Origin: Terriglobales bacterium
Lineage (GTDB): Bacteria > Acidobacteriota > Terriglobia > Terriglobales > Acidobacteriaceae
DNA length: 64,000 nt
Direction of reading: 5' to 3'
NCBI GenBank assembly: GCA_025934735.1
Contig: JAICWP010000023.1
Location: 1-64,000, forward strand
This document shows positions 1 through 64,000 of the stretch, piece by piece (within the stretch, counting starts at the first letter, position 1; each line of letters opens with the position of its first letter). The position numbers and the translations under genes were made by a program. The notes below the pieces were generated by a model that was given only the letters and a program-made list of their open reading frames with translations, searched no databases and was not told the origin of the DNA.

Positions 1-84
1 ATGTTTTGGGTAGGGGACGGTTCCTAATGAGCGATACATAACTGTCATGGTGCAGCATTTAGTCAGCGGGGTTAGTGGGTGGAG

Positions 85-205
85 AAGAATTTGTCTGCGC
101 CCTCTGCGTTGATCTTTACTTTTCGCGAACAACCACGAACCCTGGCACCCACAGCAGGGCGCGTTTGATTTCGGAGTCTGGAAAAATGCAAATCGCCTGG
201 CGCGC
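85..205 (-). repeat. Duplicated 3' end of the polyprenyl synthase gene (distal copy)
   Basis: This 121-bp block repeats positions 315-435 at an offset of exactly 230 bp, with only a handful of mismatches. The proximal copy is the 3' end of the polyprenyl synthase gene and the DNA just after its stop. Read on the minus strand, the distal copy still encodes the same C-terminal residues (IFPDSEIKRALLWVPGF) followed by a stop. It has no start or catalytic domain of its own, so it is a gene fragment. Nothing else gene-like is visible in 1-345. Confidence 0.85.
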
Positions 206-237
206 CCCGCCGACCAGAACGTCAATCTTGATGGTTT

Positions 238-300
238 CGGAAGGGCACGGCTTCAGCCGTGCCGTCCAGAGCCGATCACTATGGGGCTTTAGCCCCTGAG
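238..300. repeat. REP-like double-hairpin element
   Basis: Two short palindromes lie back to back: GGCACGGCTTCAGCCGTGCC, then GGGGCTTTAGCCCC. A close relative with the same first palindrome and a variant second one lies at 1438-1512. The layout resembles REP/BIME elements. No REP-associated transposase is present in the window. Confidence 0.75.
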
Positions 301-345
301 GGATGCTGTTCGAAAAGAATTTCTCTGCGCTCTCTGCGTTGATCT

Positions 346-1335
346 TTACTTTTCGCGGGAAACCACGAACCCTGGCACCCACAGCAGGGCGCGCTTGATT
401 TCGGAGTCTGGAAAAATGCAAATCGCCTGGCGCGCGGCCTCGGCATACTCCTGGGCGCGGCGGGTAGCGGCATCCACCGACCCATACCGCTGCAGCATCG
501 CCAGAATGTCGGAGTGGGTGAAGCCGTTGAAGGCGCGCTCCCGCAGCACGGCTTCGATCTTCTGCCGCTCCTCGGTGCTGCAGTGTTCCAGAACATGGAT
601 CACCGGCAGCGTGACCTTGCCTTCGCGCAGGTCGCTGGCCACCGGCTTACCCAGCACGTCCTCGGTGGCCGTCAGGTCGAGCACGTCGTCGGCAATCTGG
701 AACGCCATTCCCAGGCTGCGTCCGTACTCCGCCAGGCGCTCTTCCTCTTCGGCGGAAACTCCGCCCAGAATTCCGCCCAGGCGCATGGCGACGGAGAATA
801 GGCAGGCGGTCTTGCGGTGAATAAGCTCCAGGTGCTCGTCCAGCGAGATGCAGCGCCCGAGCTTCTCGAGTTGCAGCAGTTCGCCCTCCACCATCCGCTG
901 CGTCAGGTCAATCAGCACATCGAGAATGCGGAAATTGCGCTCCTGCACTGCCAGCTTGAAAGCCTGCATGTAAAGCCAATCGCCGGCCAGTACGCAACGC
1001 GAGTTGCCCCACTGATGATTAGTCGAGGGACGGCCCCGGCGCATCTGCGCTTCATCAATAATGTCGTCATGCACCAGCGTTGCGGTGTGAAGGATCTCCA
1101 CCACCGCGCCCAGGCGGATGGCGCCCTGTCCCTCGTAGCCGCAGAGTTTGGCCGAAAGCAGCAGCAGCGCCGGGCGGATGCGCTTGCCCCCGCCGTTGCG
1201 CAGGTACTCGCCAATTTCGGTGATCACCTGCACGTCGGAGGCGGTGTCGTCGCCGAACTCGCGCTCAATGGCGAGCAGGTCCTCGCGCACCAGCTCAAAT
1301 ACCGACTGCAGCGTGATGGGAGCCGTGGTGGCCAT
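346..1335 (-). CDS. ispB: trans-Polyprenyl diphosphate synthase (IspB/HepT-like)
   Basis: A long-chain E-polyprenyl diphosphate synthase adds isopentenyl diphosphate units to make the side chain of quinones, here presumably menaquinone. Both Asp-rich motifs are present: the first in VHDDIIDEAQMRRGRPS, the second in IADDVLDL. GGGKRIRPALLLL is the usual diphosphate-binding N-terminal motif. The reading frame could begin at a GTG at 1383, but that lies against a tandem repeat, so I prefer the ATG at 1335, giving about 329 residues, normal for the family. The C-terminal 28 codons are duplicated downstream at 116-205. It lies last in a minus-strand run after yajQ and tatD. Chain length cannot be read from sequence alone. 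Confidence 0.9.
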   Translation of the reverse strand: MATTAPITLQSVFELVREDLLAIEREFGDDTASDVQVITEIGEYLRNGGGKRIRPALLLLSAKLCGYEGQGAIRLGAVVEILHTATLVHDDIIDEAQMRRGRPSTNHQWGNSRCVLAGDWLYMQAFKLAVQERNFRILDVLIDLTQRMVEGELLQLEKLGRCISLDEHLELIHRKTACLFSVAMRLGGILGGVSAEEEERLAEYGRSLGMAFQIADDVLDLTATEDVLGKPVASDLREGKVTLPVIHVLEHCSTEERQKIEAVLRERAFNGFTHSDILAMLQRYGSVDAATRRAQEYAEAARQAICIFPDSEIKRALLWVPGFVVSREK

Positions 1336-1381
1336 CTTCTGTGCGTTCTCTAGTCGAGCCTGTATCCGTGTGCTATCGAGC

Positions 1382-1441
1382 ACTCACAATCGCTCGCAAC
1401 GGCCTCACAATCGCTCTCGCAACGGCCTCACAATCGCTTTC
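1382..1441. repeat. Short tandem repeat upstream of the polyprenyl synthase gene
   Basis: Three successive copies of CTCACAATCGCT are separated by CGCAACGGC, with a period of 21-23 bp. The array runs directly into the REP-like double hairpin at 1438-1512. It occupies the region where the promoter or leader of the polyprenyl synthase gene would lie. Confidence 0.75.
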
Positions 1442-1512
1442 GGAAGGGCACGGCTTCAGCCGTGCCGCCCGTCTACCCCAATCTCGCGCGGCTTTAGCCG
1501 CCGAGGGTCGCC
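1438..1512. repeat. REP-like double-hairpin element, second copy
   Basis: It carries the same first palindrome as the element at 238-300 (GGCACGGCTTCAGCCGTGCC), followed by a different second hairpin built on CGGCTTTAGCCG. Both copies are in the same orientation and flank the polyprenyl synthase gene. Confidence 0.75.
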
Positions 1513-1583
1513 TTAGGCCCATCTTCGAACCATTTGCCGACGCACTCTTCATTGCGATGCCGCGCCGTTGTCCGCTGCTGCAC

Positions 1584-2081
1584 TCAAACCGAGCGGTAAT
1601 TGGTGAACTGCATGTCAATGCCGAAATCGCTGTTGCGCAACAGCGCGATCACCGACTGCAGCGTGTCGCGGTCCTTGCTGCTCACCCGCACCAGGTCGCC
1701 TTGGATGGAAGCCTGCACCTTGTGCTTGGAATTTTTGATGGTCTTGACGATCTCTCGTGCTTTCTCCGTCGAAATCCCCTGCTGCATGGAAATTTTCTGC
1801 CGCACCGTGGAGCCGGCGGCTGGCTCGATCGCGCCGTAGGTCAAGGCTTTCAGCGGCACCCCGCGCTTCACCAGCCGCTGCTGAAAAACGTCATTCACCG
1901 CCTTCAGCTTGTAGTCGTCCTGCGAGGTCAAGATGATGGCGTCCTTGCCCTCCAGCGCGATGTTCGACTTGGAATCCTTAAGGTCGAAGCGAGTGTGAAT
2001 TTCCTTGAGCGCCTGCTGCATCGCGTTCGAGACTTCCTGCAGGTCCACCTTGCTGACGATATCGAATGAGTTCTCTGGCAT
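1584..2081 (-). CDS. yajQ: YajQ family nucleotide-binding protein
   Basis: This 165-residue protein matches the YajQ/UPF0234 family along its full length. It begins MPENSFDIVSKVDLQEVSNA, has RFDLKDSK near residue 32, and ends in the typical DFGIDMQFTNYR. YajQ proteins have two ferredoxin-like folds and bind nucleotides or RNA; some homologues are reported to bind cyclic di-GMP. One GGDEF/EAL protein is encoded at 22.9 kb, but a link is only inference. The gene follows tatD by 15 bp on the same strand and probably shares its transcript. Confidence 0.93.
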   Translation of the reverse strand: MPENSFDIVSKVDLQEVSNAMQQALKEIHTRFDLKDSKSNIALEGKDAIILTSQDDYKLKAVNDVFQQRLVKRGVPLKALTYGAIEPAAGSTVRQKISMQQGISTEKAREIVKTIKNSKHKVQASIQGDLVRVSSKDRDTLQSVIALLRNSDFGIDMQFTNYRSV

Positions 2082-2096
2082 AAGATCAAACCACCA

Positions 2097-2915
2097 TTAT
2101 CGCGTGCTACTTAAATTAGAGCTATGCAATTTAAAAAAGTCGTAAAAGTTCTGGCTGGTGCGCTCCCCCACTTCGTCACGGGAAAGCCCGCGCAGTTCGG
2201 CGATCTGGCGCGCCACCTCCAGCACGAAAGCCGGCTCGTTACGTTTGCCGCGGTGGGGAACCGGAGCCAGAAACGGCGAATCCGTTTCGATGAACATGCG
2301 GTCCAGCGGCGCCTCGCGCGCCGCATCGCGGATATTCTGCGCCTTGGCGAAGGTCACATTGCCCGCGAAGGAGATGATAAATCCCATGTCCAGCGCCGCC
2401 CGCATGTGCTCCAGTTGCCCGGTAAAGCAGTGCAGCACGCCTCCCAACCCGCTGCTGGCCCAGTGCTCGCGCAGCAAATGCAGGCAGTCTTGCCAGGCAT
2501 TATCGCTGCCGTCGGAGGGCCTGCAGTGGATCACGATGGGCAGCTTGGCGGCGCGTGCCAGTTCCATTTGCCGCGTCACCACCTCCCGCTGCACCTCGCG
2601 CGGCGAGTGGTCGTAAAAATAATCCAGCCCGATTTCACCCCAGGCAATCACTTTCGGATTCTTGGCCAGCTGCTCCATTTCCGCGTAGTCGGCATCTGTA
2701 GCCAGTTTGGCCTCGTGCGGATGGACCCCGATAGTGGACAGAATCCAGTCGTGCTTCTCCGCCAGTTCGATGCCGCAGGCCAGCGAGCCCGGACCGGTGC
2801 CGCTCCCGATGGCCACGATAGTGTCAATCCCCGCCGCTCGCGCCCGCTCCAGTACCTGCCCGCGGTCGCCATCAAACTGCGTCATCTCGAGATGCGCGTG
2901 GGAATCTACAAACAT
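2097..2915 (-). CDS. tatD: TatD family metal-dependent hydrolase (DNase)
   Basis: The TatD-type TIM-barrel signature is complete: VDSHAHLEM at the N-terminus, GEIGLDYFYD, IVIHCRPS, LHCFTG and IETDSPFLAPVPHRGKRNEP. These supply the His, Glu and Asp ligands for two metal ions. TatD enzymes are 3'-5' exonucleases for DNA repair and turnover; some members act on other substrates. The frame opens at a TTG at 2921, but ATG at 2915 puts the HxH motif at the usual place. It lies downstream of metG, a common pairing (metG-tatD). The gap to metG carries a degenerate TAGCTG/GACTCC repeat. Confidence 0.93.
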   Translation of the reverse strand: MFVDSHAHLEMTQFDGDRGQVLERARAAGIDTIVAIGSGTGPGSLACGIELAEKHDWILSTIGVHPHEAKLATDADYAEMEQLAKNPKVIAWGEIGLDYFYDHSPREVQREVVTRQMELARAAKLPIVIHCRPSDGSDNAWQDCLHLLREHWASSGLGGVLHCFTGQLEHMRAALDMGFIISFAGNVTFAKAQNIRDAAREAPLDRMFIETDSPFLAPVPHRGKRNEPAFVLEVARQIAELRGLSRDEVGERTSQNFYDFFKLHSSNLSSTR

Positions 2916-2929
2916 CAGCAACTAGCTCC

Positions 2930-3012
2930 TGGCTACGAGCTAATTAGCTAGCTGGCTGACTAGCTGACTAGCTTTTGACGCCAACTAACTCCCGACTCCT
3001 GACTTCCGACTT
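2930..3012. repeat. Degenerate TAGCTG / GACTCC short-word repeat
   Basis: The metG-tatD gap consists of imperfect repetitions of AGCTAGCTGGCTGACTAGC followed by CTCCCGACTCCTGACTTCC. The first part is strongly self-complementary through its AGCT/TAGCTA cores. It belongs to the same style of intergenic repeat as those near 24.95, 28.0, 29.2, 31.6, 35.3 and 62.5 kb. Confidence 0.7.
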
Positions 3013-3015
3013 CCG

Positions 3016-5088
3016 CTATTTCAGCTTCGCCCCAACCGGCACATCCTCCAGAAACCCCGCCAGCACGGGCTTGCCCTGCTCGCCCACGGAAGCGGCCACG
3101 ATCATGCCATCGGAAACGAGACCCCGTAGCTTGCGCGGCGCCAGGTTGGCCACAATCACCACCTTGCGCCCGATCAGCAATTCGGGGGCGTAGGCCTCCG
3201 CAATTCCGGCCACCACCTGCCGCGTTTCGCTTCCCAGGTCCACTTCCAGGCGCAGCAGTTTGTCAGCGCCCTGCACCTTCTCGGCCAACTTCACCTGCCC
3301 CACGCGCAATTCCACCTTGGCGAAATCGTCAATGCTGATCTTGCCCTCGGGCGGGCCTGCGCCGGCCTTTGCCGCTGGCGTGGTTGCGGGCGCTCCCGCG
3401 GCGGATGCTGCCGGTGCGGGCGCGGGCTTCACTTCCACCGCTCGTCCTGCTGGTTGTGCCGCTGCTCCTGCTTTCTTTTCGGTTTCCACAGTCGGTGTCC
3501 TTCGCTCCTGTTCCATAGCCTGCATTTTTTCCACGACGCTCTTGTCTGCGCGGGGGAAGACGGGTTCCACTTTGCCGATCTTCGTCCCCAATGGCAGTTG
3601 CCCCCACTTCAATTCCGCGAGCTTGAAGTTCACAATCTCCCCCAGGCCCAGCTGCGCCCAGATGCGCGCGCTCGATTCCGGTATCACCGGATGCGCCAGC
3701 GCGGTCACTACCCGTAGCGCCTCAGCGCTGGTGTAGAGAATCGTACCCAGGCGTGCGCGGCTTACGTCGTCCTGCTTTTCGCCCAGCGTCCAGGGCTCGT
3801 TCTCCACCAGGTACTTGTTGACGGCGCTCACCAGTGACCACGCGGTTTCCAGCGCGTGCGAGAATTGGAACTTTTCGAACTTCGCATTGAACTCGCTGAT
3901 GGTGCGGCGGGCGATCTCGGCAATCTCGTCATCCGCCGGCTTGCGCGCCTCCGTCGGCGAAGGATATGGCACCTGCCCCCCAAAGTAGCGCGTGATCATG
4001 GTCAGCGTGCGGCTGGCCAGGTTGCCCAGATCGTTCGCCAGGTCGGCGTTGTAGCGCTGCACCAGCGCGTCAAAAGAAAATGACCCGTCCTGTCCGAACA
4101 CAATCTCGCGCAGCAAAAAGTAGCGCAGGGCGTCGCGGCTCATCGCTTCCACTATGGTTTCGGCGCGCACCACGTTGCCCCGCGACTTGGACATCTTGTC
4201 GTGCTCGAACAGCAGCCAGCCGTGCGCCACAATCGTTTTTGGCAGCTCCAGCCCAGCAGCCATCAGAAATGCCGGCCAGTACACGCAGTGGAAGCGCACA
4301 ATCTCCTTGCCGATCATGTGCACGTCGGCGGGCCAGTAGCGCTGGAAACGCTGCTGGTCGGCCGGATCCGGCGACCCGAAGCCGATGGCGGTGCAGTAGT
4401 TGCTCAGTGCGTCCAGCCACACATAGATGACGTGCCCGGGATCATCCGGCACCGGCACGCCCCAGCGGAAGGTGCTGCGCGTCACCGAAAGATCTCGCAG
4501 GCCGGAGCGCACGAAGGAAGCCACCTCGTTGCGCCGTGTTTCCGGGCGGATGAAGTCGGGCTGGTCGCGATAGAGCTTCAGCAATTTTTCTTCGAAGGCG
4601 GAGAGCTTGAAAAAATAATTTTCCTCGCTCACCGTTTCCGTCGGGCGCCCACATTCCGGGCAGGGCGCTCCCGGCCCGGCGGAATCCACGTAAAGCTCAT
4701 CGAACACGCAGTACTGCCCGGTGTACTTGCCCTTGTAGATGTAACCGTTATCGCGCAGCCGCCGAAACATCTCCTGTACGCCGCGCTTGTGCTCGGCGTC
4801 GGTGGTGCGGATGAACTTGTTGTAGCTCAGCCCCAGCACATCCCAGAGCCGCCGAAATGACGAGGAAACTTCATCCGCCCACTGCTGGGCCGGTTTCCCC
4901 GCGGCCTGGGCGGCGCGCTCCACGTGCACCCCGTGCTCGTCGGTGCCCGTGAGGAAGAATACGTCCTTGCCCAGCATGCGCTCCCGCCGCGCCATCATGT
5001 CGCACACAATGGTGGTGTAAGCGTGTCCGATGTGGGGACGCGCGTTGACGTAGTAAATCGGGGTGGTGATGTAGAACTTGTTATCCAT
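3016..5088 (-). CDS. metG: Methionyl-tRNA synthetase
   Basis: MetG charges tRNA(Met) in the cytoplasm. The class I catalytic core begins at the N-terminus with ARPHIGHAYTT (HIGH at residues 19-22), and KMSKS appears near residue 298 in DKMSKSRGN. A zinc knuckle is visible as CPECGRPTE. The last ~110 residues form the Trbp111/EMAP-II-like tRNA-binding domain (DFAKVELRVGQV, LAPRKLRGLVSDGM), joined by an Ala/Pro-rich linker at about residues 535-580. The length of 690 residues is normal. The ATG overlaps the end of larC by 8 bp, so the two are probably translationally coupled. tatD and yajQ follow. Confidence 0.97.
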   Translation of the reverse strand: MDNKFYITTPIYYVNARPHIGHAYTTIVCDMMARRERMLGKDVFFLTGTDEHGVHVERAAQAAGKPAQQWADEVSSSFRRLWDVLGLSYNKFIRTTDAEHKRGVQEMFRRLRDNGYIYKGKYTGQYCVFDELYVDSAGPGAPCPECGRPTETVSEENYFFKLSAFEEKLLKLYRDQPDFIRPETRRNEVASFVRSGLRDLSVTRSTFRWGVPVPDDPGHVIYVWLDALSNYCTAIGFGSPDPADQQRFQRYWPADVHMIGKEIVRFHCVYWPAFLMAAGLELPKTIVAHGWLLFEHDKMSKSRGNVVRAETIVEAMSRDALRYFLLREIVFGQDGSFSFDALVQRYNADLANDLGNLASRTLTMITRYFGGQVPYPSPTEARKPADDEIAEIARRTISEFNAKFEKFQFSHALETAWSLVSAVNKYLVENEPWTLGEKQDDVSRARLGTILYTSAEALRVVTALAHPVIPESSARIWAQLGLGEIVNFKLAELKWGQLPLGTKIGKVEPVFPRADKSVVEKMQAMEQERRTPTVETEKKAGAAAQPAGRAVEVKPAPAPAASAAGAPATTPAAKAGAGPPEGKISIDDFAKVELRVGQVKLAEKVQGADKLLRLEVDLGSETRQVVAGIAEAYAPELLIGRKVVIVANLAPRKLRGLVSDGMIVAASVGEQGKPVLAGFLEDVPVGAKLK

Positions 5089-6544
5089 GCTGATGGGGGT
5101 CCGCGCCCGCTAGGTAAATGCGAATCGCTTCCTGCATCACGCTCTTCAGCGGCAGGTGCTGCTCGCCGGCGATCTTGCGGCAATCCTCATACTCCGGGGC
5201 GTAGTTGCTGATCGTCCCATTCAGGCTGGCAACCTTAATGCGCACCTCGCCCCAGCGCGTCTGCACGCTTACCCAGCGCCGACCCAGGGCCCGCCGCTGC
5301 TCCTGCCGGATACGAACGCCCAGCGTCGAGGTCTCGGCGAAAATCAGCTTGGCCAGGCGCTCGGCATCGCTCGGTTTGGCCAGCAGCGTCAGGAGCATGC
5401 CCGGCCGGTTCTTTTTCATCTGCAGCGGTGTTCCGAAAGCGTCCAGCGCGCCCTCCGCTAGCGCCCGGTCCATCACGTAGCCAAAGACCTGCGGGTTTAG
5501 GTCGTCAATGCTGGCTTCCAGCACGGCAATGGCCTCCTCCGTGGGCGCATGTGCCTCCGCGCCTGATTCGCCCACCGTCAACCGCAGCACGTTGGGATAG
5601 CCAGCAAATTCGCGGGTCCCGGCGCCATACCCGGTAGCTGTCACCTTCATGCTGGGAAACGCGGCAAAGCGCCTGGCCAGGGTTTTGGCGATGGCTGCTC
5701 CCGTCGGTGTCACCAGTTCTTTCTGCGGCCCGGAAGAGTACACCGGCGCATCCTTCAGCAGTTCCAGCGTTGCCGGCGCAGGGATGGGAAATGTGCCGTG
5801 AGCGCAGACCACCGTGCCCCCACCCACGTTGAGCGGCGAGCAGATCCATTCCTCAACCTGCAGCGCCTCCGCACCCACCGCCGCGCAGACGATGTCCACC
5901 AGCGCGTCCACGGCTCCCACTTCATGGAAGTGAACGCTTTCCACCGGCACCTGATGGATTTTGGCCTCCGCCGCCCCCAGGTTTTCAAAAATCGCGATGG
6001 CGGTGTTCTTGGCCGTATCAGAAATGTCCTTGGCCGCCCGGATGATCTCTCGAATCTCCTTCAGCCCTCGCCCATGCGCGTGACCACCGCTCGTGTGGGC
6101 ATGGGTGTGACCACTGCTTGGACTGCTTGTGTGGAGACTGCCTGTGTGGAGACTGCTTGTGTGGGCACTGCTTGTGTGGGGACGGGGCTCTGCCCCGTCC
6201 TGGGCGGAGCGAAGCTCCGCCCCAGCGCCAGCATCGTGCTCGTGATAATGCGAATGTCCGCCGTGCTCCCGACTCTCGACTCCTGACCCCTGACTCCCGG
6301 TTTTCAACTCCCGCTGCTTTTGGTACTCTTCGCGCGGCAAGTCCTTCTCGCCATGGGAGTAAACATCCACCTTGATGGCGGAAATTCCGCTGCGATTAAC
6401 TCGGGAAATCTCCAGCCTGGCGCCCACGCCCAGCGCTTCGACGGTCTCCTCCAATCGGCCCGTGGGCACGCCCGCGTCCACCAGCGCGCCCAGAAACATG
6501 TCGCCGCTGATGCCGGAGAAGCAGTCGAGGTAGGCAATGCGCAT
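5081..6544 (-). CDS. larC: LarC-type nickel-pincer cofactor biosynthesis protein with an expanded His-rich insert
   Basis: LarC inserts nickel into the pincer cofactor used by lactate racemase-type enzymes. The N-terminus (MRIAYLDCFSGISGDMFLGA) and the VHFHEVGAVDALVDIV block are diagnostic. At 487 residues it is longer than usual because the His-rich segment (about residues 75-165) is expanded. That segment is built from three in-frame repeat types: a GACTCC-type repeat at 6268-6312, a REP-like double hairpin at 6181-6226, and four 15-bp units at 6121-6180 encoding His-Thr-Ser-Ser-type pentapeptides. No larB, larE or larA homologue is in the window. It overlaps metG by 8 bp. The His-rich region may store or deliver Ni(II), but that is inference. 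Confidence 0.92.
   Translation of the reverse strand: MRIAYLDCFSGISGDMFLGALVDAGVPTGRLEETVEALGVGARLEISRVNRSGISAIKVDVYSHGEKDLPREEYQKQRELKTGSQGSGVESREHGGHSHYHEHDAGAGAELRSAQDGAEPRPHTSSAHTSSLHTGSLHTSSPSSGHTHAHTSGGHAHGRGLKEIREIIRAAKDISDTAKNTAIAIFENLGAAEAKIHQVPVESVHFHEVGAVDALVDIVCAAVGAEALQVEEWICSPLNVGGGTVVCAHGTFPIPAPATLELLKDAPVYSSGPQKELVTPTGAAIAKTLARRFAAFPSMKVTATGYGAGTREFAGYPNVLRLTVGESGAEAHAPTEEAIAVLEASIDDLNPQVFGYVMDRALAEGALDAFGTPLQMKKNRPGMLLTLLAKPSDAERLAKLIFAETSTLGVRIRQEQRRALGRRWVSVQTRWGEVRIKVASLNGTISNYAPEYEDCRKIAGEQHLPLKSVMQEAIRIYLAGADPHQHG
6121..6180. repeat. 15-bp minisatellite, four units, inside larC
   Basis: There are four units of the type GACTGCTTGTGTGGA, at 6121, 6136, 6151 and 6166, differing by one or two bases. 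The 15-bp period keeps the larC frame, so each unit adds five residues rich in His, Thr and Ser. Confidence 0.9.
6181..6226. repeat. REP-like double hairpin inside larC
   Basis: GACGGGGCTCTGCCCCGTC is followed directly by GGGCGGAGCGAAGCTCCGCC, two perfect or near-perfect hairpins back to back. The layout matches the intergenic elements at 238, 1438 and 48588. It is read through in frame as part of larC. Confidence 0.8.
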
Positions 6545-6636
6545 AGCTATCTAGCGAAATTGAAGAGGATTACCAAAACCTTCATCATAGGGAAGGGCGC
6601 GGATGGCGTCAAACCAACGCAGCCTCGACCCTTTGC

Positions 6637-6642
6637 TATAAT
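6637..6642 (+). promoter_or_regulatory. Candidate -10 box for argS
   Basis: There is a perfect TATAAT at 6637-6642. A start of transcription about 7 bp later (near 6649) would exclude the TTG at 6646 and favour the TTG at 6679. No convincing -35 box is visible at the right distance. Confidence 0.45.
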
Positions 6643-6678
6643 CACTTGTTTCTCAATACCTTACGGGCTCCTCCTCAC

Positions 6679-8637
6679 TTGTACAAGCAACTCCAGCAAC
6701 GCCTCTCGGAGCATGTGCGGGCTTTTTTGCGCCGCCAGTATGCGCTCGACCTCCCCAACATCGTCATTGAGCAGCCGCCGCGGGTGGAGTTGGGCGAATA
6801 CGCGCTGCCCCTGACCTTCGAGTTAGCCAAGAAGCTGCGTAAAGCGCCCCGCAAGATTGCGGAGGAAATCGTCGCTGGCCTGGGGCCGATTGACGGTTTT
6901 GACAAGCTGGAAGTGGCGGGCGCGGGCTACATTAACGCCCGTGTGGACCGAGCTGCGCTGGCGCGGGCGCTGGCGGAAGGGCAGGGCATGGCGCCCGAGT
7001 CCCAGCCGGGCAAGATTCTCGTGGAGCACACCAGCATCAACCCCAACAAGGCGGCGCATATTGGGCACCTGCGCAACGCCATTCTGGGCGATACCTTTGT
7101 GCGCCTGCTGCGCGCCGCCGGCAACAACGTGGACATCCAGAACTATATTGACAATACCGGGGTGCAGGTCGCCGACGTCGTGGTGGGCTTCACCGAACTG
7201 GAGAAGAAGTCCAAAGCCGATGTGGCGGCCCTGATCGCCGCCCCCAAGCCGCGTTTCGATTACTACTGCTGGGACCTCTATGCCCAGGTCTCGCACTGGT
7301 ACGAGCAGGACAAGAAGAATCTGGAAGCCCGCGGCCGGGCGCTGCACGCCATTGAGCAGGGCGGCAATGAGCTGGCGGAAATGGCCGAGCTCATCTCCAC
7401 CTCCATCATCAAGCTGCACCTGGAAACCATGGAGCGGCTGGAGATCGAATACGACTTTCTGCCCCGAGAGAGCGAAATCCTGCGCCTGCACTTCTGGGAA
7501 GCGGCGTTCCAGAAGCTGAAAGACCATGGCGTGCTCTACTACGAAACCCAGGGCAAGAATGCCGGCTGCTGGGTGATGCGCCGGGCCAAGGCGGCGGCCG
7601 CGGGTGCCGAGGAAGTCAGCGAAGAAGACCAGAAGGTAATCGTTCGCTCCAACGGCACCGTGGGCTACGTGGGCAAGGACATCGCCTACCACCTCTGGAA
7701 GTTCGGCCTGCTGGGGCGCGACTTCGGCTATCGCCGTTTCCATCGTTATCCCAACGGACACCAGTGCTGGGTCTCCTCCGACTACGAGCACGGCGAGGCC
7801 GACCATCCCCACTTTGGCGACGTGAGCGCCATCTACAATGTGATTGACGCCCGCCAGGCGGAGGCGCAGAACACGGTGGTGGAGGCGCTGCGCGGCATGG
7901 GCTACAACCAGCAAGCCGGTCATTACACCCACTTTTCCTACGAAATGGTGGCGCTCACGCCCCGCTGCGCCCAGGAGCTTGGCTACACCCTTTCCGAGGA
8001 TGAGTGGGGCAAAAGCTACATTGAAGTCTCCGGACGGCGCGGCTTCGGCGTCAAGGCTGATGACCTGATGGACGCGCTCATCGCCTCGGTGCGGAAAGAA
8101 GTGGACTCTCGCCATTCCGAACTGAACGGAGAAGAGCGGCAAGCCGTCGCCCGCCAGATCGCCATGGGCGCCCTGCGCTACTTCATGCTAAAGTTCACCA
8201 AAAATTCGGTGATCGCCTTCGACTTCAAGGACGCTCTCAGCTTTGAAGGCGATACCGGGCCCTACGCCCAGTACGCGGTGGTGCGCGCCAGCAACATTTT
8301 CCGCAAGGCGGGCGTGGAGCCCGAACAGGTCAAAGCAGGCGATTTCGGCAAGTTTCTGGAAGGCGAGGCGGGCAACGAGATCTGGGAACTCTGGCTGACG
8401 GCCGCCCAGACCTCGCAGGTTATCGAGCAGTGCATCGCTACCACCGAGCCGGCGTATGCTGCCAAGCATGCCTTCCAGTTGGCTCAGCTGTTCAACAACT
8501 TCTACCACCGCCACCGCATTATCGGAGAGCCCGATCAGGACCGGCAGGCGTTTTTGTTTGCCACCGCCGCCGTGGTTCGCCGCGAACTGACCCGAGTGCT
8601 GGCCTTGATGGGCATCAGCGTGCCCCCGGTGATGTAA
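6679..8637 (+). CDS. argS: Arginyl-tRNA synthetase
   Basis: This class I synthetase charges tRNA(Arg). The HIGH motif is in NPNKAAHIGHLRNAILGD, and the region matching KMSKS is the variant SGRRGFGVKADDL, which occurs in a subset of ArgS proteins. The C-terminal helical anticodon-binding domain follows and ends near VLALMGISVPPVM. The start is uncertain: the frame is open from TTG 6646, but TTG 6679 gives the usual N-terminus (LYKQLQQRLSEHVRAFL) and fits the TATAAT at 6637. Length is about 652 residues. It diverges from larC across a gap of roughly 130 bp. No Shine-Dalgarno sequence is visible. Confidence 0.95.
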   Translation: MYKQLQQRLSEHVRAFLRRQYALDLPNIVIEQPPRVELGEYALPLTFELAKKLRKAPRKIAEEIVAGLGPIDGFDKLEVAGAGYINARVDRAALARALAEGQGMAPESQPGKILVEHTSINPNKAAHIGHLRNAILGDTFVRLLRAAGNNVDIQNYIDNTGVQVADVVVGFTELEKKSKADVAALIAAPKPRFDYYCWDLYAQVSHWYEQDKKNLEARGRALHAIEQGGNELAEMAELISTSIIKLHLETMERLEIEYDFLPRESEILRLHFWEAAFQKLKDHGVLYYETQGKNAGCWVMRRAKAAAAGAEEVSEEDQKVIVRSNGTVGYVGKDIAYHLWKFGLLGRDFGYRRFHRYPNGHQCWVSSDYEHGEADHPHFGDVSAIYNVIDARQAEAQNTVVEALRGMGYNQQAGHYTHFSYEMVALTPRCAQELGYTLSEDEWGKSYIEVSGRRGFGVKADDLMDALIASVRKEVDSRHSELNGEERQAVARQIAMGALRYFMLKFTKNSVIAFDFKDALSFEGDTGPYAQYAVVRASNIFRKAGVEPEQVKAGDFGKFLEGEAGNEIWELWLTAAQTSQVIEQCIATTEPAYAAKHAFQLAQLFNNFYHRHRIIGEPDQDRQAFLFATAAVVRRELTRVLALMGISVPPVM

Positions 8638-8855
8638 TCCTCGCCACAGAGACACACACCCCCGGAGCAGCCGTTGATACGTAATCCGGAACTTGCGCAG
8701 CGCTGCCAACTCCGTTCTCCATGCTCTGACACCAGTATGGAACATTCGAGGGCTATTCTGTGACCTTTGCCCTCGCCTGTTTGTGTTCTGAATTCAGACA
8801 CTTGCGCGAACTTCTGCCGGAATGGCTCTTGACAGGGTATTCGTTTAGATGGGCG
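8638..8855. other. Intergenic DNA, no gene recognised
   Basis: The first part carries a short CCACAGAGACACACAC stretch, a worn copy of the dispersed CCACAGAG-type repeat. Short open frames here have no recognisable product and no ribosome-binding site. Confidence 0.5.
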
Positions 8856-9116
8856 CCCGATATGTGGCCGCACAGACCTTGCCCCATATTTGTGCCCGCA
8901 CGTCTGGGTGCCCCATATTTGGCCGCACAGATGAGTCGCTTACGGCAACATGACTTTGTTTTGCGGCCAAATGTGGGGTAGCCGCTGAATGTCCGGCGAG
9001 TACTGGCGCGAATTCAACCTGAGTAGAGATTTCCGCACACCTGATCTTTCCCGCCTTACTTCTAGGGGATTCTATGTGGTACTCGTAAGCTGAATAGCCG
9101 ATTTGTGGCCGCTCAT
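8856..9116. repeat. Cluster of ~20-bp degenerate repeats, direct and inverted
   Basis: The core is close to CCCCATATTTGGCCGCACAGA. Direct copies lie at 8856-8875, 8882-8902 and 8911-8931. An inverted copy (TGCGGCCAAATGTGGGG) is at 8962-8978, and a partial copy at 9098-9116. The third and inverted copies could pair as a hairpin. Several related repeats at one place recall the ends of IS21-type elements or a multi-site operator, but no transposase or adjacent regulator is present. Confidence 0.7.
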
Positions 9117-9275
9117 CCCGCTGCTAAGTTCATCCCGCAACTTCGTCCTCGTTCCAATCAATTGTTCGGTTCACGACGCAGAGGATCGCTACCTGCGTAG
9201 GCAAACTGCCCGCGTCTCGAAAGATGTGACCGTCGAGGTCCACGCGGAGCCCCCACAACTTTCCAAGGAGAAAAC

Positions 9276-10166
9276 ATGCATCGGAGAATCTGTCTAACCG
9301 GTCTGCTGTTACTGTTCACCTTGAACGCATTCGCGGCCACTCCCCGCAGCAAGCACATTTTCGTCATCATTCTTGAAAACCAGAGCTATGAAAGAGTGGT
9401 GGGCAGCTCGAATGCTCCCTACCTGAACAGCCTGATCCCCAAGGGCGCCCTGGCAACCCAGTTCTATGCCACGGTCCACGGCTCGCAACTGGTGCGGCAG
9501 TATTTGTATGCGGGTGTAGGCATAGGCGACAGCGTCACCACCTGTTTCACTCAGAACAACCTGGTCCGCCAGATGCTGCCGTTAGGCTTGCAGTGGAAGA
9601 GCTACAACGAAGACCTTCCCTCCATCGGCAGCTGGCTTATCTCCTACAACAATTATGTGCGGCGCCACAACGTGCTGACGGACTGGAGCGATACCTGCGC
9701 CTCTTCGCAAAGGTATTACAGCGTGCCCTTCACCGATTCCGCCCACGGCTTTTGGCACGACGCCTCGAGCCACACCTTCGCCAACTTCAACGACATTGAT
9801 CCCCACCTTGGCCATGACATGCACAGCCCGACCACCAATCCTGGGCTGGCCATTCGCAATGGCGACAGTTGGCTGAAGACCCACGTGCCCGCGATTCTTT
9901 CGCAGCCTTACTTTCAGACCGGCGGCGATGGCCAACTCTGGATCATGTTTGATGAAGGCAACATCTACCCGACGGTGGATAGTAGAAACGGCGGCGGGCG
10001 CGTAATGGTCCTGCTGTTGGGACCCAAGGCGGCCAAAGGCTACCGCTCAGGCACCTTTCACAACACTCAGAACGTGCTGCGGACTTGGGGTATCAGCATG
10101 GGATTCGCTACCCTCCCCGGAGGCGCCACCAAGGCGGGCGCGCTCGGGGAACTGTTCGTTCACTAG
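9276..10166 (+). CDS. Secreted phosphoesterase / acid phosphatase-like protein (PF04185-type)
   Basis: This 296-residue protein starts with a signal peptide (hydrophobic residues 6-20, cleavage near AFAA) and so is exported. HIFVIILENQSYERVVG near residue 29 and IMFDEGN near residue 226 match the phosphoesterase family of phospholipase C and acid phosphatases, which belongs to the alkaline phosphatase superfamily. The central HPSxxNY region of relatives is changed here to VHGSQLVRQYLYAG, so activity is uncertain. An AAGGAG sits six bases before the ATG. A fragment with the same C-terminus (GGATKAGALGELFVH) lies at 14121-14183. No operon partner is evident. Confidence 0.82.
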   Translation: MHRRICLTGLLLLFTLNAFAATPRSKHIFVIILENQSYERVVGSSNAPYLNSLIPKGALATQFYATVHGSQLVRQYLYAGVGIGDSVTTCFTQNNLVRQMLPLGLQWKSYNEDLPSIGSWLISYNNYVRRHNVLTDWSDTCASSQRYYSVPFTDSAHGFWHDASSHTFANFNDIDPHLGHDMHSPTTNPGLAIRNGDSWLKTHVPAILSQPYFQTGGDGQLWIMFDEGNIYPTVDSRNGGGRVMVLLLGPKAAKGYRSGTFHNTQNVLRTWGISMGFATLPGGATKAGALGELFVH

Positions 10167-10249
10167 ACGCGCGCCCTATTTCCTGCGGATCGCTAAACTC
10201 GCCCCGGCAGGGAAGGACTACTCCATCCCTAAGTAAAGTAAATCGGATG

Positions 10250-10281
10250 CCCACCCTTTGCGCTCTTAAGCAAAGGGTGGG
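10250..10281. repeat. CCCACCC hairpin, copy 1
   Basis: CCCACCCTTTGC pairs with GCAAAGGGTGGG over a short loop, forming a strong hairpin about 80 bp after the phosphoesterase stop. Two relatives lie at 14258-14289 and 17363-17394. It may act as a factor-dependent terminator or as a REP-like element. There is no U-run after it. Confidence 0.75.
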
Positions 10282-10498
10282 ATCCTCCGAATGCAACTAG
10301 ATGCGCCACTCGCCTACTTCGGCACACTAAATAAACGCAAAAGGCAGGGGTCCCCCGCTGAGTGACGGGCATGTGTAAGTCACGGCTCCGGCTTCCGGAT
10401 TGCCGACGAACCGTACCCGGGTGCCTGCCGCCGCGACTCGACTATCATCCGGAAAGACTACAGAAGCAAGAAGGTTTGCCTTTCGGGTGTGAGCTTAG
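10282..10498. other. Intergenic DNA between the phosphoesterase and winged-helix/TPR genes
   Basis: The two genes converge on this gap. Apart from the hairpin at 10250-10281 I see no gene, RNA or clear terminator. A small palindrome (GGGGTCCCCC) occurs near 10348. Confidence 0.5.
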
Positions 10499-12415
10499 CT
10501 AGTCGAGGCCAACCCGATGGACGAGAGCGATAAATCGAGGGTCGCCCCGCAAAGGGTCAAAAGTGGATTCCGTTTTTATCCATTGCAGAAGATTGGACTG
10601 CTCGTCATAAGCCTGCTCGAGCCAGGCGAGTGCCTGCTCTTTATCGCCGAGTCCCACGTAAGCTTGCACAAGAGCCGCAGCCGGAACGTATCCGGTCTGA
10701 CGCTGTCGCCTCAATTCGTCAAGCACACGAAGCGCATCTTTCCGCTGGCCGGCATGGGCGTAGGCTCTCACAAGCACACCTTTTGCGCCCGGGCTTCCAT
10801 GCGAAACAGAAACAGCCTTCTCGAGAACGGGAACGGCATCTCCCGGTTTATCTTCAGCCAAAAGAACAAATCCGAGAAACCAAAGCGCATGAGAGTCGTC
10901 GGGTGTTACGGCTAGCGTGGCATGCAGTTCCCGAGCAGCGTCGCCATATCGGCGTGCCTGGAAAAGAATCCAGGCAAAATTCGTGCCGGGAATGAGCGGG
11001 TCGAGTTCGCGGGCGCGCTTTGCCCACTCCACCGCCTCGGCGGTCCGGCCTTTGCAGAGCAGCCATTCGGCGAATCCGGCGTGTGCAGCAGCGTTGTTCG
11101 GGCTCAGCTCCAGCGCGCGCTGATATTCCGCCTCAGCCTCAGCCCACCTCCACTGTTTTCGATAGGCATCTGCCAGAAGCACGTGCGCATCGGCAAGTTG
11201 CGGATCGAGTTCGAGTGCCTGTTGGGCCGCGCTTATCACCTTGGGACGCGTTTCAGGTGGAGGAGCACCGACGAAAACCAAACCCAGCGTGTCATACGCA
11301 TCCGCCAGGCCGATGTACGCTGGCGCAAAGTTCGGATCGGCCTTTATTGTCTGCTCAAAGTAGCGGATGCTCTGCTCGACGTCGGGTCGGGTGCCCTTGT
11401 TGAGGGCAAACTGCCCTCGCAGGTAGCTTTCGTAAACCTCGGGCGAAATATCGCGCGCGTTCACAAATCTGGAGCGTTCCTGTCCAGAAACGGTGATATT
11501 AATCTTCTTCACGATTGATTCGGCCACATCGCTCTCAAGCGCAAGCACGTCACGCAGTTCGCGATCGTAGGATTCGGACCACAAATGCACGTCGGTGGCG
11601 GCAAGGATCAACTGCGCGTGTACCCGTATCCGGCTGTGTTCCCGGATTACGGACCCTTCGACCACCGCGTCCACACCGAGCTGTTTGCCAATTTCAGGTA
11701 CGGACAGTTGCGCTTCCTTGAAGTGCATGACTGATGTTCGGGAAATGACGCGCAAACCGTGGAGGGCGGCCAGACGTCCGATGATCTCCTCGGTCATGCC
11801 GTCGGCGAGGTAGTCCTGCGACGGGTCGCCGGAGAGATTTTTCATAGGGAGTACTGCGATGGACTTGATCTCAGGTACGGTCGCATCAGTGCGGCGATGC
11901 CTAAAAATGCCGAAAGTGATGGCAATCAGCGCAATTCCTGCCGCCACAGGTAACACAAGCCGGCGGCGAGCAGGCGAGATGTGTGCTCGGTGCTCACGCT
12001 CCACTTGCACTGGGACCGTCACCGTGTGGGCGTCCAAGACGGGCGGACTAGCCGTACTTTTTTCTTCCTCACCAAGCACAAGTGGCGCGAAGAACCGATA
12101 CCCCTCTCCCGTGACCGTCTGGATGAACTGCGGCTGTTCGGGGTCGTCCTTCAGGACCTGGCGAATTTTGCGGATCGCACCTCGGATGCTGTTGTCGGTG
12201 TCGAGAAAAGCGCCTTTGCCCCAGACTCTGGCGACGATTTCGTCGCGCGGGACCGTCTCTCCCCAACGCTCGATGAGCAGAGCCAGGATTTCCAGCGGGA
12301 TACGCTCGACCTTCAGCACGCGATTGCCGCGTCTTAAGCGGCGCGCGGTGAGGTTAAGCTCAAAGTCCTCCCCGAACCTGATCCGTTCTTGCACCTTGGC
12401 TGACTGAGGGACCAT
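10499..12415 (-). CDS. Membrane-anchored winged-helix regulator with TolB-N-like and TPR domains
   Basis: The protein has 638 residues when started at ATG 12415 (the frame is open to 12571). Residues 12-111 form an OmpR/PhoB-type winged-helix DNA-binding domain ending TVTGEGYRFFAPL. One transmembrane helix spans about 152-171. A TolB-N-like or FlgO-like domain begins at SIAVLPMKNLSGDPSQDYLA, and TPR repeats fill residues 380-630. This CadC/ToxR-like plan places the DNA-binding domain in the cytoplasm and the TPRs outside it. There is no receiver domain, so it is a one-component regulator. It diverges from the haloperoxidase-type gene at 12612, its likely target by position. The ligand is unknown. 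Confidence 0.85.
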   Translation of the reverse strand: MVPQSAKVQERIRFGEDFELNLTARRLRRGNRVLKVERIPLEILALLIERWGETVPRDEIVARVWGKGAFLDTDNSIRGAIRKIRQVLKDDPEQPQFIQTVTGEGYRFFAPLVLGEEEKSTASPPVLDAHTVTVPVQVEREHRAHISPARRRLVLPVAAGIALIAITFGIFRHRRTDATVPEIKSIAVLPMKNLSGDPSQDYLADGMTEEIIGRLAALHGLRVISRTSVMHFKEAQLSVPEIGKQLGVDAVVEGSVIREHSRIRVHAQLILAATDVHLWSESYDRELRDVLALESDVAESIVKKINITVSGQERSRFVNARDISPEVYESYLRGQFALNKGTRPDVEQSIRYFEQTIKADPNFAPAYIGLADAYDTLGLVFVGAPPPETRPKVISAAQQALELDPQLADAHVLLADAYRKQWRWAEAEAEYQRALELSPNNAAAHAGFAEWLLCKGRTAEAVEWAKRARELDPLIPGTNFAWILFQARRYGDAARELHATLAVTPDDSHALWFLGFVLLAEDKPGDAVPVLEKAVSVSHGSPGAKGVLVRAYAHAGQRKDALRVLDELRRQRQTGYVPAAALVQAYVGLGDKEQALAWLEQAYDEQSNLLQWIKTESTFDPLRGDPRFIALVHRVGLD

Positions 12416-12611
12416 CGGCACACCCGGAGAGAAGTGGACGGATTCTACACCACTTCGCGGCACTAGTCTAAGTACAACTAACTCTGCGACTTGGCGCGAC
12501 ACAGAAATTAACGCTCCGACACACGCTTCGCGATGGACACCATGGTCGGCCGGCCGCAAATATCCGATCACGAGTGAGCGAAAGCCCAGCTAAGGGTGAG
12601 GAGGATACACG

Positions 12612-13895
12612 ATGAAAAAGCTAGTCGGCAGGAAGAACAGATGTTTGGGAATATGCATCTTGACGGTGTCTCTATTGTGCGGATCTGCCGTTGCAAGAGC
12701 CGATGTCGTTTCGGATTGGAATGCCATCGCGGTAGATACAGCCGTCGCCAACAAGCAGAACCCATTTGCCCAGGCACGATACGCGGCTATCGTGCAGGTC
12801 GCCGTCTTTGAAGCGGTTAATGCCGTAACAGGCGAGTACCAACCGTATCTTGGGAGCATATCAGCGCCCCCGGGGGCGTCAGCCGAAGCAGCCGCCATCG
12901 AGGCTGCTTATCAGGTGCTCAACACCTATTTTCCGGGTAGTGCGTCGACTCTGTATGCTGCTCGTCAGAACTCGCTTGCACAGATACCGGACGGCCAAGC
13001 CAAAGACGATGGCATTGCCACGGGTGACGCAGCCGCATCGGCCATGATCGCTCTGCGTGCCAACGATGGGTCTTCACCTCCTCAATTCAAGGTACCCGGA
13101 CCAGCAGTTCCAGGAGAATGGCAGGCGACGTCCAGTTGCCCAATTGTAAATGGAATCGCTCAGGGAATCGCTTTTCATTGGCAGAACGTAACGCCGTTCG
13201 GAATTGCGAGCGCTGGCTACTTCCTCCTCGGTCCGCCGCCGGCGCTCACGAGCACCGAATACGCCAAGGCATACACCGAGGTGATGACAGTTGGTCGCAT
13301 CGACAGCACGGAACGTCCAGCAGATCGCGCGAACGTCGCGCTCTTTTTCAACGCCTCTTCGCCAACGCAGGCGTTCAATCAGGCTGCCCGTCAGGTCGCT
13401 CAGGAGAAGGGCGGTTCGATGTCTGAAAATGCTCGCGCCCTGGCCCTGATCAATATGGCCATGAGTGACAGCCTGGTGGCGTCGTTCCTTAATAAATATC
13501 ACTACAACTTTTGGCGCCCCGAAACTGCCATCCATGCAGGCGACACGGACGGCAATCCGAACACCGCGGGTGATCCGAGCTGGAGCCCGTTCATCGCGAC
13601 TCCGTGCTTTCCGAGCTATCCCTCAAACCACGGCAGTGCCGGCAACGGCGCAGCCGAGGTGCTGAGACGCCTTTACGGCGAAGCTGGCCATTCGATCACC
13701 TTGACCAATCCGGTGGTGCCCGACATCGTCTTGCAATACACCTCGTTTCAGCAGATTACGAATGACATTTCTGACGCGCGCGTTTACGGCGGGATACATT
13801 TTCGAACTGACCAGGAGGCGGGCGCGGACCTGGGCCGAGCTGTCGGTACCTGGGTTTACAAGAACAACTTGCGTCCAATGCACGATGACGAGTGA
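12612..13895 (+). CDS. Exported vanadium-dependent haloperoxidase-type protein (PAP2 superfamily)
   Basis: This 427-residue protein has a signal peptide ending near AVARA (residue 30). The vanadate/phosphate pocket is complete: K295 and R302 in KYHYNFWRP, H340 in PSYPSNHGS, and R390 and H396 in ARVYGGIHF. In this superfamily these residues bind vanadate (haloperoxidases) or phosphate (acid phosphatases). The length and the FWRPETAI form favour the haloperoxidase-like bacterial group. GAGGAG lies about nine bases before the ATG. It diverges from the winged-helix/TPR regulator. Whether it oxidises halides or hydrolyses phosphate cannot be told from sequence. Confidence 0.88.
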   Translation: MKKLVGRKNRCLGICILTVSLLCGSAVARADVVSDWNAIAVDTAVANKQNPFAQARYAAIVQVAVFEAVNAVTGEYQPYLGSISAPPGASAEAAAIEAAYQVLNTYFPGSASTLYAARQNSLAQIPDGQAKDDGIATGDAAASAMIALRANDGSSPPQFKVPGPAVPGEWQATSSCPIVNGIAQGIAFHWQNVTPFGIASAGYFLLGPPPALTSTEYAKAYTEVMTVGRIDSTERPADRANVALFFNASSPTQAFNQAARQVAQEKGGSMSENARALALINMAMSDSLVASFLNKYHYNFWRPETAIHAGDTDGNPNTAGDPSWSPFIATPCFPSYPSNHGSAGNGAAEVLRRLYGEAGHSITLTNPVVPDIVLQYTSFQQITNDISDARVYGGIHFRTDQEAGADLGRAVGTWVYKNNLRPMHDDE

Positions 13896-14120
13896 TTTGG
13901 TCACCCAAAAAACGACTCGCCACTTCGGTATCACCCAGTCCAGTAATTATGCGCTGTGGTACACGAGTGGCGAGCCCATGCGGGGGGCCGGCTCCCGAGT
14001 CTCCGCCTCAGATTTTTGCGATTGTTCGCTTCCGAGCGAGTTACGGGCAAACCGGAAATTGAGAGCAGCAGCGGCGGGCCACAATGAACTCACCAGCCGA
14101 AACCGACGCGGGTTGTGTCA

Positions 14121-14183
14121 CTAGGCAACCATGCCGGGGGAGCAACCAAAGCGGGAGCACTCGGGGAGTTGTTCGTCCACTAG
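14121..14183 (+). pseudogene. 3' remnant of a second PF04185-type phosphoesterase
   Basis: The frame ending in TAG at 14181-14183 reads GGATKAGALGELFVH, identical to the last residues of the phosphoesterase at 9276-10166. Downstream similarity continues for about 100 bp (ACTAGACGCGCGC, CCCCGGCAGGGAA) up to the hairpin at 14258. Upstream of about 14127 there is no similarity, so only the last ~17 codons survive. The rest of 13896-14370 holds no gene that I can recognise. Confidence 0.8.
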
Positions 14184-14257
14184 ACGCGCGCGCTCCGTTA
14201 CCTGCGGTCGCTAAACTGACCCCGGCAGGGAAAGACTACTTGTTCCATTCGGAGCCT

Positions 14258-14289
14258 CCCACCCTCCGCAAAAAGCGCAGAGGGTGGGG
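14258..14289. repeat. CCCACCC hairpin, copy 2
   Basis: CCCACCCTCCGC faces GCGCAGAGGGTGGG, an imperfect version of copy 1. It lies at the same distance after the phosphoesterase remnant as copy 1 does after the intact gene, so gene end and hairpin were duplicated together. Confidence 0.75.
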
Positions 14290-14370
14290 CACCCGATTTT
14301 TAGTTAGCGATGGATGGGCCAGCCGCCAGTCATAGAATTGTGGCGGGACACAGGAGTCGCAATGCCGTCG

Positions 14371-14844
14371 TCACACGCCAGGACACGTGCCGGGGTCGGG
14401 CTGGTCGATTCTCGGGGAGTTGCCCTGAGGTACATGCGGGAAGGTGACGAAAAGGACATAGGGGATTATGCCCGTGTTGATGACCTGGTCCACCTCCCCT
14501 GGTCGCTCGACGAACGCCTGCTGCGCGCCGTACGTGGCGATCTGGCACTGGCTGCCAATCGATCGGTAAACCGTGAGCGATCCCTGCTTTACGACCACAA
14601 TCGCGCCTCCCGGATGGGAGTGCCAGCCGGAAGAGCCGCCCGGATCAACCGTGATCTGCACCATGGCGACGTCTGTTCCGACTTGAAGCGGGATCGTCCC
14701 ATCTGACACGTTAGTCCCACGCACCAAGGGAACGTTCACCAACCCTGACGGTGGGGTCGCACGCGCCTTAAAGACCGCCACGCCGGCTAATACCAAAGTC
14801 ACGACGGCAATTGCGAATATCGTCGGGCGAAGCTTGTATTTCAT
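14371..14844 (-). CDS. Exported or membrane-anchored cupin-domain protein
   Basis: This 157-residue protein has one N-terminal hydrophobic helix (residues 8-26), a signal peptide or anchor. A single cupin barrel follows, with the metal-binding motif WHSHPGG at residues 74-80 (His75, His77) and GAIVVVKQGSLTVY. Small cupins bind a metal and may act as dioxygenases, isomerases or ligand binders, so no substrate can be assigned. It diverges from the PD40 protein at 14999, and an exact 12-bp tandem repeat lies just upstream of its start. Confidence 0.8.
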   Translation of the reverse strand: MKYKLRPTIFAIAVVTLVLAGVAVFKARATPPSGLVNVPLVRGTNVSDGTIPLQVGTDVAMVQITVDPGGSSGWHSHPGGAIVVVKQGSLTVYRSIGSQCQIATYGAQQAFVERPGEVDQVINTGIIPYVLFVTFPHVPQGNSPRIDQPDPGTCPGV

Positions 14845-14868
14845 ATTCCCTCCTTAGCGTTCAACTTT

Positions 14869-14892
14869 TTATGTGTCCAGTTATGTGTCCAG
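14869..14892. promoter_or_regulatory. 12-bp tandem repeat between the divergent cupin and PD40 genes
   Basis: TTATGTGTCCAG occurs twice in immediate succession, about 25 bp upstream of the cupin start. A spacing of about one helical turn would suit a dimeric regulator, possibly the neighbouring PD40 protein. No binding evidence is available. Confidence 0.4.
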
Positions 14893-14998
14893 CAGCACGT
14901 CACGCCCAGCTCTGGCGCAAGAAGGTTTAAGCAATCAGTAATCCAGCACAAGTGAAGCGGGGTGAATTTCACGGTAAAGAGCTAACGTACTCAAATAG

Positions 14999-17266
14999 TT
15001 GCAGTGCAGAATTGGCTGGGCTATGCTTGTGCCACTGCTTGGGGTGGCCTTGGCTGTGCGGCTTAACAGGTTCGCCGATCCCGGTGCTCCGGTTGATGGC
15101 GTTTCTGCCGATGCCGTGCGAGAGCAGCTTGCCAGAATTCTCCAAAGCCAAGCTTTCAATAGCGCACCTGTCCTCAGCCAGATGTTGCGCTATGTCGTGA
15201 ACCGCACCCTGGAGGGCAGGACAGACGAACTAAAGGAGTATTCGCTAGGCGTGGATGTATTCGGTCGTGGGGTCTCGTTCGACCCGCGGACCGACACCAT
15301 TGTCCGCGTCCAGGCTCGTCGGCTGCGCTCCAAACTCGAGGAGTACTACAACCTCCAAGGTCAGATAGATCCGCTGCTGATCGAAGTTCCCAAAGGACGG
15401 TACGTCGTATCCTTTCGTCCCTTGGCTCCAAGGGCCACCAGCCCGCCAGCGTTGTTAAGGGTCGCAATAACTCCGGCCCGTGCAGCAATGACACGCCGCA
15501 AGACTGCCGCGGTGATTGGAGCTCTGCTCCTTATGGTGGCCGCGGCCCGGGGACTCGGGCGCTGGCTGTGGCCGCCACCGGAAGCGGTCAGCGGATCGCG
15601 GCCATTTACTCGCGCAGGCAGGGTGATGTTCCCTGACCGGTATCTCATGCAGTTCCCCGGCTTGGCCACCGACGGCACGCGGGTTTACTTCAGCCAGGGC
15701 GGAACTGACCCGTCTTGGGGTGAAAAGCTCGTGCAGGTCGCCTTGCAAGGCGGGGTGACAACCGATGTGCCTACCCCGTTCCGGCGGCAAATACTCCATG
15801 GCATTTCTGGCGACCGGTCCAAGTTGCTGTTGCAGGAGAACACCACGACATTAGGCTTGGATGCGCAGGAGGGGCGCCTGTGGGCACTGCCGGTTACCGG
15901 ACAGAACCCGTTGAGGTTGGGCGACGTGTTGGCCCACGACGCCACCTGGTCACCTGACGGCAGGCAACTCGTTTTTGCGAATGGTCAGGATTTGTACGTC
16001 GCCGGGTGGGACGGCAGCAATCCACGAAAACTTGCGACCACTCCCGGGCGGGCCTACTGGATTCGCTGGGCGCCCGACGGCACTGCCCTGCGCTTTACCT
16101 TGGCGGACCGAAAGTTTCGTACGTCGCTCTGGGAAGTGCGTACCGACGGATCCCGGCTGCGGCGCCTTTTATCTGACTGGGGCAGCGGAGGTCAACCCTG
16201 CTGCGGAGAATGGTCCCCCGACGGACGACACTTTGTCTTTTTGCGTTATGAAAACGGACGATCAGATATCTGGATCAGGCGAGAGTCGAGGACATTTTGG
16301 CCCACCGCCGGCTCCGATCCCATCCGGCTCACCTCCGGGCCGCTGAATTTTGCCAGCGTGATCTTCAGTGCCGATGGCCAGAAATTGCTTGCGGTAAGCC
16401 CGCAAGCTCGCGAAACGGTGATCAAATTCGACCTCCGGCGCCGCCAGATCAAGCCTTTTGCAATCGAGGGTGTTTTTCCGTCCTTCTCGCGGGACCGACA
16501 GTGGATGGCCTACGTCCCAGATTCTTCGGGATCACTTTGGCGTTCTTCGGGATCACTTTGGCGCTCAAGAGTAAACGGAAGCGAAGCCCTCCAGCTCACC
16601 GCTCCGCCATTGCAGGTCGGCTGGCTTTCCTGGTCTCCGGATGGGAAAGAGGTCGCCTTTATTGGCCATACGGCCGGTGGACCCTATAAGCTTTATGCTG
16701 TGCCGAGCAGCGGCGGTGCCGTTCGGCAACTGATACCGGGTGACCGCCAGGAGATAGATCCGAGCTGGTCGCCAGACGGAAACTCGATCATGTTCGGTCG
16801 GCCGGCGGACGTGCTGGCCGAGCAGGGCATGCCCAAGGCCATCTACCTCCTGGATCTCAAAAGTGGAAAAACTAAAATGCTGCCTGGCTCAGAGGGTATG
16901 TTCGCCCCCCAGTGGACACCTGATGGCCGCTTTGTCGTTGCCATGCCCCACAAAGCCTGGGACCGCCTGATGCGCTTTGACTTCTCTACACAGAAGTGGT
17001 CCGAACTGGTTCCCTTCGACGCCGCTCAGTTGGCCCTTTCTCCCGACGGCGAATGGGTCTATTTTGAGAGCGAGCATAACGGCCACAACGTGTCCCGGGC
17101 CCGCTTGCGCGACGGCCGCATAGAACGTCTCCTCGATTTTTCGGCCATCACCAGGGGCACGCTTATGACCTGCGGGTTTGGCGGAGTAGACGTGGACAGC
17201 TCGCCATTGTTGCATTGCACCGTCAACGCCAGCGAACTCTATAGTCTGGACCTCGACCTTCCCTGA
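14999..17266 (+). CDS. Membrane protein with an N-terminal DNA-binding-like domain and PD40/TolB beta-propeller
   Basis: This protein of up to 755 residues begins with a domain seen in bacterial TolB-like and adenylate-cyclase-like regulators (FDPRTDTIVRVQARRLRSKL, then EVPKGRYVVSF). A transmembrane helix follows near residue 170. A periplasmic propeller of WD40-like PD40 repeats then carries many copies of WSPDG. The plan suggests a one-component sensor with an external propeller. The start is uncertain: TTG 14999, ATG 15023 and GTG 15056 are all in frame. A perfect 21-bp duplication near 16517-16558 doubles the heptad SSGSLWR. It diverges from the cupin gene. Confidence 0.78.
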   Translation: MQCRIGWAMLVPLLGVALAVRLNRFADPGAPVDGVSADAVREQLARILQSQAFNSAPVLSQMLRYVVNRTLEGRTDELKEYSLGVDVFGRGVSFDPRTDTIVRVQARRLRSKLEEYYNLQGQIDPLLIEVPKGRYVVSFRPLAPRATSPPALLRVAITPARAAMTRRKTAAVIGALLLMVAAARGLGRWLWPPPEAVSGSRPFTRAGRVMFPDRYLMQFPGLATDGTRVYFSQGGTDPSWGEKLVQVALQGGVTTDVPTPFRRQILHGISGDRSKLLLQENTTTLGLDAQEGRLWALPVTGQNPLRLGDVLAHDATWSPDGRQLVFANGQDLYVAGWDGSNPRKLATTPGRAYWIRWAPDGTALRFTLADRKFRTSLWEVRTDGSRLRRLLSDWGSGGQPCCGEWSPDGRHFVFLRYENGRSDIWIRRESRTFWPTAGSDPIRLTSGPLNFASVIFSADGQKLLAVSPQARETVIKFDLRRRQIKPFAIEGVFPSFSRDRQWMAYVPDSSGSLWRSSGSLWRSRVNGSEALQLTAPPLQVGWLSWSPDGKEVAFIGHTAGGPYKLYAVPSSGGAVRQLIPGDRQEIDPSWSPDGNSIMFGRPADVLAEQGMPKAIYLLDLKSGKTKMLPGSEGMFAPQWTPDGRFVVAMPHKAWDRLMRFDFSTQKWSELVPFDAAQLALSPDGEWVYFESEHNGHNVSRARLRDGRIERLLDFSAITRGTLMTCGFGGVDVDSSPLLHCTVNASELYSLDLDLP

Positions 17267-17362
17267 CCGATGCGGTAGCGCCCGGCCGCAGTTCGTCGAA
17301 CGAATGGGAGCTAATGCAAAGTCTTGTGCGCATTGGATGTTTCAGGTCTCGCGCAAGAGCAT

Positions 17363-17394
17363 CCCACCCTTTGCCAAAAGCGCAGAGGGTGGGG
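17363..17394. repeat. CCCACCC hairpin, copy 3
   Basis: CCCACCCTTTGC faces GCGCAGAGGGTGGG, about 100 bp after the PD40 gene stop. All three copies lie downstream of plus-strand genes or remnants in the 10-17 kb region. Confidence 0.7.
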
Positions 17395-17525
17395 CCGCCC
17401 CGATTTGCGTTGGCGATGGGCATTTATCGCTATTGATCTGCAACGGACGATGACATTAACTGATCACTCGCTCCGCAGAGGACAACCGGGCGGGCTCATC
17501 GAGCCGATGTTTAGCGTGCCTGGCT

Positions 17526-17549
17526 TAAAAGCTGAGAGCTAAGAGCCAC
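17526..17549. repeat. Short AGCT-word repeat near the response-regulator stop
   Basis: AAAAGCTGAGAGCTAAGAGCC is a small member of the AGCT-type degenerate repeats. It lies about 8 bp beyond the stop of the minus-strand response regulator. Confidence 0.45.
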
Positions 17550-17556
17550 CAGTGCC

Positions 17557-18372
17557 TTAGGCTGCGCGTTCCCCGATGAAGGCTTGCAGAGACTGCTGCA
17601 GTTGCCGTTCCAGGCCGTCGTTGAGGCGGCTGAGGTCCTGGAGCAGAGTGCTCACGTCCAGATCGAGCAGGTTGTCGCGCACCACTTCATAAACCGCCGC
17701 GTCAATAGCGCGGGTATCATCCACCAGCATGGAGAGGGAATACCCCTGGCGCTTGCGGACCAGTCCATGGCGGGCCCCGGCGCTGCCATGTCCGTTGGCG
17801 GCCCCCTCCGGCGATTCCGACTGCAACCGGAACAGCAGGTCGGTAAAGACCGCTTCCACATTGTCCACCCGGTCCTGGTCGGAAAGCGGAAGTTTGGAGA
17901 GGTGCGGATCCGTCTTCATGCGCCGCAAGACACGCGCGATGACCTCGTCGCGATGCTGCTTCAGAAATTCCGCCAGCGTCTGATTACTGGCAAAGTGCAG
18001 GCGCTCCGGGTTGGTCAATTTTTGCTCGATGGTTTGCAGCAAGACAGGAATATCGGCGGGCTTGACGATGAAATCATCCACCTGGGCGCGGATGGCGCGC
18101 AAGGCGTGCTCGAAGGCGGGATAGCCGGTGAGGATGATGTTCACGCAATTCGCCTGGGTGCGGCGCATGGCGCTGACCACGGTAAATCCGTCGCCGGGTT
18201 CGCCGATGTTGAGGTCGGCGATGAGCACGTCGAAGGTCTGGGAACTGAGCCTCTGGATGGCTTCGGCCACGCTGGCCGCCGCCGTCACCTGGAACCCGTG
18301 CTGCTGGAGAATCGCGGGCAGGGTCATCCGGATTCCGGGCTCGTCATCAACAAACAGGATGCGAGTTGGCAT
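17557..18372 (-). CDS. Response regulator with C-terminal RsbRD-N-like helical domain
   Basis: Residues 1-125 form a receiver domain: D9/D10 in FVDDEPG, phospho-acceptor D53 in IADLNIG, Thr in ILTGYP, and Lys in DDFIVKPAD. The remaining ~140 residues are helical and resemble the RsbT co-antagonist N-terminal type (LAEFLKQHRDEVIARVLRRM). There is no DNA-binding or enzymatic output domain, so signalling is probably by protein contact. No histidine kinase is adjacent. The reading frame starts at an ATG in a normal REC context, and the gene appears to stand alone. Confidence 0.83.
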   Translation of the reverse strand: MPTRILFVDDEPGIRMTLPAILQQHGFQVTAAASVAEAIQRLSSQTFDVLIADLNIGEPGDGFTVVSAMRRTQANCVNIILTGYPAFEHALRAIRAQVDDFIVKPADIPVLLQTIEQKLTNPERLHFASNQTLAEFLKQHRDEVIARVLRRMKTDPHLSKLPLSDQDRVDNVEAVFTDLLFRLQSESPEGAANGHGSAGARHGLVRKRQGYSLSMLVDDTRAIDAAVYEVVRDNLLDLDVSTLLQDLSRLNDGLERQLQQSLQAFIGERAA

Positions 18373-18388
18373 GAAGGCCTGCTCCCAA

Positions 18389-18442
18389 GCGCATTAACTA
18401 AGGGCGCATTACGTAAGTCGCATTAAGTATGTAATGATGCGC
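18389..18442. repeat. Imperfect hairpin built on GCGCATTA words
   Basis: GCGCATTAC is repeated and followed by GTAATGATGCGC, so the segment folds on itself. It lies just upstream of the response-regulator gene and belongs to the same style as the other degenerate intergenic repeats. Confidence 0.5.
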
Positions 18443-18561
18443 TGCGACCTCCAGAGTTGTCCATCTAAGGTGCCGCAGCCGCCTTGCCGCCCCGCTTCAG
18501 CGATTTGGCTGGAGAGCTAAGTAGGATTGTGCCATCATGGGGCTAGCTCGCGGGGTCTAGG

Positions 18562-18765
18562 ATGTTGCGTTTCGGCTTCAGCACGCTGCAGCAGTTTGTT
18601 CTTCTGATGGGGATTTCGGCGACTCTGGTGGCTTTCTGGATGACCTTCGTCATTTTGCACCGCCGTCTCCTGGAGCGGGCCGCCGTAATTTTGGCGGCGA
18701 TTTCCGGCGCGCTCACCGCTTATCTCTACGTGGCCATTTGGGGCGTCAATCTGCTTCGGTTGTAA
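18562..18765 (+). CDS. Small two-helix membrane protein, unknown
   Basis: This 67-residue frame has two hydrophobic stretches (about residues 11-30 and 39-60) separated by the basic segment HRRLLER. That pattern favours a real small inner-membrane protein over a chance frame. No family is recognised. The ribosome-binding site is weak. It lies between the response regulator and a secreted-protein gene, both separated by normal gaps, so no operon is indicated. Confidence 0.5.
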   Translation: MLRFGFSTLQQFVLLMGISATLVAFWMTFVILHRRLLERAAVILAAISGALTAYLYVAIWGVNLLRL

Positions 18766-18805
18766 TGTCTTTCCTTTCCAGCGCCTTGGCCGCTTTCCGG
18801 TTTTT

Positions 18806-18840
18806 GTAAACTTCCGTAAATATCAGTAAAGACTTGTAAA
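18806..18840 (+). promoter_or_regulatory. Four GTAAA words at an exact 10-bp period
   Basis: GTAAA occurs at 18806, 18816, 18826 and 18836, with unrelated 5-bp spacers. All four words face the same side of the helix. They lie about 83 bp before the start of the secreted-protein gene at 18923, where an activator would sit. Direct repeats at 10-11 bp are typical of OmpR/PhoB-family winged-helix regulators. Confidence 0.6.
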
Positions 18841-18922
18841 ACCGCGCTGCCGGGCCGCGACCGCCTGCCTACTTACCTCATCGAATAAGTAACAGTCGAG
18901 AAGGTAGGAAGAGGGTAGGCAT

Positions 18923-19348
18923 ATGAAAAAGGCATTGAGTGTAGTGGCAGTGCTGGCGCTGCTTTCGCTGGGAGCGCTGGCGCAACAGAAGAGTGAAGGT
19001 TGGAACGCGCTGGGCGTGGTGCGCAACGCGCACTACGTTTACGTCACCAGTTATGACGGGCCGCAGTTCTCCCTGAATTTGCTGCCCGAAGATACCAGCG
19101 CCATTTCGGCCGTGCAAAGCGCGCTGCAGGACGCCGGCTACGTGGTGGTTTATAGCCCGCGCCAGGCGGACATGATTCTCGCCGTGCAGGCGCGCCCGTC
19201 TTCGGACCTGCTGGCCGTGTATGACGGCCGAGGGTTCGGCGGCACGTATCTGTGGCGGGCGGAAGCCAAGCATGGGCTCTCCGGCTCCGACCCCGTGCTG
19301 GTGCGGCAGTTGCAGCGTGCGCTGGAAAGGGCTGGAGCGAAGAGCTAA
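18923..19348 (+). CDS. Small secreted protein, unknown family
   Basis: This 141-residue protein has a classic signal peptide (MKKALSVVAVLALLSLGALAQ, cleavage after ALA). The mature part contains a conserved-looking segment (ALQDAGYVVVYSPRQADMIL) reminiscent of small periplasmic alpha/beta domains, and no cysteines. I do not recognise a family. A purine-rich AGGAAGAGGG precedes the ATG. The gene has its own intrinsic terminator at 19371-19401 and the phased GTAAA array upstream, so it is probably a single-gene unit under specific control. Confidence 0.75.
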   Translation: MKKALSVVAVLALLSLGALAQQKSEGWNALGVVRNAHYVYVTSYDGPQFSLNLLPEDTSAISAVQSALQDAGYVVVYSPRQADMILAVQARPSSDLLAVYDGRGFGGTYLWRAEAKHGLSGSDPVLVRQLQRALERAGAKS

Positions 19349-19370
19349 GCAGTTTGTGATCGGAGGAATG

Positions 19371-19401
19371 CCGGCTGAGCGATCAGCCGGGATTTTTTTT
19401 T
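19371..19401 (+). terminator. Intrinsic terminator
   Basis: CCGGCTGA pairs with TCAGCCGG over a GCGA loop and is followed by a run of nine or more T. It ends the secreted-protein gene 18923-19348. Confidence 0.9.
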
Positions 19402-19639
19402 GCGAGCTTGTGCGGTGGCGCCCGCGAGATGCTTCGCGGCTGAAATCCCTCAGCATAACGACTTCCCGGGGAAGGCAGGCCGTAGAAGCGCAATTATCCC
19501 ATCAGCTTGCCCAATGACCGTTTTCTCCGCGCACTGTTCTTGGTGCGATACGCCGCCGATCGTTTGTCGGCTGGCTGCGAGACCAGTGGAAGCTCGCAAC
19601 AGTGTTGGCCGCTTGGTTTGTTCAGGCATCGAATTGACC

Positions 19640-19882
19640 ATGGCACATTTCTTGCTCATCCCTAAAGACGTACAGTGCCCTCCTGCAGGATTTTCGCTGC
19701 TGGAGAAGTTTACCTGCCCGAACTGCGGCCGTGAGGTGTTCATTGCCAGCACGACTCATGCGGAGGAATGCAGAACAGAGCAGATCGTCAAAGCTCGAAA
19801 TGCGGTGACGTTGAATTGCCCGGTCCATGGTGTGCCCGCGTGCGTCGAAGTCCCAGCCGAGGGTAGGCGCCTGCGAAGCTGA
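19640..19882 (+). CDS. Small cysteine-containing protein, possibly zinc-binding
   Basis: This 80-residue frame begins at ATG 19640, within a longer open frame whose earlier part looks non-coding. It has FTCPNCGREVF at residues 24-34 and later Cys-rich positions (EECRTEQ, LNCPVHGVPAC), which could form a zinc ribbon. No family is recognised and no strong ribosome-binding site is visible. It may be a real hypothetical protein. DNA between the terminator at 19401 and this start shows nothing further. Confidence 0.4.
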   Translation: MAHFLLIPKDVQCPPAGFSLLEKFTCPNCGREVFIASTTHAEECRTEQIVKARNAVTLNCPVHGVPACVEVPAEGRRLRS

Positions 19883-20110
19883 CCCTGCCGAGTAGGCGGG
19901 CACCGAGAGGCAGCAAGAAAGCCGAACCAGCGACGCTGCCTCGAGCTCTCGGCGAAGCTGCTGTCGTGCGGGAAACGATCCAAACTCATGTAATAACGGA
20001 CAGTTACGAGGCAGCGCAAGACAGCTTAGAAAGGCCGGTTTGGAGCAACGGCGGCCATTGCCGGGCCGTCAAATAAGCTAATCCATTGGGTCAGGAGGTG
20101 GTGTGTGAAC

Positions 20111-20683
20111 ATGTTACGAACCATGGCGATATCGGTGATCTCATGCGGGCTGCTTATGGCTCCCGCTTTTGCCCAAAGCAGTGGCGATCCGGACTCCAGC
20201 CAGAGTAGCGCTCGGAGCACCCGGAAAGCGAAGCCATCTGCCACGGACGTGCAGTTTATGAAGAAGGCGGCCGAAGGGAACAAAGCAGAAGTGGAACTTG
20301 GGAAGATGGCTGAGCAGAAGGCGTCGAGTGACGCTGTAAAGGCGTTCGGCCAGCGCATGATGAAGGATCACCAGCAGGCAACAGAACAGCTCGAGTCGGT
20401 TGCGGGTAAGTTTGGCGTAACTCTTCCCAACAAGGTGAACGCTAAAGACCAGGCCACCAAGGACCGGCTGGAGAAGCTGTCGGGCAAAGAGTTCGATCAG
20501 GCGTACATGCGGGACATGGTGAAGGACCACACGAACGACGTTGCGGAATTCAAGCACGCTGCTGCAAGCGCTTCGAATCCCGACGTGAAGAACTTTGCCC
20601 AGCAGACATTGCCCACGCTGCAGGATCATTTGAAGCAGGCGAAGAGCATTGCTTCTGGCGAGGCGATGAGCGCTCGGCGGTGA
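20111..20683 (+). CDS. Exported DUF4142 protein (ferritin-like fold)
   Basis: This protein of about 190 residues has a signal peptide ending at AFAQ. The rest matches DUF4142 along its length: DVQFMKKAAEGNKAEVELGKM, AFGQRMMKDHQQATEQL, FDQAYMRDMVKDHTNDVAEF and the C-terminal LPTLQDHLKQAKSI. These exported helical-bundle proteins are common in soil bacteria and have no proven function. I chose ATG 20111 because AGGAGG lies about 11 bases upstream, although a GTG at 20105 is also in frame. A strong hairpin at 20711-20740 follows. It converges on pepA. Confidence 0.88.
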   Translation: MLRTMAISVISCGLLMAPAFAQSSGDPDSSQSSARSTRKAKPSATDVQFMKKAAEGNKAEVELGKMAEQKASSDAVKAFGQRMMKDHQQATEQLESVAGKFGVTLPNKVNAKDQATKDRLEKLSGKEFDQAYMRDMVKDHTNDVAEFKHAAASASNPDVKNFAQQTLPTLQDHLKQAKSIASGEAMSARR

Positions 20684-20710
20684 CGTAGCCTAACGCTTTT
20701 CCGAATCCAT

Positions 20711-20740
20711 AAAGGCCGGCGCGAGAGCGCCGGCCTTTTC
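20711..20740 (+). terminator. Strong hairpin terminator
   Basis: AAGGCCGGCGC pairs with GCGCCGGCCTT over GAGA, with flanking AAA and TTTT. It serves DUF4142 and could work in both directions, since pepA ends convergently at 20858. Confidence 0.85.
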
Positions 20741-20857
20741 TTTGCCTCTTATCCCTGCCTCGGTTCTCAGGACGACGTTCTGCCGTAGAAGGCAGGCTGA
20801 TTACCTCTCAAACCAATGTTTTCTCCGGCGTCCTCCGCGTCTCGGCGGTGAAGAGGT

Positions 20858-22516
<1,659 letters not shown>

Positions 22517-22589
22517 GGCGTCAGATTTCTAGGTTAGCGAAAGAGCCGAAGGTTGTCATCTGCGGTTGCCGTCGCGCAGAAAGCCAAAT

Positions 22590-22757
22590 TCCGCCACATA
22601 GACGCGGAGGCACGGAGACTAGCAATTTCTGATTGAAGATTGAAGAGTGAAGATAAACCCGCACACCGGACGAAGAGAATGGAAAATCGTCAAGGGGAAA
22701 TCGTCTATCTGCAATCATTAATTTCTCTGTGCCTCCGTGTCTCCGTGGCAGATCTTT
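22590..22757. repeat. CCACAGAG-type dispersed repeat, inverted arms
   Basis: The left arm (CCACATAGACGCGGAGGCAC) and right arm (GTGCCTCCGTGTCTCCGTGG) are inverted copies about 100 bp apart. The whole fills the gap between pepA and the GGDEF/EAL gene. A second inverted pair of the same type lies at 26466-26660. Confidence 0.75.
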
Positions 22758-22870
22758 GGTTTTTACGAACCATTCCGGAAATGAGAATGGCGGAAGTCAT
22801 AAGAGCTACCTTCGTAACCGTTTCTCCGCCGTTCGCACGCCCTACAATCGCCCTAGCACAGCCGCTCCGC

Positions 22871-24925
22871 ATGCCCAAGCACCCAGTGCGCTCCGCCGAC
22901 CTCAACCTAGGCCAACCTCTGCCCGTCGAGATGCGACGCATCGAAGGGAGAGAGTGGTGGCTGTGGGTGTTTGCCGTCGGCGTTACCCTGCTGCTGACGG
23001 CGGCCATCATTTCCTTCACGTTTCCCTGGTTTCCCTTCCAGCCCTACAACACGTATTGGTCCGATCTGCGCGATTGGGTAAGAGCGCTGGCCGCGCTGGT
23101 GCTCATGTTCGACCTGTACACCATCTACCAGCATCTGCAGTTGCATCGCATGCGACGGGAACTGACGGAGCGCGAGCAACTGTTTCGCCTGATCAGCGAG
23201 AACGCTGCCGACATGATCGCGCTGGTGGATAACGATGGGCACCGGCTCTATAACAGCCCGGCGTACAGCAAAGTGCTGGGTTACTCGCAGGAGGAATTGC
23301 AGGCCACCTCCTCGCTGGAACAGGTGCACCCCGAGGATCGGCAGCGGGTGCTGGAGGCAGCGCAGAAGGCGCGCAGCACCGGGCGCGGGCAGCAGTTGGA
23401 GTACCGCATGCGGCACAAGGATGGCAGCTGGCGCATTCTGGAGTCCACCGCCAGCGCTATTCGCAATGCCAAGGGTGACATCGAGCAAATGGTCATCGTC
23501 AACCGCGACATCACCGAGCGCAAGCGCGCCGAGGAGATGCTGGCCCACAACGCTTTTTATGATGGCCTGACCAACCTTCCCAACCGGGCCCTGTTTCTCA
23601 CCCGCCTGCAGCACGCGCTGGATATGGCCAAGCGCCATGCCAACTACAAATTCGCCGTGCTGTTCATTGACATGGATGAATTCAAGGTGGTGAACGACAG
23701 CCTGGGCCATACCGCCGGCGATGAACTGCTGATCCAGATAGGGCAGCGCCTCAGCCGGTCACTGCGGCGGGAAGACACGGTGGCACGCAGCCATCCGGGC
23801 GTGCCCTCCGGCGAAAGCCTGGCGCGCATCGGGGGGGATGAGTTCACCATCGTACTCGACGACATTGCCGATCCCAGCGATGCAGTGCGGGTGGCGGAAC
23901 GAATTCAGAGCGGGCTGGCGGTTCCCTTTGTCATCAACCGGCAGGAGGTGGTGGTTTCAGCCAGCCTCGGTATCGCCCTGAGCACCACGGTGCGGGCCGC
24001 CGCTGAGGAAGTGTTGCGCGATGCCGAAATCGCCATGTACCGAGCCAAGCGCGCGGGCAAAGCCCGCTGCGAAGTGTTCGACACCGCCATGTACGCCACT
24101 GCTGTGCAGCGGTTGCGCCTGGAAACCGACCTGCGCAAGGCGCTGGAGCGCGGCGAGCTGATCAACTATTACCAGCCTATCGTGTCGCTGCCCAGCGGTG
24201 CCATCTGCGGCTTTGAGGCGCTGGTGCGCTGGCGCCGTGTGCAGGGGCTGATGGCGCCGGGCGAATTCCTTCCTGTGGCTTGCGAAACCGGGCTCATCAT
24301 CACCATGAACAAAGCCCTTCTGCGGCAGGCGTGCCAGCAGCTGCGCTCCTGGCAGATGCAGTTTCCAGAGCAGCCGCCATTGCTGATGAGTGTCAACATC
24401 TCACCCCCGGAGTTTGCCCGGCCTGACTTGCCGGCCACCATTCGTGCCACCCTGCAGCAGAGCGGCTTGCACCCCGGCAGCCTGCAGCTGGAGGTCATGG
24501 AGACCATCGCCATGGGCGACGCCGAGGCTGCCGGCGTGCTGGGGACCCTCAAGGCTCTGGGGGTGCGCCTCAGCATTGACGATTTCGGAACCGGCTACTC
24601 CTCTCTCAGCCGGCTGCAGCGCCTGCCCGTGGACTCGCTGAAAATTGACCGCAGCTTTATTTCCGGCATGGATCGCGACAAGGAAGCTTGGGAGATTGTG
24701 CGCGTCATTATCACCTTGGCCCATAACCTCGGGCTGAAGGTGGTGGCTGAAGGAGTGGAGACAGAGGAACAGGCCAAACAGTTGACCGAGCTGGGATGCG
24801 AGCTGGCGCAGGGCTATTTCTTTGCCCGTCCCGCCGACCCGCAAACGATCACGCAGCTGCTGCGCCGACGGCAAGTGGGAGAACTTGAGGTGGTTGGAGC
24901 CGTCGCGCCGGTGGGGAAGAAGTGA
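22871..24925 (+). CDS. PAS-GGDEF-EAL cyclic di-GMP protein, membrane-anchored
   Basis: The protein has about 684 residues from ATG 22871; the frame is open from 22640 but that part is repeat DNA. Two transmembrane helices lie near residues 23-45 and 65-85. A PAS domain (LFRLISENAADMIALVDNDG) and PAC segment follow, then GGDEF and EAL. RIGGDEF is intact, so cyclase activity is possible. EAL residues are present (FEALVRW, SVNISP, LEVMET, DDFGTGYSS, LKIDRSF, VVAEGVET), so phosphodiesterase activity is possible. An insert of about 13 residues (SHPGVPSGESLAR) sits just before RIGGDEF. Which activity dominates is unknown. Confidence 0.92.
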   Translation: MPKHPVRSADLNLGQPLPVEMRRIEGREWWLWVFAVGVTLLLTAAIISFTFPWFPFQPYNTYWSDLRDWVRALAALVLMFDLYTIYQHLQLHRMRRELTEREQLFRLISENAADMIALVDNDGHRLYNSPAYSKVLGYSQEELQATSSLEQVHPEDRQRVLEAAQKARSTGRGQQLEYRMRHKDGSWRILESTASAIRNAKGDIEQMVIVNRDITERKRAEEMLAHNAFYDGLTNLPNRALFLTRLQHALDMAKRHANYKFAVLFIDMDEFKVVNDSLGHTAGDELLIQIGQRLSRSLRREDTVARSHPGVPSGESLARIGGDEFTIVLDDIADPSDAVRVAERIQSGLAVPFVINRQEVVVSASLGIALSTTVRAAAEEVLRDAEIAMYRAKRAGKARCEVFDTAMYATAVQRLRLETDLRKALERGELINYYQPIVSLPSGAICGFEALVRWRRVQGLMAPGEFLPVACETGLIITMNKALLRQACQQLRSWQMQFPEQPPLLMSVNISPPEFARPDLPATIRATLQQSGLHPGSLQLEVMETIAMGDAEAAGVLGTLKALGVRLSIDDFGTGYSSLSRLQRLPVDSLKIDRSFISGMDRDKEAWEIVRVIITLAHNLGLKVVAEGVETEEQAKQLTELGCELAQGYFFARPADPQTITQLLRRRQVGELEVVGAVAPVGKK

Positions 24926-24950
24926 CGATTGCCGAGTTCGACTGCTGACA

Positions 24951-25004
24951 CCTAACTAACTCCTCGCTACTAGCTACAAGCTCAGTTAGCACTTCGGTAA
25001 CTGG
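24951..25004. repeat. Degenerate CTAACT / TAGCTA repeat
   Basis: CACCTAACTAACTCC, CTACTAGCTACAAGCTCAGTTAGC and similar words form an imperfect hairpin (CTAACT against AGTTAG) after the GGDEF/EAL gene. Confidence 0.6.
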
Positions 25005-25040
25005 AGGCAAGGCAGCAAGTCGGGGCAAAATCAATCTGCC

Positions 25041-25694
25041 ATGAGCTCTGAACCCACTATGCAGCCGGCGCCAGCCGGCGCCTCCTGGCAAGCTACTGCC
25101 CAGGCCGCCCTGCAGCGAGTTATCGCACTGATCCGCAAGCATCCCTTGAAGTTCATAGGAATATCAGTGGCCGCCGTGTTCGCGGTCGCCTTCCTGCCCC
25201 ATCTCGTCGGCGGGAGCGCCAGCCTTAAAGTGCAGATGCAGCACAGCTTCCGTTCCGCCCAGGTGTCGGTGTGGGTGGATGGCGATCTCGCTTGCTCGGA
25301 GCACCTTACCGGCTCGCAACGGCGCCGTTTTGGCCTGCTGCCGGCCGGAATTGGAGGAAACTTTTCCCGCCTGCTGCAGGTTCCTGCCGGGTGGCACACG
25401 GTGAAGGTGCGTGTGACCTCCGACGAAGGTTATGACAATACCGGCAGCATCACCGGCGATTTCCCGCAGGATAGCCAGATCAGCCTGCAGGTCAGCCCGC
25501 GGCGCAGCGGCGATCTGGGCATGGTATGGCAGGGAATGAGCACCATGGCGGCGGAATCCACCCCGGCATGGTACGTGAAGTACGCCAGTTCGCTGCTGAT
25601 GACGGCGGTGGGCTCGCTGGTTTCCGCGGTGATGGCGTATGTCGTTAAGCAATTGCCGAATTTGTTGCGGCCGGCGAGCACGCCTAAAGCGTGA
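25041..25694 (+). CDS. Membrane protein of unknown function
   Basis: This 217-residue protein has one transmembrane helix near residues 38-58, an extracytoplasmic part of about 110 residues with beta-rich character (VSVWVDGDLACSEHLTG, AGWHTVKVRVTSDEGYDN) and a second hydrophobic helix near the C-terminus (residues 184-205). The external region resembles carbohydrate- or PEGA-like small beta domains, but I do not recognise a family. The next gene, a TonB-like protein, follows after about 110 bp on the same strand and could share the transcript. Confidence 0.7.
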   Translation: MSSEPTMQPAPAGASWQATAQAALQRVIALIRKHPLKFIGISVAAVFAVAFLPHLVGGSASLKVQMQHSFRSAQVSVWVDGDLACSEHLTGSQRRRFGLLPAGIGGNFSRLLQVPAGWHTVKVRVTSDEGYDNTGSITGDFPQDSQISLQVSPRRSGDLGMVWQGMSTMAAESTPAWYVKYASSLLMTAVGSLVSAVMAYVVKQLPNLLRPASTPKA

Positions 25695-25755
25695 GCTTGG
25701 TAGCTGGTAGATGGCAGTTTGTAGCAGGTATGCGGTGCCCACTACCCGCTACCGC
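25692..25755. repeat. Degenerate GGTAGC / GCTACC repeat overlapping a stop codon
   Basis: GGTAGCTGGTAG on the left can pair with CTACCCGCTACC on the right. The repeat begins at the stop codon of the gene ending at 25694 and extends toward the TonB-like gene. Confidence 0.6.
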
Positions 25756-25807
25756 TTTTATCGCTAACCTTGCCTCCTACTTTCCGTCCAACTGCATCAG
25801 GGCTACT

Positions 25808-26452
25808 ATGTTCGCGAGCATGCTGGCGCCTGCACCCAATCCGCCTCACCGCCGTATCGGCTGGCTGGTGTCCGCTGCCGTTCACGCGGCGGTGCTGGCC
25901 TGCGTGCTCTACCGTCCAGCCGCCATTTTTATCTCGCCCCGTTTTGCGGCTCATGGCAATGGCGGCAGCGCGCAGGTGGTGTACCTGACCGCCGCTCCCG
26001 ATCTCTCGGTTTCACCCAGAAGCAGCGAGCGCAGCACGCGGCTGACCGCGCCCTCTGCGGCCCCCGTCCTGCGAATCACGCGGCTGAGCAAGAAAGAGAG
26101 CAAGGGCCGCGACCTGCACCCGGCGCATGCGGCCAAGGCCGGCGGCTCAACCTATGGTTCCATGCTGGAAGGTGCGGTGGGGACAGAGGTTCGGCCGGCG
26201 CTGCCGGAAGTGTTTCCCGATCCTGATGTGGACCGCACCAGCCTGCCGGCAACCCTCCAAGGCGACGTGATTGTGGAGATCACCATTGACGAACGCGGCA
26301 ACGTAGTGGAGGAGCGCTTGCTCACCGGCCTGGATCACGGCGTGGATGACAAGGTGATTGCCGCGCTGAAAAACTGGCACTTCCGGCCCGCCACCTCCGA
26401 TGGCGTGCCCATCTCGTCGAAGCAGGACGTGCATTTCCATTTCCCCAGCTAA
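25808..26452 (+). CDS. TonB-like energy transducer protein
   Basis: The protein has about 214 residues from ATG 25808; the frame opens earlier, at 25691, but that part is repeat DNA. One N-terminal transmembrane helix (SAAVHAAVLACVLY) anchors a basic linker and a C-terminal TonB domain (GDVIVEITIDERGNVVEERL, IAALKNWHFRPAT). TonB proteins pass proton-motive energy from ExbBD to outer-membrane receptors. No exbB, exbD or TonB-dependent receptor is in the window, so it may be one of several orphan TonB-like proteins. It converges on fabF. Confidence 0.85.
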   Translation: MFASMLAPAPNPPHRRIGWLVSAAVHAAVLACVLYRPAAIFISPRFAAHGNGGSAQVVYLTAAPDLSVSPRSSERSTRLTAPSAAPVLRITRLSKKESKGRDLHPAHAAKAGGSTYGSMLEGAVGTEVRPALPEVFPDPDVDRTSLPATLQGDVIVEITIDERGNVVEERLLTGLDHGVDDKVIAALKNWHFRPATSDGVPISSKQDVHFHFPS

Positions 26453-26465
26453 AAACAAGAATCCG

Positions 26466-26660
26466 CCACAGAGAGCACAGAGGAAGACAATTCAAGAAGA
26501 ATGTCTGTGAGAACTCCCTGACGCCAGAATGGTGCTGTTGGCGGTGTAGGGGGTCCTTCGACTGCGCGTGCCGATCCGCAAGCGAATCGGCTGGCTGCGC
26601 TCAGGATGACATTTTCAAAGCATTGAGGTCTTCTCCGCGCCTCTGTGCCTCCGTGGTGAG
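26466..26660. repeat. CCACAGAG-type inverted arms enclosing a second dispersed repeat
   Basis: The arms CCGCCACAGAGAGCACAGAG (left) and CTCTGTGCCTCCGTGG (right) face each other across about 140 bp. Between them, at 26547-26612, lies a 65-bp repeat whose relative is at 49186-49250, with the palindromic core CCGATNCGCNAGCGAATCGG. The element fills the gap between two convergent genes, where it could stop transcription from both sides. Confidence 0.7.
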
Positions 26661-26666
26661 AAGGTC

Positions 26667-27917
26667 TTAGGCGATCTTGCGCAGCACCAGGGCGGAGTTT
26701 TTCGAGCCGAAGGCGATGCAATTGCATATGGCGTGCTCGATCGCGGCGCGGCGGCCGGGCTGGGGCACGTAATCCAGGTCACACCGCGGGTCGGGAACGT
26801 CCACGTTGAGGGTAGGCGGAATCTGGCCGGTTTCCATGGCAATCAGCGTCGCAGCCACGCCCGCGGCGCCACATGCTCCCTGCGGATGTCCAATCTGCGA
26901 CTTCAGCGCCGACATGGGAATCTCTCGTGCGCGCTCACCCAAGGCAGCCTTTAGCGCTTCGGTTTCAATGCGGTCGTTGAGTTCGGTGGAAGTGCCGTGC
27001 AGGTTCACATACTGCACCTCGGCGGGGCCGATGCCCGCCTCCCGCATGGCCAGGCCGATGGCGCGCGCCGACTCCTCGCCGCCTTCGCGCAGGCGCACGC
27101 GGTGGAAGGCCTCGCAGGTGGTGCCGTAGCCTGAGACTTCGGCGTAGATGTGGGCGCTGCGGGCGCGGGCGTGCTCGTAATCTTCCAGCACCAGCATCCA
27201 CGCGCCTTCGCCCAGCACGAAGCCGTCGCGGTCGGCGGAGAAGGGCCGGGAGGCGCGCTCCGGCGCCTGGTTCCAGGAGCCGGTCAGAATTTTCATCAGA
27301 ATGAAGCCCTTCACGATGCCCAGGGAAATGGGTGCGTCGGCGCCGCCGGTGAGCACGGTGTGAACCGCGCCGGACTGGATCTGGCGCGCGGCATAGCCCA
27401 ATGCGTCAGTGGAAGAGGTGCAGCCGGTGGTGACCACGTGACTGGGCCCGCGGAAACCGAAGCGCATGCCCACGTCGGAGGAAAAGGTGCCCATCACGGC
27501 GGTGGGCACGCAGAACAGGCTCATGTGGCGGAACTCGCCGCGATAGAAGAGCCGGTACTGCTCTTCGGTGAACTCCTGGGAGCCTCCGCCGGAGCCGAGA
27601 ATCACGGCGATGCGGCGCTTTTCCTCCAGCGGGAGAGTGGCGGGGTCGAGACCGGCATCCTGTACCGCTTCGTGGGCGGCGGCAAGGGCGAGTGGCACGA
27701 GGCGCGAAACGTGCTTGCGCTCTTTTTTGTCCACCCAGGCGAGTTCGTCGAAATCGGCGGCTTCGCCGGCCACCTGCACCGAGATTTCGCTGGCGTCGAA
27801 CCGCGAGATGCGGCGCACTCCGCTTTTGCCGGCAAGGATGGCTTCGGCAAAGGCGGCCTTACCCAATCCATTGGGGCTGACCACCCCCAGCCCGGTGATG
27901 ACGGCTCTTCGTCTCAT
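26667..27917 (-). CDS. Beta-ketoacyl-ACP synthase II-type protein
   Basis: The 416-residue condensing enzyme has the Cys-His-His triad of elongating ketosynthases: Cys in VTTGCTSSTDA, His in NLHGTSTELND and His in KSQIGHPQGACGA. It begins MRRRAVITGLGVVSPNGLG, typical of FabF. It lacks the usual companions acpP, fabD or fabG, so it is more likely a specialised or secondary condensing enzyme than the housekeeping FabF. The next gene upstream on the same strand encodes a PF14907-like nucleotidyltransferase, separated by a hairpin repeat. No acyl carrier protein is nearby. Confidence 0.9.
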   Translation of the reverse strand: MRRRAVITGLGVVSPNGLGKAAFAEAILAGKSGVRRISRFDASEISVQVAGEAADFDELAWVDKKERKHVSRLVPLALAAAHEAVQDAGLDPATLPLEEKRRIAVILGSGGGSQEFTEEQYRLFYRGEFRHMSLFCVPTAVMGTFSSDVGMRFGFRGPSHVVTTGCTSSTDALGYAARQIQSGAVHTVLTGGADAPISLGIVKGFILMKILTGSWNQAPERASRPFSADRDGFVLGEGAWMLVLEDYEHARARSAHIYAEVSGYGTTCEAFHRVRLREGGEESARAIGLAMREAGIGPAEVQYVNLHGTSTELNDRIETEALKAALGERAREIPMSALKSQIGHPQGACGAAGVAATLIAMETGQIPPTLNVDVPDPRCDLDYVPQPGRRAAIEHAICNCIAFGSKNSALVLRKIA

Positions 27918-27960
27918 GGCGAAATAGAGTTGTAGGCGCGGGCTGGGGTTGCGGAAAATA

Positions 27961-28031
27961 TCGGAGTCGGGGGTCAGGAGTCGGTAGTCAGCGGGACTTA
28001 ACCGGCTCCCGACTACTGACTCCTGACTACC
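27961..28031. repeat. GACTCCT-word hairpin overlapping a stop codon
   Basis: GGTCAGGAGTCGGTAGTC on the left pairs almost perfectly with GACTACTGACTCCTGAC on the right, over a loop of about 20 bp. The right arm overlaps the stop codon (28027-28029) of the nucleotidyltransferase-like gene. It lies between two minus-strand genes. Confidence 0.75.
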
Positions 28032-29127
28032 AGATCCCTTTATCGCTTCCCGTAACCCTATACGCCAAAGCGGCCACCGATGCCAGCGGGGGCAGAAGGC
28101 TCAGGCGCAGAGCGGCGGGAAGGTCGCCCCGGCCGGCGGTTTGCCGCATCTGCAGCCCGTAGAGGCCGGCGCCTTCGGGCATAAGAGGGAATCGCAGAAA
28201 ACGGCTGCGCACCGTGATCCTGTCGCCGCCGAATTTGGCCGCAGCCAGCACTTCGGCGGGCAGTTCCACCCCCTCGCCGCGGTAGGACTTCACGTAGTCG
28301 GAGACGATCACCAGAAAGGTGGCTACGCCCGGCCAGATGCCGCCCACGTCGGCGCTGCGCCGCAGTTGAGCGAAGTCCAGGGCGCCGCTTTCGACCAGCG
28401 CCGCGGTATCGAGCACGTCGCAAATGCGGAAATAAAAGTGCCGGTACATGCGCTGCAGGGTGGCGATAATGATGCGCTCCTCCGGAGCGGGTACGCGGAA
28501 GGTGTAGCCGCCGACCTCCTTGGGCACGGCGCGCTCGATAACGCGGCGGGCCAGGGCGGTGTGCTCGCCGGTCTGGCCCAGCCGCTGGGCGTGCACTTCA
28601 ATGGCTTCGCGGAGGCCGGGCACGGCAAAGTTCCACTTGTTGGCCAAGCGGTCTCCCCAGCTGCGGGGCTCGAGGTGGGCCTGGAACTTCTCGCGCATTA
28701 CGCGCACGATGCTGCGTTCCGAAGCGGGGCTGAACAGATCAAGGTCGTTGCCCAGGTCGGGCCAGTGGTCGAGCGACTTCATGACCACCACCGGGCAGCG
28801 CGCCGCTTCCAGTTCTCGGCAAACCGAATCCAGGTGACGGACCGCGTTCTCAATGCGCGCCTGCTCGGCGGCCAGAGTGGCTTCGGTCCAGGCGATCAGG
28901 CCGGTGTCGCCGGTTCCGGCGGCCAGGGCGTGCACCGCTTGCAAGGCACGCACCAGGACGTGGTGCGAGTCCGCCAGGCGCACCAGTTCGGCGCGGCCCT
29001 CGGTGTCCAGGCCGGAGACATGGTTGAGCGCTTCCCGCAGCGAGTTGGAACCCGGTTCTTGCTTGTTCAGGGTAAGCTGCGAAAGCGCCCGCAGATGAGC
29101 AACTTCGGGCGACGATGCGAGTGTCAC
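28027..29127 (-). CDS. Putative nucleotidyltransferase-like protein (PF14907-type)
   Basis: This 366-residue protein has a segment (CPVVVMKSLDHWPDLGNDLDLF, near residues 110-131) that matches the pol-beta-like motif of the uncharacterised NTP_transf_5 family, with two Asp residues in NDLDLF. The rest is helical, with a conserved EERIIIATLQRMYRHFYFRICD block. The family has no assigned substrate. Homologues often lie next to polysaccharide or secondary-metabolite genes; here the neighbour is a beta-ketoacyl-ACP synthase. A gene pair is likely, but the function is unknown. Confidence 0.72.
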   Translation of the reverse strand: MTLASSPEVAHLRALSQLTLNKQEPGSNSLREALNHVSGLDTEGRAELVRLADSHHVLVRALQAVHALAAGTGDTGLIAWTEATLAAEQARIENAVRHLDSVCRELEAARCPVVVMKSLDHWPDLGNDLDLFSPASERSIVRVMREKFQAHLEPRSWGDRLANKWNFAVPGLREAIEVHAQRLGQTGEHTALARRVIERAVPKEVGGYTFRVPAPEERIIIATLQRMYRHFYFRICDVLDTAALVESGALDFAQLRRSADVGGIWPGVATFLVIVSDYVKSYRGEGVELPAEVLAAAKFGGDRITVRSRFLRFPLMPEGAGLYGLQMRQTAGRGDLPAALRLSLLPPLASVAALAYRVTGSDKGIW

Positions 29128-29159
29128 GTTCAGCTTGGATGTGAGATGAGGACGAAAAG

Positions 29160-29189
29160 TTGGGTGCTGGCGAGGCCGGTCGGTATAAT
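29160..29189 (+). promoter_or_regulatory. Candidate promoter for the ubiD-family gene
   Basis: TTGGGT (29160-29165) and TATAAT (29184-29189) are spaced by 18 bp. Transcription would start near 29196 and give a leader of about 100 nt that contains the AGCT-type hairpin at 29193-29280. Confidence 0.55.
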
Positions 29190-29192
29190 CCC

Positions 29193-29280
29193 TAGCTCTT
29201 AGCTGTTGGCTCTTGGCTTGGGCGTCGCTATGCCGATGTTTATGCTGAAGCTAAAAGCTAACAGCTAACAGCCAAAAGTT
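29193..29280. repeat. AGCT-word hairpin in the ubiD leader
   Basis: The left arm (AGCTCTTAGCTGTTGGCTCT) and right arm (AGCTAACAGCTAACAGCC) are imperfect inverted repeats around a ~30-bp loop. It would be transcribed as part of the 5' leader of the downstream gene. Confidence 0.65.
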
Positions 29281-29297
29281 AAAACCCCGGAGACCGA

Positions 29298-30893
29298 TTG
29301 CCCTACGATTCTCTACGAGACTGGATTTCCGCCTTGGACCGCGCCGGGGAACTGAAGCGGATACGCGCCGAAGTGGACCCCATCCTGGAAATCACCGAGA
29401 TCACTGACCGGGTCAGCAAAAGCACATCAACTGCCTCCGGCGAGGGTGCCCGCGCCACAAAATCCAGGCCCGGCGGCCCGGCTCTGCTATTCGAGAACGT
29501 CAAGGGCTATCGCACGCCGGTCCTGATCAACCAGTTTGGATCGGCGCGGCGCATGTGCATGGCGCTGGGAGTGGAGTCGCTCGACGATGTGGCGGAACGC
29601 ATTCGCGGCTTCATGGACGTAAAGAGCCCGCAGGGATTCCTCGACAAAGTGAAGATGCTGCCCATGCTGGCGGAAATGGGCAAGTTCTTTCCCCGGACCG
29701 TGGCCAGCGGCCCCTGCAAGGAAGTGGTGCGCCGGGACCGTTTTTCGCTGCTCGACATGCCGGTGCTGAAGTGTTGGCCCAAGGATGCGGGCCGCTTCAT
29801 CACTCTGCCCTGCGTGATTACCCGCGATCCGCTGAGCGGCAAGCGCAACGTGGGCATGTACCGCATGCAGGTGTACGACGAGCGCACCGCGGGCATGCAC
29901 TGGCAGCGGCAGAAGGTAGGCGCGGAGCACTACCGGGAGATGCTGCGCAGAGCGGCGGGTGGAGATCAGGCGACGGCCGACGGCCGATGGGCGGCCGTGG
30001 ACAGCATGGCCAGAACCTCAGGCGGGGCACGGCTGGCATCGGGCTCGCAGCCAAAAGGCAAGATGGAAGTGGCCGTGGCGATCGGAACCGAGCCCGCGCT
30101 GACCTTCTCCGCCATTGTGCCGGCGCCGCCGGAGGTGGAGGAGTTCATTATCGCCGGATTTCTGCGGCAGAAGCCGGTGGAACTGGTGAAGTGCGAGACT
30201 GTGGACCTGGAGGTGCCGGCCACCGCGGAGTACATCCTGGAAGGCTACGTCAACCTGGATGAGCTGCGCACCGAGGGTCCGTTCGGCGACCACACCGGAT
30301 TTTATTCGCTGGAAGACGAGTACCCGGTATTTCACGTGACCTGCATCACGCACCGCAAGGATCCAATCTATGCCACCACCATAGTGGGCAAGCCGCCCAT
30401 GGAAGACGCGTGGATGGGCAAGGCAGTGGAACGGATTTTCCTGCCCATGATGAAGCTGACCATTCCCGAACTGGTGGACATCAATCTGCCGGTTGAAGGG
30501 ATTTTCCACAACCTGATGATTGTTTCCATCCGCAAGTCGTACCCCGGGCAGGCGCGCAAAGTGATGAACGCCATCTGGTCGTTGGGGCAGGCGATGTTCA
30601 CCAAGGTGATCGTGGTGGTGGATGAAGACGTGAACGTGCAGGACCTGCGCGAGGTGGCGCTGAAGGCGCTGAACCATATTGATCCGGAGCGCGATATCCA
30701 GTTCACGCTGGGGCCGGTGGACTCGCTGGACCACGCCTCGCGGCTGCCCGACTATGGCTCCAAGATAGGCATTGACGCTACCCGCAAGTGGGCCAGCGAA
30801 GGCTTTGCCCGCCCCTGGCCGGATGAAATCGTAATGGACGGGACGACCAAGATGATCGTGGACAAAAAGTGGAAGGAACTGGGAATCGAGTAG
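29298..30893 (+). CDS. UbiD-family decarboxylase
   Basis: UbiD enzymes use prenylated FMN to decarboxylate aromatic or unsaturated acids in quinone synthesis. The sequence matches over its length: PALLFENVKG, RRMCMALGV, FGDHTGFYSLEDEYPVFHVTC, and the C-terminal AIWSLGQAMFTKVIVVVDED. In the futalosine route a UbiD-type enzyme is a candidate for the late decarboxylation, but this assignment is inference. The start is TTG 29298. Two apparent in-frame inserts, about 17 residues near residue 45 (STSTASGEGARATKSRP) and about 40 residues near residue 217, make it longer (531) than relatives. No ubiX is adjacent. Confidence 0.93.
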   Translation: MPYDSLRDWISALDRAGELKRIRAEVDPILEITEITDRVSKSTSTASGEGARATKSRPGGPALLFENVKGYRTPVLINQFGSARRMCMALGVESLDDVAERIRGFMDVKSPQGFLDKVKMLPMLAEMGKFFPRTVASGPCKEVVRRDRFSLLDMPVLKCWPKDAGRFITLPCVITRDPLSGKRNVGMYRMQVYDERTAGMHWQRQKVGAEHYREMLRRAAGGDQATADGRWAAVDSMARTSGGARLASGSQPKGKMEVAVAIGTEPALTFSAIVPAPPEVEEFIIAGFLRQKPVELVKCETVDLEVPATAEYILEGYVNLDELRTEGPFGDHTGFYSLEDEYPVFHVTCITHRKDPIYATTIVGKPPMEDAWMGKAVERIFLPMMKLTIPELVDINLPVEGIFHNLMIVSIRKSYPGQARKVMNAIWSLGQAMFTKVIVVVDEDVNVQDLREVALKALNHIDPERDIQFTLGPVDSLDHASRLPDYGSKIGIDATRKWASEGFARPWPDEIVMDGTTKMIVDKKWKELGIE

Positions 30894-30913
30894 CACCTGA
30901 GTAGACTTCTGCT

Positions 30914-30955
30914 GTCATGTTGAGCGAGGGCGGACGCCCGAGTCGAAACACCCCT
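30914..30955. repeat. Dispersed ~42-bp repeat, copy 1
   Basis: GTCATGTTGAGCGAG is followed by a short variable part and GCCCGAGTCGAAACACCCCT. A near-identical copy lies at 49068-49108. Both sit just downstream of plus-strand genes. Confidence 0.7.
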
Positions 30956-31060
30956 GAGCTGCCGGATGTGCCGTGCTGATGGAGGGAGTTTCATCACAAT
31001 CATTAGGGAAGGGTTTTAGGCAGCGTCGGACACTCCAACCACCAACGGTAAAGATCAAAG

Positions 31061-31095
31061 GCCACCTACCACCTAGCCGCTACCACCCACCCCAC
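31061..31095. repeat. CCTACCACC-word repeat upstream of nuoI
   Basis: Imperfect repetition of CCACCTACCACCTAGCC ends just before the TATACT box of nuoI. It is a weakly self-complementary member of the short-word repeats. Confidence 0.45.
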
Positions 31096-31100
31096 TCGTT

Positions 31101-31106
31101 TATACT
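31101..31106 (+). promoter_or_regulatory. Candidate -10 box for nuoI
   Basis: TATACT lies 8 bp before the ATG at 31115. A transcript starting at the normal distance would begin at or next to the start codon, so nuoI may be leaderless. No Shine-Dalgarno sequence is visible. Confidence 0.5.
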
Positions 31107-31114
31107 AAGAACTT

Positions 31115-31636
31115 ATGGCCGTAATTAAGGACATAGCCGCAATTGCCAAGGGGATGAGCATCACCCTGAAGGAGATGTTCTCGCCCACGGTGGTGGAGAA
31201 CTATCCCGACGGGCCGGGGCCCTTGAAGGGAGCGAAGTTTCAGGAGCGCTTTCGCGGAGTCCACGTCCTGCAGCGCGACGAGAACGGACTGGAAAAGTGC
31301 GTGGCCTGTTTCCTGTGCGCGGCGGCCTGTCCTTCGAACTGCATTTATATCGAGGCGGCGGAGAACACCACGGAGCAGCGCATCAGCGGTGCCGAACGCT
31401 ATGCCCAGGTCTACAACATTGACTACAACCGCTGCATCTTCTGCGGCTATTGCGTGGAGGCGTGTCCTACCGACGCCATCACCCACGGACACGGGTTTGA
31501 AATTGCCAGCCTGAATGCCACCAGCCTGGTGTACCGCAAAGAACAAATGCTGGCGCCCCTGCCAGCACACCTTGGATCTAACGCGGTATTCAATCAGGCA
31601 GAGACGGAGACGGGGACGCCGGCGGTCAGGAGCTAG
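31115..31636 (+). CDS. nuoI: NADH-quinone oxidoreductase subunit I (NuoI-type 2[4Fe-4S] ferredoxin)
   Basis: This 173-residue protein carries two [4Fe-4S] motifs: CVACFLCAAACP near residue 62 and CIFCGYCVEACP near residue 108, spaced as in NuoI. In complex I this subunit passes electrons between iron-sulfur clusters toward quinone. No other nuo gene is in the window, so it is either the only copy, displaced from the nuo operon, or a second copy. Its last codons (AVRS) are encoded by a short-word repeat at 31625-31663. A TATACT box close to the ATG suggests a leaderless transcript. Confidence 0.9.
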   Translation: MAVIKDIAAIAKGMSITLKEMFSPTVVENYPDGPGPLKGAKFQERFRGVHVLQRDENGLEKCVACFLCAAACPSNCIYIEAAENTTEQRISGAERYAQVYNIDYNRCIFCGYCVEACPTDAITHGHGFEIASLNATSLVYRKEQMLAPLPAHLGSNAVFNQAETETGTPAVRS

Positions 31637-31663
31637 TGGTCAGGAGTCGGTAGTCAGGAGTTA
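31625..31663. repeat. GTCAGGAG-word repeat overlapping the nuoI stop
   Basis: GGTCAGGAGCTAGTGGTCAGGAGTCGG and TAGTCAGGAGTTAG repeat around the nuoI stop codon at 31634-31636. The words match those of the hairpin at 27961-28031. Confidence 0.65.
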
Positions 31664-31812
31664 GCAAATTCGGCGGACCACGCCAAAGTATCTCTCCGAA
31701 AATGAAATGAAAAGATTCTCTCTGGGTCTCCGCGCCTCAGTGGCGAATCCAAAGTAACCGGCCGCGGGATGACAATCCCCGCCGGAAACCGATAATCTAA
31801 ATACTTCGATAT

Positions 31813-34800
31813 ATGGCAGATTTTCTCCAACGCGTGCGCGACGGGGTGGTGGTGTACGACGGCGCCATGGGCACCAACATCCAGGTGCGCCAGCCCAGCC
31901 CGGATGACTTCTGGGGCAAGGAAGGCTGCAACGAGCTGCTGGTGCTGAGCCGGCCGGACATCATCAAGGACATCCACTCCAGCTTTTTCAGTGTGGGCTG
32001 CGACGTGGTTGAAACCGATACTTTCGGGGCCAGCCGCATCGTGCTGGCGGAGTACCAGCTTGAGGACAAGGTCGAAGAGCTGAATAAGGCCGCAGTGAAA
32101 CTCGCGCGCGAGGTGGCGCAGGGTTTCTCGACACCCGACAAACCGCGATATGTGGCCGGTTCGATTGGGCCCACCACCAAGCTGCCTTCGCTGGGACACA
32201 TCAAGTTCGACGACATGGCGGCCACTTACGTCGAGCAGGCGAGCGCCCTGATCGCCGGCGGCGTGGACATCCTGCTCATTGAAACCTGCCAGGACCTGCT
32301 GCAGGCGAAGGCGGCGCTGGTAGGAGTGTTCGAGGCATTGCGCCAGGCGGGCAAGCGCTTGCCAGTAATGGTTCAAGTAACACTTGAGGCCACGGGCACC
32401 ATGCTGCTGGGCACCGAGATTGGCGCGGCTCTGACCACGCTCGAACCCTTCGACGTGGACGCCATCGGGCTGAACTGCGCCACCGGACCGCGGGAGATGA
32501 ACGACGCGGTGCGTTACCTCAGCGTCAATTCGCCCAAACAAGTTTCAGTGCTGCCCAACGCGGGCCTGCCGCAGAACGTGGGCGGCCACGCGGTGTACCA
32601 GCTCAAGCCGGAGGAGCTGGCGGAATACCACAAGCATTTTGTCGCCGATTACGGAGTGCGCATCGTGGGCGGCTGCTGCGGCACCACGCCCGAGCACCTG
32701 AAGGCGGTGGTGGCAGCGGTCAGCGGCGTAGAGCCGGCAAAGCGCGAGCTCAAACCCACGGCGGCGGCGGCCAGCGCCTACACGATGGTGCCGCTGGATC
32801 TGGATCCCAAGCCCCTGGTCGTGGCCGAGGAGATGAACACGACCACGCAGAAGGCGCAGTTCCGCGAACTGGTGCGGAACAAGAAATATGACGACATCCT
32901 GGCCGTCGCCAAGCGCCTGGTAAGCGAGGGCTCGCACATGCTGGACTTGTGCTGCGCTATCGTGGGCGAAGATGAGAAGGGCTACATGAGCTCGGTGCTG
33001 GAGAAGATTGCCACCCGCGTTCCGGCGCCGGTGCTGATTGATTCCACCGAAGCGGACGTGGTGGAAGAGGCGCTGAAGCGCATACCGGGCAAGCCCATCA
33101 TCAATTCCATCAATCTGGAGGATGGGGAGAAGCGCACCTCGAAAGTGCTGCCCATGGCCAAGCGTTATGGCGCGGCGGTGATCGCTCTAACTATTGATGA
33201 AGACGGCATGGCGCTGACCGCCGACAAAAAGCTGGCCATCGCCAAGCGCATTTTCGAGCTGGCCACCAAGAAGTATGGCGTGCGTCCATCGGACCTGATT
33301 TTTGACGCGCTCACGCTGCCGATTTCGACCGGGCAGGAAGAGTACCGCTCGGCGGGTATTGAGACGCTGCAGGGCATCAAGCGCATCAAGCAGGAACTGC
33401 CGGAAGTGAAGACGCTGCTGGGCGTCAGCAACATTTCCTTTGGTCTGGAGACCTACGCGCGGCGGGTGCTGAACAGCGTGTTCATGCACGAGGCGGTAAA
33501 CCATGGCCTCGACATGGCCATTGTTAACTACTCGAAAATCTATCCGTTGTACAAGATTCCTGAAGAAGAGATTGAACTAGCGCGCAAGCTGATTTTCCGC
33601 GACCAGTCGGCGGGCGACCCGCTGGCCAACTACATGTCTTACTTCGCCAAGCGCGGCGGGCAGGTGGAAGAGAAGGCCACGGCCGAGGTCGAGACGCTGG
33701 CCATCGAGGACAAGCTGAAGTACGCCATCATCCGCGGCGAGAAGGCGATTGGCGACGGCGCGGCGCGGCGCTCCCTTGAACAATTACTTGAAGAAGCGCT
33801 GGCGCAGTACACGCCACTGGACCTGATCAACAACGTGCTGCTGGACGGAATGCGCACGGTGGGCGAACTGTTTGGCGCGCGCAAGATGCAGCTGCCCTCG
33901 GTGCTGGATTCCGCGTCAGTAATGAAGCAGGCGGTGGCCTATCTGGAGCCCAAGATGGAAAAGAAGGCGGGCTCGCAGAAGGGCACGCTGGTGCTGGCCA
34001 CGGTAAAAGGCGACGTGCATGACATCGGCAAAAACCTTGTGGACATTATCCTGAGCAACAACGGCTATCGGGTGGTGAACCTGGGAATCAAGCAGCCGGC
34101 GGACAACATCATCCTCGCGGCGCAGGAGCACAAGGCCGACGCCATCGGCCTGAGCGGGTTGCTGGTGAAGTCCACGCTGGAAATGAAGTATGTCATCCAG
34201 GACCTGGAGCGGCAGAAGCTGGAGTTCCCGGTGATCTGCGGCGGGGCGGCGCTGACGCGCAAGTACGTGGAAGACGACCTGCGGCGCGAGTACTCGAATG
34301 CTGTGTTCTACGCCGACGACGCCTTTGGCGGGCTGCACATCATGGAAGACCTGATCGGGCAGGACGGGCAGCGCGAGAAGCGGCTGGCCGAGGGCCGCAC
34401 GGTAAAGGAATTTGCCAAGGCGGCCGCGGCGGGAGCTTCGGCGTCCGACCCCGCGCCGGAAGTGGTGGAGCGCAGCCCGGTGGTGACGGATGCGCCCAAT
34501 ATTCCTGTGCCGCCATTCTATGGAGCGCGGGTGAAGCGCGATTACGATTTGCGCGAGGTGTTCCGCTACATCAACGAAACCGCGCTGTTCAAGAACCAGT
34601 GGCAGCTGAAAACGGCCTCGCAACAGGATTACGTGCGGCTGGTGCAGGAGAAGTTCCGGCCCATCCTGAAAGATTTGCAGGAAGAGGTGATTGCCAGCGG
34701 GCTGTTCGAGCCCAAGGCGGTGTACGGGTATTTCCCGGCGAATGGCGAAGGGAATGATCTGATTGTGTATGAACCCCCAACCGGGACGCGGGCGCCTGTC

Positions 34801-35316
34801 CCCACGAAAGCAAAAGAACTACTGCGGTTCACCTTCCCGCGGCAGAAGGAAGGGCGGCGGCTGTGCCTGGCGGATTTCTTTGCCCGGCGCGGGTCAGGCC
34901 AGATGGACGTGGTGGGAGTGGCGCTGGTCACCATCGGACCCAAGGCTTCCGAGTTTACCAAGAAGCTGTTCGAGTCGGGCGAGTACACCAAATATCTCTA
35001 CCTGCACGGGCTGAGCGTGGAAACGGCGGAAGCGCTGGCCGAGTTCCACCACAAGCACGTGCGGCAGGAACTGGGCATTGCTGGCGAGGATTCGCCGGAG
35101 ATTCGCGACCTGTTCCATCAGAAGTATCGCGGCTCGCGCTATTCGTTCGGCTATCCGGCGTGCCCCAACCTGGAGGATCAGACCAAACTGTTCCAGTTGC
35201 TTAAGCCGGAAGAAACGATTGGAGTGCGCCTGACCACAGGCTATCTGCTAGAGCCGGAGCAATCCACCTCAGCCATCGTGGTGCACCACCCCGCAGCGAA
35301 ATATTTTGTGGCGTAA
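31813..35316 (+). CDS. metH: Cobalamin-dependent methionine synthase
   Basis: MetH makes methionine from homocysteine and methyltetrahydrofolate with B12. All four modules are present in 1167 residues: homocysteine-binding domain (VVYDGAMGTNIQ; zinc Cys residues in LNCATGP and GGCCGTTPEHL), pterin domain (about 335-620), cobalamin domain with its cap (DVHDIG at 734-739, His736 the cobalt ligand) and the C-terminal AdoMet activation domain (GSRYSFGYPACPN). No riboswitch-like structure was seen in the short gap upstream. The ATG has no Shine-Dalgarno; AT-rich DNA (GATAATCTAAATACTT) just before it may hold the promoter. It converges on the HAD gene. Confidence 0.97.
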   Translation: MADFLQRVRDGVVVYDGAMGTNIQVRQPSPDDFWGKEGCNELLVLSRPDIIKDIHSSFFSVGCDVVETDTFGASRIVLAEYQLEDKVEELNKAAVKLAREVAQGFSTPDKPRYVAGSIGPTTKLPSLGHIKFDDMAATYVEQASALIAGGVDILLIETCQDLLQAKAALVGVFEALRQAGKRLPVMVQVTLEATGTMLLGTEIGAALTTLEPFDVDAIGLNCATGPREMNDAVRYLSVNSPKQVSVLPNAGLPQNVGGHAVYQLKPEELAEYHKHFVADYGVRIVGGCCGTTPEHLKAVVAAVSGVEPAKRELKPTAAAASAYTMVPLDLDPKPLVVAEEMNTTTQKAQFRELVRNKKYDDILAVAKRLVSEGSHMLDLCCAIVGEDEKGYMSSVLEKIATRVPAPVLIDSTEADVVEEALKRIPGKPIINSINLEDGEKRTSKVLPMAKRYGAAVIALTIDEDGMALTADKKLAIAKRIFELATKKYGVRPSDLIFDALTLPISTGQEEYRSAGIETLQGIKRIKQELPEVKTLLGVSNISFGLETYARRVLNSVFMHEAVNHGLDMAIVNYSKIYPLYKIPEEEIELARKLIFRDQSAGDPLANYMSYFAKRGGQVEEKATAEVETLAIEDKLKYAIIRGEKAIGDGAARRSLEQLLEEALAQYTPLDLINNVLLDGMRTVGELFGARKMQLPSVLDSASVMKQAVAYLEPKMEKKAGSQKGTLVLATVKGDVHDIGKNLVDIILSNNGYRVVNLGIKQPADNIILAAQEHKADAIGLSGLLVKSTLEMKYVIQDLERQKLEFPVICGGAALTRKYVEDDLRREYSNAVFYADDAFGGLHIMEDLIGQDGQREKRLAEGRTVKEFAKAAAAGASASDPAPEVVERSPVVTDAPNIPVPPFYGARVKRDYDLREVFRYINETALFKNQWQLKTASQQDYVRLVQEKFRPILKDLQEEVIASGLFEPKAVYGYFPANGEGNDLIVYEPPTGTRAPVPTKAKELLRFTFPRQKEGRRLCLADFFARRGSGQMDVVGVALVTIGPKASEFTKKLFESGEYTKYLYLHGLSVETAEALAEFHHKHVRQELGIAGEDSPEIRDLFHQKYRGSRYSFGYPACPNLEDQTKLFQLLKPEETIGVRLTTGYLLEPEQSTSAIVVHHPAAKYFVA

Positions 35317-35432
35317 AAAATAGCACTTGGCAATTAGCAGTTGGCATTTAGCCAGGAAACGTTCTTGGCAGGTTCCAAGGATGCCCTCGGGGGCTAAGTG
35401 CTAACGGCTAACTGCTAAGTGCTTGTTTTTTA
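35316..35432. terminator. Long-stem bidirectional terminator between convergent metH and the HAD gene
   Basis: The left arm at 35316-35353 (starting AAAAAATAGCACTTGG) and the right arm at 35389-35432 (ending AAGTGCTTGTTTTTT) are inverted copies over about 39 bp with roughly 80% pairing. An A6 run bounds one side and a T6 run the other. The stem begins at the metH stop and ends at the HAD-gene stop, so either transcript would form the hairpin followed by a U-run. The arms are built of degenerate TTAGC/GCTAA words. Confidence 0.8.
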
Positions 35433-36107
35433 TGCTGCCCGTTCCAAATCAATAATGCGGCCCGCGAAGTGCTCCAAGTCGCGCACAACGAAGCGCGGTC
35501 GCGGGGCCAGTGGGTCCAGCACCTGTGCAGGCCGCTCCACGAAAGCAGCCTCGCAGCCGGCACGGATCGCGCCCGTGGTATCCCAGGAGTGCGCGGCCAC
35601 CAGCAGCAGGGACGCAGGCTCCACATTCAACTCGCGGGCGGCCAGGCGATAAACCTCGGGGGCGGGCTTGTAGCGCTGTGCCATGTCAGCGGAAAGCACC
35701 CGGAAAAAGTAGTCCCGCAGGCCGGCTTGGCGCAGGGCCTCTTCCGCGGCCTGCAGGCGCGAGTTGGTCAGAATGGCCAGATGGAATCCGGCTTCACGCA
35801 GGCGTTCCAGAGCGGGACCCACATCAGGGAATGCCGGCAGCTGCCGCAGGTTCTGCAGCAATTCTATTTTCTCTTCCGAACCCAGCATGAGGTTGCGTTT
35901 TCCGGCCAGCACATCCAGCGCGTTCTTGCCCAGGGTAGGAAAATCCACAAAGGATCCGGTGATGGTGGCGACCATGGTGGATTGCAGCAGCTCCGAAAAC
36001 CATTCGCGGCGCGCTTCGGTGTCGCCAAACGTTCTGAGGAAATAAGGGTCGAGGGCGCTGAGGTCCAGCAACGTACCGTTCAGGTCAAAAGCAATTACGG
36101 GGCGCAT
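35430..36107 (-). CDS. HAD-family hydrolase, haloacid dehalogenase type II-like
   Basis: The protein has about 225 residues from ATG 36107, preceded by a good AGGAGG; the frame is open to 36128. HAD motifs: nucleophile Asp in IAFDLNGTLLDL (with Asn where phosphatases have the second Asp, as often in type II haloacid dehalogenases), ILTNSR as motif II, RYKPAPEVY as motif III. LLLVAAHSWDTTGAIRAGC matches the end of L-2-haloacid dehalogenases (VAAHxWD). Likely substrates are small halogenated acids, or phosphoesters if that reading is wrong. It converges on metH. Confidence 0.85.
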   Translation of the reverse strand: MRPVIAFDLNGTLLDLSALDPYFLRTFGDTEARREWFSELLQSTMVATITGSFVDFPTLGKNALDVLAGKRNLMLGSEEKIELLQNLRQLPAFPDVGPALERLREAGFHLAILTNSRLQAAEEALRQAGLRDYFFRVLSADMAQRYKPAPEVYRLAARELNVEPASLLLVAAHSWDTTGAIRAGCEAAFVERPAQVLDPLAPRPRFVVRDLEHFAGRIIDLERAA

Positions 36108-36240
36108 AAGGGGACCTCCTCTGCGCAATTATCTCACTCATTGCGGAGAGAAGCTGTGATGGCATACGTCGGCAGTTCGTGAACTGGCACGTGCGGACGC
36201 CAGCCAGCTTGGAGACGCCGCCGGATCTTCTCCGAACCAG

Positions 36241-36450
36241 CTACTGCTCGCAGAATGGAAACATCTTTTCCACGGTGCCATCGGGGTGCGAAATCAGCAG
36301 GTAGCCGCCGGCCAAAGCCAGGCGAACACCGGCCGAAATGGCGTCATGCTTGGAAGAAAATTCCTGCTGGGGAGTGGACTCGCTATCGGCGCGGAGCAGC
36401 CAGCCATCTTTCGACGGCGTGACGCGAAACACCTGCAGAACCCTGGGCAT
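36241..36450 (-). CDS. Small DUF2188-like protein
   Basis: This 69-residue protein matches DUF2188 in pattern: a VTPSKDGWLLRAD strand, a Lys/His/Ala helix (SSKHDAISAGVRLAL) and a final LLISHPDGTVEKMFPF. Its function is unknown. I start it at ATG 36450, which has GGAGG seven bases upstream; the frame is open to 36489. It stands alone between the HAD gene and yfiT, which diverges from it. Confidence 0.7.
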   Translation of the reverse strand: MPRVLQVFRVTPSKDGWLLRADSESTPQQEFSSKHDAISAGVRLALAGGYLLISHPDGTVEKMFPFCEQ

Positions 36451-36698
36451 GGCCCAACCTCCGGTTGGCGGTGGGGTGCAACGGCGCACCGCAAGCCGAC
36501 ACTAAGGTAGATGGGTTACGGATGCTTGTCAATAGTGTCGAATGCTTTCGATTTCGGCGGGCGTCAGGAAGCGACAGCAAAATATCCGGGCAAACGCCTC
36601 CCGGGCATCCAGGGCTTAAGTCCAGCCTCGCTCCACTGATAAAATTCGAGCGAAAGGCTGGGCGGTTGGCAAAACGCCCGGCAACCGGGGGTGAAGGC

Positions 36699-37250
36699 AT
36701 GCCCGATCTAAGCTATCCCATTGGAAAATTCGCTGCGGAGCGCGACCTCTCCGCGGGCCGCCGCGCCGAACTGATCGCGCAGATTGCGGACGCGCCGGCT
36801 CGCCTGCGCGCGGCAGTGAACGGGCTTTCGCCCCAGCAACTGGACACGCCCTACCGCCCCCAGGGCTGGACGGTGCGCCAGGTGGTGCACCATGTGCCTG
36901 AGAGCCACATGAACGCCTACATCCGCTTCAAGCTGGCGCTTACGGAATCCGAGCCCACCATCAAGCCCTATGAGCAGCAGTTGTGGGCGGAACTGCCGGA
37001 CGTTCCTGTTACCCCTGTTGAAACCTCGCTGGCCCTGCTCGACTTTCTCCATCAGCGCTGGGTGATCGTGCTCAAGGGCATGGCCGAAGGCGACTGGCAG
37101 CGCACCTTCCGCCATCCCGAACTGGGCATCGTGCGCCTGGACACCAACTTGGCGCTGTACGCCTGGCACGGACGGCATCACGTGGCCCACATCACCGGCC
37201 TGCGCGAGCGCATGGGCTGGAACTCCGGGGTGGCCGCGGGAACGCGGTAA
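36699..37250 (+). CDS. yfiT: YfiT-type bacillithiol S-transferase (DinB-like four-helix bundle)
   Basis: The protein has 183 residues from ATG 36699. Features of YfiT are clear: YPIGKF near the N-terminus, GWTVRQVVHHVPESHMN and YAWHGRHHVAHI, whose three His residues bind a divalent metal. YfiT/BstA enzymes transfer bacillithiol to electrophiles and detoxify them. Acidobacteria are thought to make bacillithiol-like thiols, which fits, but this is inference. The upstream frame (36465-36698) is probably not translated. It converges on the REC-PAS gene. Confidence 0.9.
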   Translation: MPDLSYPIGKFAAERDLSAGRRAELIAQIADAPARLRAAVNGLSPQQLDTPYRPQGWTVRQVVHHVPESHMNAYIRFKLALTESEPTIKPYEQQLWAELPDVPVTPVETSLALLDFLHQRWVIVLKGMAEGDWQRTFRHPELGIVRLDTNLALYAWHGRHHVAHITGLRERMGWNSGVAAGTR

Positions 37251-37285
37251 GATGATTGTGGTTTACGTGGGTACTTCTGCTGCCG

Positions 37286-38068
37286 CTACTTCTTCTCGAT
37301 CAGCCGCGCGCCCAGCAGCGCGCCATTGCGGTCGTCGTGCAGGCGGATAGGGAACACGAGAATATTCCAGGTCCAGCGCGAGCTCTTGCGCGGCAGGTGG
37401 GGCAGGCCGGGAGAACCGCGGTCAATGTAGGTTTCGCGGGTATCAGCGACGGTGCGGATAGTCTCCGCCCAATGGACGGCGACGTCAGGAAACTGCTCGA
37501 ACAGGTTCTTGCCCACAAACCAGCTGCGTTTGTGGCCGAGCATGGCGGCGAAGTAGTCGTTCACGTACTGCCAGTTGCCCTCGCGGTCGAGAATCTCCAC
37601 CACCATGTCATCGCCCATGTTCATGCTGATGCGCGAGTAGTAGAACTCGCGCGCGTCCACCACTACGGGCTTGCCCCGGCGCTTGGCCTCAAAGCTGCGC
37701 AGCGCTCCCACCAAATCGTCCACTGAGCTGTAGCCCTTCAGCAGGTGCATGTCGGCAATGCCGCCGAAACGGCGCTCCAGCGTGGCTGACAGGATGATGA
37801 TGGGAACGTGGGGACGCTTCTCGCGCAAAGTCTCGGCCACGTCGGTGCCGAACTTGCCCGCTCCCAGGTGGTAATCGAGGACGGCGATATCAATTTCGTT
37901 GAGCTTGGATTCGGCCTCTTCAATGGAAGCAGAGGTCACCACGTGATAGCCCTTCTGGCGGAGAATGGTGGAACGCACCAGCAGGTTGTCCGCAAGATCG
38001 TCGAGCAGCAGCACACGGATGGGCTTGGCCTCAGTCTTGATCGCGATTTCTGTTCCGTCGCTCATCAT
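37286..38068 (-). CDS. Response regulator with a C-terminal PAS domain
   Basis: This 260-residue protein has an N-terminal receiver domain (RVLLLDDLADN, phospho-Asp in IAVLDYHLGAG, Ser/Thr in IIILSAT and Lys in HLLKGYSS), then a PAS domain from about residue 150 (DMVVEILDREGNWQYVNDYF, FVGKNLFEQFP). There is no DNA-binding or catalytic domain. REC-PAS proteins may pass a phosphate or redox signal to a partner protein. It lies 55 bp downstream of lpxD's stop position on the other side, and its transcript converges on yfiT. Confidence 0.85.
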   Translation of the reverse strand: MMSDGTEIAIKTEAKPIRVLLLDDLADNLLVRSTILRQKGYHVVTSASIEEAESKLNEIDIAVLDYHLGAGKFGTDVAETLREKRPHVPIIILSATLERRFGGIADMHLLKGYSSVDDLVGALRSFEAKRRGKPVVVDAREFYYSRISMNMGDDMVVEILDREGNWQYVNDYFAAMLGHKRSWFVGKNLFEQFPDVAVHWAETIRTVADTRETYIDRGSPGLPHLPRKSSRWTWNILVFPIRLHDDRNGALLGARLIEKK

Positions 38069-38123
38069 TCAGTTGGATGCAAGTTGCGCCACAGCCCGTC
38101 AAGCGAATGGCAAGCGCTGTGTT

Positions 38124-39134
38124 TTATTCCTCGCCGCTTGCCGCCTTGCTGCGCAGCGCCTTCATCAGCTCCGGCAACCGGTTGAACACGGCCACGCAGC
38201 GCAGCCAGAGCTTGTTATCAATGGCGGGATAGCCGCTCACCACTTTGCCGGCGGGTACATCGCTGGGAATGCCGCTTTGCGCGGTGGCGATTACGCCGTC
38301 GCCAATCTTGCAGTGCCCGGCCACGCCCACCTGCCCGGCCAGGATCACGTTGTCGCCCACCTCGGTGGAACCGGCCAAGCCCACCTGGGCGCAGAGCAGA
38401 GTGTTGCGGCCTACGCTGGAGCCGTGGCCCACCTGCACCAGGTTATCAATGCGGGTGCCGCGGCCGATGCGGGTTTCGCCGATGCTGGCGCGGTCCACGC
38501 AGGCGTTGGCCTGGACTTCCACATCGTCCTCCAGCACCGCCGGGCCTGACTGCACAATTTTTCGCCAGCGGCCTTCGCCGTCCTTGGCGAAACCAAAGCC
38601 GTCGCCGCCAATGACCACACCGTTCTGCAAGGTCACGTTCTCGCCCAGGCGGCAGTTCTCGCGCACCACGGCGTGAGCGTGCGCCAGAAAATTGTTGCCG
38701 ATGCGCGCCCCGCGGTAGATCACCACATGGGCCAGCAGCACGCAGTTCTTGCCGATCTGTACGTCTTCCTCCACTACGACATAGGGGCCGATGGAAGCAT
38801 TCTTGCCAATCTTGGCCGACGGGTGGATGACTGCAGTGGAGTGCACGCCAACCGCGAACTTCGGCGGCCGGTAGAAAAGTTCGATGGCGCGGGCGAAATC
38901 CAGGTAGGGATTGCTGGAGCGCAGCAGCGCGCTGCCCAGGGCAGGGAAGTCCTCAGCCACGATGACGGCAGACGCTTTGGTTTTCTTGGCCGCTGCCGCG
39001 TACTTGGGATTGGCGACGAAGGTGAGCTGGCCCGGGCCGGCCTCCTCGATTCCCGCTACTCCCGTGATTTCCGTGTCGGGCGAGCCATTCTCCAGGCGCG
39101 TGCCCAGGCTCGCCGCTACTTCTCCCAGTTTCAT
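38124..39134 (-). CDS. lpxD: UDP-3-O-acylglucosamine N-acyltransferase
   Basis: LpxD adds the second acyl chain in lipid A synthesis, so the organism makes a Gram-negative outer membrane. The N-terminal uridine-binding domain (GQLTFVANPKY) is followed by a left-handed beta-helix of hexapeptide repeats from about residue 95 (HPSAKIGKNASIG). The active-site His lies in LVQVGHGSSVG. It is about 336 residues from ATG 39134 (MKLGEVAASLG); the frame is open to 39158. No lpxA, lpxB or fabZ is adjacent, so it stands apart from the usual lpx cluster. It diverges from a small unknown gene. Confidence 0.95.
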   Translation of the reverse strand: MKLGEVAASLGTRLENGSPDTEITGVAGIEEAGPGQLTFVANPKYAAAAKKTKASAVIVAEDFPALGSALLRSSNPYLDFARAIELFYRPPKFAVGVHSTAVIHPSAKIGKNASIGPYVVVEEDVQIGKNCVLLAHVVIYRGARIGNNFLAHAHAVVRENCRLGENVTLQNGVVIGGDGFGFAKDGEGRWRKIVQSGPAVLEDDVEVQANACVDRASIGETRIGRGTRIDNLVQVGHGSSVGRNTLLCAQVGLAGSTEVGDNVILAGQVGVAGHCKIGDGVIATAQSGIPSDVPAGKVVSGYPAIDNKLWLRCVAVFNRLPELMKALRSKAASGEE

Positions 39135-39261
39135 GCCGGTATGCGCCTCATGGGGCAAAGCTCCGATTGTAATGCAGGGGCGACGCTGGCTCTAGGCAAA
39201 CGAATCAGGGGTAGTGCAGTTTGAAGTAAAGCCCCTCTAGAACTGGCAAGCCGATTGTGCC

Positions 39262-39564
39262 ATGCTGTGGGATATGAAATCGAAGAATAAGAAAGACCTA
39301 GAGAAACATTGGGCAGAGCATACGAGGAACCCAGGGACCCAGCAGGGTCGCGTCCCTAAAAAAGGGGATCGCGTGGGAGCGAACGGCCGTACCGGTGTGT
39401 TTTCCATCGTAGAGGTTCGTCGGATTCCCAAAGTGGTTGACCTGCAACCGCTCAAGGGTGGACCCGTAGAGAAGGAGATCCCCTGGACCGCCCTGACGTT
39501 CATGGACAGGGAGGAGGCCAGCCAGCCCGCCGCCAAGATCGAGAAAGAGCCTACGGAGCAGTAG
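39262..39564 (+). CDS. Small hydrophilic protein, unknown
   Basis: This 100-residue protein is charged, with a basic N-terminus (MKSKNKKDLEKHWAEH) and a segment GDRVGANGRTGVFSIVEVRR that resembles a small SH3-like or KOW-like beta fold. No family is recognised. Two ATGs are in frame (39262 and 39274); the second starts MKSKNKK. A frame of this length with regular codon use and no overlap makes it likely real. Confidence 0.55.
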   Translation: MLWDMKSKNKKDLEKHWAEHTRNPGTQQGRVPKKGDRVGANGRTGVFSIVEVRRIPKVVDLQPLKGGPVEKEIPWTALTFMDREEASQPAAKIEKEPTEQ

Positions 39565-39643
39565 CCTGGGCCCCCATTTCCTCATCCCTTCTTTGATCGT
39601 GCTGGACTACCTGAACTTCTTGTGAAACTGCACCCCTCATGCA

Positions 39644-40588
39644 TCAGGGGCGAATTCCCATGCAGAAGGGGTCGCGCGGGTCGAGGATGAGTTCGGCCTC
39701 GGCATTCACGAAGGCCGCTCCCTTGATGCTGGGGTGTACTTCGCCATTCACAACCTTGATGGTCCCTTCGAACACGCTGCCCACAATGCTTTCCTGTTTC
39801 CAAACCTGGCCTTCGCGCAGTTTGCCGTCGGCGTAGAGGCAAGCCATTTTGGCGCTGGTGCCGGTGCCGCAGGGTGAGCGGTCATAAGCCTTGCCCGGAC
39901 ACAGCACGAAATTACGGCTGTTCACGCCCGGCAAGGAGCAGGGGGCATAGAGTTCGATGTGGTCAATCTCCGCGCCATCTTTGCCGGTAATGCCGGCGGC
40001 GGGCAGCGCCTGGCGAATGGCCCAGGTGAAAGCGGTAAGGGCCTCGACATTCTGCAGGGTCAGCTCCAGGCTGTGCTCGCGCACCAGAAAAAACCAGTTG
40101 CCGCCCCAGGCGACATCCCCGTACACCTTGCCGTGGCCGGGAACCTCGACCGCCACATTCGCGGCCAGACGGTAACTGGGCACATTTGTGACCGTGACCT
40201 GGCCGTCCTCATGCAAGGTTGCGCTAACCACTCCTACCGGGGTTTCAATCCGATGCTGGCCGGGTTTGATTTTCGCCAGGTGAGCCAGGGTCACAACCAG
40301 GCCGATGGTGCCGTGCCCGCACATGCCCAAATAGCCGACATTGTTGAAGTAGATGACGCCGGCGGCGCAGGAAGGATCCACCGGTTCGCATAACAGCGCT
40401 CCGACCACAACATCGGAGCCGCGCGGCTCGTTGACCACGGCCGAACGAAAACTATCGTGCTGGGAGCGAAATCGCCGCAGGCGTTCTGCCAAGGGTCCCT
40501 GGCCCAGGTCGGGCCCCCCGGCCACCACGAGTCGCGTAGGCTCGCCGCCGGTGTGGGAATCAACGATCCGGATTTTCCGCAGCTCCAT
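39644..40588 (-). CDS. Proline racemase / 4-hydroxyproline 2-epimerase-family enzyme
   Basis: It has 314 residues from ATG 40588. Both catalytic Cys residues are present: the first in [11 protein letters not shown], the second in [18 protein letters not shown]. With two Cys the enzyme is a racemase or epimerase, not a trans-3-hydroxyproline dehydratase. The opening [17 protein letters not shown] is typical of the 4-hydroxyproline epimerase branch. It follows an AI-2E-type permease by 13 bp and is the last gene of a minus-strand run. The hydroxyproline substrate is the usual call, but proline cannot be excluded. Confidence 0.88.
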
Positions 40589-40601
40589 GGGTGTCGCTCG
40601 G

Positions 40602-41693
40602 CTAGCGCTGCAGGCCCGAATCCGGCACCGTAGCCACGAAGCTTTCCAGCGGGCCAAATTTCTTTTTCTCGGCGTAGATGCGCCAGCGCTGCCACACGAT
40701 GCGCAGGCTGGCCATCACGGGAATAGACAGGAAAACTCCGATCACGCCGGCCACTTCTCCGCCGGCCAGCACGCCGAAGATGGCGGCCAGCGGGTGCAGT
40801 TGCATGCGCTCGCCCATGATGCGGGGCAGAGTCACATAATCTTGAATCAAGCGCCACGCGGCCAGAAACAAAGCCAGCAGAAACAGGTGCTGATAGCTCA
40901 TGAGCAGGGCAACGCCCAGCATGAGCACGGCCGCGATGAAAGGCCCGACCACGGGAATGAATTCCAGAACGCCGCCGGCGGTGCCCAGCACCAGCGCATA
41001 GGGCACGCGCATGATGCCTAGAAAAATCACGTAAACCAGCAGCGCCAGTGCAGCCAGGGTGAGCTGGGCGCGAATGAAGTGCGCCAGCATGTCATTCAGG
41101 TCGTTGATGACGCCTTCCACGAAGTCACGCTGCGGGCGGCTGCCGATCATCATCAGGATTACATCCGTGAAGGTGCGCCCGTCGCGCAGAAAAAAAACGG
41201 CCAGGATGGGAATCAGGATCAGCCACCAGATGTTCTGGGCCACGGTTGCCAGCCGAAATCCTGCCCGGCTGGCCAGCAGCCCCAATTCCTCGCTATGCGC
41301 CGCCAGGAAGTCCTTGACCAGTTGCTGGGTGTGGGCGCTCCAGCCCCGCTGCGAGCCGATTTGCAAGGCGATTTGCCCGGAGCTGATGTTGCCCAGCAGG
41401 GCCGGCACATTTTCCGTCAGGCGCTGCGCCTCGTGCCCAATCCGCGGCCCGATGAAGGAAAAGAAAATAGTGAGCACCACCGCCAATCCCAGGTAAATGA
41501 CGCCGATGGCGCGGGTGCGGGTGCGCACCCAGCGCACCGTGTGCGACACAAGAGGCTCCACCAGGTAGGCGAAGAAAATGGCGAAGAGAAAAACGATAAG
41601 GGTGTGGCGGGTCAGATAAACCAGGGCCAGCCCGGCCACAAATAAAAGGCCGGTAAACAGGACGCGCGCTGTTCGTGTATCAATCAAAGCCAC
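40602..41693 (-). CDS. AI-2E family (UPF0118) membrane permease
   Basis: This 363-residue integral membrane protein has about seven or eight transmembrane segments and a central soluble loop. It starts with [18 protein letters not shown]. The conserved late block [20 protein letters not shown] and [15 protein letters not shown] is typical of the AI-2 exporter / PerM family. Members export or exchange small molecules or ions, and the substrate here is not known. It sits 13 bp upstream of the epimerase-family gene and 25 bp downstream of an exported-protein gene. Confidence 0.88.
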
Positions 41694-41718
41694 TGCTAAC
41701 CTCGCCCCCGCTCACCCG

Positions 41719-42444
41719 CTAATCGCGCACAACTTCTGTATTCTCGCCCGCAACCAGGATGCGTATCACCTTGTAGTTGCGGTCCAGCCACATGGCCCAG
41801 TCGCCGCTATCGGTTTTCAGATCAAGCCGAATCAGTTCGCGCTCCGCCCCGCGGATGGACACCTTCTGCCAGCCTACGGATTCCATGGTCACGGTGGCGG
41901 TGTTGAGCCCCTGGGGAACCAGAACTCCAAATTTAGCCGGCGGCAGCTTGCACTGCATTTCGCCGTGCGCCGCCGTGCACCCGCCCGCCATGTAACGCCA
42001 GGCCAGCAGTTCGCGCTGGGCAAAGAAGTTATTGTCCAGGATCACGGTGGTGGGCGGCACCAGGAACGGCTGCTGAATGGGCCTGGCATCCGGGGAACTC
42101 ATCATTTTTTCCAGCAGGAAAGGTTCGTTGGGGGTGACCACCGCGTCTGCCTTTTCCGGGCTTACCTGATGCCATTCATAACGCTTGAGGCCGCCGCTGG
42201 GGGTGAGTTCCATTTCTGCGGTCTGCGCCGGCACCTTGGAGCCATCCTCCAGCTTGAGCTGAAACGTGGCGGAACTTCCGCCCGGCTGTTGCTCGATCTT
42301 GAAAGTCTCCGTAGCCACCCGCTTGCCCCCGCGGAAGATGCCGAAGGAGCCGGAATCCACCACCTTGGCGCCACTCTCAGCCCAGGCCGCGCCGGCCAAC
42401 AGCGCCAGGCACAACCCTACCGGTCCCACCCTCCTGAAGTTCAC
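41719..42444 (-). CDS. Exported protein of unknown function
   Basis: Started at GTG 42444, it has 241 residues and a signal peptide (VGPVGLCLALLAGAAWAESG). The GTG overlaps the aroK stop as GTGA, and AAGGAG lies about eight bases upstream inside aroK, so the two are translationally coupled. The mature part is beta-rich (GGKRVATETFKIEQQPGG, ERELIRLDLKTDSGDWAMWL) with no recognised family; it resembles secreted DUF3108-like proteins in general pattern only. Confidence 0.78.
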   Translation of the reverse strand: MNFRRVGPVGLCLALLAGAAWAESGAKVVDSGSFGIFRGGKRVATETFKIEQQPGGSSATFQLKLEDGSKVPAQTAEMELTPSGGLKRYEWHQVSPEKADAVVTPNEPFLLEKMMSSPDARPIQQPFLVPPTTVILDNNFFAQRELLAWRYMAGGCTAAHGEMQCKLPPAKFGVLVPQGLNTATVTMESVGWQKVSIRGAERELIRLDLKTDSGDWAMWLDRNYKVIRILVAGENTEVVRD

Positions 42445-43025
42445 CGCGATTCTCCTTTGGCCGTTTCCACCTGCAGCCGCGCCGCTATATCGGCTACGAC
42501 TTCCGCCACCGTCCTGCCCAACGTCTGGACACAATAGTCCGCCTCCATATAACGCGGGCGTCGGGCCGCATACAATTGGCGGAAGTGGTTCTCAGAGAGG
42601 GCCAGCGGCCGCTCTCCCTGCGCCGCCTGTGCGCGCTGCCACAGCTCCTCGACCGGGGCGTCCAGAAAGACGCAGCAGGCAGCACAGGCCGCCAGCAAGC
42701 CGGCGTTTTCCGGCTGCACAAAAGCGCCGCCGCCCAAAGCCACCACCGCGCCGCCGCCTCCATCCAGTTCCGCGATTACGCGCTGCAATTCGTCCATCTC
42801 GGCGCGGCGGAATTCGCTTTCTCCCGAGTCGCGGAAAATGTCGGCGATCCGCTTTCCCGCCTGGGCCTCAATGCGCCGGTCCAAATCAATAAAGCGCCAG
42901 CCCAGTTGCTCCGCCAGCGCTTCACCCACGCTGGTTTTGCCGGCGCCCATGAAACCCACCAGGAACACGGCCTGTGCTCGGGGCGCGATGTGGCCACGTT
43001 TTGAGGAGCGCCGTCCCGCCGCCAT
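42441..43025 (-). CDS. aroK: Shikimate kinase
   Basis: AroK phosphorylates shikimate on the chorismate path. The P-loop is GFMGAGKTSVGE; DLDRRIE, GESEFRRAEM and ALGGGAF are the shikimate-binding motifs; the lid Arg lies in ERPLAL. I start it at ATG 43025 (194 residues) because the frame beyond (to 43184) shows no homology. The exported-protein gene overlaps its stop by four bases. A DUF4097 gene lies about 95 bp upstream on the same strand. Other aro genes are absent here. Confidence 0.93.
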   Translation of the reverse strand: MAAGRRSSKRGHIAPRAQAVFLVGFMGAGKTSVGEALAEQLGWRFIDLDRRIEAQAGKRIADIFRDSGESEFRRAEMDELQRVIAELDGGGGAVVALGGGAFVQPENAGLLAACAACCVFLDAPVEELWQRAQAAQGERPLALSENHFRQLYAARRPRYMEADYCVQTLGRTVAEVVADIAARLQVETAKGESR

Positions 43026-43119
43026 GTCGGTACCCACGGGTCTACCCCAGGGCGCAAGCTGCCCGGTGCCTATGTGCCGAAGCGACCGCCGTCGCATCGG
43101 GCGCGCCAATTTCAGATGT

Positions 43120-43968
43120 TTACTGTTTCTTAACGTGGATTTTACCACTGAAGGAACGCAGCCTAACCGAAGATGAGCCGGCATTGGCGGTGCCGGCGAA
43201 GGACTTGCCCGTGGTGGGGAAGGCGCTGTGGGCAGGGGGATGGAAGGGGAAGTCGTTGGTCACGGTACCTTGGGCGGAAGTAGCACTGATATCCACGGAA
43301 GCGCTGGCCGGAAGGATGACGTCAATGTCGCCGGAATGATTGGCCAGCAAGTACTCTCCATTGTCGCCAAAGTCGCCGGTGTAGGTGATCTTGCCGTCGG
43401 TGGTGTTGATGGAAACCAGGCGCCCGTCGGTGTTGTTCAGGGTGACAGGCCCGCTTACCGAGACCGCTTCAACATCGCCGTTGCTCACATCATCGAGCCG
43501 GATGGGCCCGCTCAGGGTATGCACGTGAATGTGGCCGCTGTTGACTTGGCGCACACTGACATCAGCCGCATCGCCTTCCAGGGTCATATCGGAGCTGATG
43601 CCTTGGATGGAAATGGGGCCGCTGCTGGAACGGGCGCTCACCGAGGCATCAGTTGGAAGCCGCAGTTGATAATCCACGCGGCCTTCGGCCGGGCTGGCGT
43701 TCTGCAGGAAATGGGTGCGCAGCTCCAGCCGGCCGGCGTGCTGGGTAACGTCCACCTCGACCTTGTTGGAGTGGAGCAGCGCGCTGCCGCCCATCTGTCC
43801 ATCGCTGGAAGGGGTAATGGTAATGCCGCCAAACTGGTTGATTACGGTTACGCTGGCGTGGGGACCGATATTGTAATGAAACTCCTTGCGATTTTCAGCG
43901 GCCACCAGGGTGGCACAGCCAGCCAGCACGACCAGCAGCCAGTGAGCACCGCGCGGCATACGACTCAT
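43120..43968 (-). CDS. Exported DUF4097-type protein
   Basis: This 282-residue protein has a signal peptide with a Cys in the LVVLAGCATLVAA segment; it could be a lipoprotein but the lipobox is not perfect. A right-handed beta-helix-like series of repeats follows (SGPISIQGI, SGPIRLDDV, SGPVTLNNT, SGDIDVIL), diagnostic of the DUF4097/DUF4098 family. The family is often found with ECF sigma/anti-sigma pairs, as here, and may sense envelope conditions. It is third in a sigma, anti-sigma, DUF4097 order. Confidence 0.85.
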   Translation of the reverse strand: MSRMPRGAHWLLVVLAGCATLVAAENRKEFHYNIGPHASVTVINQFGGITITPSSDGQMGGSALLHSNKVEVDVTQHAGRLELRTHFLQNASPAEGRVDYQLRLPTDASVSARSSSGPISIQGISSDMTLEGDAADVSVRQVNSGHIHVHTLSGPIRLDDVSNGDVEAVSVSGPVTLNNTDGRLVSINTTDGKITYTGDFGDNGEYLLANHSGDIDVILPASASVDISATSAQGTVTNDFPFHPPAHSAFPTTGKSFAGTANAGSSSVRLRSFSGKIHVKKQ

Positions 43969-44037
43969 AGTTTGGGTTGCGCCCGCGGCGCGAGCGCGCT
44001 GCCTCTCCTCGATTCTGCTGGCATCCCGCTCCTGAAA

Positions 44038-44694
44038 TCAGGGCAAGGAGTGCTGCATGGCCATGTTATACAGCATGGCTTTTTGCTGGTAAGCCTCCAT
44101 CAGCTCCTGCCGGTTTTCCGCATCGTCTGGATTACTGGCTACCAGCCCACGCGCATCGGCAATATAGGCGTTCACCCGCTGTAAATCCTGCCGGTAGGCG
44201 GGGCTCAGGCCTGGGGCATGGGCGGCAATTTCCGACAAGATCTGCTGGTCCTGCGCGTCTCCCATGGCGGCGAACTGAACCGGGGCTGCGGAATCCTCAG
44301 CAACTGCGGAGGGCGACTGGTAGCTGGCCACGGCCGAAGATCCAGACATGTTGTTTTGATAGTAGAAAAGGCCGATCGCAACCAGCAGCGCGGCTGCCAG
44401 TGGAATCAGCCAGCTTGCCGGTCCCCAGCGGTTGAGAGGTGTGCTTCCTAGAAGAGACCCCCTGGCGCTGTCTTTAACCAGGCCTTCGCGTTGCAGGGAA
44501 TCCTTAATCCCATCCCAAACCTTCTTGGATGGATTCATCATGGGCACCAACAGCTTGGCTTGATCGGCAATGTACTTGAGGTCGGAAACCAGGTCGGAGC
44601 AGACTGCGCATTGCCGCAAGTGCTCTTGCTGTTCGGCATTGCCGCCGTTGTCAATAATGTAGGCCAGAACTGCCTGAAATTCCGTGCAGGTCAT
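44038..44694 (-). CDS. Anti-sigma factor with N-terminal zinc-finger-like domain
   Basis: This 218-residue protein begins with a ZAS/zf-HC2-type segment: MTCTEF, then EHLRQCAVCSDL near residue 24 (His and CxxC). One transmembrane helix lies near residues 93-112 (SWLIPLAAALLVAIGLFYY), followed by an external C-terminal part. It should hold the adjacent ECF sigma factor at the membrane until a signal releases it. It starts 34 bp after the sigma gene stop. Confidence 0.85.
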   Translation of the reverse strand: MTCTEFQAVLAYIIDNGGNAEQQEHLRQCAVCSDLVSDLKYIADQAKLLVPMMNPSKKVWDGIKDSLQREGLVKDSARGSLLGSTPLNRWGPASWLIPLAAALLVAIGLFYYQNNMSGSSAVASYQSPSAVAEDSAAPVQFAAMGDAQDQQILSEIAAHAPGLSPAYRQDLQRVNAYIADARGLVASNPDDAENRQELMEAYQQKAMLYNMAMQHSLP

Positions 44695-44728
44695 AAGCTC
44701 CTTCTCCCCGGTACAGCTCCCTTATCCC

Positions 44729-45352
44729 TCAGCTCCTGATGGCCTTTTCGCCTTTGCTTACCTTCAGGAGATCGCGCAATTTCATGCGCGCTTTGTGCAA
44801 TTGTGACTTGCTGTTGCCGATAGAACAACCCATGATTTCGGCAATCTCATTGTGCTCGTACCCTTCAATGTCGTGCAGCACGAATATGATACGGTAACCC
44901 GGCGGCAGGCTTTCAATGGCCCGCTCCAGGTTGACCCGGTCAATGGAGCCCGCCAGCATGTTGTCGCGGGCGCCGATATCCTTTTTTGGCCCTTCTTCCT
45001 GCGGCTCCAGGCTCTCTTCCAGCGAGACTTCCGGCAGGCCCTTCTTGCGCAGGTGCATCAGCACCACGTTCACGGCCAGCCGGTGCAGCCAGGTGGAAAA
45101 GGCCGATTCCCCCCGGAAGGTCGCAATCTTGCGGTAAAGCTGCAAGAACGCCTCCTGGGTCAGGTCCTCGGCTTCCGCCGTATTCCCGGTCATGCGCAAG
45201 CACAGCGAATAGACACGCCGCTTATGCATGCCGTACAAGGCCTCGAACGATTCCGAGTCTCCCCGCTTTGCCCGGTCGATGGCATCGGCTTCGGTGAGGC
45301 CGGGTACAAGAGTTTTCTTTGCTTGTGTCAATTCGCCTTTTTCAGGCCGCAC
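44729..45352 (-). CDS. ECF (sigma-70 family) RNA polymerase sigma factor
   Basis: This 207-residue sigma-E-type protein has region 2 ([53 protein letters not shown]) and region 4 ([20 protein letters not shown], then [21 protein letters not shown]). The start is GTG 45352, with other starts possible further in. With the anti-sigma and DUF4097 genes it forms a typical envelope-stress unit. The promoter it recognises cannot be read here with confidence. It diverges from the ADOP permease gene. Confidence 0.93.
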
Positions 45353-45796
45353 TGAATGTGATGCGGCTAAGTAGCTGTTCGTTGTACGGCTTGCACGCCA
45401 AACGCCAAACTCAGGTACAAGCTTCGGTCACTCCGCAGAGCGCTGGCCCCGGCCGCCAGGCCAGGTTTGTGCCAGTTGCCAAGCCACATACCGCTGGCCG
45501 TAGGCGTACTGGGATGAACCAAACCGGTTCTGGCTTTATTCCCGCCCCCAACCGTCGGGTAAAAATTGCCAACGCTGGTGAAACACGCGGCTTGTAGCGG
45601 CAGAGAACCGGCACACCGAGAAATGGCATCCAGCAACTCTGGTGCGCACTCCGCATTCCACTTTTATACACCCGGGGCGAGCGGTGCATCTGGGTGACGC
45701 AGGGCAGGCCCGCAACCGAAATCATTTTCCACTCTTCCCCTTGACATTCTACAAGAGCAGCGGCATCCTTCTTGTCGTTTGTCTAGGGGAGGCATC
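45353..45796. other. Divergent intergenic region, no gene recognised
   Basis: This 444-bp gap separates the sigma-factor gene from the ADOP permease gene. It has a TTGACA at 45741-45746, but no clear -10 box follows at the right distance. On the minus strand a TATAAA lies near 45663. Small frames here have no recognisable product. Confidence 0.5.
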
Positions 45797-48469
45797 ATGC
45801 GCCTGCAAGCGCCCATTTCCGCTTGGCTGCGGTCGTTGTTCAACCGCCGCAAGATGAACGACGACCTGGCGGAGGAACTGCGCTTCCATCTGGAGCAGCA
45901 AATCGAGCAGAACGTCGCCGCCGGCATGGCGCCGGAACAAGCGCGCCGGCAAGCCGTGCTCGCCTTTGGCGGCCTTGAAAGCGTGAAGGAGGACTGCCGC
46001 GACCAGTGGGGCGCGCGCCTGCTCGATATCACGCTGAAGGACCTGCGTTACGCGCTGCGCGGCTTCCGCAAGAGCCCGGTGTTCACGCTGGCGGTGGTGT
46101 GCACCATCGCGCTAGGGATCGGCGCCACCACCGCCGTCTTTAGCGTGGTGGACCGCATCCTGTTCCGCAGCCTGCCTTACGCGCACGCCGAGCGCCTGGT
46201 TTCCGTGGGCATCACCGCGCCGATTGAGGACAACGAGTTCATGCTGGGCGCCAATTACGCCTACTGGCGAGAAGCCAAGTTGCCTTTTGATTCCATTACC
46301 TCCATGACCGCCTTCGATTCGGCCATGTCCACCTGCGATCTCACGGAATCGCATCCTTTGCGCTTGAGCTGCCTGCAAGTGGAATCGAATTTTTTGTCTA
46401 CCTTGGGACTGCGGCCGGTGGTGGGGCGCAATTTCGAGCCCGACGATAACCGCCCCAACGCGCCGGCGGTGGCGCTCATTTCTTCCGCCCTGTGGCAGAG
46501 CCGGTTCGGCGGCGATCCCGCAGCCGTGGGAAAGCTGATGTCCGTGGACGGCAAGCCGGTGCGCGTAGTGGGCGTGCTGCCACGCGATTTCGAAATGCCT
46601 ACTCTGGCCGCCGCGGACGTTCTCTTTCCGCAACATCTCGACTGGAACGCGCAGAAGACTTCCTATCCCGGAAGCGTGTTGCGCTGCTTTGCGCGCCTGA
46701 AGCCGGGAGTCACGATGGAGCAAGCCCGGGCGCAGTTGCAGCCGCTTTTTGCGGATACACTCAAGGGAGCTCCGCCGCAGTTTCGCAACGAAGTTCACCT
46801 GGTGGTGCGCTCCTTGCGCGATCGTGAACTGGGCGATTCCAGCCTTGCCGCCTGGGTGCTGCTGGCGGCGGTGCTGGCCGTGCTGCTGATTGCCTGCGCC
46901 AATGTGGCCAACCTGCTGCTGGCGCGTTCCGCCTCGCGGCAGCGGGAGCTGGCGGTGCGCGCCGCTCTGGGAGCGGGGAGAGCCCGGCTGATGTGGCAGG
47001 CCTTGAGTGAGAGCCTGGTGCTGGCGCTGACCGGAGGACTGGCGGGTTGCGCCCTAGGCTATGGCCTGCTGCGCGTTTTTATCGGCATCGCTCCCAAAGG
47101 CTTGCCCCGCCTGCCGGAGGCCGGGTTAGATCACCGGGTGCTGCTGTTCGCAGTGGCGATTTCACTCGCCTGCGGGATTCTGTTTGGCATGGTTCCCGCA
47201 CTGCACCGTGCGCCTGCGCAACTCGCCCTGGCGGGGACGCGTTCCAGCGCTGGTTCACGCGGCTTCTTCCGCCAATTCCTGCTGGTGGCGCAAGTGGCAA
47301 TTTCTCTGGTCCTGCTGGCCGGGGCCAGCCTGTTATTGCGCAGCCTTTGGAAGCTGCAGAATCAGCCGCTCGGCATGCGCACCGACAGCCTGCTGATGGC
47401 CGAGATGACTCTAGGGCAGAACCGCTATCCGCAGCCCGAACAGCAACTGGCATTCTTTGATCAGCTGGAATCACGGCTGCGGCGAGTGCCCGGCCTCACG
47501 GCGCTGGCGCTCAGCGATTCCATGCCTCCCGGCGGCTGGGAGCACTACCGCATCTACGCCGCCATTGCGGTGCGCGGCCAGCCGCGATTTGCCGAAGGCA
47601 CGGGCGGGCCGGTGGACTGGCGGGCGGTGACCCCGGACTATTTTTCCGCTCTCGGCATTCCGATTGTGCGTGGCCGCGGTTTTACCGAACGTGACCGCGA
47701 CCCCGACCAGCACGCCATCATTCTCAGCCAGACGCTGGCGCGGCGCATGTTTCCCGGGCGGGATCCCCTGGGGCAGCAGTTGCAGCCCGGCTTGGACGGG
47801 CCCTGGTACACCGTGATTGGCTTGGCCGGGGATGTGAAGAATGATGGTCTGGCGGTGCCCGCCTCGCCCGAGTATTACGTTGTGCGGCGACATGCCGGGG
47901 GCGCTTCCGCCGACCCTCCCAATTACGTCAACCATCATGTTTTCGTTCTCTTGCGCACGGGGATGAAAGCGGCTGGCATGGCCGAGTTGGTGCGCAGCGA
48001 TATCGCCGCCCTGGACCCGACACTGCCGGTGACCATAGACACCATGCGCCAGCGCGTAGGCCAGATGGAAGCTCGGCCGCGCTTCGACGCGGCGCTGCTC
48101 AGCCTGTTCGCAGGACTGGGAGTTCTGCTGGCCGCCATTGGAATTTATGGCGTGGTCGCCTATCTGGTAGCGCAGCGCACGCAGGAGATCGGCGTGCGCA
48201 TGGCCTTAGGCGCCAGCACCGGTGACGTTTTGCGCCTGGTGACGGGCAAAGGACTGGTGCTGATTGTGTCGGGCGCGGTAGTGGGCGTTGTCGCCGCGCT
48301 GGGAGTTTCGCGTTTGCTGACCAGCCTGCTGTTTGGCGTGCGCCCCGACGATCCGCTGACGCTTGGCGCGGCTGCCGGCCTGCTGGTCACGGTGGCGCTG
48401 CTGGCGACCTATATTCCGGCGCGCGCCGCAACCCGCATTGATCCCATGGTGGCGCTGCGCTACGAGTGA
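45797..48469 (+). CDS. ADOP-type ABC permease (MacB/FtsX-like, duplicated)
   Basis: The protein has about 890 residues from ATG 45797, with GGGGAGG a few bases upstream. An N-terminal segment (EELRFHLEQQIEQNVAAGM) is typical of Acidobacterial Duplicated Orphan Permeases. Two units of MacB-type periplasmic domain plus FtsX transmembrane domain follow, the first helix near KSPVFTLAVVCTIALGIGA and the final block EIGVRMALGASTGDVLRLV. No ATP-binding subunit is encoded nearby, as usual for this group. Its substrate is unknown. A PadR regulator follows, separated by a REP-like element. Confidence 0.93.
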   Translation: MRLQAPISAWLRSLFNRRKMNDDLAEELRFHLEQQIEQNVAAGMAPEQARRQAVLAFGGLESVKEDCRDQWGARLLDITLKDLRYALRGFRKSPVFTLAVVCTIALGIGATTAVFSVVDRILFRSLPYAHAERLVSVGITAPIEDNEFMLGANYAYWREAKLPFDSITSMTAFDSAMSTCDLTESHPLRLSCLQVESNFLSTLGLRPVVGRNFEPDDNRPNAPAVALISSALWQSRFGGDPAAVGKLMSVDGKPVRVVGVLPRDFEMPTLAAADVLFPQHLDWNAQKTSYPGSVLRCFARLKPGVTMEQARAQLQPLFADTLKGAPPQFRNEVHLVVRSLRDRELGDSSLAAWVLLAAVLAVLLIACANVANLLLARSASRQRELAVRAALGAGRARLMWQALSESLVLALTGGLAGCALGYGLLRVFIGIAPKGLPRLPEAGLDHRVLLFAVAISLACGILFGMVPALHRAPAQLALAGTRSSAGSRGFFRQFLLVAQVAISLVLLAGASLLLRSLWKLQNQPLGMRTDSLLMAEMTLGQNRYPQPEQQLAFFDQLESRLRRVPGLTALALSDSMPPGGWEHYRIYAAIAVRGQPRFAEGTGGPVDWRAVTPDYFSALGIPIVRGRGFTERDRDPDQHAIILSQTLARRMFPGRDPLGQQLQPGLDGPWYTVIGLAGDVKNDGLAVPASPEYYVVRRHAGGASADPPNYVNHHVFVLLRTGMKAAGMAELVRSDIAALDPTLPVTIDTMRQRVGQMEARPRFDAALLSLFAGLGVLLAAIGIYGVVAYLVAQRTQEIGVRMALGASTGDVLRLVTGKGLVLIVSGAVVGVVAALGVSRLLTSLLFGVRPDDPLTLGAAAGLLVTVALLATYIPARAATRIDPMVALRYE

Positions 48470-48587
48470 GGTGATCCGCTCGGTTGGAGTCGAAGCTCTA
48501 CGCTCACTGGAGTCATGCTGAGACCCTTCCGTGCCGAAGCATCTCGCGTGCAGCGCCGCTTCAGCGGACGTTCAAGTTGGACGCTGG

Positions 48588-48655
48588 CAGCGGTTCACCA
48601 CCAGCCCCGATGGGGCGTCATAGTAGAGCCCAGGGCGGCAGCCCTGGGTAGGTGA
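48588..48655. repeat. REP-like double hairpin between permease and PadR genes
   Basis: GCCCCGATGGGGC is followed by CCCAGGGCGGCAGCCCTGGG. The layout matches the elements at 238, 1438 and 6181, although the sequences differ. Confidence 0.65.
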
Positions 48656-48710
48656 CAAATATAAATTCGAGGCCCGGAGGGACGGCACTCGTCTCCTATT
48701 CGGAGGAAGA

Positions 48711-49040
48711 ATGAACCAAGCAGTGGACCTGCTGCAGGGCACGCTCGACCTGCTGATCCTGAAAACGCTGGCGCTAGAGACGATGCATGGTTGGGGCATC
48801 GCCCAGCGCATCCAGCAGATTTCCCAAGACGCGCTGCAGGTGCAGCAGGGTTCCTTGTATCCGGCGCTTCATCGGCTTGAGCAGCAGGGCTGGATCGAGG
48901 CCGAGTGGCGGCCCTCGGAAAACAACCGCCGGGCGAAGTATTATTCGCTCACCCGCGCGGGCCGCAAGCAACTGGAAGTGGAAACCGCGAACTGGGAACG
49001 GCTTTCGGCGGCAATCCGGCAGATTCTGCAGACGGTTTGA
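48711..49040 (+). CDS. PadR family transcriptional regulator
   Basis: This 109-residue PadR protein has the winged helix ([38 protein letters not shown]) and the recognition segment [16 protein letters not shown]. PadR proteins repress genes for transport and stress response. In acidobacteria they commonly accompany ADOP permeases, usually upstream; here it is about 240 bp downstream of the permease. GGAGG lies about 7 bases before the ATG. The C-terminus ends in a short helix. Confidence 0.92.
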
Positions 49041-49067
49041 AGTTGGCGCTAACACCCGCAAATCTCT

Positions 49068-49108
49068 GTCATGTTGAGCGAGGCGAATGCCCGAGTCGAA
49101 ACACCCCT
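49068..49108. repeat. Dispersed ~42-bp repeat, copy 2
   Basis: It is almost identical to 30914-30955 (GTCATGTTGAGCGAG ... CCCGAGTCGAAACACCCCT) and lies just after the PadR gene. Confidence 0.7.
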
Positions 49109-49185
49109 CGGAGTCCGGACCTGCCGAGAAGCCGCCGGAGTTTTAACGGAACATTCTCGCAGCTGTGGAGCTGGAACACACGGGG

Positions 49186-49250
49186 TAGGGGCCCCTCGAC
49201 TGCACGAGCCGATTCGCGAGCGAATCGGTACCGTGCAGCTCGGGATGACA
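49186..49250. repeat. Dispersed 65-bp repeat with palindromic core
   Basis: It shares its layout and the core CCGATTCGCGAGCGAATCGG with 26547-26612; both end in GGATGACA. It lies between PadR and the MFS gene. Confidence 0.65.
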
Positions 49251-49275
49251 AACAGCTGGGATGACATTCAGATGT

Positions 49276-50583
49276 TTATGCCGCCGCGGCCGATTTGGCG
49301 GTGATAGTTTCCAGGCCATGCCCGTGCGGCCCAGTTTCGCGCTGGCGCAGTAGGAAGGCGAAGAGCACGCCCAGAAATCCCAGGATGGAAAAAATCCACA
49401 TCCCCATCCGGTAGCCTTCGGGGTGGGCGGCGCTGGCGGCGGAGTGGTCGTTGGCCCAGCCGACCAGCAGGTTGAATCCCGCCAGGCCGATGTTCTGAAT
49501 CATGGTCATGAGCCCGTAGGCCGTGCCCAGCTTGGGCTGCTCCACGATGTAGGCCACCGAGGGCCACATGACTGCCGGAATTAGCGAAAATGCCACCCCC
49601 ATCATGGCCATGGGCACATACAGCGAAATATTCGTGTAGCCCATCATCAGATACACCGGAATCAGCAGCAGGGAGCCGAACATCATGAGCAGGGCGCGCT
49701 TGCCGATCTTGTCGGCGAACAGGCCAAACACCGGTGTGCCGAACATGGTGAAGGCGGTCAGAATGCTGACCAGAAAGCCGCCCAGTTCGCGGCTGGTGTG
49801 GTGCGCGTCCATGAAGAACTTGATGGCAAAAGTTTCAAACGGAAAAATCGCCGAGTAGAACACAATGCACAAGGCAACGATGTACCAGTAGGAGCGTCCG
49901 AAGCGGAGAATGTCCTTAAAAACGACTTTATCGGTGGAGCTGGCCTGGGCTAATGAGTATTTGTGTTCGGCGCGCACCTCGAAAATCCAATAGAGCACGG
50001 CGCCGATTACGCACAGGGTGCCGAAGCCGACGGCGATCAGCAAAGGATTACGCCAGCTGCTGTAGGCGGGCTGCGCCCAAGTAGGCGAATTCTGCGCCAG
50101 CCATGTGCCCAACCGCGCGATCATCAGGTTGATGCCAAAGGCGAAGCTCAGTTCCTTACCGCGGAACCACTTGGCCACGGCCGTGGTCACGGCCACAATC
50201 AGCGACTCGGCGCCCAGCCCGAACACCAGCCGCCCTGAAGCCATGACCGCCAGCGTGGGAGAGGCCACGGTTAAGGCCGCACCGAGAAGGCAGAGCGTAC
50301 CGAAAATGAAAATCGCCTTGCGCGTGCCGATGCGGTCCACAATCATCCCGCCCACGAGCACCATGAACACATTGGGAATGCTGTATATCGCCTGCAGGAG
50401 CCCGATATCAGCGTTGCTGAAATGCAGTTGCTTGACCAGCAGGTCGGCGATGGGGGCAATGCAGTCGTAAACGTAGTAATTGCCCAGCATGGCCAGGCTG
50501 ATGAACAGCAGCACGATCCAGCGGTAGAGGCGTGAAGGTTCGGGGCGGACGGAAGGGTCGCGAACAGCGGCTTCAGTAGTCAA
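49276..50583 (-). CDS. Major facilitator superfamily transporter
   Basis: This 435-residue protein has twelve apparent transmembrane helices. GGMIVDRIGTRKAIFIFG is the MFS loop 2-3 motif. Other segments are AVAKWFRGKELSFAFGINLM and FGLFADKIGKRALLMMFGS. The pattern, including SVAYIVEQPKLGTAYGLMTM, resembles the MFSD1-type or OFA-like groups of dipeptide or organic-acid carriers, so the substrate remains open. It is monocistronic by position. A short-word hairpin repeat lies just upstream of its start. Confidence 0.85.
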   Translation of the reverse strand: MTTEAAVRDPSVRPEPSRLYRWIVLLFISLAMLGNYYVYDCIAPIADLLVKQLHFSNADIGLLQAIYSIPNVFMVLVGGMIVDRIGTRKAIFIFGTLCLLGAALTVASPTLAVMASGRLVFGLGAESLIVAVTTAVAKWFRGKELSFAFGINLMIARLGTWLAQNSPTWAQPAYSSWRNPLLIAVGFGTLCVIGAVLYWIFEVRAEHKYSLAQASSTDKVVFKDILRFGRSYWYIVALCIVFYSAIFPFETFAIKFFMDAHHTSRELGGFLVSILTAFTMFGTPVFGLFADKIGKRALLMMFGSLLLIPVYLMMGYTNISLYVPMAMMGVAFSLIPAVMWPSVAYIVEQPKLGTAYGLMTMIQNIGLAGFNLLVGWANDHSAASAAHPEGYRMGMWIFSILGFLGVLFAFLLRQRETGPHGHGLETITAKSAAAA

Positions 50584-50639
50584 GTTGAACTTCTTCTTTA
50601 GAGTGGCTGAAAGCAGAGGATAGCAGACGGGGCAAGCGG

Positions 50640-50737
50640 AAATTCGAGTTTCAAGTTTCGAGTTTCAAGCCCAACCCGGCGCGGGACCGGAAACTTGAAA
50701 CCCGAAACTTCGCAACCTTAAAACCTTGAAACCTTAC
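50640..50737. repeat. GTTTCAAG-word hairpin
   Basis: GAGTTTCAAGTTTCGAGTTTCAAG on the left faces GGAAACTTGAAACCCGAAACTT on the right, over a GC-rich loop. It continues as AACCTTAAAACCTTGAAACC up to the stop of the next minus-strand gene (50734). Confidence 0.7.
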
Positions 50738-51381
50738 TGCTTGGCCGGCGGAATCTGGGTGGCGGGCCGGTTGGCGTCCTGCTGGTGTATGCGGTCAATA
50801 TCCTGGTTGGTATAGACCTTGGCAGGGGGATGCGCCTGCTCCCAGGCTCGGATTGCGGCTGCCGCCTGCGCCAGGTTCTCCGGAGTTGCGGGAATGCTGG
50901 TGGCATTGTCGAACGCCGCCGCCCCCGTATTGAGAAACTTCTCGGGCATATTGCGCGCCATCATCATTCCGTGCGGGCCAGGGCGCATCATCGGGTGTCC
51001 ACCCATGCGCGCTGCCAAGGGCACAAAAGGCCGCGGTCCGATCAGCGGGGAAACCGCCCCCTCGACCGTGGGCTGGCCGCTCACGCTTACCAGGGAGACG
51101 GCCGGCGGCGCCATATTGGCGCTGCTGCTCAGTCCCATGTTGCTGATGGAAAGCGTGGCGTTGGTAGCGCCCGCGACATTGCCCGGGGTGGCGTTGCTGG
51201 CTCCTGCTGGCGATACGGAAACACCATTCAGGCTCAGGATGGGAGCGCTGACAACCGGATAGTTGAACTGATCCCAAAACAGGTGGTTGCTGGCAAAGCC
51301 GGTGTTGGTGACCCAGGTCTGCCCAAAGGCTGATACTACCGCGAAACTCAAGAACGCCACTGCGATTAGCCCGCGACGCAT
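50734..51381 (-). CDS. Secreted low-complexity protein, unknown
   Basis: This protein of about 215 residues has a signal peptide (LIAVAFLSFAVVSAFGQ). The mature part is low in charge and rich in Ala, Pro, Ser and Asn, with a Met/His/Pro/Gly patch (GGHPMMRPGPHGMMMARNM) near the middle that could bind metal. No family is recognised. The start at ATG 51381 has GGAGG about seven bases upstream. It stands alone between the MFS gene and a ThiF-like gene. Confidence 0.7.
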   Translation of the reverse strand: MRRGLIAVAFLSFAVVSAFGQTWVTNTGFASNHLFWDQFNYPVVSAPILSLNGVSVSPAGASNATPGNVAGATNATLSISNMGLSSSANMAPPAVSLVSVSGQPTVEGAVSPLIGPRPFVPLAARMGGHPMMRPGPHGMMMARNMPEKFLNTGAAAFDNATSIPATPENLAQAAAAIRAWEQAHPPAKVYTNQDIDRIHQQDANRPATQIPPAKQ

Positions 51382-51449
51382 AATGTCCTCCCGCCCGGCT
51401 GGTTGGCTGGGCGTGGGCAAATCTTAAAGTATTGCCTAGGGGAAAGTCA

Positions 51450-52466
51450 CTAACTTCCTATATAGCGGGCATATAGGCTTCTGGCCACTGCGGTATCGGA
51501 AGTGCCTTTTATGATCGCCCTGCCATCCGGAAACAGCGTCATTTCATAGGGTTCGTGCCAGAACTTGAGCACGAACTCATTGTGGCGGACGGCGCCGTGG
51601 GGCTTAAGCCGTTCACTGATAAGGGCAAAATCCATGGGACGGGAGGACTCGTGAATCTGGACGGAATTACGCCCGCACAGCGTTAGGTGTGGCCGGCCCT
51701 CGCCCGCCAGGTGAATGAGTTCCCGGCGTCCGCAGCAGCGGCAGTCAGGACGGGGAGTTCCCGCCTGGATGGCCGAGGTCTGGTTGCTCCAAACGTCCCA
51801 GGAGAGCAGGGTGCGACGCATTTGCTCGCGGGCGCCAACCAGCAGCTTGAGCGCTTCCGCGGCGGCTACGGAGGCGAGCAGGCTGACCGCCGGGCCTAGC
51901 ACGCCGGCGGTTTCGCAGGTCTCCAGCATACCCTGTGGCGCCTCCGGAAACAGGCAGGCCAGGCACGCGGTTTCGCCGGGCAGGACGTTCATGGTGAGCC
52001 CATAGCTGCCAACCGCCGCGCAATAGATCCACGGCAGCCCGCGCTGCACGGCAAAATCGTTCAGCAGGTAACGGGTCTCGAAATTGTCAGTGCCATCGAG
52101 CAACAGCTGAGTTCCTGCGAGAAGGCGCTCAATGTTTTCCGGCACGAGGTCAGCGACCTCAGGTTCGACCACAATTTCAGAGTTGAAGGCCGCGAGCTTA
52201 CGGGCGGCGGCGATCGCCTTGGGCAGGGAAGCGGCGGCATCGGCTTCATCGAACAGCGCCTGGCGCTGCAGGTTGCTGGGCTCAACATAGTCGCGGTCAA
52301 TAATGCGCAGCGTGCCCACCCCGGCGCGCGCCAATAATCCGGCGAGGATGGAACCGGTGGCGCCGCAGCCGACAATCGCCACCCGCGCCTGTGCCAGCCG
52401 GCGCTGGCCCTCGGCCCCAATGCCGGGAAACAGAATTTGCCGCGAGTATCGCTCCTCGAAACTCAA
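51450..52466 (-). CDS. ThiF/MoeB/HesA family adenylyltransferase
   Basis: This 338-residue E1-like enzyme adenylates the C-terminus of a ubiquitin-like sulfur carrier. The nucleotide-binding loop (VAIVGCGATGSILAGLLARAG), IDRDYVEPSNLQRQ and DGTDNFETRYLLND are canonical. The zinc Cys pairs lie in CLACLF and CRCCGR, and CETAGVLGP holds the likely catalytic Cys. There is no rhodanese domain; instead a short C-terminal domain of about 90 residues follows. No thiS or moaD is adjacent, so thiamine, molybdopterin or another sulfur pathway is possible. Confidence 0.9.
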   Translation of the reverse strand: MSFEERYSRQILFPGIGAEGQRRLAQARVAIVGCGATGSILAGLLARAGVGTLRIIDRDYVEPSNLQRQALFDEADAAASLPKAIAAARKLAAFNSEIVVEPEVADLVPENIERLLAGTQLLLDGTDNFETRYLLNDFAVQRGLPWIYCAAVGSYGLTMNVLPGETACLACLFPEAPQGMLETCETAGVLGPAVSLLASVAAAEALKLLVGAREQMRRTLLSWDVWSNQTSAIQAGTPRPDCRCCGRRELIHLAGEGRPHLTLCGRNSVQIHESSRPMDFALISERLKPHGAVRHNEFVLKFWHEPYEMTLFPDGRAIIKGTSDTAVARSLYARYIGS

Positions 52467-52726
52467 TGGCCATCCCCTTCGGATGTACTAACCCTTTATT
52501 ATAGGAGTCAGCAACTCGCGAATCGGGTATGGCCGCTGTCAGGGGAGCGCGCGCGGGCGCCGTAGGCTTCCCAGCCAGTTCTGTCGCGACCGTGCAGGGG
52601 TTCGGGCAAGGGAAGCCACGCGCGTTCCGTGGCCGCTCGAATGTGCAACGTTGCTGGCTGGCCGGTTCATCGAATTAGCTACCACTCCAGCTCAGACGGG
52701 GACATGCAAGCCGGCAAGGAGTCTGT

Positions 52727-55700
52727 TTGGCGGTAAGGACAGGGTTTGTCCGGACACTCGCGATGGTGGCGATGCTGGCAGCAGCCGGTGTGGTGCGCCC
52801 TGCCCTGGCGCAGGGCCGGGATGCGGCGGCAACCTCCGAGCTGCGCCCGCGGCAATCTCCCGCGTCCACGCAGGAAACGGTTCTCTCCAAACCGGCTTCC
52901 GATTCCGTTCCCGCCTCCGATGCGGCGCCGCTGGGCATCGTCTCGGAATACCAGGGTCTTCCGGTGCGCGACATCCGCTTTGCCGGGGTGGAAAGCGGTG
53001 ACCTGCAGCAACTGCAAAAGGTGGTGACGCAAAAAGCCAACCAGCCCCTGGACCGCTACAAAATTCGCGACAGCGTGCGCGCCCTGTTCGCCACCGGCCG
53101 CTTTGCCGATGTCCAGGTGGAGGCGGACCGCACGCCGCAAAACCAGGTGGACCTGGTTTTCCGGGCGGTGCAGAACTACTTTGTGGGCGTGGTCAGGGTG
53201 GAAGGCGCACCCCGCGAGCTCACCACCACGCAGCTGGCCAATGCCAGCAAGCTGCAGCTGGGCGAACTTTATACCCAGGAAAAACTCCAGAGCGGCATTG
53301 ACCGCATGGGCCAGCTCCTGCAGGAGAACGGGTATTACCAGGCCACCATTACCGAGAGCGAGCAGCGCGATGCCGCCACCCAGCAGGTGAACATTTCTTT
53401 TCATGTGGACCCGGGGGCGCAGGCGCGGGTGGGCCGCATCACGCTCACCGGACATGCCGGATTCACGCTCCTGGAACTGCTGAATGCGGCGCACTTCCAT
53501 CCCGGCGACCGCGTGCTCACCCAAAACCTGACCAGCACCCTGCGCCGCTTGCGGAAGAAATACCAGAAGATCAATCGTTTGGAGGCGCAGGTCTCCATAC
53601 CCACCCAGAGTTACCAGCCCGCCACCAACACCGTCGACTATGTTTTAAATATCGAGCCCGGGCCCACGGTGATCATCCGCGTGCAAGGCGTGGGCATGCG
53701 CGCCAGCGAAATCAAGAAGCTGATTCCGGTATACGAAGAGAACGCGGTGGATGAAGACCTGGTGAACGAAGGCCGGCGCAACCTGCGCGACTACATGCAG
53801 ACCCACGGCTATTTCGATGCGGAAGTGAACGTTCGCCGCGATTTCGACGAGAAAAAGAATGAGCGGCAGATTGTCTACATTGTCGAACGGGGCATCCGGC
53901 ACAAGCTCACCAACATCAACATCAGCGGTAATTCTTATTTCGACAGCGGCATGATCCGCGAGCGCATGCAGGTGCAGCCCGCCGGCCGGCTGTTCTCGCA
54001 GGGCATGTACAGCCAGCAGCTGCTGGCCGGCGACGTCAACGCCATTCAGAATCTGTACCACGCCAACGGTTTCCAGCAGGTGAAGGTTACGCCCGCTGTC
54101 CACGACAATTACCTGGGGCAGATCGGGCGGATTGCCATAGACATCCGCATTGACGAGGGCCCGCAGACGCGAGTGGGCACGCTGCGTATCGTGGGCAACA
54201 AGACCGTGCCCGAGCAGGACCTGCTGCCCAACCTGTCCAACGTGGAGGGACAGCCGTTTTCGCAGGCCAACATTGCCGCCGACCGTGATGCCCTCCTGAC
54301 CTACTACTTCAACAACGGCTTTCCCGACGCCGCCTTCGAATACACCGCCCAGCCCGAGCCGGGCGCACCCGACCGTGTGGATCTGGCCTACACCATCCGC
54401 GAAGGGCAGCAGTTCTTTGTGGACCGGGTGCTGGTGGACGGCCTGAACTATACCCGGCCATACGTGGTGCGCCGCGAGTTGCAGATTCATACCGGCGATC
54501 CGATCAGCCAAAACCAGATGTACGACAGCCAGAGCCAGCTCTACAACCTGGGCATCTTCAACGAGGTGGACACGGCGGTGCAGAATCCGGAGGGCGACGT
54601 TCCCAACAAGAACGTGCTGTTCAGCGTCCAGGAAGCGCGCCGCTATACGTTCAACTACGGCATTGGCTTTGAAGCGCAGACCGGGCAGCCTGCCGGCCCG
54701 ACGCAGCCGCAGGGAGAAACCGGAGTGAGCCCGCGCGTGTCATTTGGCGTGACCCGCCTGAACTTCCGCGGGCGCGACCACACTATTTCCTTCAAGTCGC
54801 ACGTTGGGCGCCTGGAGCAACGCGCCCTGGTCAGTTACGACGCGCCCCACTGGTTTAACAATGATAAGTTGAGGCTCACCTTCGCCGCCTTCTATGACAA
54901 TTCGCTCGACGTTGTCACCTACACCTCTAACCGGCTGGAAGGCTCGGCGCAAATCGAGCAGAGCTGGAGCAAGGTGACGACAACGCTTTACCGCTTTACC
55001 TACCGCCGGGTTCAGGCCACCAACCTGGTGCCGCTCTCACCCAACCTGTTTCCCCTGCTTTCGCAGCCGGTGCGCGTCGGCATGCCTAGCTTCACCTACA
55101 TTCGTGACAAGCGCGACAATCCCATCGAGACCACTCGCGGCAACTACACCACCTTCGACGCCGGCGTGGCGGCTGGTTTCTTTGGCTCTGAAGCCAGTTT
55201 CAGCCGCATGCTGGTGCAGAACGCGACCTACATGCCGTTTGGCTCGACCCGCAGCAAGAACAAATGGGTATTCGCCCGCTCCACCACCATCGGCGTGGAA
55301 AACCTGTTCGGCAAAGGCGAGGTAATTCCGTTGCCGGAACGCTTCCTCTCTGGCGGCGGCAACACACTGCGCGGGTTTGCCATTAACCAGGCGGGGCCGC
55401 GCGACCCGGCTACCGGCGCTCCCCTGGGCGGAGACGCGCTTTTCATCAATAACCTGGAAGTGCGCACGCCTACGGTGTCGCTGCCGTGGCTGGGCAACAA
55501 CATGGGATTTGTGGTGTTTCACGATGCCGGCAATGTCTTCTCCTCACCCAACGAGTTGGCCAAGGGGCTGGCCCGCTGGAACCAGGACACCAGCCATTGC
55601 TTTGTGGGCAGCCTGAGCTGCAATTTCAATTATCTGTCCCAGAACCTGGGGGCGGGCGTGCGCTACAAGACGCCCATTGGCCCACTGCGCTTCGACGTGG

Positions 55701-55825
55701 GCTACAACTTGAATCCGCCGGTTTTTCCCGTGAACCAGGCCACCGGCGACCAGGCCTCCCCTTTTCCCCATGTGGAGACTGGCCGCCATATAAACTTTTT
55801 CTTTAGTATTGGACAGACATTCTGA
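52727..55825 (+). CDS. Omp85/BamA-family outer-membrane assembly protein with seven apparent POTRA domains
   Basis: This 1032-residue Omp85 protein inserts or exports proteins at the outer membrane. A signal peptide ends near PALAQ (29). By eye, seven POTRA domains follow at about residues 79-148, 152-230, 233-312, 314-389, 391-479, 481-561 and 562-637. BamA usually has five and TamA three. The C-terminal ~390 residues form the 16-strand barrel, with LRGF (about 880) as the VRGF/Y motif and a final Phe (FSIGQTF). The start is TTG 52727 with AAGGAG six bases upstream. The next gene overlaps its stop (TGATG). It may combine BamA- and TamA-like roles. Confidence 0.92.
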   Translation: MAVRTGFVRTLAMVAMLAAAGVVRPALAQGRDAAATSELRPRQSPASTQETVLSKPASDSVPASDAAPLGIVSEYQGLPVRDIRFAGVESGDLQQLQKVVTQKANQPLDRYKIRDSVRALFATGRFADVQVEADRTPQNQVDLVFRAVQNYFVGVVRVEGAPRELTTTQLANASKLQLGELYTQEKLQSGIDRMGQLLQENGYYQATITESEQRDAATQQVNISFHVDPGAQARVGRITLTGHAGFTLLELLNAAHFHPGDRVLTQNLTSTLRRLRKKYQKINRLEAQVSIPTQSYQPATNTVDYVLNIEPGPTVIIRVQGVGMRASEIKKLIPVYEENAVDEDLVNEGRRNLRDYMQTHGYFDAEVNVRRDFDEKKNERQIVYIVERGIRHKLTNINISGNSYFDSGMIRERMQVQPAGRLFSQGMYSQQLLAGDVNAIQNLYHANGFQQVKVTPAVHDNYLGQIGRIAIDIRIDEGPQTRVGTLRIVGNKTVPEQDLLPNLSNVEGQPFSQANIAADRDALLTYYFNNGFPDAAFEYTAQPEPGAPDRVDLAYTIREGQQFFVDRVLVDGLNYTRPYVVRRELQIHTGDPISQNQMYDSQSQLYNLGIFNEVDTAVQNPEGDVPNKNVLFSVQEARRYTFNYGIGFEAQTGQPAGPTQPQGETGVSPRVSFGVTRLNFRGRDHTISFKSHVGRLEQRALVSYDAPHWFNNDKLRLTFAAFYDNSLDVVTYTSNRLEGSAQIEQSWSKVTTTLYRFTYRRVQATNLVPLSPNLFPLLSQPVRVGMPSFTYIRDKRDNPIETTRGNYTTFDAGVAAGFFGSEASFSRMLVQNATYMPFGSTRSKNKWVFARSTTIGVENLFGKGEVIPLPERFLSGGGNTLRGFAINQAGPRDPATGAPLGGDALFINNLEVRTPTVSLPWLGNNMGFVVFHDAGNVFSSPNELAKGLARWNQDTSHCFVGSLSCNFNYLSQNLGAGVRYKTPIGPLRFDVGYNLNPPVFPVNQATGDQASPFPHVETGRHINFFFSIGQTF

Positions 55826-56514
55826 TGTTGCGGCGCTGTTTCCAAATCGGGGTGGTGCTGGCTTTAGCCGCAAGCGCGGCCATGGCTGGCGACATCATCG
55901 AGCGCGTGGTGGCCACGGTGAACAACCGGCCCATTCTGCAGAGTGATTGGGATGAGGAAGTGCGTTACGAAGCCTTTGTCAACCATCGGTCGCTTTCCCG
56001 CGTGACGTTGGCCGACCGCAAGGCGGCGCTGGACCGGCTGATTGACCAGGAATTGCTGCGCCAGCAAATCAAGGAAGACGAAGCAGAGGGAGTGCTGGCA
56101 GAGTCTCCTCCGCACATCGAAACCCGCCTGCAGGAGGTTCGCAAGCAGTATCCGGGCGCGGAGAAGCCGGCCACCTGGCAAGCTGACCTGCGGGAGTACG
56201 GGCTGAGAGAGCAGGACCTGATACGGCACGTCGCGCTGCAGGCGCAGCTGGAAAAGCTGATTGACGTGCGCCTGCGGCCCACCGTGCACATCAGCCACAC
56301 TACCATCGAGGCTTACTACCGGGATCAGCTGCTGCCGGAGTTGCGCAAGGCCGGGGTCAAGGATGTTCCCCTGGTGGAAGTTTCCCCCAAAATCGAGGAA
56401 CTCCTTACGCAGCGGCAAATGAACCAGCTGCTGGCCGCCTGGCTGCACGACCTGCGTTCACAAAGCGATATTCGGATGGGCGCCGCGCCTGAGGCGGGAG
56501 TCAGCCAGAGATGA
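55825..56514 (+). CDS. SurA N-terminal domain protein without a PPIase domain
   Basis: This 229-residue protein has a signal peptide (VVLALAASAAMAGD). The mature part matches the SurA N-terminal chaperone domain: IIERVVATVNNRPILQSDWDEE, then RKAALDRLIDQELLRQQI and a helical end. The parvulin-type PPIase domains of SurA are missing. Periplasmic chaperones of this kind hold outer-membrane proteins before insertion. Its ATG overlaps the Omp85 stop and its TGA overlaps the tamB ATG (ATGA), so all three are translationally coupled. Confidence 0.87.
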   Translation: MLRRCFQIGVVLALAASAAMAGDIIERVVATVNNRPILQSDWDEEVRYEAFVNHRSLSRVTLADRKAALDRLIDQELLRQQIKEDEAEGVLAESPPHIETRLQEVRKQYPGAEKPATWQADLREYGLREQDLIRHVALQAQLEKLIDVRLRPTVHISHTTIEAYYRDQLLPELRKAGVKDVPLVEVSPKIEELLTQRQMNQLLAAWLHDLRSQSDIRMGAAPEAGVSQR

Positions 56515-59500
56515 GCAGCAGCGTTCATCCCGGTTCTTCGCCGGCCGAAGGCCACAGCGGGCCGCCGCGCAAGCGCCTCATTCTGCCCGCCACCGTCGGC
56601 ATTCTTGTGCTCGCGGCTTTTCTGCTCGCGGGATGGTACCTCACCAGCGCCGGTTTCCAGGAACGGGTGCGGTCGCGCGTAGTGGCCGAACTGCAGCGCT
56701 CCACCGGTGGTCGAGTCGAACTCGGCGCTTTCCAGTGGAACCTTTCGCAGCTGCAGTTCGAAGCCCGTAATCTGACCATTCACGGGCGCGAAGGGGCCGG
56801 GGAACTGCCCTTCTTCCATGCCGACCAGGTGCTGGTCCGGATGCGCGTCGCTTCCGTGTTCAGCCAGCGCGTGGCTTTGAGCTACATGCAGGTGGACCAC
56901 CCCGTGATTCACCTGGTGGCCTATCCCGACGGCACCACCAACCAGCCCCAGCCCAGCGCCCGCCCGCCCACTTTGCAGGCCGACGTGGAACAGTTGTTCC
57001 GGCTCGCGGTGCACCGGTTGGATGTGCGTGGCGGGGAGCTTGTGCTCAATGATCGCAGCGTTCCCCTCGACCTCACCGCCGATGACGTGACCGCCAACAT
57101 GGACTACGCCTTCCGGCCGCGCCGCTATGACGGCCGGGTAAGCATCGGCAAACTGGATACGCGGCTGAAGGACATGCGGCCGTTTGCCTCCCGCGCCGAT
57201 CTTGAGTTCACCCTGTGGCCCAGTTGGGCGCAGGTCAAGTCGCTGCATTGGACTTCCGGCAAGTCGCACCTGGAAATCAGCGGACATGTGGATAACTTCA
57301 GCCGTCCCGCCCTGACCCTCGCCTATCAGGGTGCGGTGGATGTAGCGGAATTGGGAGCGGTTCTGCGGCGGCGCGAATTGCGCTCCGGCACCGCCGCCGT
57401 GCAAGGCAATGCCGGTTATCAGCTCGGCAACTATCTGGCCAGCGGACGCGTGGAGGCCTCAGACCTGCAAGTAAGCGCGCCCTCAGGCATGGTGCGCCAC
57501 GCCAGCCTCGGAGGAGAGTATTCGCTGAGCAACGACCGTGTGGAGCTCTCCGGTGTTTCCGGCCATGCCCTGGGAGGCAAGCTCAGCGGCGACCTGCAAA
57601 TCGTGTACCTGGTTGAGCCCACGGTCCGAGCTCCGCATCATGTGTTGCCTCCGTCTCCGGGGGAAGAGCGCGGCACGGCTCACCTGCGCCTGGAAGGCGT
57701 ATCGGTGGCCCAGCTTACACAGAGCGTCTCCACGCGCTCATTTCCGGTAGGAGGTTTGGGTCTGGCCGGAACCGCTTCGGGGACAGTCGAGGCGGGCTGG
57801 CGGGGCACTCCGAGCAATGCCGACGTAAAGATGAATCTCGCTGTGTTGCCGACGCCGGGCAGGCAGCCTGGCCAGTTGCCGGTGAATGGGCAGGTGCAGG
57901 CCAGCTACAGCGGCTCCCGGCATCTGCTGACCTTTTCGCAGCTGAACGCGGCCACGCCAGCCAGCACTGTGACCGCCAGCGGTACGTTGGGCTCGTCCTC
58001 GGCGAACCTCAGCCTGAATCTGGCGACCACGAATCTGGGTGAACTGCAACCCATCCTGGCGGCTTTCCAGGGCCCTCGGCACATTCCGCTTGTGGTACAC
58101 GGAAAAGCTGTGTTTTACGGCGCCGTTGCCGGCAAGATTTCCGCTCCCACTTTCACCGGGCACCTGCTGGTGACGGATTTCGATACCGTACTGCGCCCTG
58201 GTGCCCGCGGGATTTCCAAAGCGCCGCGGCAAATTCATTGGGACCTGCTGAGTAGCGATGTGCAGCTCTCGCCGGACAAGCTGGTTACCCGGCACGGCAT
58301 TCTGCGGCGCGAACCGGCGCAGCTGTCTTTTGACGGCAGCCTTGGCCTGACGCGGTATCAAACTACCCCTGCCGGTGCTCTCTCCGCCCAGGTGCGGGTG
58401 CAGGGCGGCGAACTCGCTGATGTGGTGGCGCTGGCGGGTTACAGCTATCCGCTCTCCGGCGAGCTGAATGCCAGGCTGCAGGTCGGTGGCACGTGGCAGG
58501 CGCCGCGCGGCGAGGGCGAGATTGAGGTGGCGCATCCGGCCTATGCCAGCGCGCGCTTCAATCGCCTGAGCGCGCACCTGCTCTTTTCCGGAAGTCAGGT
58601 TCAGCTGAATAACCTGAACCTTGCCCAGGGCCCGAGCCAGATCACGGGCGCCGCCGGTTACGACTTCCGCAGCACGGAGCTGCACTTCAATTTGCAGGGC
58701 GGCAATTTTGATCTGGCGAAATTCTCCTCTTTGCAGAGCAGCCGCATTACGGTAGCGGGGCAGATGGGGTTTTCGCTGCAAGGGTCGGGGACGCTGCGGG
58801 CACCCGTCATTGACGGCACCATTAACCTGCGACAGCTCACGCTGGACGGCGAACGCGAGGGCGACTTCGCCCTGACCGCGAACACCCACGGCTCTAGCAC
58901 CCGCCTGGTCGGCCGCTCGCAGTTCATCCACGCCGACCTCGGCCTGGATGGCGACCTCCGGCTGCAGGGCGATTTGCCCATTCAAATGACGCTGCGCTTC
59001 TCCCGCCTGGACGTGGATCCCCTGCTGCAGGCCTATTTCCGGGGGCAGCTCACTGGTCATTCCTCGAGCGCCGGAACCATTACTGTGAACGGGCCGCTGC
59101 TCCGGCCTCGCGATCTGGAAATTCGAGGCAATGTGGCGGAGTTCCGCGCCGATATCGAGAATCTCAAAATCCAGAACAGCGGTCCTCTGCAATTTGCCGT
59201 GGCGCAGCGCACCCTGACCCTGCAGCACTTTCACCTGCTGGGGGACGGCACGGATTTTGAGGCTACGGGCACCGCCCAGCTGGCTGCGCCGCAGGTGTTG
59301 AATCTGCGCGCGAACGGCACCATCAATCTGAAAATCGTGCAAACTCTGAACCCGGATTACATGTCCTCGGGCCTCATGACCGTGGCCCTGGGCTTTGGCG
59401 GGACCATGGCCGCTCCGGACGTGCGCGGGCGGGTGCAGATCAGCAACGGATCGCTTGCCTATATTGACCTGCCCAGCGGGCTCAGCAACATCAATGGCAC

Positions 59501-60575
59501 CCTGGTGTTCAATCAGGACCGGCTGCGGGTGCAGACGCTGACCGCGCAGACCGGCGGCGGGCTGCTCAACCTGGGCGGGTTCATTACCTACAATCGGACC
59601 CTGAACTTCGACCTGACCGCCCAGGGCAAGGACATACGCCTGCGCTACCCGCCAGGCATGAGCACCACCGCCAACGTCAACCTGCGGCTGGTGGGAGCGC
59701 TCAACCGCTCCACTCTCACGGGCGACATTCTGGTGACGCGTTTTCAGCTGGCCCGCAACTTCGATTTGGCCAGCTACCTGGCCCGCGCCAAGGGCTCTAC
59801 CGCGCTGCCCAATCCTGAGTCTCCGCTCAACAATTTGCGGCTGGACGTCCACGTAATCACCACGCCTGAACTGGACGTGCAGACCGCAATTGCCCGGGTG
59901 GCTGGCGATGCGGACCTGCGCCTGCGAGGTACAGCAGCCAAGCCCGTGGTCCTGGGCCGGGTGGATATTGCCCGCGGCGATGTGAACTTCAGCGGAACCA
60001 AATACCACCTGGAGCGCGGTGACATCACTTTCAGCAACCCGGTCCGCATCGAACCGGTGCTCGACCTGGAGGCTAGCGCCCGGGTGCGGGATTACGACAT
60101 CACCCTCGGCTTCCACGGGCAGATTGATAAGCTCAACGCCACCTACAGCTCGGAGCCGCCGCTGCCCACCGCGGACATCATCGCCCTGCTGGCCATGGGC
60201 CGTACCCGCGAAGAATCGGCGCTTTTGCAGCAGCAGCCCGACACCAGCTACACCCGCAGCGCTTCCAACGCCATCCTCAGCGAGGCCATGAACGCGGCCA
60301 ACAACAACCGCCTGGAGAAGATTTTTGGCGTCAGCCGGGTGAAGATTGATCCGGAAGCGGGCGGGGCGGAAAACAACCCGAGCTGGACACGCGTCACCAT
60401 CGAGCAGCAGATCTCGAACGCCCTCACTCTTACCTACATCACCAACGTTTCCCAGGCGCAGCAGCAGATAATTCAAGCCGAGTACTACCTGACCCGCAAC
60501 ATCTCCCTCATCGCCCTGCGCGACCAGAACGGCGTGGTCAGCTTCGATATCAGCATCCGGCGTCGCAAGAAATAG
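56511..60575 (+). CDS. tamB: TamB family translocation/assembly protein
   Basis: This 1354-residue AsmA/TamB-type protein has a single N-terminal transmembrane helix (about residues 23-43), a very long beta-rich groove domain and the C-terminal DUF490/TamB domain (EASARVRDYDITLGFHGQID, IIALLAMGRTREESALLQQ, then ISIRRRKK). TamB bridges inner and outer membranes; it works with an Omp85 partner and may also move phospholipids. The partner here is encoded by the first gene of the same operon. A large antisense frame across it is a by-product of high GC. Confidence 0.92.
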   Translation: MSSSVHPGSSPAEGHSGPPRKRLILPATVGILVLAAFLLAGWYLTSAGFQERVRSRVVAELQRSTGGRVELGAFQWNLSQLQFEARNLTIHGREGAGELPFFHADQVLVRMRVASVFSQRVALSYMQVDHPVIHLVAYPDGTTNQPQPSARPPTLQADVEQLFRLAVHRLDVRGGELVLNDRSVPLDLTADDVTANMDYAFRPRRYDGRVSIGKLDTRLKDMRPFASRADLEFTLWPSWAQVKSLHWTSGKSHLEISGHVDNFSRPALTLAYQGAVDVAELGAVLRRRELRSGTAAVQGNAGYQLGNYLASGRVEASDLQVSAPSGMVRHASLGGEYSLSNDRVELSGVSGHALGGKLSGDLQIVYLVEPTVRAPHHVLPPSPGEERGTAHLRLEGVSVAQLTQSVSTRSFPVGGLGLAGTASGTVEAGWRGTPSNADVKMNLAVLPTPGRQPGQLPVNGQVQASYSGSRHLLTFSQLNAATPASTVTASGTLGSSSANLSLNLATTNLGELQPILAAFQGPRHIPLVVHGKAVFYGAVAGKISAPTFTGHLLVTDFDTVLRPGARGISKAPRQIHWDLLSSDVQLSPDKLVTRHGILRREPAQLSFDGSLGLTRYQTTPAGALSAQVRVQGGELADVVALAGYSYPLSGELNARLQVGGTWQAPRGEGEIEVAHPAYASARFNRLSAHLLFSGSQVQLNNLNLAQGPSQITGAAGYDFRSTELHFNLQGGNFDLAKFSSLQSSRITVAGQMGFSLQGSGTLRAPVIDGTINLRQLTLDGEREGDFALTANTHGSSTRLVGRSQFIHADLGLDGDLRLQGDLPIQMTLRFSRLDVDPLLQAYFRGQLTGHSSSAGTITVNGPLLRPRDLEIRGNVAEFRADIENLKIQNSGPLQFAVAQRTLTLQHFHLLGDGTDFEATGTAQLAAPQVLNLRANGTINLKIVQTLNPDYMSSGLMTVALGFGGTMAAPDVRGRVQISNGSLAYIDLPSGLSNINGTLVFNQDRLRVQTLTAQTGGGLLNLGGFITYNRTLNFDLTAQGKDIRLRYPPGMSTTANVNLRLVGALNRSTLTGDILVTRFQLARNFDLASYLARAKGSTALPNPESPLNNLRLDVHVITTPELDVQTAIARVAGDADLRLRGTAAKPVVLGRVDIARGDVNFSGTKYHLERGDITFSNPVRIEPVLDLEASARVRDYDITLGFHGQIDKLNATYSSEPPLPTADIIALLAMGRTREESALLQQQPDTSYTRSASNAILSEAMNAANNNRLEKIFGVSRVKIDPEAGGAENNPSWTRVTIEQQISNALTLTYITNVSQAQQQIIQAEYYLTRNISLIALRDQNGVVSFDISIRRRKK

Positions 60576-60785
60576 AGCACCGAAGGGCCCCGGCAGCACG
60601 CCGCCGTTCCTGTGGCCACTTGCCGCACTTCCCGAACTGGGAAAGTTTGCTATTTGTTCGGTAAAGGCGGAAGCACCTCTCATTTCGGAGCACATACACT
60701 AAAAGCGGGACAAAACTACCCGCCTTACTCTCATCTAAGAGCGAAGAGCTTCGGATACAGACTGAGCGGCAAGAGGAGAAAGAAC

Positions 60786-61550
60786 ATGAGAAAGATGGCA
60801 GTCTACTTTCCGGCCGTGCTGCTGGCCCTGGTTTTATCGGTGCCCGCGCTGGCCAAGAGTGATTCTAATGGCGGCAAGTACGACCAGGGAATCCAGAACA
60901 GCATGCAGAAGTGGCTGCAGGATCACGGCAGCAAATTCAGCGGTGTGCAAGCCTCAGTGCAGGACGGCGTGGTTACGCTCACCGGCGAGGTGCCGCTGCT
61001 GATTGACAAACTGGACGCCGATAAGCACGCTCACGGCATTGACCACGTGCAGGCCGTGCGCAATGAGATCCAAGTGAAGGGTGGGGTTTCCGACCAGCAG
61101 TTGCAGGAGCAACTGGCCGGCAAGCTCCGTTACGACCGCATCGGCTATGGCGTCATTTTCAATTCCCTCACCTTAGGCGTCAACAATGGGATCGCCACCG
61201 TGGGCGGCAGCGTGCACGATTATCCCAGCCGGGATTCCGCCCTGGCCATCGTGGAGACTACTCCGGGCGTGCGCGGCGTGGTGGACAACATCCAGGTGCA
61301 ACCCACCTCGAACTTCGATGATGCACTGCGCATCCGCCTGGCGCAGGCCATCTACGGTCAGCCGGCGATGCAGAAGTACGCCATGGTTCCGGAGGCGCCA
61401 ATCCGCATCGTGGTCAATAACGGCCACGTAACCCTCAATGGCGTGGTAGACAGCCAGATGGATAAGCAGATCGCAGAAACCCAGGCCAAGGCCGTGCCGG
61501 GAGTTTTCAGCGTGGATAACCAGCTGATGGTAGCGGGGAAGCAGAAGTAA
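60786..61550 (+). CDS. Exported BON-domain protein
   Basis: It has about 254 residues from ATG 60786, with a signal peptide (FPAVLLALVLSVPALAKSD). At least two, probably three, BON domains are visible (VQDGVVTLTGEVPLLIDKLD, VNNGIATVGGSVHDYPSRDS and VNNGHVTLNGVVDSQMDKQI). BON domains bind phospholipid surfaces in the periplasm, so the protein probably helps keep the envelope intact, in keeping with the preceding TAM/BAM-like operon. A hairpin repeat starts right after its stop codon. Confidence 0.88.
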   Translation: MRKMAVYFPAVLLALVLSVPALAKSDSNGGKYDQGIQNSMQKWLQDHGSKFSGVQASVQDGVVTLTGEVPLLIDKLDADKHAHGIDHVQAVRNEIQVKGGVSDQQLQEQLAGKLRYDRIGYGVIFNSLTLGVNNGIATVGGSVHDYPSRDSALAIVETTPGVRGVVDNIQVQPTSNFDDALRIRLAQAIYGQPAMQKYAMVPEAPIRIVVNNGHVTLNGVVDSQMDKQIAETQAKAVPGVFSVDNQLMVAGKQK

Positions 61551-61618
61551 CAGATCAGTGGCCGGTGGCCGGTGCTCAGCGCCGAACCGCTGAATACCGG
61601 CCACTGCCGCTGACCACT
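61551..61618. repeat. Imperfect hairpin after the BON gene
   Basis: CAGTGGCCGGTGGCCGGTGCT faces ACCGGCCACTGCCGCTG, so the gap folds into a stem. It starts one base after the BON stop and belongs to the degenerate short-word type. Confidence 0.6.
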
Positions 61619-61637
61619 TTGCTTCCATCCCCTCCAT

Positions 61638-61643
61638 TACAAT
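61638..61643 (+). promoter_or_regulatory. Candidate -10 box for mqnP
   Basis: TACAAT ends six bases before the GTG at 61650, so transcription would begin at or next to the start codon. No Shine-Dalgarno is visible. A leaderless transcript is likely. Confidence 0.45.
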
Positions 61644-61649
61644 GTTTTC

Positions 61650-62510
61650 GTGCCCATCCTGCACAACCTGCGCACGACCCTGGAAATGATCAAGTGGGAG
61701 CACTCGATTTTTGCGCTCCCCTTCGCACTCTGTGGCGCCATGCTGGCGGCCGGAGGCTGGCCCACGGTCTGGCAGCTGGGCTGGATCATTGTGGCCATGG
61801 TAGCGGCGCGGTCGGCGGCCATGGCTTTCAACCGCCTCGCCGATGCCGAAATTGACGCCATCAATCCGCGCACCCAGACGCGCGCCTTGCCCAGCGGAGC
61901 CCTGTCCCGCGGGTTCGTGGGCGCCTTCGTCACGGTAGCGTGCCTGGTGTTCGTGCTGGCGGCCTCGCAGTTGAACCGCCTCACCCTGCTGCTCTCGCCG
62001 GTCGCCCTCGCGATTGTGCTTCTCTACTCCTATACCAAGCGCTTTACCCGCTGGTCGCACCTGGTGCTGGGATTTGCCCTGGGGGTGGCGCCCAGTGCCG
62101 CCTGGATTGCGGTGCGCGGCTCGCTCGATCCCCGCATCCTGCTGCTCACGGCGGCGGTTACCTTCTGGGTAGGCGGCTTTGACGTGCTCTATGCCTGCCA
62201 GGATTATGATTTCGACGTGCGCAACCAGCTGCACTCCATCCCTCGCTACCTGGGCATTGGACCCGCTCTGCTGATTGCCCGCCTCTTCCACGCCGCCATG
62301 ATGCTCCTGCTGGTTGCCCTGGTGCTTAGCTTTCACCTGGGCGCGCTGGGGCTGGCCGGTGTCGCGGTGGTCGGCCTGCTGCTGGCCTACGAGCACTCGC
62401 TGGTTTCCCGCGACAATCTCAGCCGGCTGAACGCCGCGTTTTTCACCATGAATGGAGTGATCTCGGTGGTGTTCTTCCTGTTCGTGGCGGCCGACCTGCT
62501 GCTGAAGTAG
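61650..62510 (+). CDS. mqnP: UbiA-family prenyltransferase, probable menaquinone MqnP
   Basis: This 286-residue membrane enzyme with about nine helices attaches a polyprenyl chain to an aromatic acid. The first Asp-rich motif is [23 protein letters not shown] and the second is [15 protein letters not shown]. The gene stands directly before mqnE, so it is very likely MqnP of the futalosine menaquinone pathway, not UbiA or MenA; this choice rests on context. Start is GTG 61650 with a TACAAT just upstream. The substrate polyprenyl diphosphate would come from the synthase at 346-1335. Confidence 0.88.
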
Positions 62511-62545
62511 CTGACTAGCTGCCTGGCTGGATAGCTGCCTGGTTT
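62506..62545. repeat. TAGCTG-word repeat overlapping the mqnP stop
   Basis: TAGCTGACTAGCTGCCTGG and CTGGATAGCTGCCTGG repeat from the mqnP stop codon (TAG, 62508-62510). The same words occur between tatD and metG. Confidence 0.65.
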
Positions 62546-62579
62546 CTCTCGCTTCGCCTGCATCGCGTCATACTCACCT

Positions 62580-63746
62580 GTGACGAACCCGAGGCTGCTG
62601 CGCTATCATCATTACGTGGCCTCGACGCATCCGTTCCAGACTGATGACGCGCGCTTGCAGCCTATTGCTGAGAAGGTCCTGAGCGGGCAGCGGCTCAGCG
62701 GCGATGACGCGCTCACCTTGTACGCTTCCCCCGACATTCTGGCCGTGGGCTGGCTGGCTAACCAGGTGCGCGAGCGCCTGCACGGCGACAACACCTATTT
62801 CAACGTCAACCGCCACATTAATCCCACCAATGTCTGCGTGGCCGCTTGCCGGCTGTGCGCATTTGGCCGCAAAAAGGACACTCCCGGCGCCTATACTATG
62901 GCCCTGGAAGAAGCCTGGCAGACCGCGGCTTCCGGCTATAGCGAGGCGGTCACCGAGTTCCACATCGTCGGAGGGCTGCATCCCGACCTGCCGTTTCAGT
63001 ACTTCCTTGACCTGATTCGCGGGCTCAAGGAGCGCTTTCCCAGCGTGCACCTGAAGGCCTTCACCATGGTCGAGGTGGCGTATTTGGCGAAACGCGCCAA
63101 GCTCTCCATCCGCGAAACGTTGGAGCAGCTCAAGGCCGCGGGCGTGGATTCATTGCCCGGCGGGGGAGCGGAAATTTTTGCCGACCGCATCCGCCACATG
63201 ATCTGCGATCATAAAATTGATGGCGACCAGTGGCTGGAGACGGCGCGCACCGCCCACCAGCTTGGCCTGCGCTCCAACGCCACCATGCTCTACGGGCACA
63301 TCGAGAGCGACGAGGACCGCGTGGACCACCTGCTCAAATTGCGGGCTTTGCAGGACGAAACCGGCGGATTCCAGACCTTTATCCCGCTGGCGTTCCATCC
63401 CGCGAACACCCCGCTGGAGCACTTGCCCACCACCACCGGAATGCTCGACCTGCGCCAGATCGCGGTGAGCCGCCTAGTGCTGGACAACTTCCCTCATATC
63501 AAAGCTTATTGGCAGATGCTGACCCCGCGCATCGCGCAAATCTCGTTGCGCTTCGGCGCCGATGACATGGATGGCACCGTAATCGAAGAGAAGATTTATC
63601 ACGATGCCGGCGCCACCACACCTCAGGGATTACGGCGCCAGGATCTGGAGCGGTTGATCCGCGAAGCCGGCCGCGTGCCCGTAGAGCGCGATACGCTCTA
63701 CCGCCCGGTCACCCGTACGGAAACGACCGTCACTGTGGGCGTGTAG
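62580..63746 (+). CDS. mqnE: Aminofutalosine synthase, radical SAM (MqnE)
   Basis: MqnE is a radical SAM enzyme of the futalosine route to menaquinone. It forms aminofutalosine from SAM and carboxyvinyl-oxybenzoate. The cluster motif CVAACRLC (CX3CX2C) lies near residue 88 after NRHINPTNV. Other matches are FHIVGGLHPDLPFQYF, GGGAEIFADRIRHMICDHK and SNATMLYGHIESDEDRV. Length is 388 residues from GTG 62580. A second GTG at 62616 (VASTHPFQT) is preceded by TATCAT at the right distance to be leaderless, so the true start may be there. It lies 70 bp after mqnP. Confidence 0.94.
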   Translation: MTNPRLLRYHHYVASTHPFQTDDARLQPIAEKVLSGQRLSGDDALTLYASPDILAVGWLANQVRERLHGDNTYFNVNRHINPTNVCVAACRLCAFGRKKDTPGAYTMALEEAWQTAASGYSEAVTEFHIVGGLHPDLPFQYFLDLIRGLKERFPSVHLKAFTMVEVAYLAKRAKLSIRETLEQLKAAGVDSLPGGGAEIFADRIRHMICDHKIDGDQWLETARTAHQLGLRSNATMLYGHIESDEDRVDHLLKLRALQDETGGFQTFIPLAFHPANTPLEHLPTTTGMLDLRQIAVSRLVLDNFPHIKAYWQMLTPRIAQISLRFGADDMDGTVIEEKIYHDAGATTPQGLRRQDLERLIREAGRVPVERDTLYRPVTRTETTVTVGV

Positions 63747-64000
63747 CGACCCTCAAGTGCAAGCTCTTCTGCACAGTCCATTGCAAATACATCGCGTGGG
63801 TATCGCGTCAGCGGACGTTTTAAGTTACGCCGCTGCGGGACCGTGATGCCCGCCTTACGGTGGGAGCCGAGTTGGATAACTTCCGAGTTGCCGACAATTC
63901 GGGAGTTGATGCCGACAAGCGCATTTATCGTTTTGCGCAACTCCCGGTTTGCCCGTGATCCGGGAACTGTCCCGCCCAAAATACTCTCTCCTTGACGGAC
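63747..64000. other. Terminal intergenic DNA, no gene recognised
   Basis: This last stretch carries repeated CAACTC / GAGTTG words (63880-63950) and ends with the palindrome GGGAACTGTCCC followed by GCCCAAAATAC. That end, inverted, resembles the first 25 bases of the window. A minus-strand frame of 93 codons is discussed among the rejected items. Confidence 0.5.

Follow-up and report, generated by a model that had tools for sequence, protein, structure and literature searches.

A PPIase-less SurA core encoded with a seven-POTRA Omp85 protein and TamB suggests a three-part TAM-like envelope machine in Acidobacteriota

The window, a stretch of 64,000 nucleotides from a soil bacterium of the Terriglobales (contig JAICWP010000023.1), carries at 52727-60575 three adjacent genes on the forward strand, in the order Omp85, SurN and tamB; all features described below lie on this strand. 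The first gene (52727-55825, with TTG as start codon among the listed open reading frames) encodes a TamA-like Omp85 protein of 1032 aa with a signal-peptide-like start, seven stretches of PF07244 and a PF01103 domain. The second (55825-56514) encodes a protein of 229 aa, for which we coined the name SurN, with a signal-peptide-like start and a SurA core devoid of PPIase. The third, tamB (56511-60575), encodes 1354 aa with the TamB C-terminal (DUF490) domain at 59535-60560 (PF04357, E 6.5e-47) and one N-terminal hydrophobic segment, whose hydrophobicity peak begins at residue 23. Both marks of a TAM are found at this locus, namely an Omp85-family barrel with POTRAs and, alongside it, a DUF490 TamB with a single N-terminal anchor.

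The gene overlaps reported in the preliminary description are confirmed at both junctions. The start of SurN lies within the stop codon of the Omp85 gene (TGATG, 1 nt overlap), and SurN and tamB share 4 nt (ATGA). That the three products may be made in a fixed ratio, as was also proposed, is suggested by this overlapping arrangement. A BON-domain protein does follow as described (60787-61550, with three stretches of PF04972); judged from the sequence, its likelier start is at 60787, after a purine-rich stretch and 211 nt downstream of tamB. Coupling of this gene to the operon is therefore unsupported, and we rejected it as an operon member, considering it a neighbour outside the module and probably a separate unit. 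A scan for promoters and terminators was uninformative, as both promoter-like sites were on the minus strand and the counts were close to the shuffled means.

We then looked at the POTRA domains of the Omp85 protein, which had been counted as seven by eye. Pfam detected seven stretches of PF07244 (E 2.7e-71) ahead of the barrel (residues 679-1032, positions 54761-55822), and in a whole-genome Pfam scan all seven places were above the curated cut-off. A home-made profile, seeded with 16 POTRAs of the source genome and counted at a lenient threshold of 3 bits, gave seven POTRAs in the window Omp85 and five in the BamA of the same genome. As controls, it recovered 5/5 POTRAs of E. coli BamA and only two positive scores in E. 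coli TamA, with the third at -1.7 bits, so this profile can undercount. The structure-based count that had been called for was run on residues 60-660, and the AlphaFold2 model (mean pLDDT 78.2, pTM 0.40, 5 aligned sequences) showed seven consecutive beta-alpha-alpha-beta-beta units, in agreement with the two other methods. The units, each seen by Pfam, profile and model, are POTRA 1 (52964-53164), nearest of the seven to BamA POTRA 1; POTRA 2 (53183-53416); POTRA 3 (53429-53662), which POTRA 1 of the fusions described below matches best; POTRA 4 (53675-53893), the least BamA-like; POTRA 5 (53912-54160); POTRA 6 (54173-54406); and POTRA 7 (54419-54634), nearest to BamA POTRA 5. Dropped from the POTRA-position profiles were two OmpI rows (L055, a split frame, and L073, at a contig start), one OmpII row (L109, with 6 found), and eight fusions and three trio proteins whose count was neither five nor seven.

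The window Omp85 passes the NCBIfam equivalog model of BamA (TIGR03303, 392.6 vs a cut-off of 297.15) and fails those of TamA (NF047950, 86.5 vs 625) and TamL (NF052279, 90.4 vs 400). The BamA score, together with the resemblance of its first and last POTRAs to those of BamA, speaks for an ancestral form with the roles of both BAM and TAM, which the preliminary description had suggested as a possibility. However, the source genome encodes, apart from the window Omp85, an ordinary BamA with five POTRAs and an OmpH/Skp gene downstream. By the home-made profile, five POTRAs were found at all 21 BamA loci (source genome and 20 relatives), and Skp was nearby on the same strand in 19 of them. Moreover, a FastTree tree of 99 sequences, built with a subsample of 25 class-level Omp85 proteins, separated an acidobacterial BamA clan (1.0) from a TamB-linked clan (0.987) and placed the window Omp85 outside the BamA clan; the placement of E. 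coli TamA in this tree is weak because of its long branch. Considering the separate BamA and the tree, we rejected the ancestral machine with both roles, which appears very improbable.

SurN was described as a SurA-type protein without PPIase, and several results agree with this. Its Pfam matches were to the SurA N-terminal domain only, below their cut-offs, and Pfam gave no match to a rotamase (PPIase) domain. Against a profile of 20 acidobacterial SurAs (20 of 21 SurA regions, leaving out L129, which had no SurA match), SurN aligned with E 9e-21 over the N-domain and the C-terminal helix, with the gap falling exactly at the PPIase. This helix (residues 183-213, positions 56371-56463) comes after the N-domain, where canonical SurA has its PPIase. 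The predicted structure, built on 4 sequences, had SurA chains as its top solved matches, the first being the BAM-bound 8pzv_F (Z 14.0 over 169 residues, rmsd 3.1, other matches within 1 Z); a Z of 13-14 can arise by chance between helical proteins, though the top rows here are SurA-type chains. Sequence and models together support the count of seven POTRAs and a SurA-core fold from which precisely the PPIase is missing. A PPIase-containing SurA is also present in the source genome (C48). Reduced SurA proteins, with a single PPIase domain or none at all, have been described before in Alphaproteobacteria such as Brucella (PMC2635482), so the absence of PPIase does not exclude a SurA-like function of SurN.

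In published structures the SurA core docks onto POTRA 1-2 of BamA, with a salt bridge between BamA R64 and SurA D41 (PMC11970506, PMC11366764); the main published contact is through the backbone and is unreadable from sequence. We asked whether the residues of the salt bridge were retained. The beginning of the mature SurA chain is retained in SurN: the position of E. coli SurA D26 is acidic in 53/53 class-level SurN proteins, and that of D41 is D or E in 46/53. At the position of BamA R64 the window Omp85 has Arg, which recurs in no more than 15/52 class-level homologues, 3/17 Omp85 proteins of other classes, 1/10 OmpII and 1/21 BamA. The window sequence had led us to expect a conserved R64-D41 salt bridge, which on these counts we set aside as a docking signature.

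To follow the trio in relatives, we compared the window with 49 class-level loci, chosen because each had a SurN match. SurN was found 3' of Omp85 in 50/50 of these loci, so that this adjacency is not due to chance, and the order Omp85-SurN-TamB was present in 49/50, the 50th ending at the contig end. These results sustain the view of a conserved module of overlapping genes. The preliminary description had named as evidence against itself an ordinary bamA elsewhere together with poor conservation of gene order; the bamA is there, but the gene order is well conserved, so this combination does not hold. A full-length SurN match was found in at least 50/61 relatives by hand tally, a partial match in G048 not being counted. 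Among 20 loci from other classes the order was TamB-Omp85-SurN in 18 and Omp85-SurN-TamB in 2.

The survey for SurN and fusions covered 149 genomes of Acidobacteriota. By hand tally at least 75 had a SurN-type match among those listed, all 75 of them with TamB, and TamB was within 10 kb of SurN in at least 52; a 345-aa frame in G184 and partial matches in G134, G191 and G199 stand outside the 75. Stop codons interrupt 6/75 of the matches (G083, G092, G095, G116, G123 and G186), G186 having an intact SurN frame of 235 aa all the same. SurN-type matches were absent from 20/21 TamB-less genomes, and the TamB-less G069 has a weak candidate of 279 aa. Up to 56/131 TamB-bearing genomes had no SurN-type match among the matches listed, and in 19/75 genomes SurN was away from TamB and Omp85 among those matches, in some cases at contig edges. 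One genome (G165) has TamB without Omp85 in the 17 kb stretch examined. A paralogous OmpII-TamB pair occurs in C38 and ten relatives, with seven POTRAs in 10/11 (for C38 itself Pfam found 5 places and the home-made profile, at its lenient 3 bits, found 7), and none of these pairs has SurN between the OmpII and TamB genes.

The survey also revealed natural TamB-Omp85 fusions of about 2000-2400 aa, such as a 2031-aa protein at L152:4495-10590, in at least 34/149 genomes; by hand tally of at least 35 long TamB frames, 34/35 are TamB and Omp85 in one chain. Fourteen fusions examined at their loci have 4-5 detectable POTRAs and are in genomes without SurN, and the 12 with exactly five POTRAs match POTRA 3-7 of the window type. 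Two fusions with seven POTRAs (G086 and G096) coexist with an unlinked SurN. The fusion is present or suspected in 37 genomes, of which 21 are without SurN among the matches listed; the fused TamB is the only TamB match listed in 17 of these 21, and a second one is found in 4 (G065, G070, G079 and G093). In fusion-only genomes SurN may have disappeared simply along with a linked block.

These distributions bear on whether the three genes work together at all. The Omp85 protein could be a redundant second copy of BamA, its neighbours conserved by operon inheritance alone and without joint function; automatic annotation would indeed call it BamA, and overlapping genes alone are no proof of a complex. 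On the contrary, the same trio is found in two gene orders across the phylum, and the fusions do not group as one clan in the FastTree tree, so we consider this explanation highly unlikely. As the trio is kept in many relatives and pore and bridge are fused in some, the three proteins seem to be one machine rather than three loose parts, and the results point to a single membrane-building machine. For a physical complex of TamB with Omp85, the natural fusions in relatives are indirect evidence.

Part of this system is already known. Heinz et al. 2015 described a second acidobacterial "BamA", in some cases with seven POTRAs and in an operon with TamB, which branches with TamA and was proposed as the likely root of TamA (PMC4494059). 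The Omp85-TamB gene pair, including seven-POTRA copies, is thus the same as theirs, and what our results add is SurN as third gene, together with the fusions. The terms SurA, chaperone, fusion and fused are absent from the main text of that paper, and a term search of PMC4494059, PMC4104836, PMC12800296 and PMC11014939 retrieved neither the third gene nor the fusion. In the open-access PMC literature we found no prior description of a SurA core without PPIase in an Omp85-TamB operon, nor of natural TamB-Omp85 fusions.

Several other systems resemble the acidobacterial one in part. As in the proteobacterial TAM, Omp85 and TamB are encoded by adjacent overlapping genes (PMC12800296), those of E. 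coli being tamA at 4442382-4444115 and tamB from 4444112. However, proteobacterial TamA has three POTRAs (PMC4104836) instead of seven, and no SurA-like gene lies within or next to the E. coli tamA-tamB operon. As in the BAM-SurA pair of E. coli, SurN has the SurA core fold and POTRA 1 corresponds to the published dock (PMC11366764, PMC11970506); SurN differs from E. coli SurA in lacking the PPIase and in having TamB encoded beside it, and its docking is a proposal. The TamL-TamB pair of Bacteroidota is likewise an Omp85 protein and TamB outside Proteobacteria, but TamL is a lipoprotein (PMC12045153), and the window Omp85 is well below the cut-off of its model. Borrelia has a hybrid BAM-TAM in which a BamA-type Omp85 is the working partner of TamB; the two meet at the POTRAs and, according to modelling, at the barrel edge (PMC13382580, PMC11361582). 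That Omp85 is a BamA with five POTRAs and the organism has no TamA, whereas here a separate BamA exists. Finally, the PPIase-less SurA of Alphaproteobacteria is described as the organism's own SurA (PMC2635482), while here a SurA with PPIase is kept too, and it is the TamB operon that carries the short form.

With slightly better than even confidence, we propose a three-part TAM-like envelope machine in which SurN serves POTRA 1-2 of the Omp85 protein. TamB would be anchored in the inner membrane, its groove running to the outer membrane, and its C-terminal domain would contact the seven-POTRA Omp85 at both POTRAs and barrel. As the dedicated periplasmic chaperone, SurN would capture beta-barrel clients while these are unfolded and would dock on POTRA 1-2, the outermost ones, adding its N-terminal strand to POTRA 1 as SurA does on BamA; the clients could then reach the window Omp85 bypassing BAM. 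Three parts of this proposal we infer, namely that SurN docks physically, which clients it serves and how the TamB groove operates.

We also considered that SurN might be a private assembly chaperone, maintaining the newly made Omp85 barrel, or else the TamB groove, in soluble form until the two come together, with no delivery of clients. Its gene lies between or beside exactly Omp85 and TamB, overlapping in the window, and the 21 SurN-less fusion genomes, 17 of them with the fused TamB as the sole TamB match listed, would suit this role. On the contrary, SurN persists in the two genomes with a seven-POTRA fusion and in genomes where it is unlinked, and structurally it matches SurA cores, with the top match coming from a chain poised on BamA; we regard this role as unlikely, although it is the most serious of the alternatives. 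Less probable still is a phospholipid conduit made of the TamB groove and an Omp85 exit, where the SurA core regulates or braces POTRA 1-2 without protein clients. TamB/AsmA-like proteins have been linked to phospholipid transport in the anterograde direction (PMC10665443, PMC12800296) and a single-chain TamB-Omp85 fits a bridge, but by fold and sequence SurN belongs to a protein-binding chaperone family.

The role of TAM is debated, between protein insertion, lipid transport or both (PMC11014939). Returning to the three-part machine, its operon includes a SurA core of its own, which suggests unfolded barrel proteins as clients, as a pure lipid bridge would have no obvious need of such a core. 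The role of the outer POTRAs becomes testable within one phylum, where proteins with seven POTRAs and SurN can be compared with fused ones that mostly have about five and no SurN. Since natural one-chain proteins exist, a 1:1 coupling of TamB and Omp85 is viable, and these chains offer an object for purification and imaging. More tentatively, and with somewhat less than even confidence, the PPIase-less SurA core would be a true third TAM subunit seated on POTRA 1-2, several lineages would have joined TamB and Omp85 into one chain of about 2000-2400 residues reaching from inner to outer membrane, and fusion-only genomes lacking POTRA 1-2 would also have lost the chaperone. If true, TAM would be a chaperone-fed trans-envelope conduit, with its 1:1 coupling proved by covalent examples.

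SurN, our name for a SurA core without PPIase (N-domain and C-terminal helix, 229 aa), is encoded at 55825-56514 (+ strand), between the Omp85 gene (52727-55825, +), with which it shares 1 nt (TGATG), and the TamB gene (56511-60575, +), with which it shares 4 nt (ATGA). Pfam assigned seven stretches of the Omp85 protein to POTRA and recognised its Omp85 barrel; TamB matched above cut-off, and SurN gave only sub-threshold matches to SurA N-terminal models and no rotamase match. NCBIfam classified the Omp85 protein as BamA (392.6 versus a cut-off of 297.15), and it scored far under both cut-offs of the TamA and TamL models. AlphaFold2 predicted seven beta-alpha-alpha-beta-beta units in residues 60-660; considering the mean pLDDT of 78.2 and the pTM of 0.40, the domain folds are usable and the relative placement of the domains is not.

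The genome (4.94 Mb, 50 contigs, 99.83% complete; the window begins contig C41) matched by sequence named relatives among Terriglobia, Acidobacteriaceae and Candidatus Sulfotelmatobacter MAGs, and probably belongs to an acidobacterium of class Terriglobia. Around the trio, a divergent ThiF-family gene (51450-52466, -) lies just upstream of Omp85, as in 38/49 fetched class-level loci (from the family, order or class of this genome; loci from "other classes" share the phylum only). A protein of 228 aa that looks secreted and gave no Pfam match (50734-51420, -) has weak homologues near the trio in 5/49 of the relatives' loci fetched, and the stretch 45779-49040 presumably encodes a large permease resembling MacB/FtsX and, after it, a PadR-like regulator. 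The BON gene is followed by genes for a UbiA-type prenyltransferase and for a radical-SAM protein of CofH/MqnC type (61650-63746), which a number of relatives likewise have downstream of the trio; they look like quinone biosynthesis genes.

We asked what SurN is. Profile-profile alignment of 53 SurN with 20 acidobacterial SurA (E 9e-21) paired the N-domains, skipped about 110 PPIase residues and then paired the C-terminal helices. The SurN model (mean pLDDT 83.2) matched the SurA chain of 8pzv, a cryo-EM structure of BAM with SurA, at Z 14.0 over 169 residues and 3.1 A. A further SurA fragment tied with this match to within 1 Z, and PrsA (Z 9.9) and PpiD (Z 9.6) scored lower. Moreover, canonical SurA matches to the SurN profile end near position 163 and several restart near 170, further on in the same frame, as expected of an inserted PPIase. 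By sequence and predicted fold, SurN is thus a SurA core; SurA proteins without PPIase were already known from Alphaproteobacteria (PMC2635482). Searching 61 genomes (our own and 60 relatives) gave some SurN match in 54, extending through the C-terminal helix in 50 by hand tally.

The genome carries three Omp85 genes, and a PPIase-containing SurA is encoded on contig C48. The ordinary BamA is the 930-aa protein of contig C5, which has five POTRAs and whose gene is followed by one for OmpH/Skp. Contig C38 has another Omp85-TamB pair, its two genes being direct neighbours (L018, 1938-9034 counted on the reversed strand; also L101-L110 in relatives), and we call its Omp85 OmpII. With a lenient cut-off, five POTRAs were counted in 21/21 BamA (own genome and 20 relatives; Skp nearby on the same strand in 19/21), seven in 52/54 Omp85 of the window type (of the other two, one has a split frame and one is a fragment at the start of a contig) and seven in 10/11 OmpII; for the C38 protein, Pfam lists no more than 5. 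Profile comparison paired window-type POTRA1 with BamA POTRA1 and POTRA7 with BamA POTRA5; POTRA5 and POTRA6 were about equally like BamA POTRA3 and 4, the top-scoring partner of POTRA2 and 3 was BamA POTRA4, and POTRA4 was the least BamA-like unit. Heinz et al. 2015 (PMC4494059) gives the third of the seven as divergent. That paper describes a second acidobacterial BamA copy, in some cases with seven POTRAs, in operon with TamB, and proposes that TamA arose from this copy; its main text contains none of the words SurA, chaperone, fusion or fused.

The order of the trio was then compared in 49 class-level loci from 48 relatives, chosen for a SurN match (G050, also with a match, was left out). 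Together with the window, SurN directly followed Omp85 in 50/50 and TamB came next in 49/50, the last being cut by a contig end. Among the four loci of named relatives, three (L004-L006) hold the trio and the fourth stops at Omp85. Across a phylum sample of 149 genomes, where counts rest on the matches listed, a SurN-type match was present in at least 75; in at least 52 of these it shares a contig with TamB and is no more than 10 kb away from it, and in four more (G148, G113, G061, G104) it lies beside Omp85. All 20 other-class loci fetched for SurN-TamB linkage contain the trio, with 6-7 POTRAs detected, ordered TamB-Omp85-SurN in 18 and Omp85-SurN-TamB in 2. In the remaining 19 SurN-type genomes the listed SurN is elsewhere, sometimes at a contig edge. 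Five of six such genomes checked keep the TamB-Omp85 pair (G073, G117, G143, G103 with seven POTRAs detected, G149 with six); in G165, TamB is without Omp85 within the stretch fetched. SurN-type genes away from both partners were seen in several families (L196, L197, L198, L199, L203, L205, L207, L208, L210).

Among the matches listed for the phylum sample, TamB was present in 75/75 SurN-type genomes, and up to 56 of 131 TamB-bearing genomes had no SurN-type match; the genomes counted are not independent. Canonical SurA alone was found in 20/21 TamB-less genomes (18 from the phylum sample, 3 from the class), the possible exception being G069, with a weak 279-aa candidate (G069:C1:30063-30596, match 42-214, E 1.7e-7).

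TamB and Omp85 also occur as one chain. In at least 35/149 phylum genomes, TamB matched within an open frame of 2000 aa or more, and in 34 of these 35 (exception G104) the frame includes an Omp85 match. We fetched 19 of this set and one from the class (G052): 20/20 are single chains of 1964-2401 aa that join a TamB body to an Omp85 barrel and in which 4-7 POTRAs are detectable, and G086 encodes an additional one of 2428 aa. Fusions of this kind from other Acidobacteriota include L152:4495-10590, L156:5414-11620, L168:4337-10585 and L195:3782-11068. Pfam confirmed all three kinds of domain in 4/4 tested. A single strong hydrophobic segment lies within the first 120 residues in 16/20, and further in, before or at the start of the TamB match, in L163 and L167; the L166 fusion begins at a contig end, and no such segment was seen in L157. 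Searches of open-access PMC pointed us to no TamB-Omp85 fusion or tamB-linked SurA gene. In a FastTree of 99 sequences, built on the barrel and the last three POTRAs, acidobacterial BamA form one clan (1.0) that E. coli BamA joins (0.891). The Omp85 of the trios, the OmpII proteins and the fusions make up a separate clan (0.987), and E. coli TamA has a long branch on the TamB-linked side of the BamA split. As fusion Omp85 are not one clan, the tree suggests repeated fusion or splitting, its deep branches being weakly supported.

No SurN gene was found in the fetched stretches of the 20 fusions. Twelve fusions have exactly five detected POTRAs, which match window-type POTRA3-7 in order; the margin was clear for units one, two and five and narrow for units three and four. 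Over 37 genomes (the 35 long-frame genomes, of which G104 is unconfirmed as a fusion, together with G052 and with G204, where TamB and Omp85 share a 1400-aa frame that is probably cut by a contig end), SurN was present in 16 and absent in 21. The 21 have one TamB match in 17 cases and two in 4, and each of the 14 fetched has 4-5 detectable POTRAs. Five fetched fusions with 4-5 POTRAs come from SurN-bearing genomes (G052, G068, G106, G113, G156), where a further TamB is listed. The seven-POTRA fusions, G096 and G086, belong to one family, and both genomes carry an unlinked SurN.

E. coli SurA is reported to dock on BamA by adding mature N-terminal residues 23-28 to the POTRA1 edge strand, together with an R64-D41 salt bridge (PMC11970506, PMC11366764). 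SurN keeps the start of the mature chain, the D26 position being acidic in 53/53, and POTRA1, the docking site in E. coli BamA, is the BamA-POTRA1-like unit of the window type; R64 was not conserved in the Omp85 homologues compared at that position. According to the published accounts, the first barrel strand of TamA pairs with the last strand of TamB by cryo-EM (PMC12800296), and TamB binds BamA POTRAs in Borrelia (PMC11361582). Considering the SurN N-terminus, the BamA-like POTRA1 and these contacts, we infer by analogy that clients may pass from SurN through POTRA1-2 to the barrel, alongside a TamB bridge. The absence of SurN from fusion-only genomes without POTRA1-2 fits such a client path, but would look no different if the linked genes had been lost as a block; more telling is the family of G086 and G096, in which a seven-POTRA fusion goes with an unlinked SurN.
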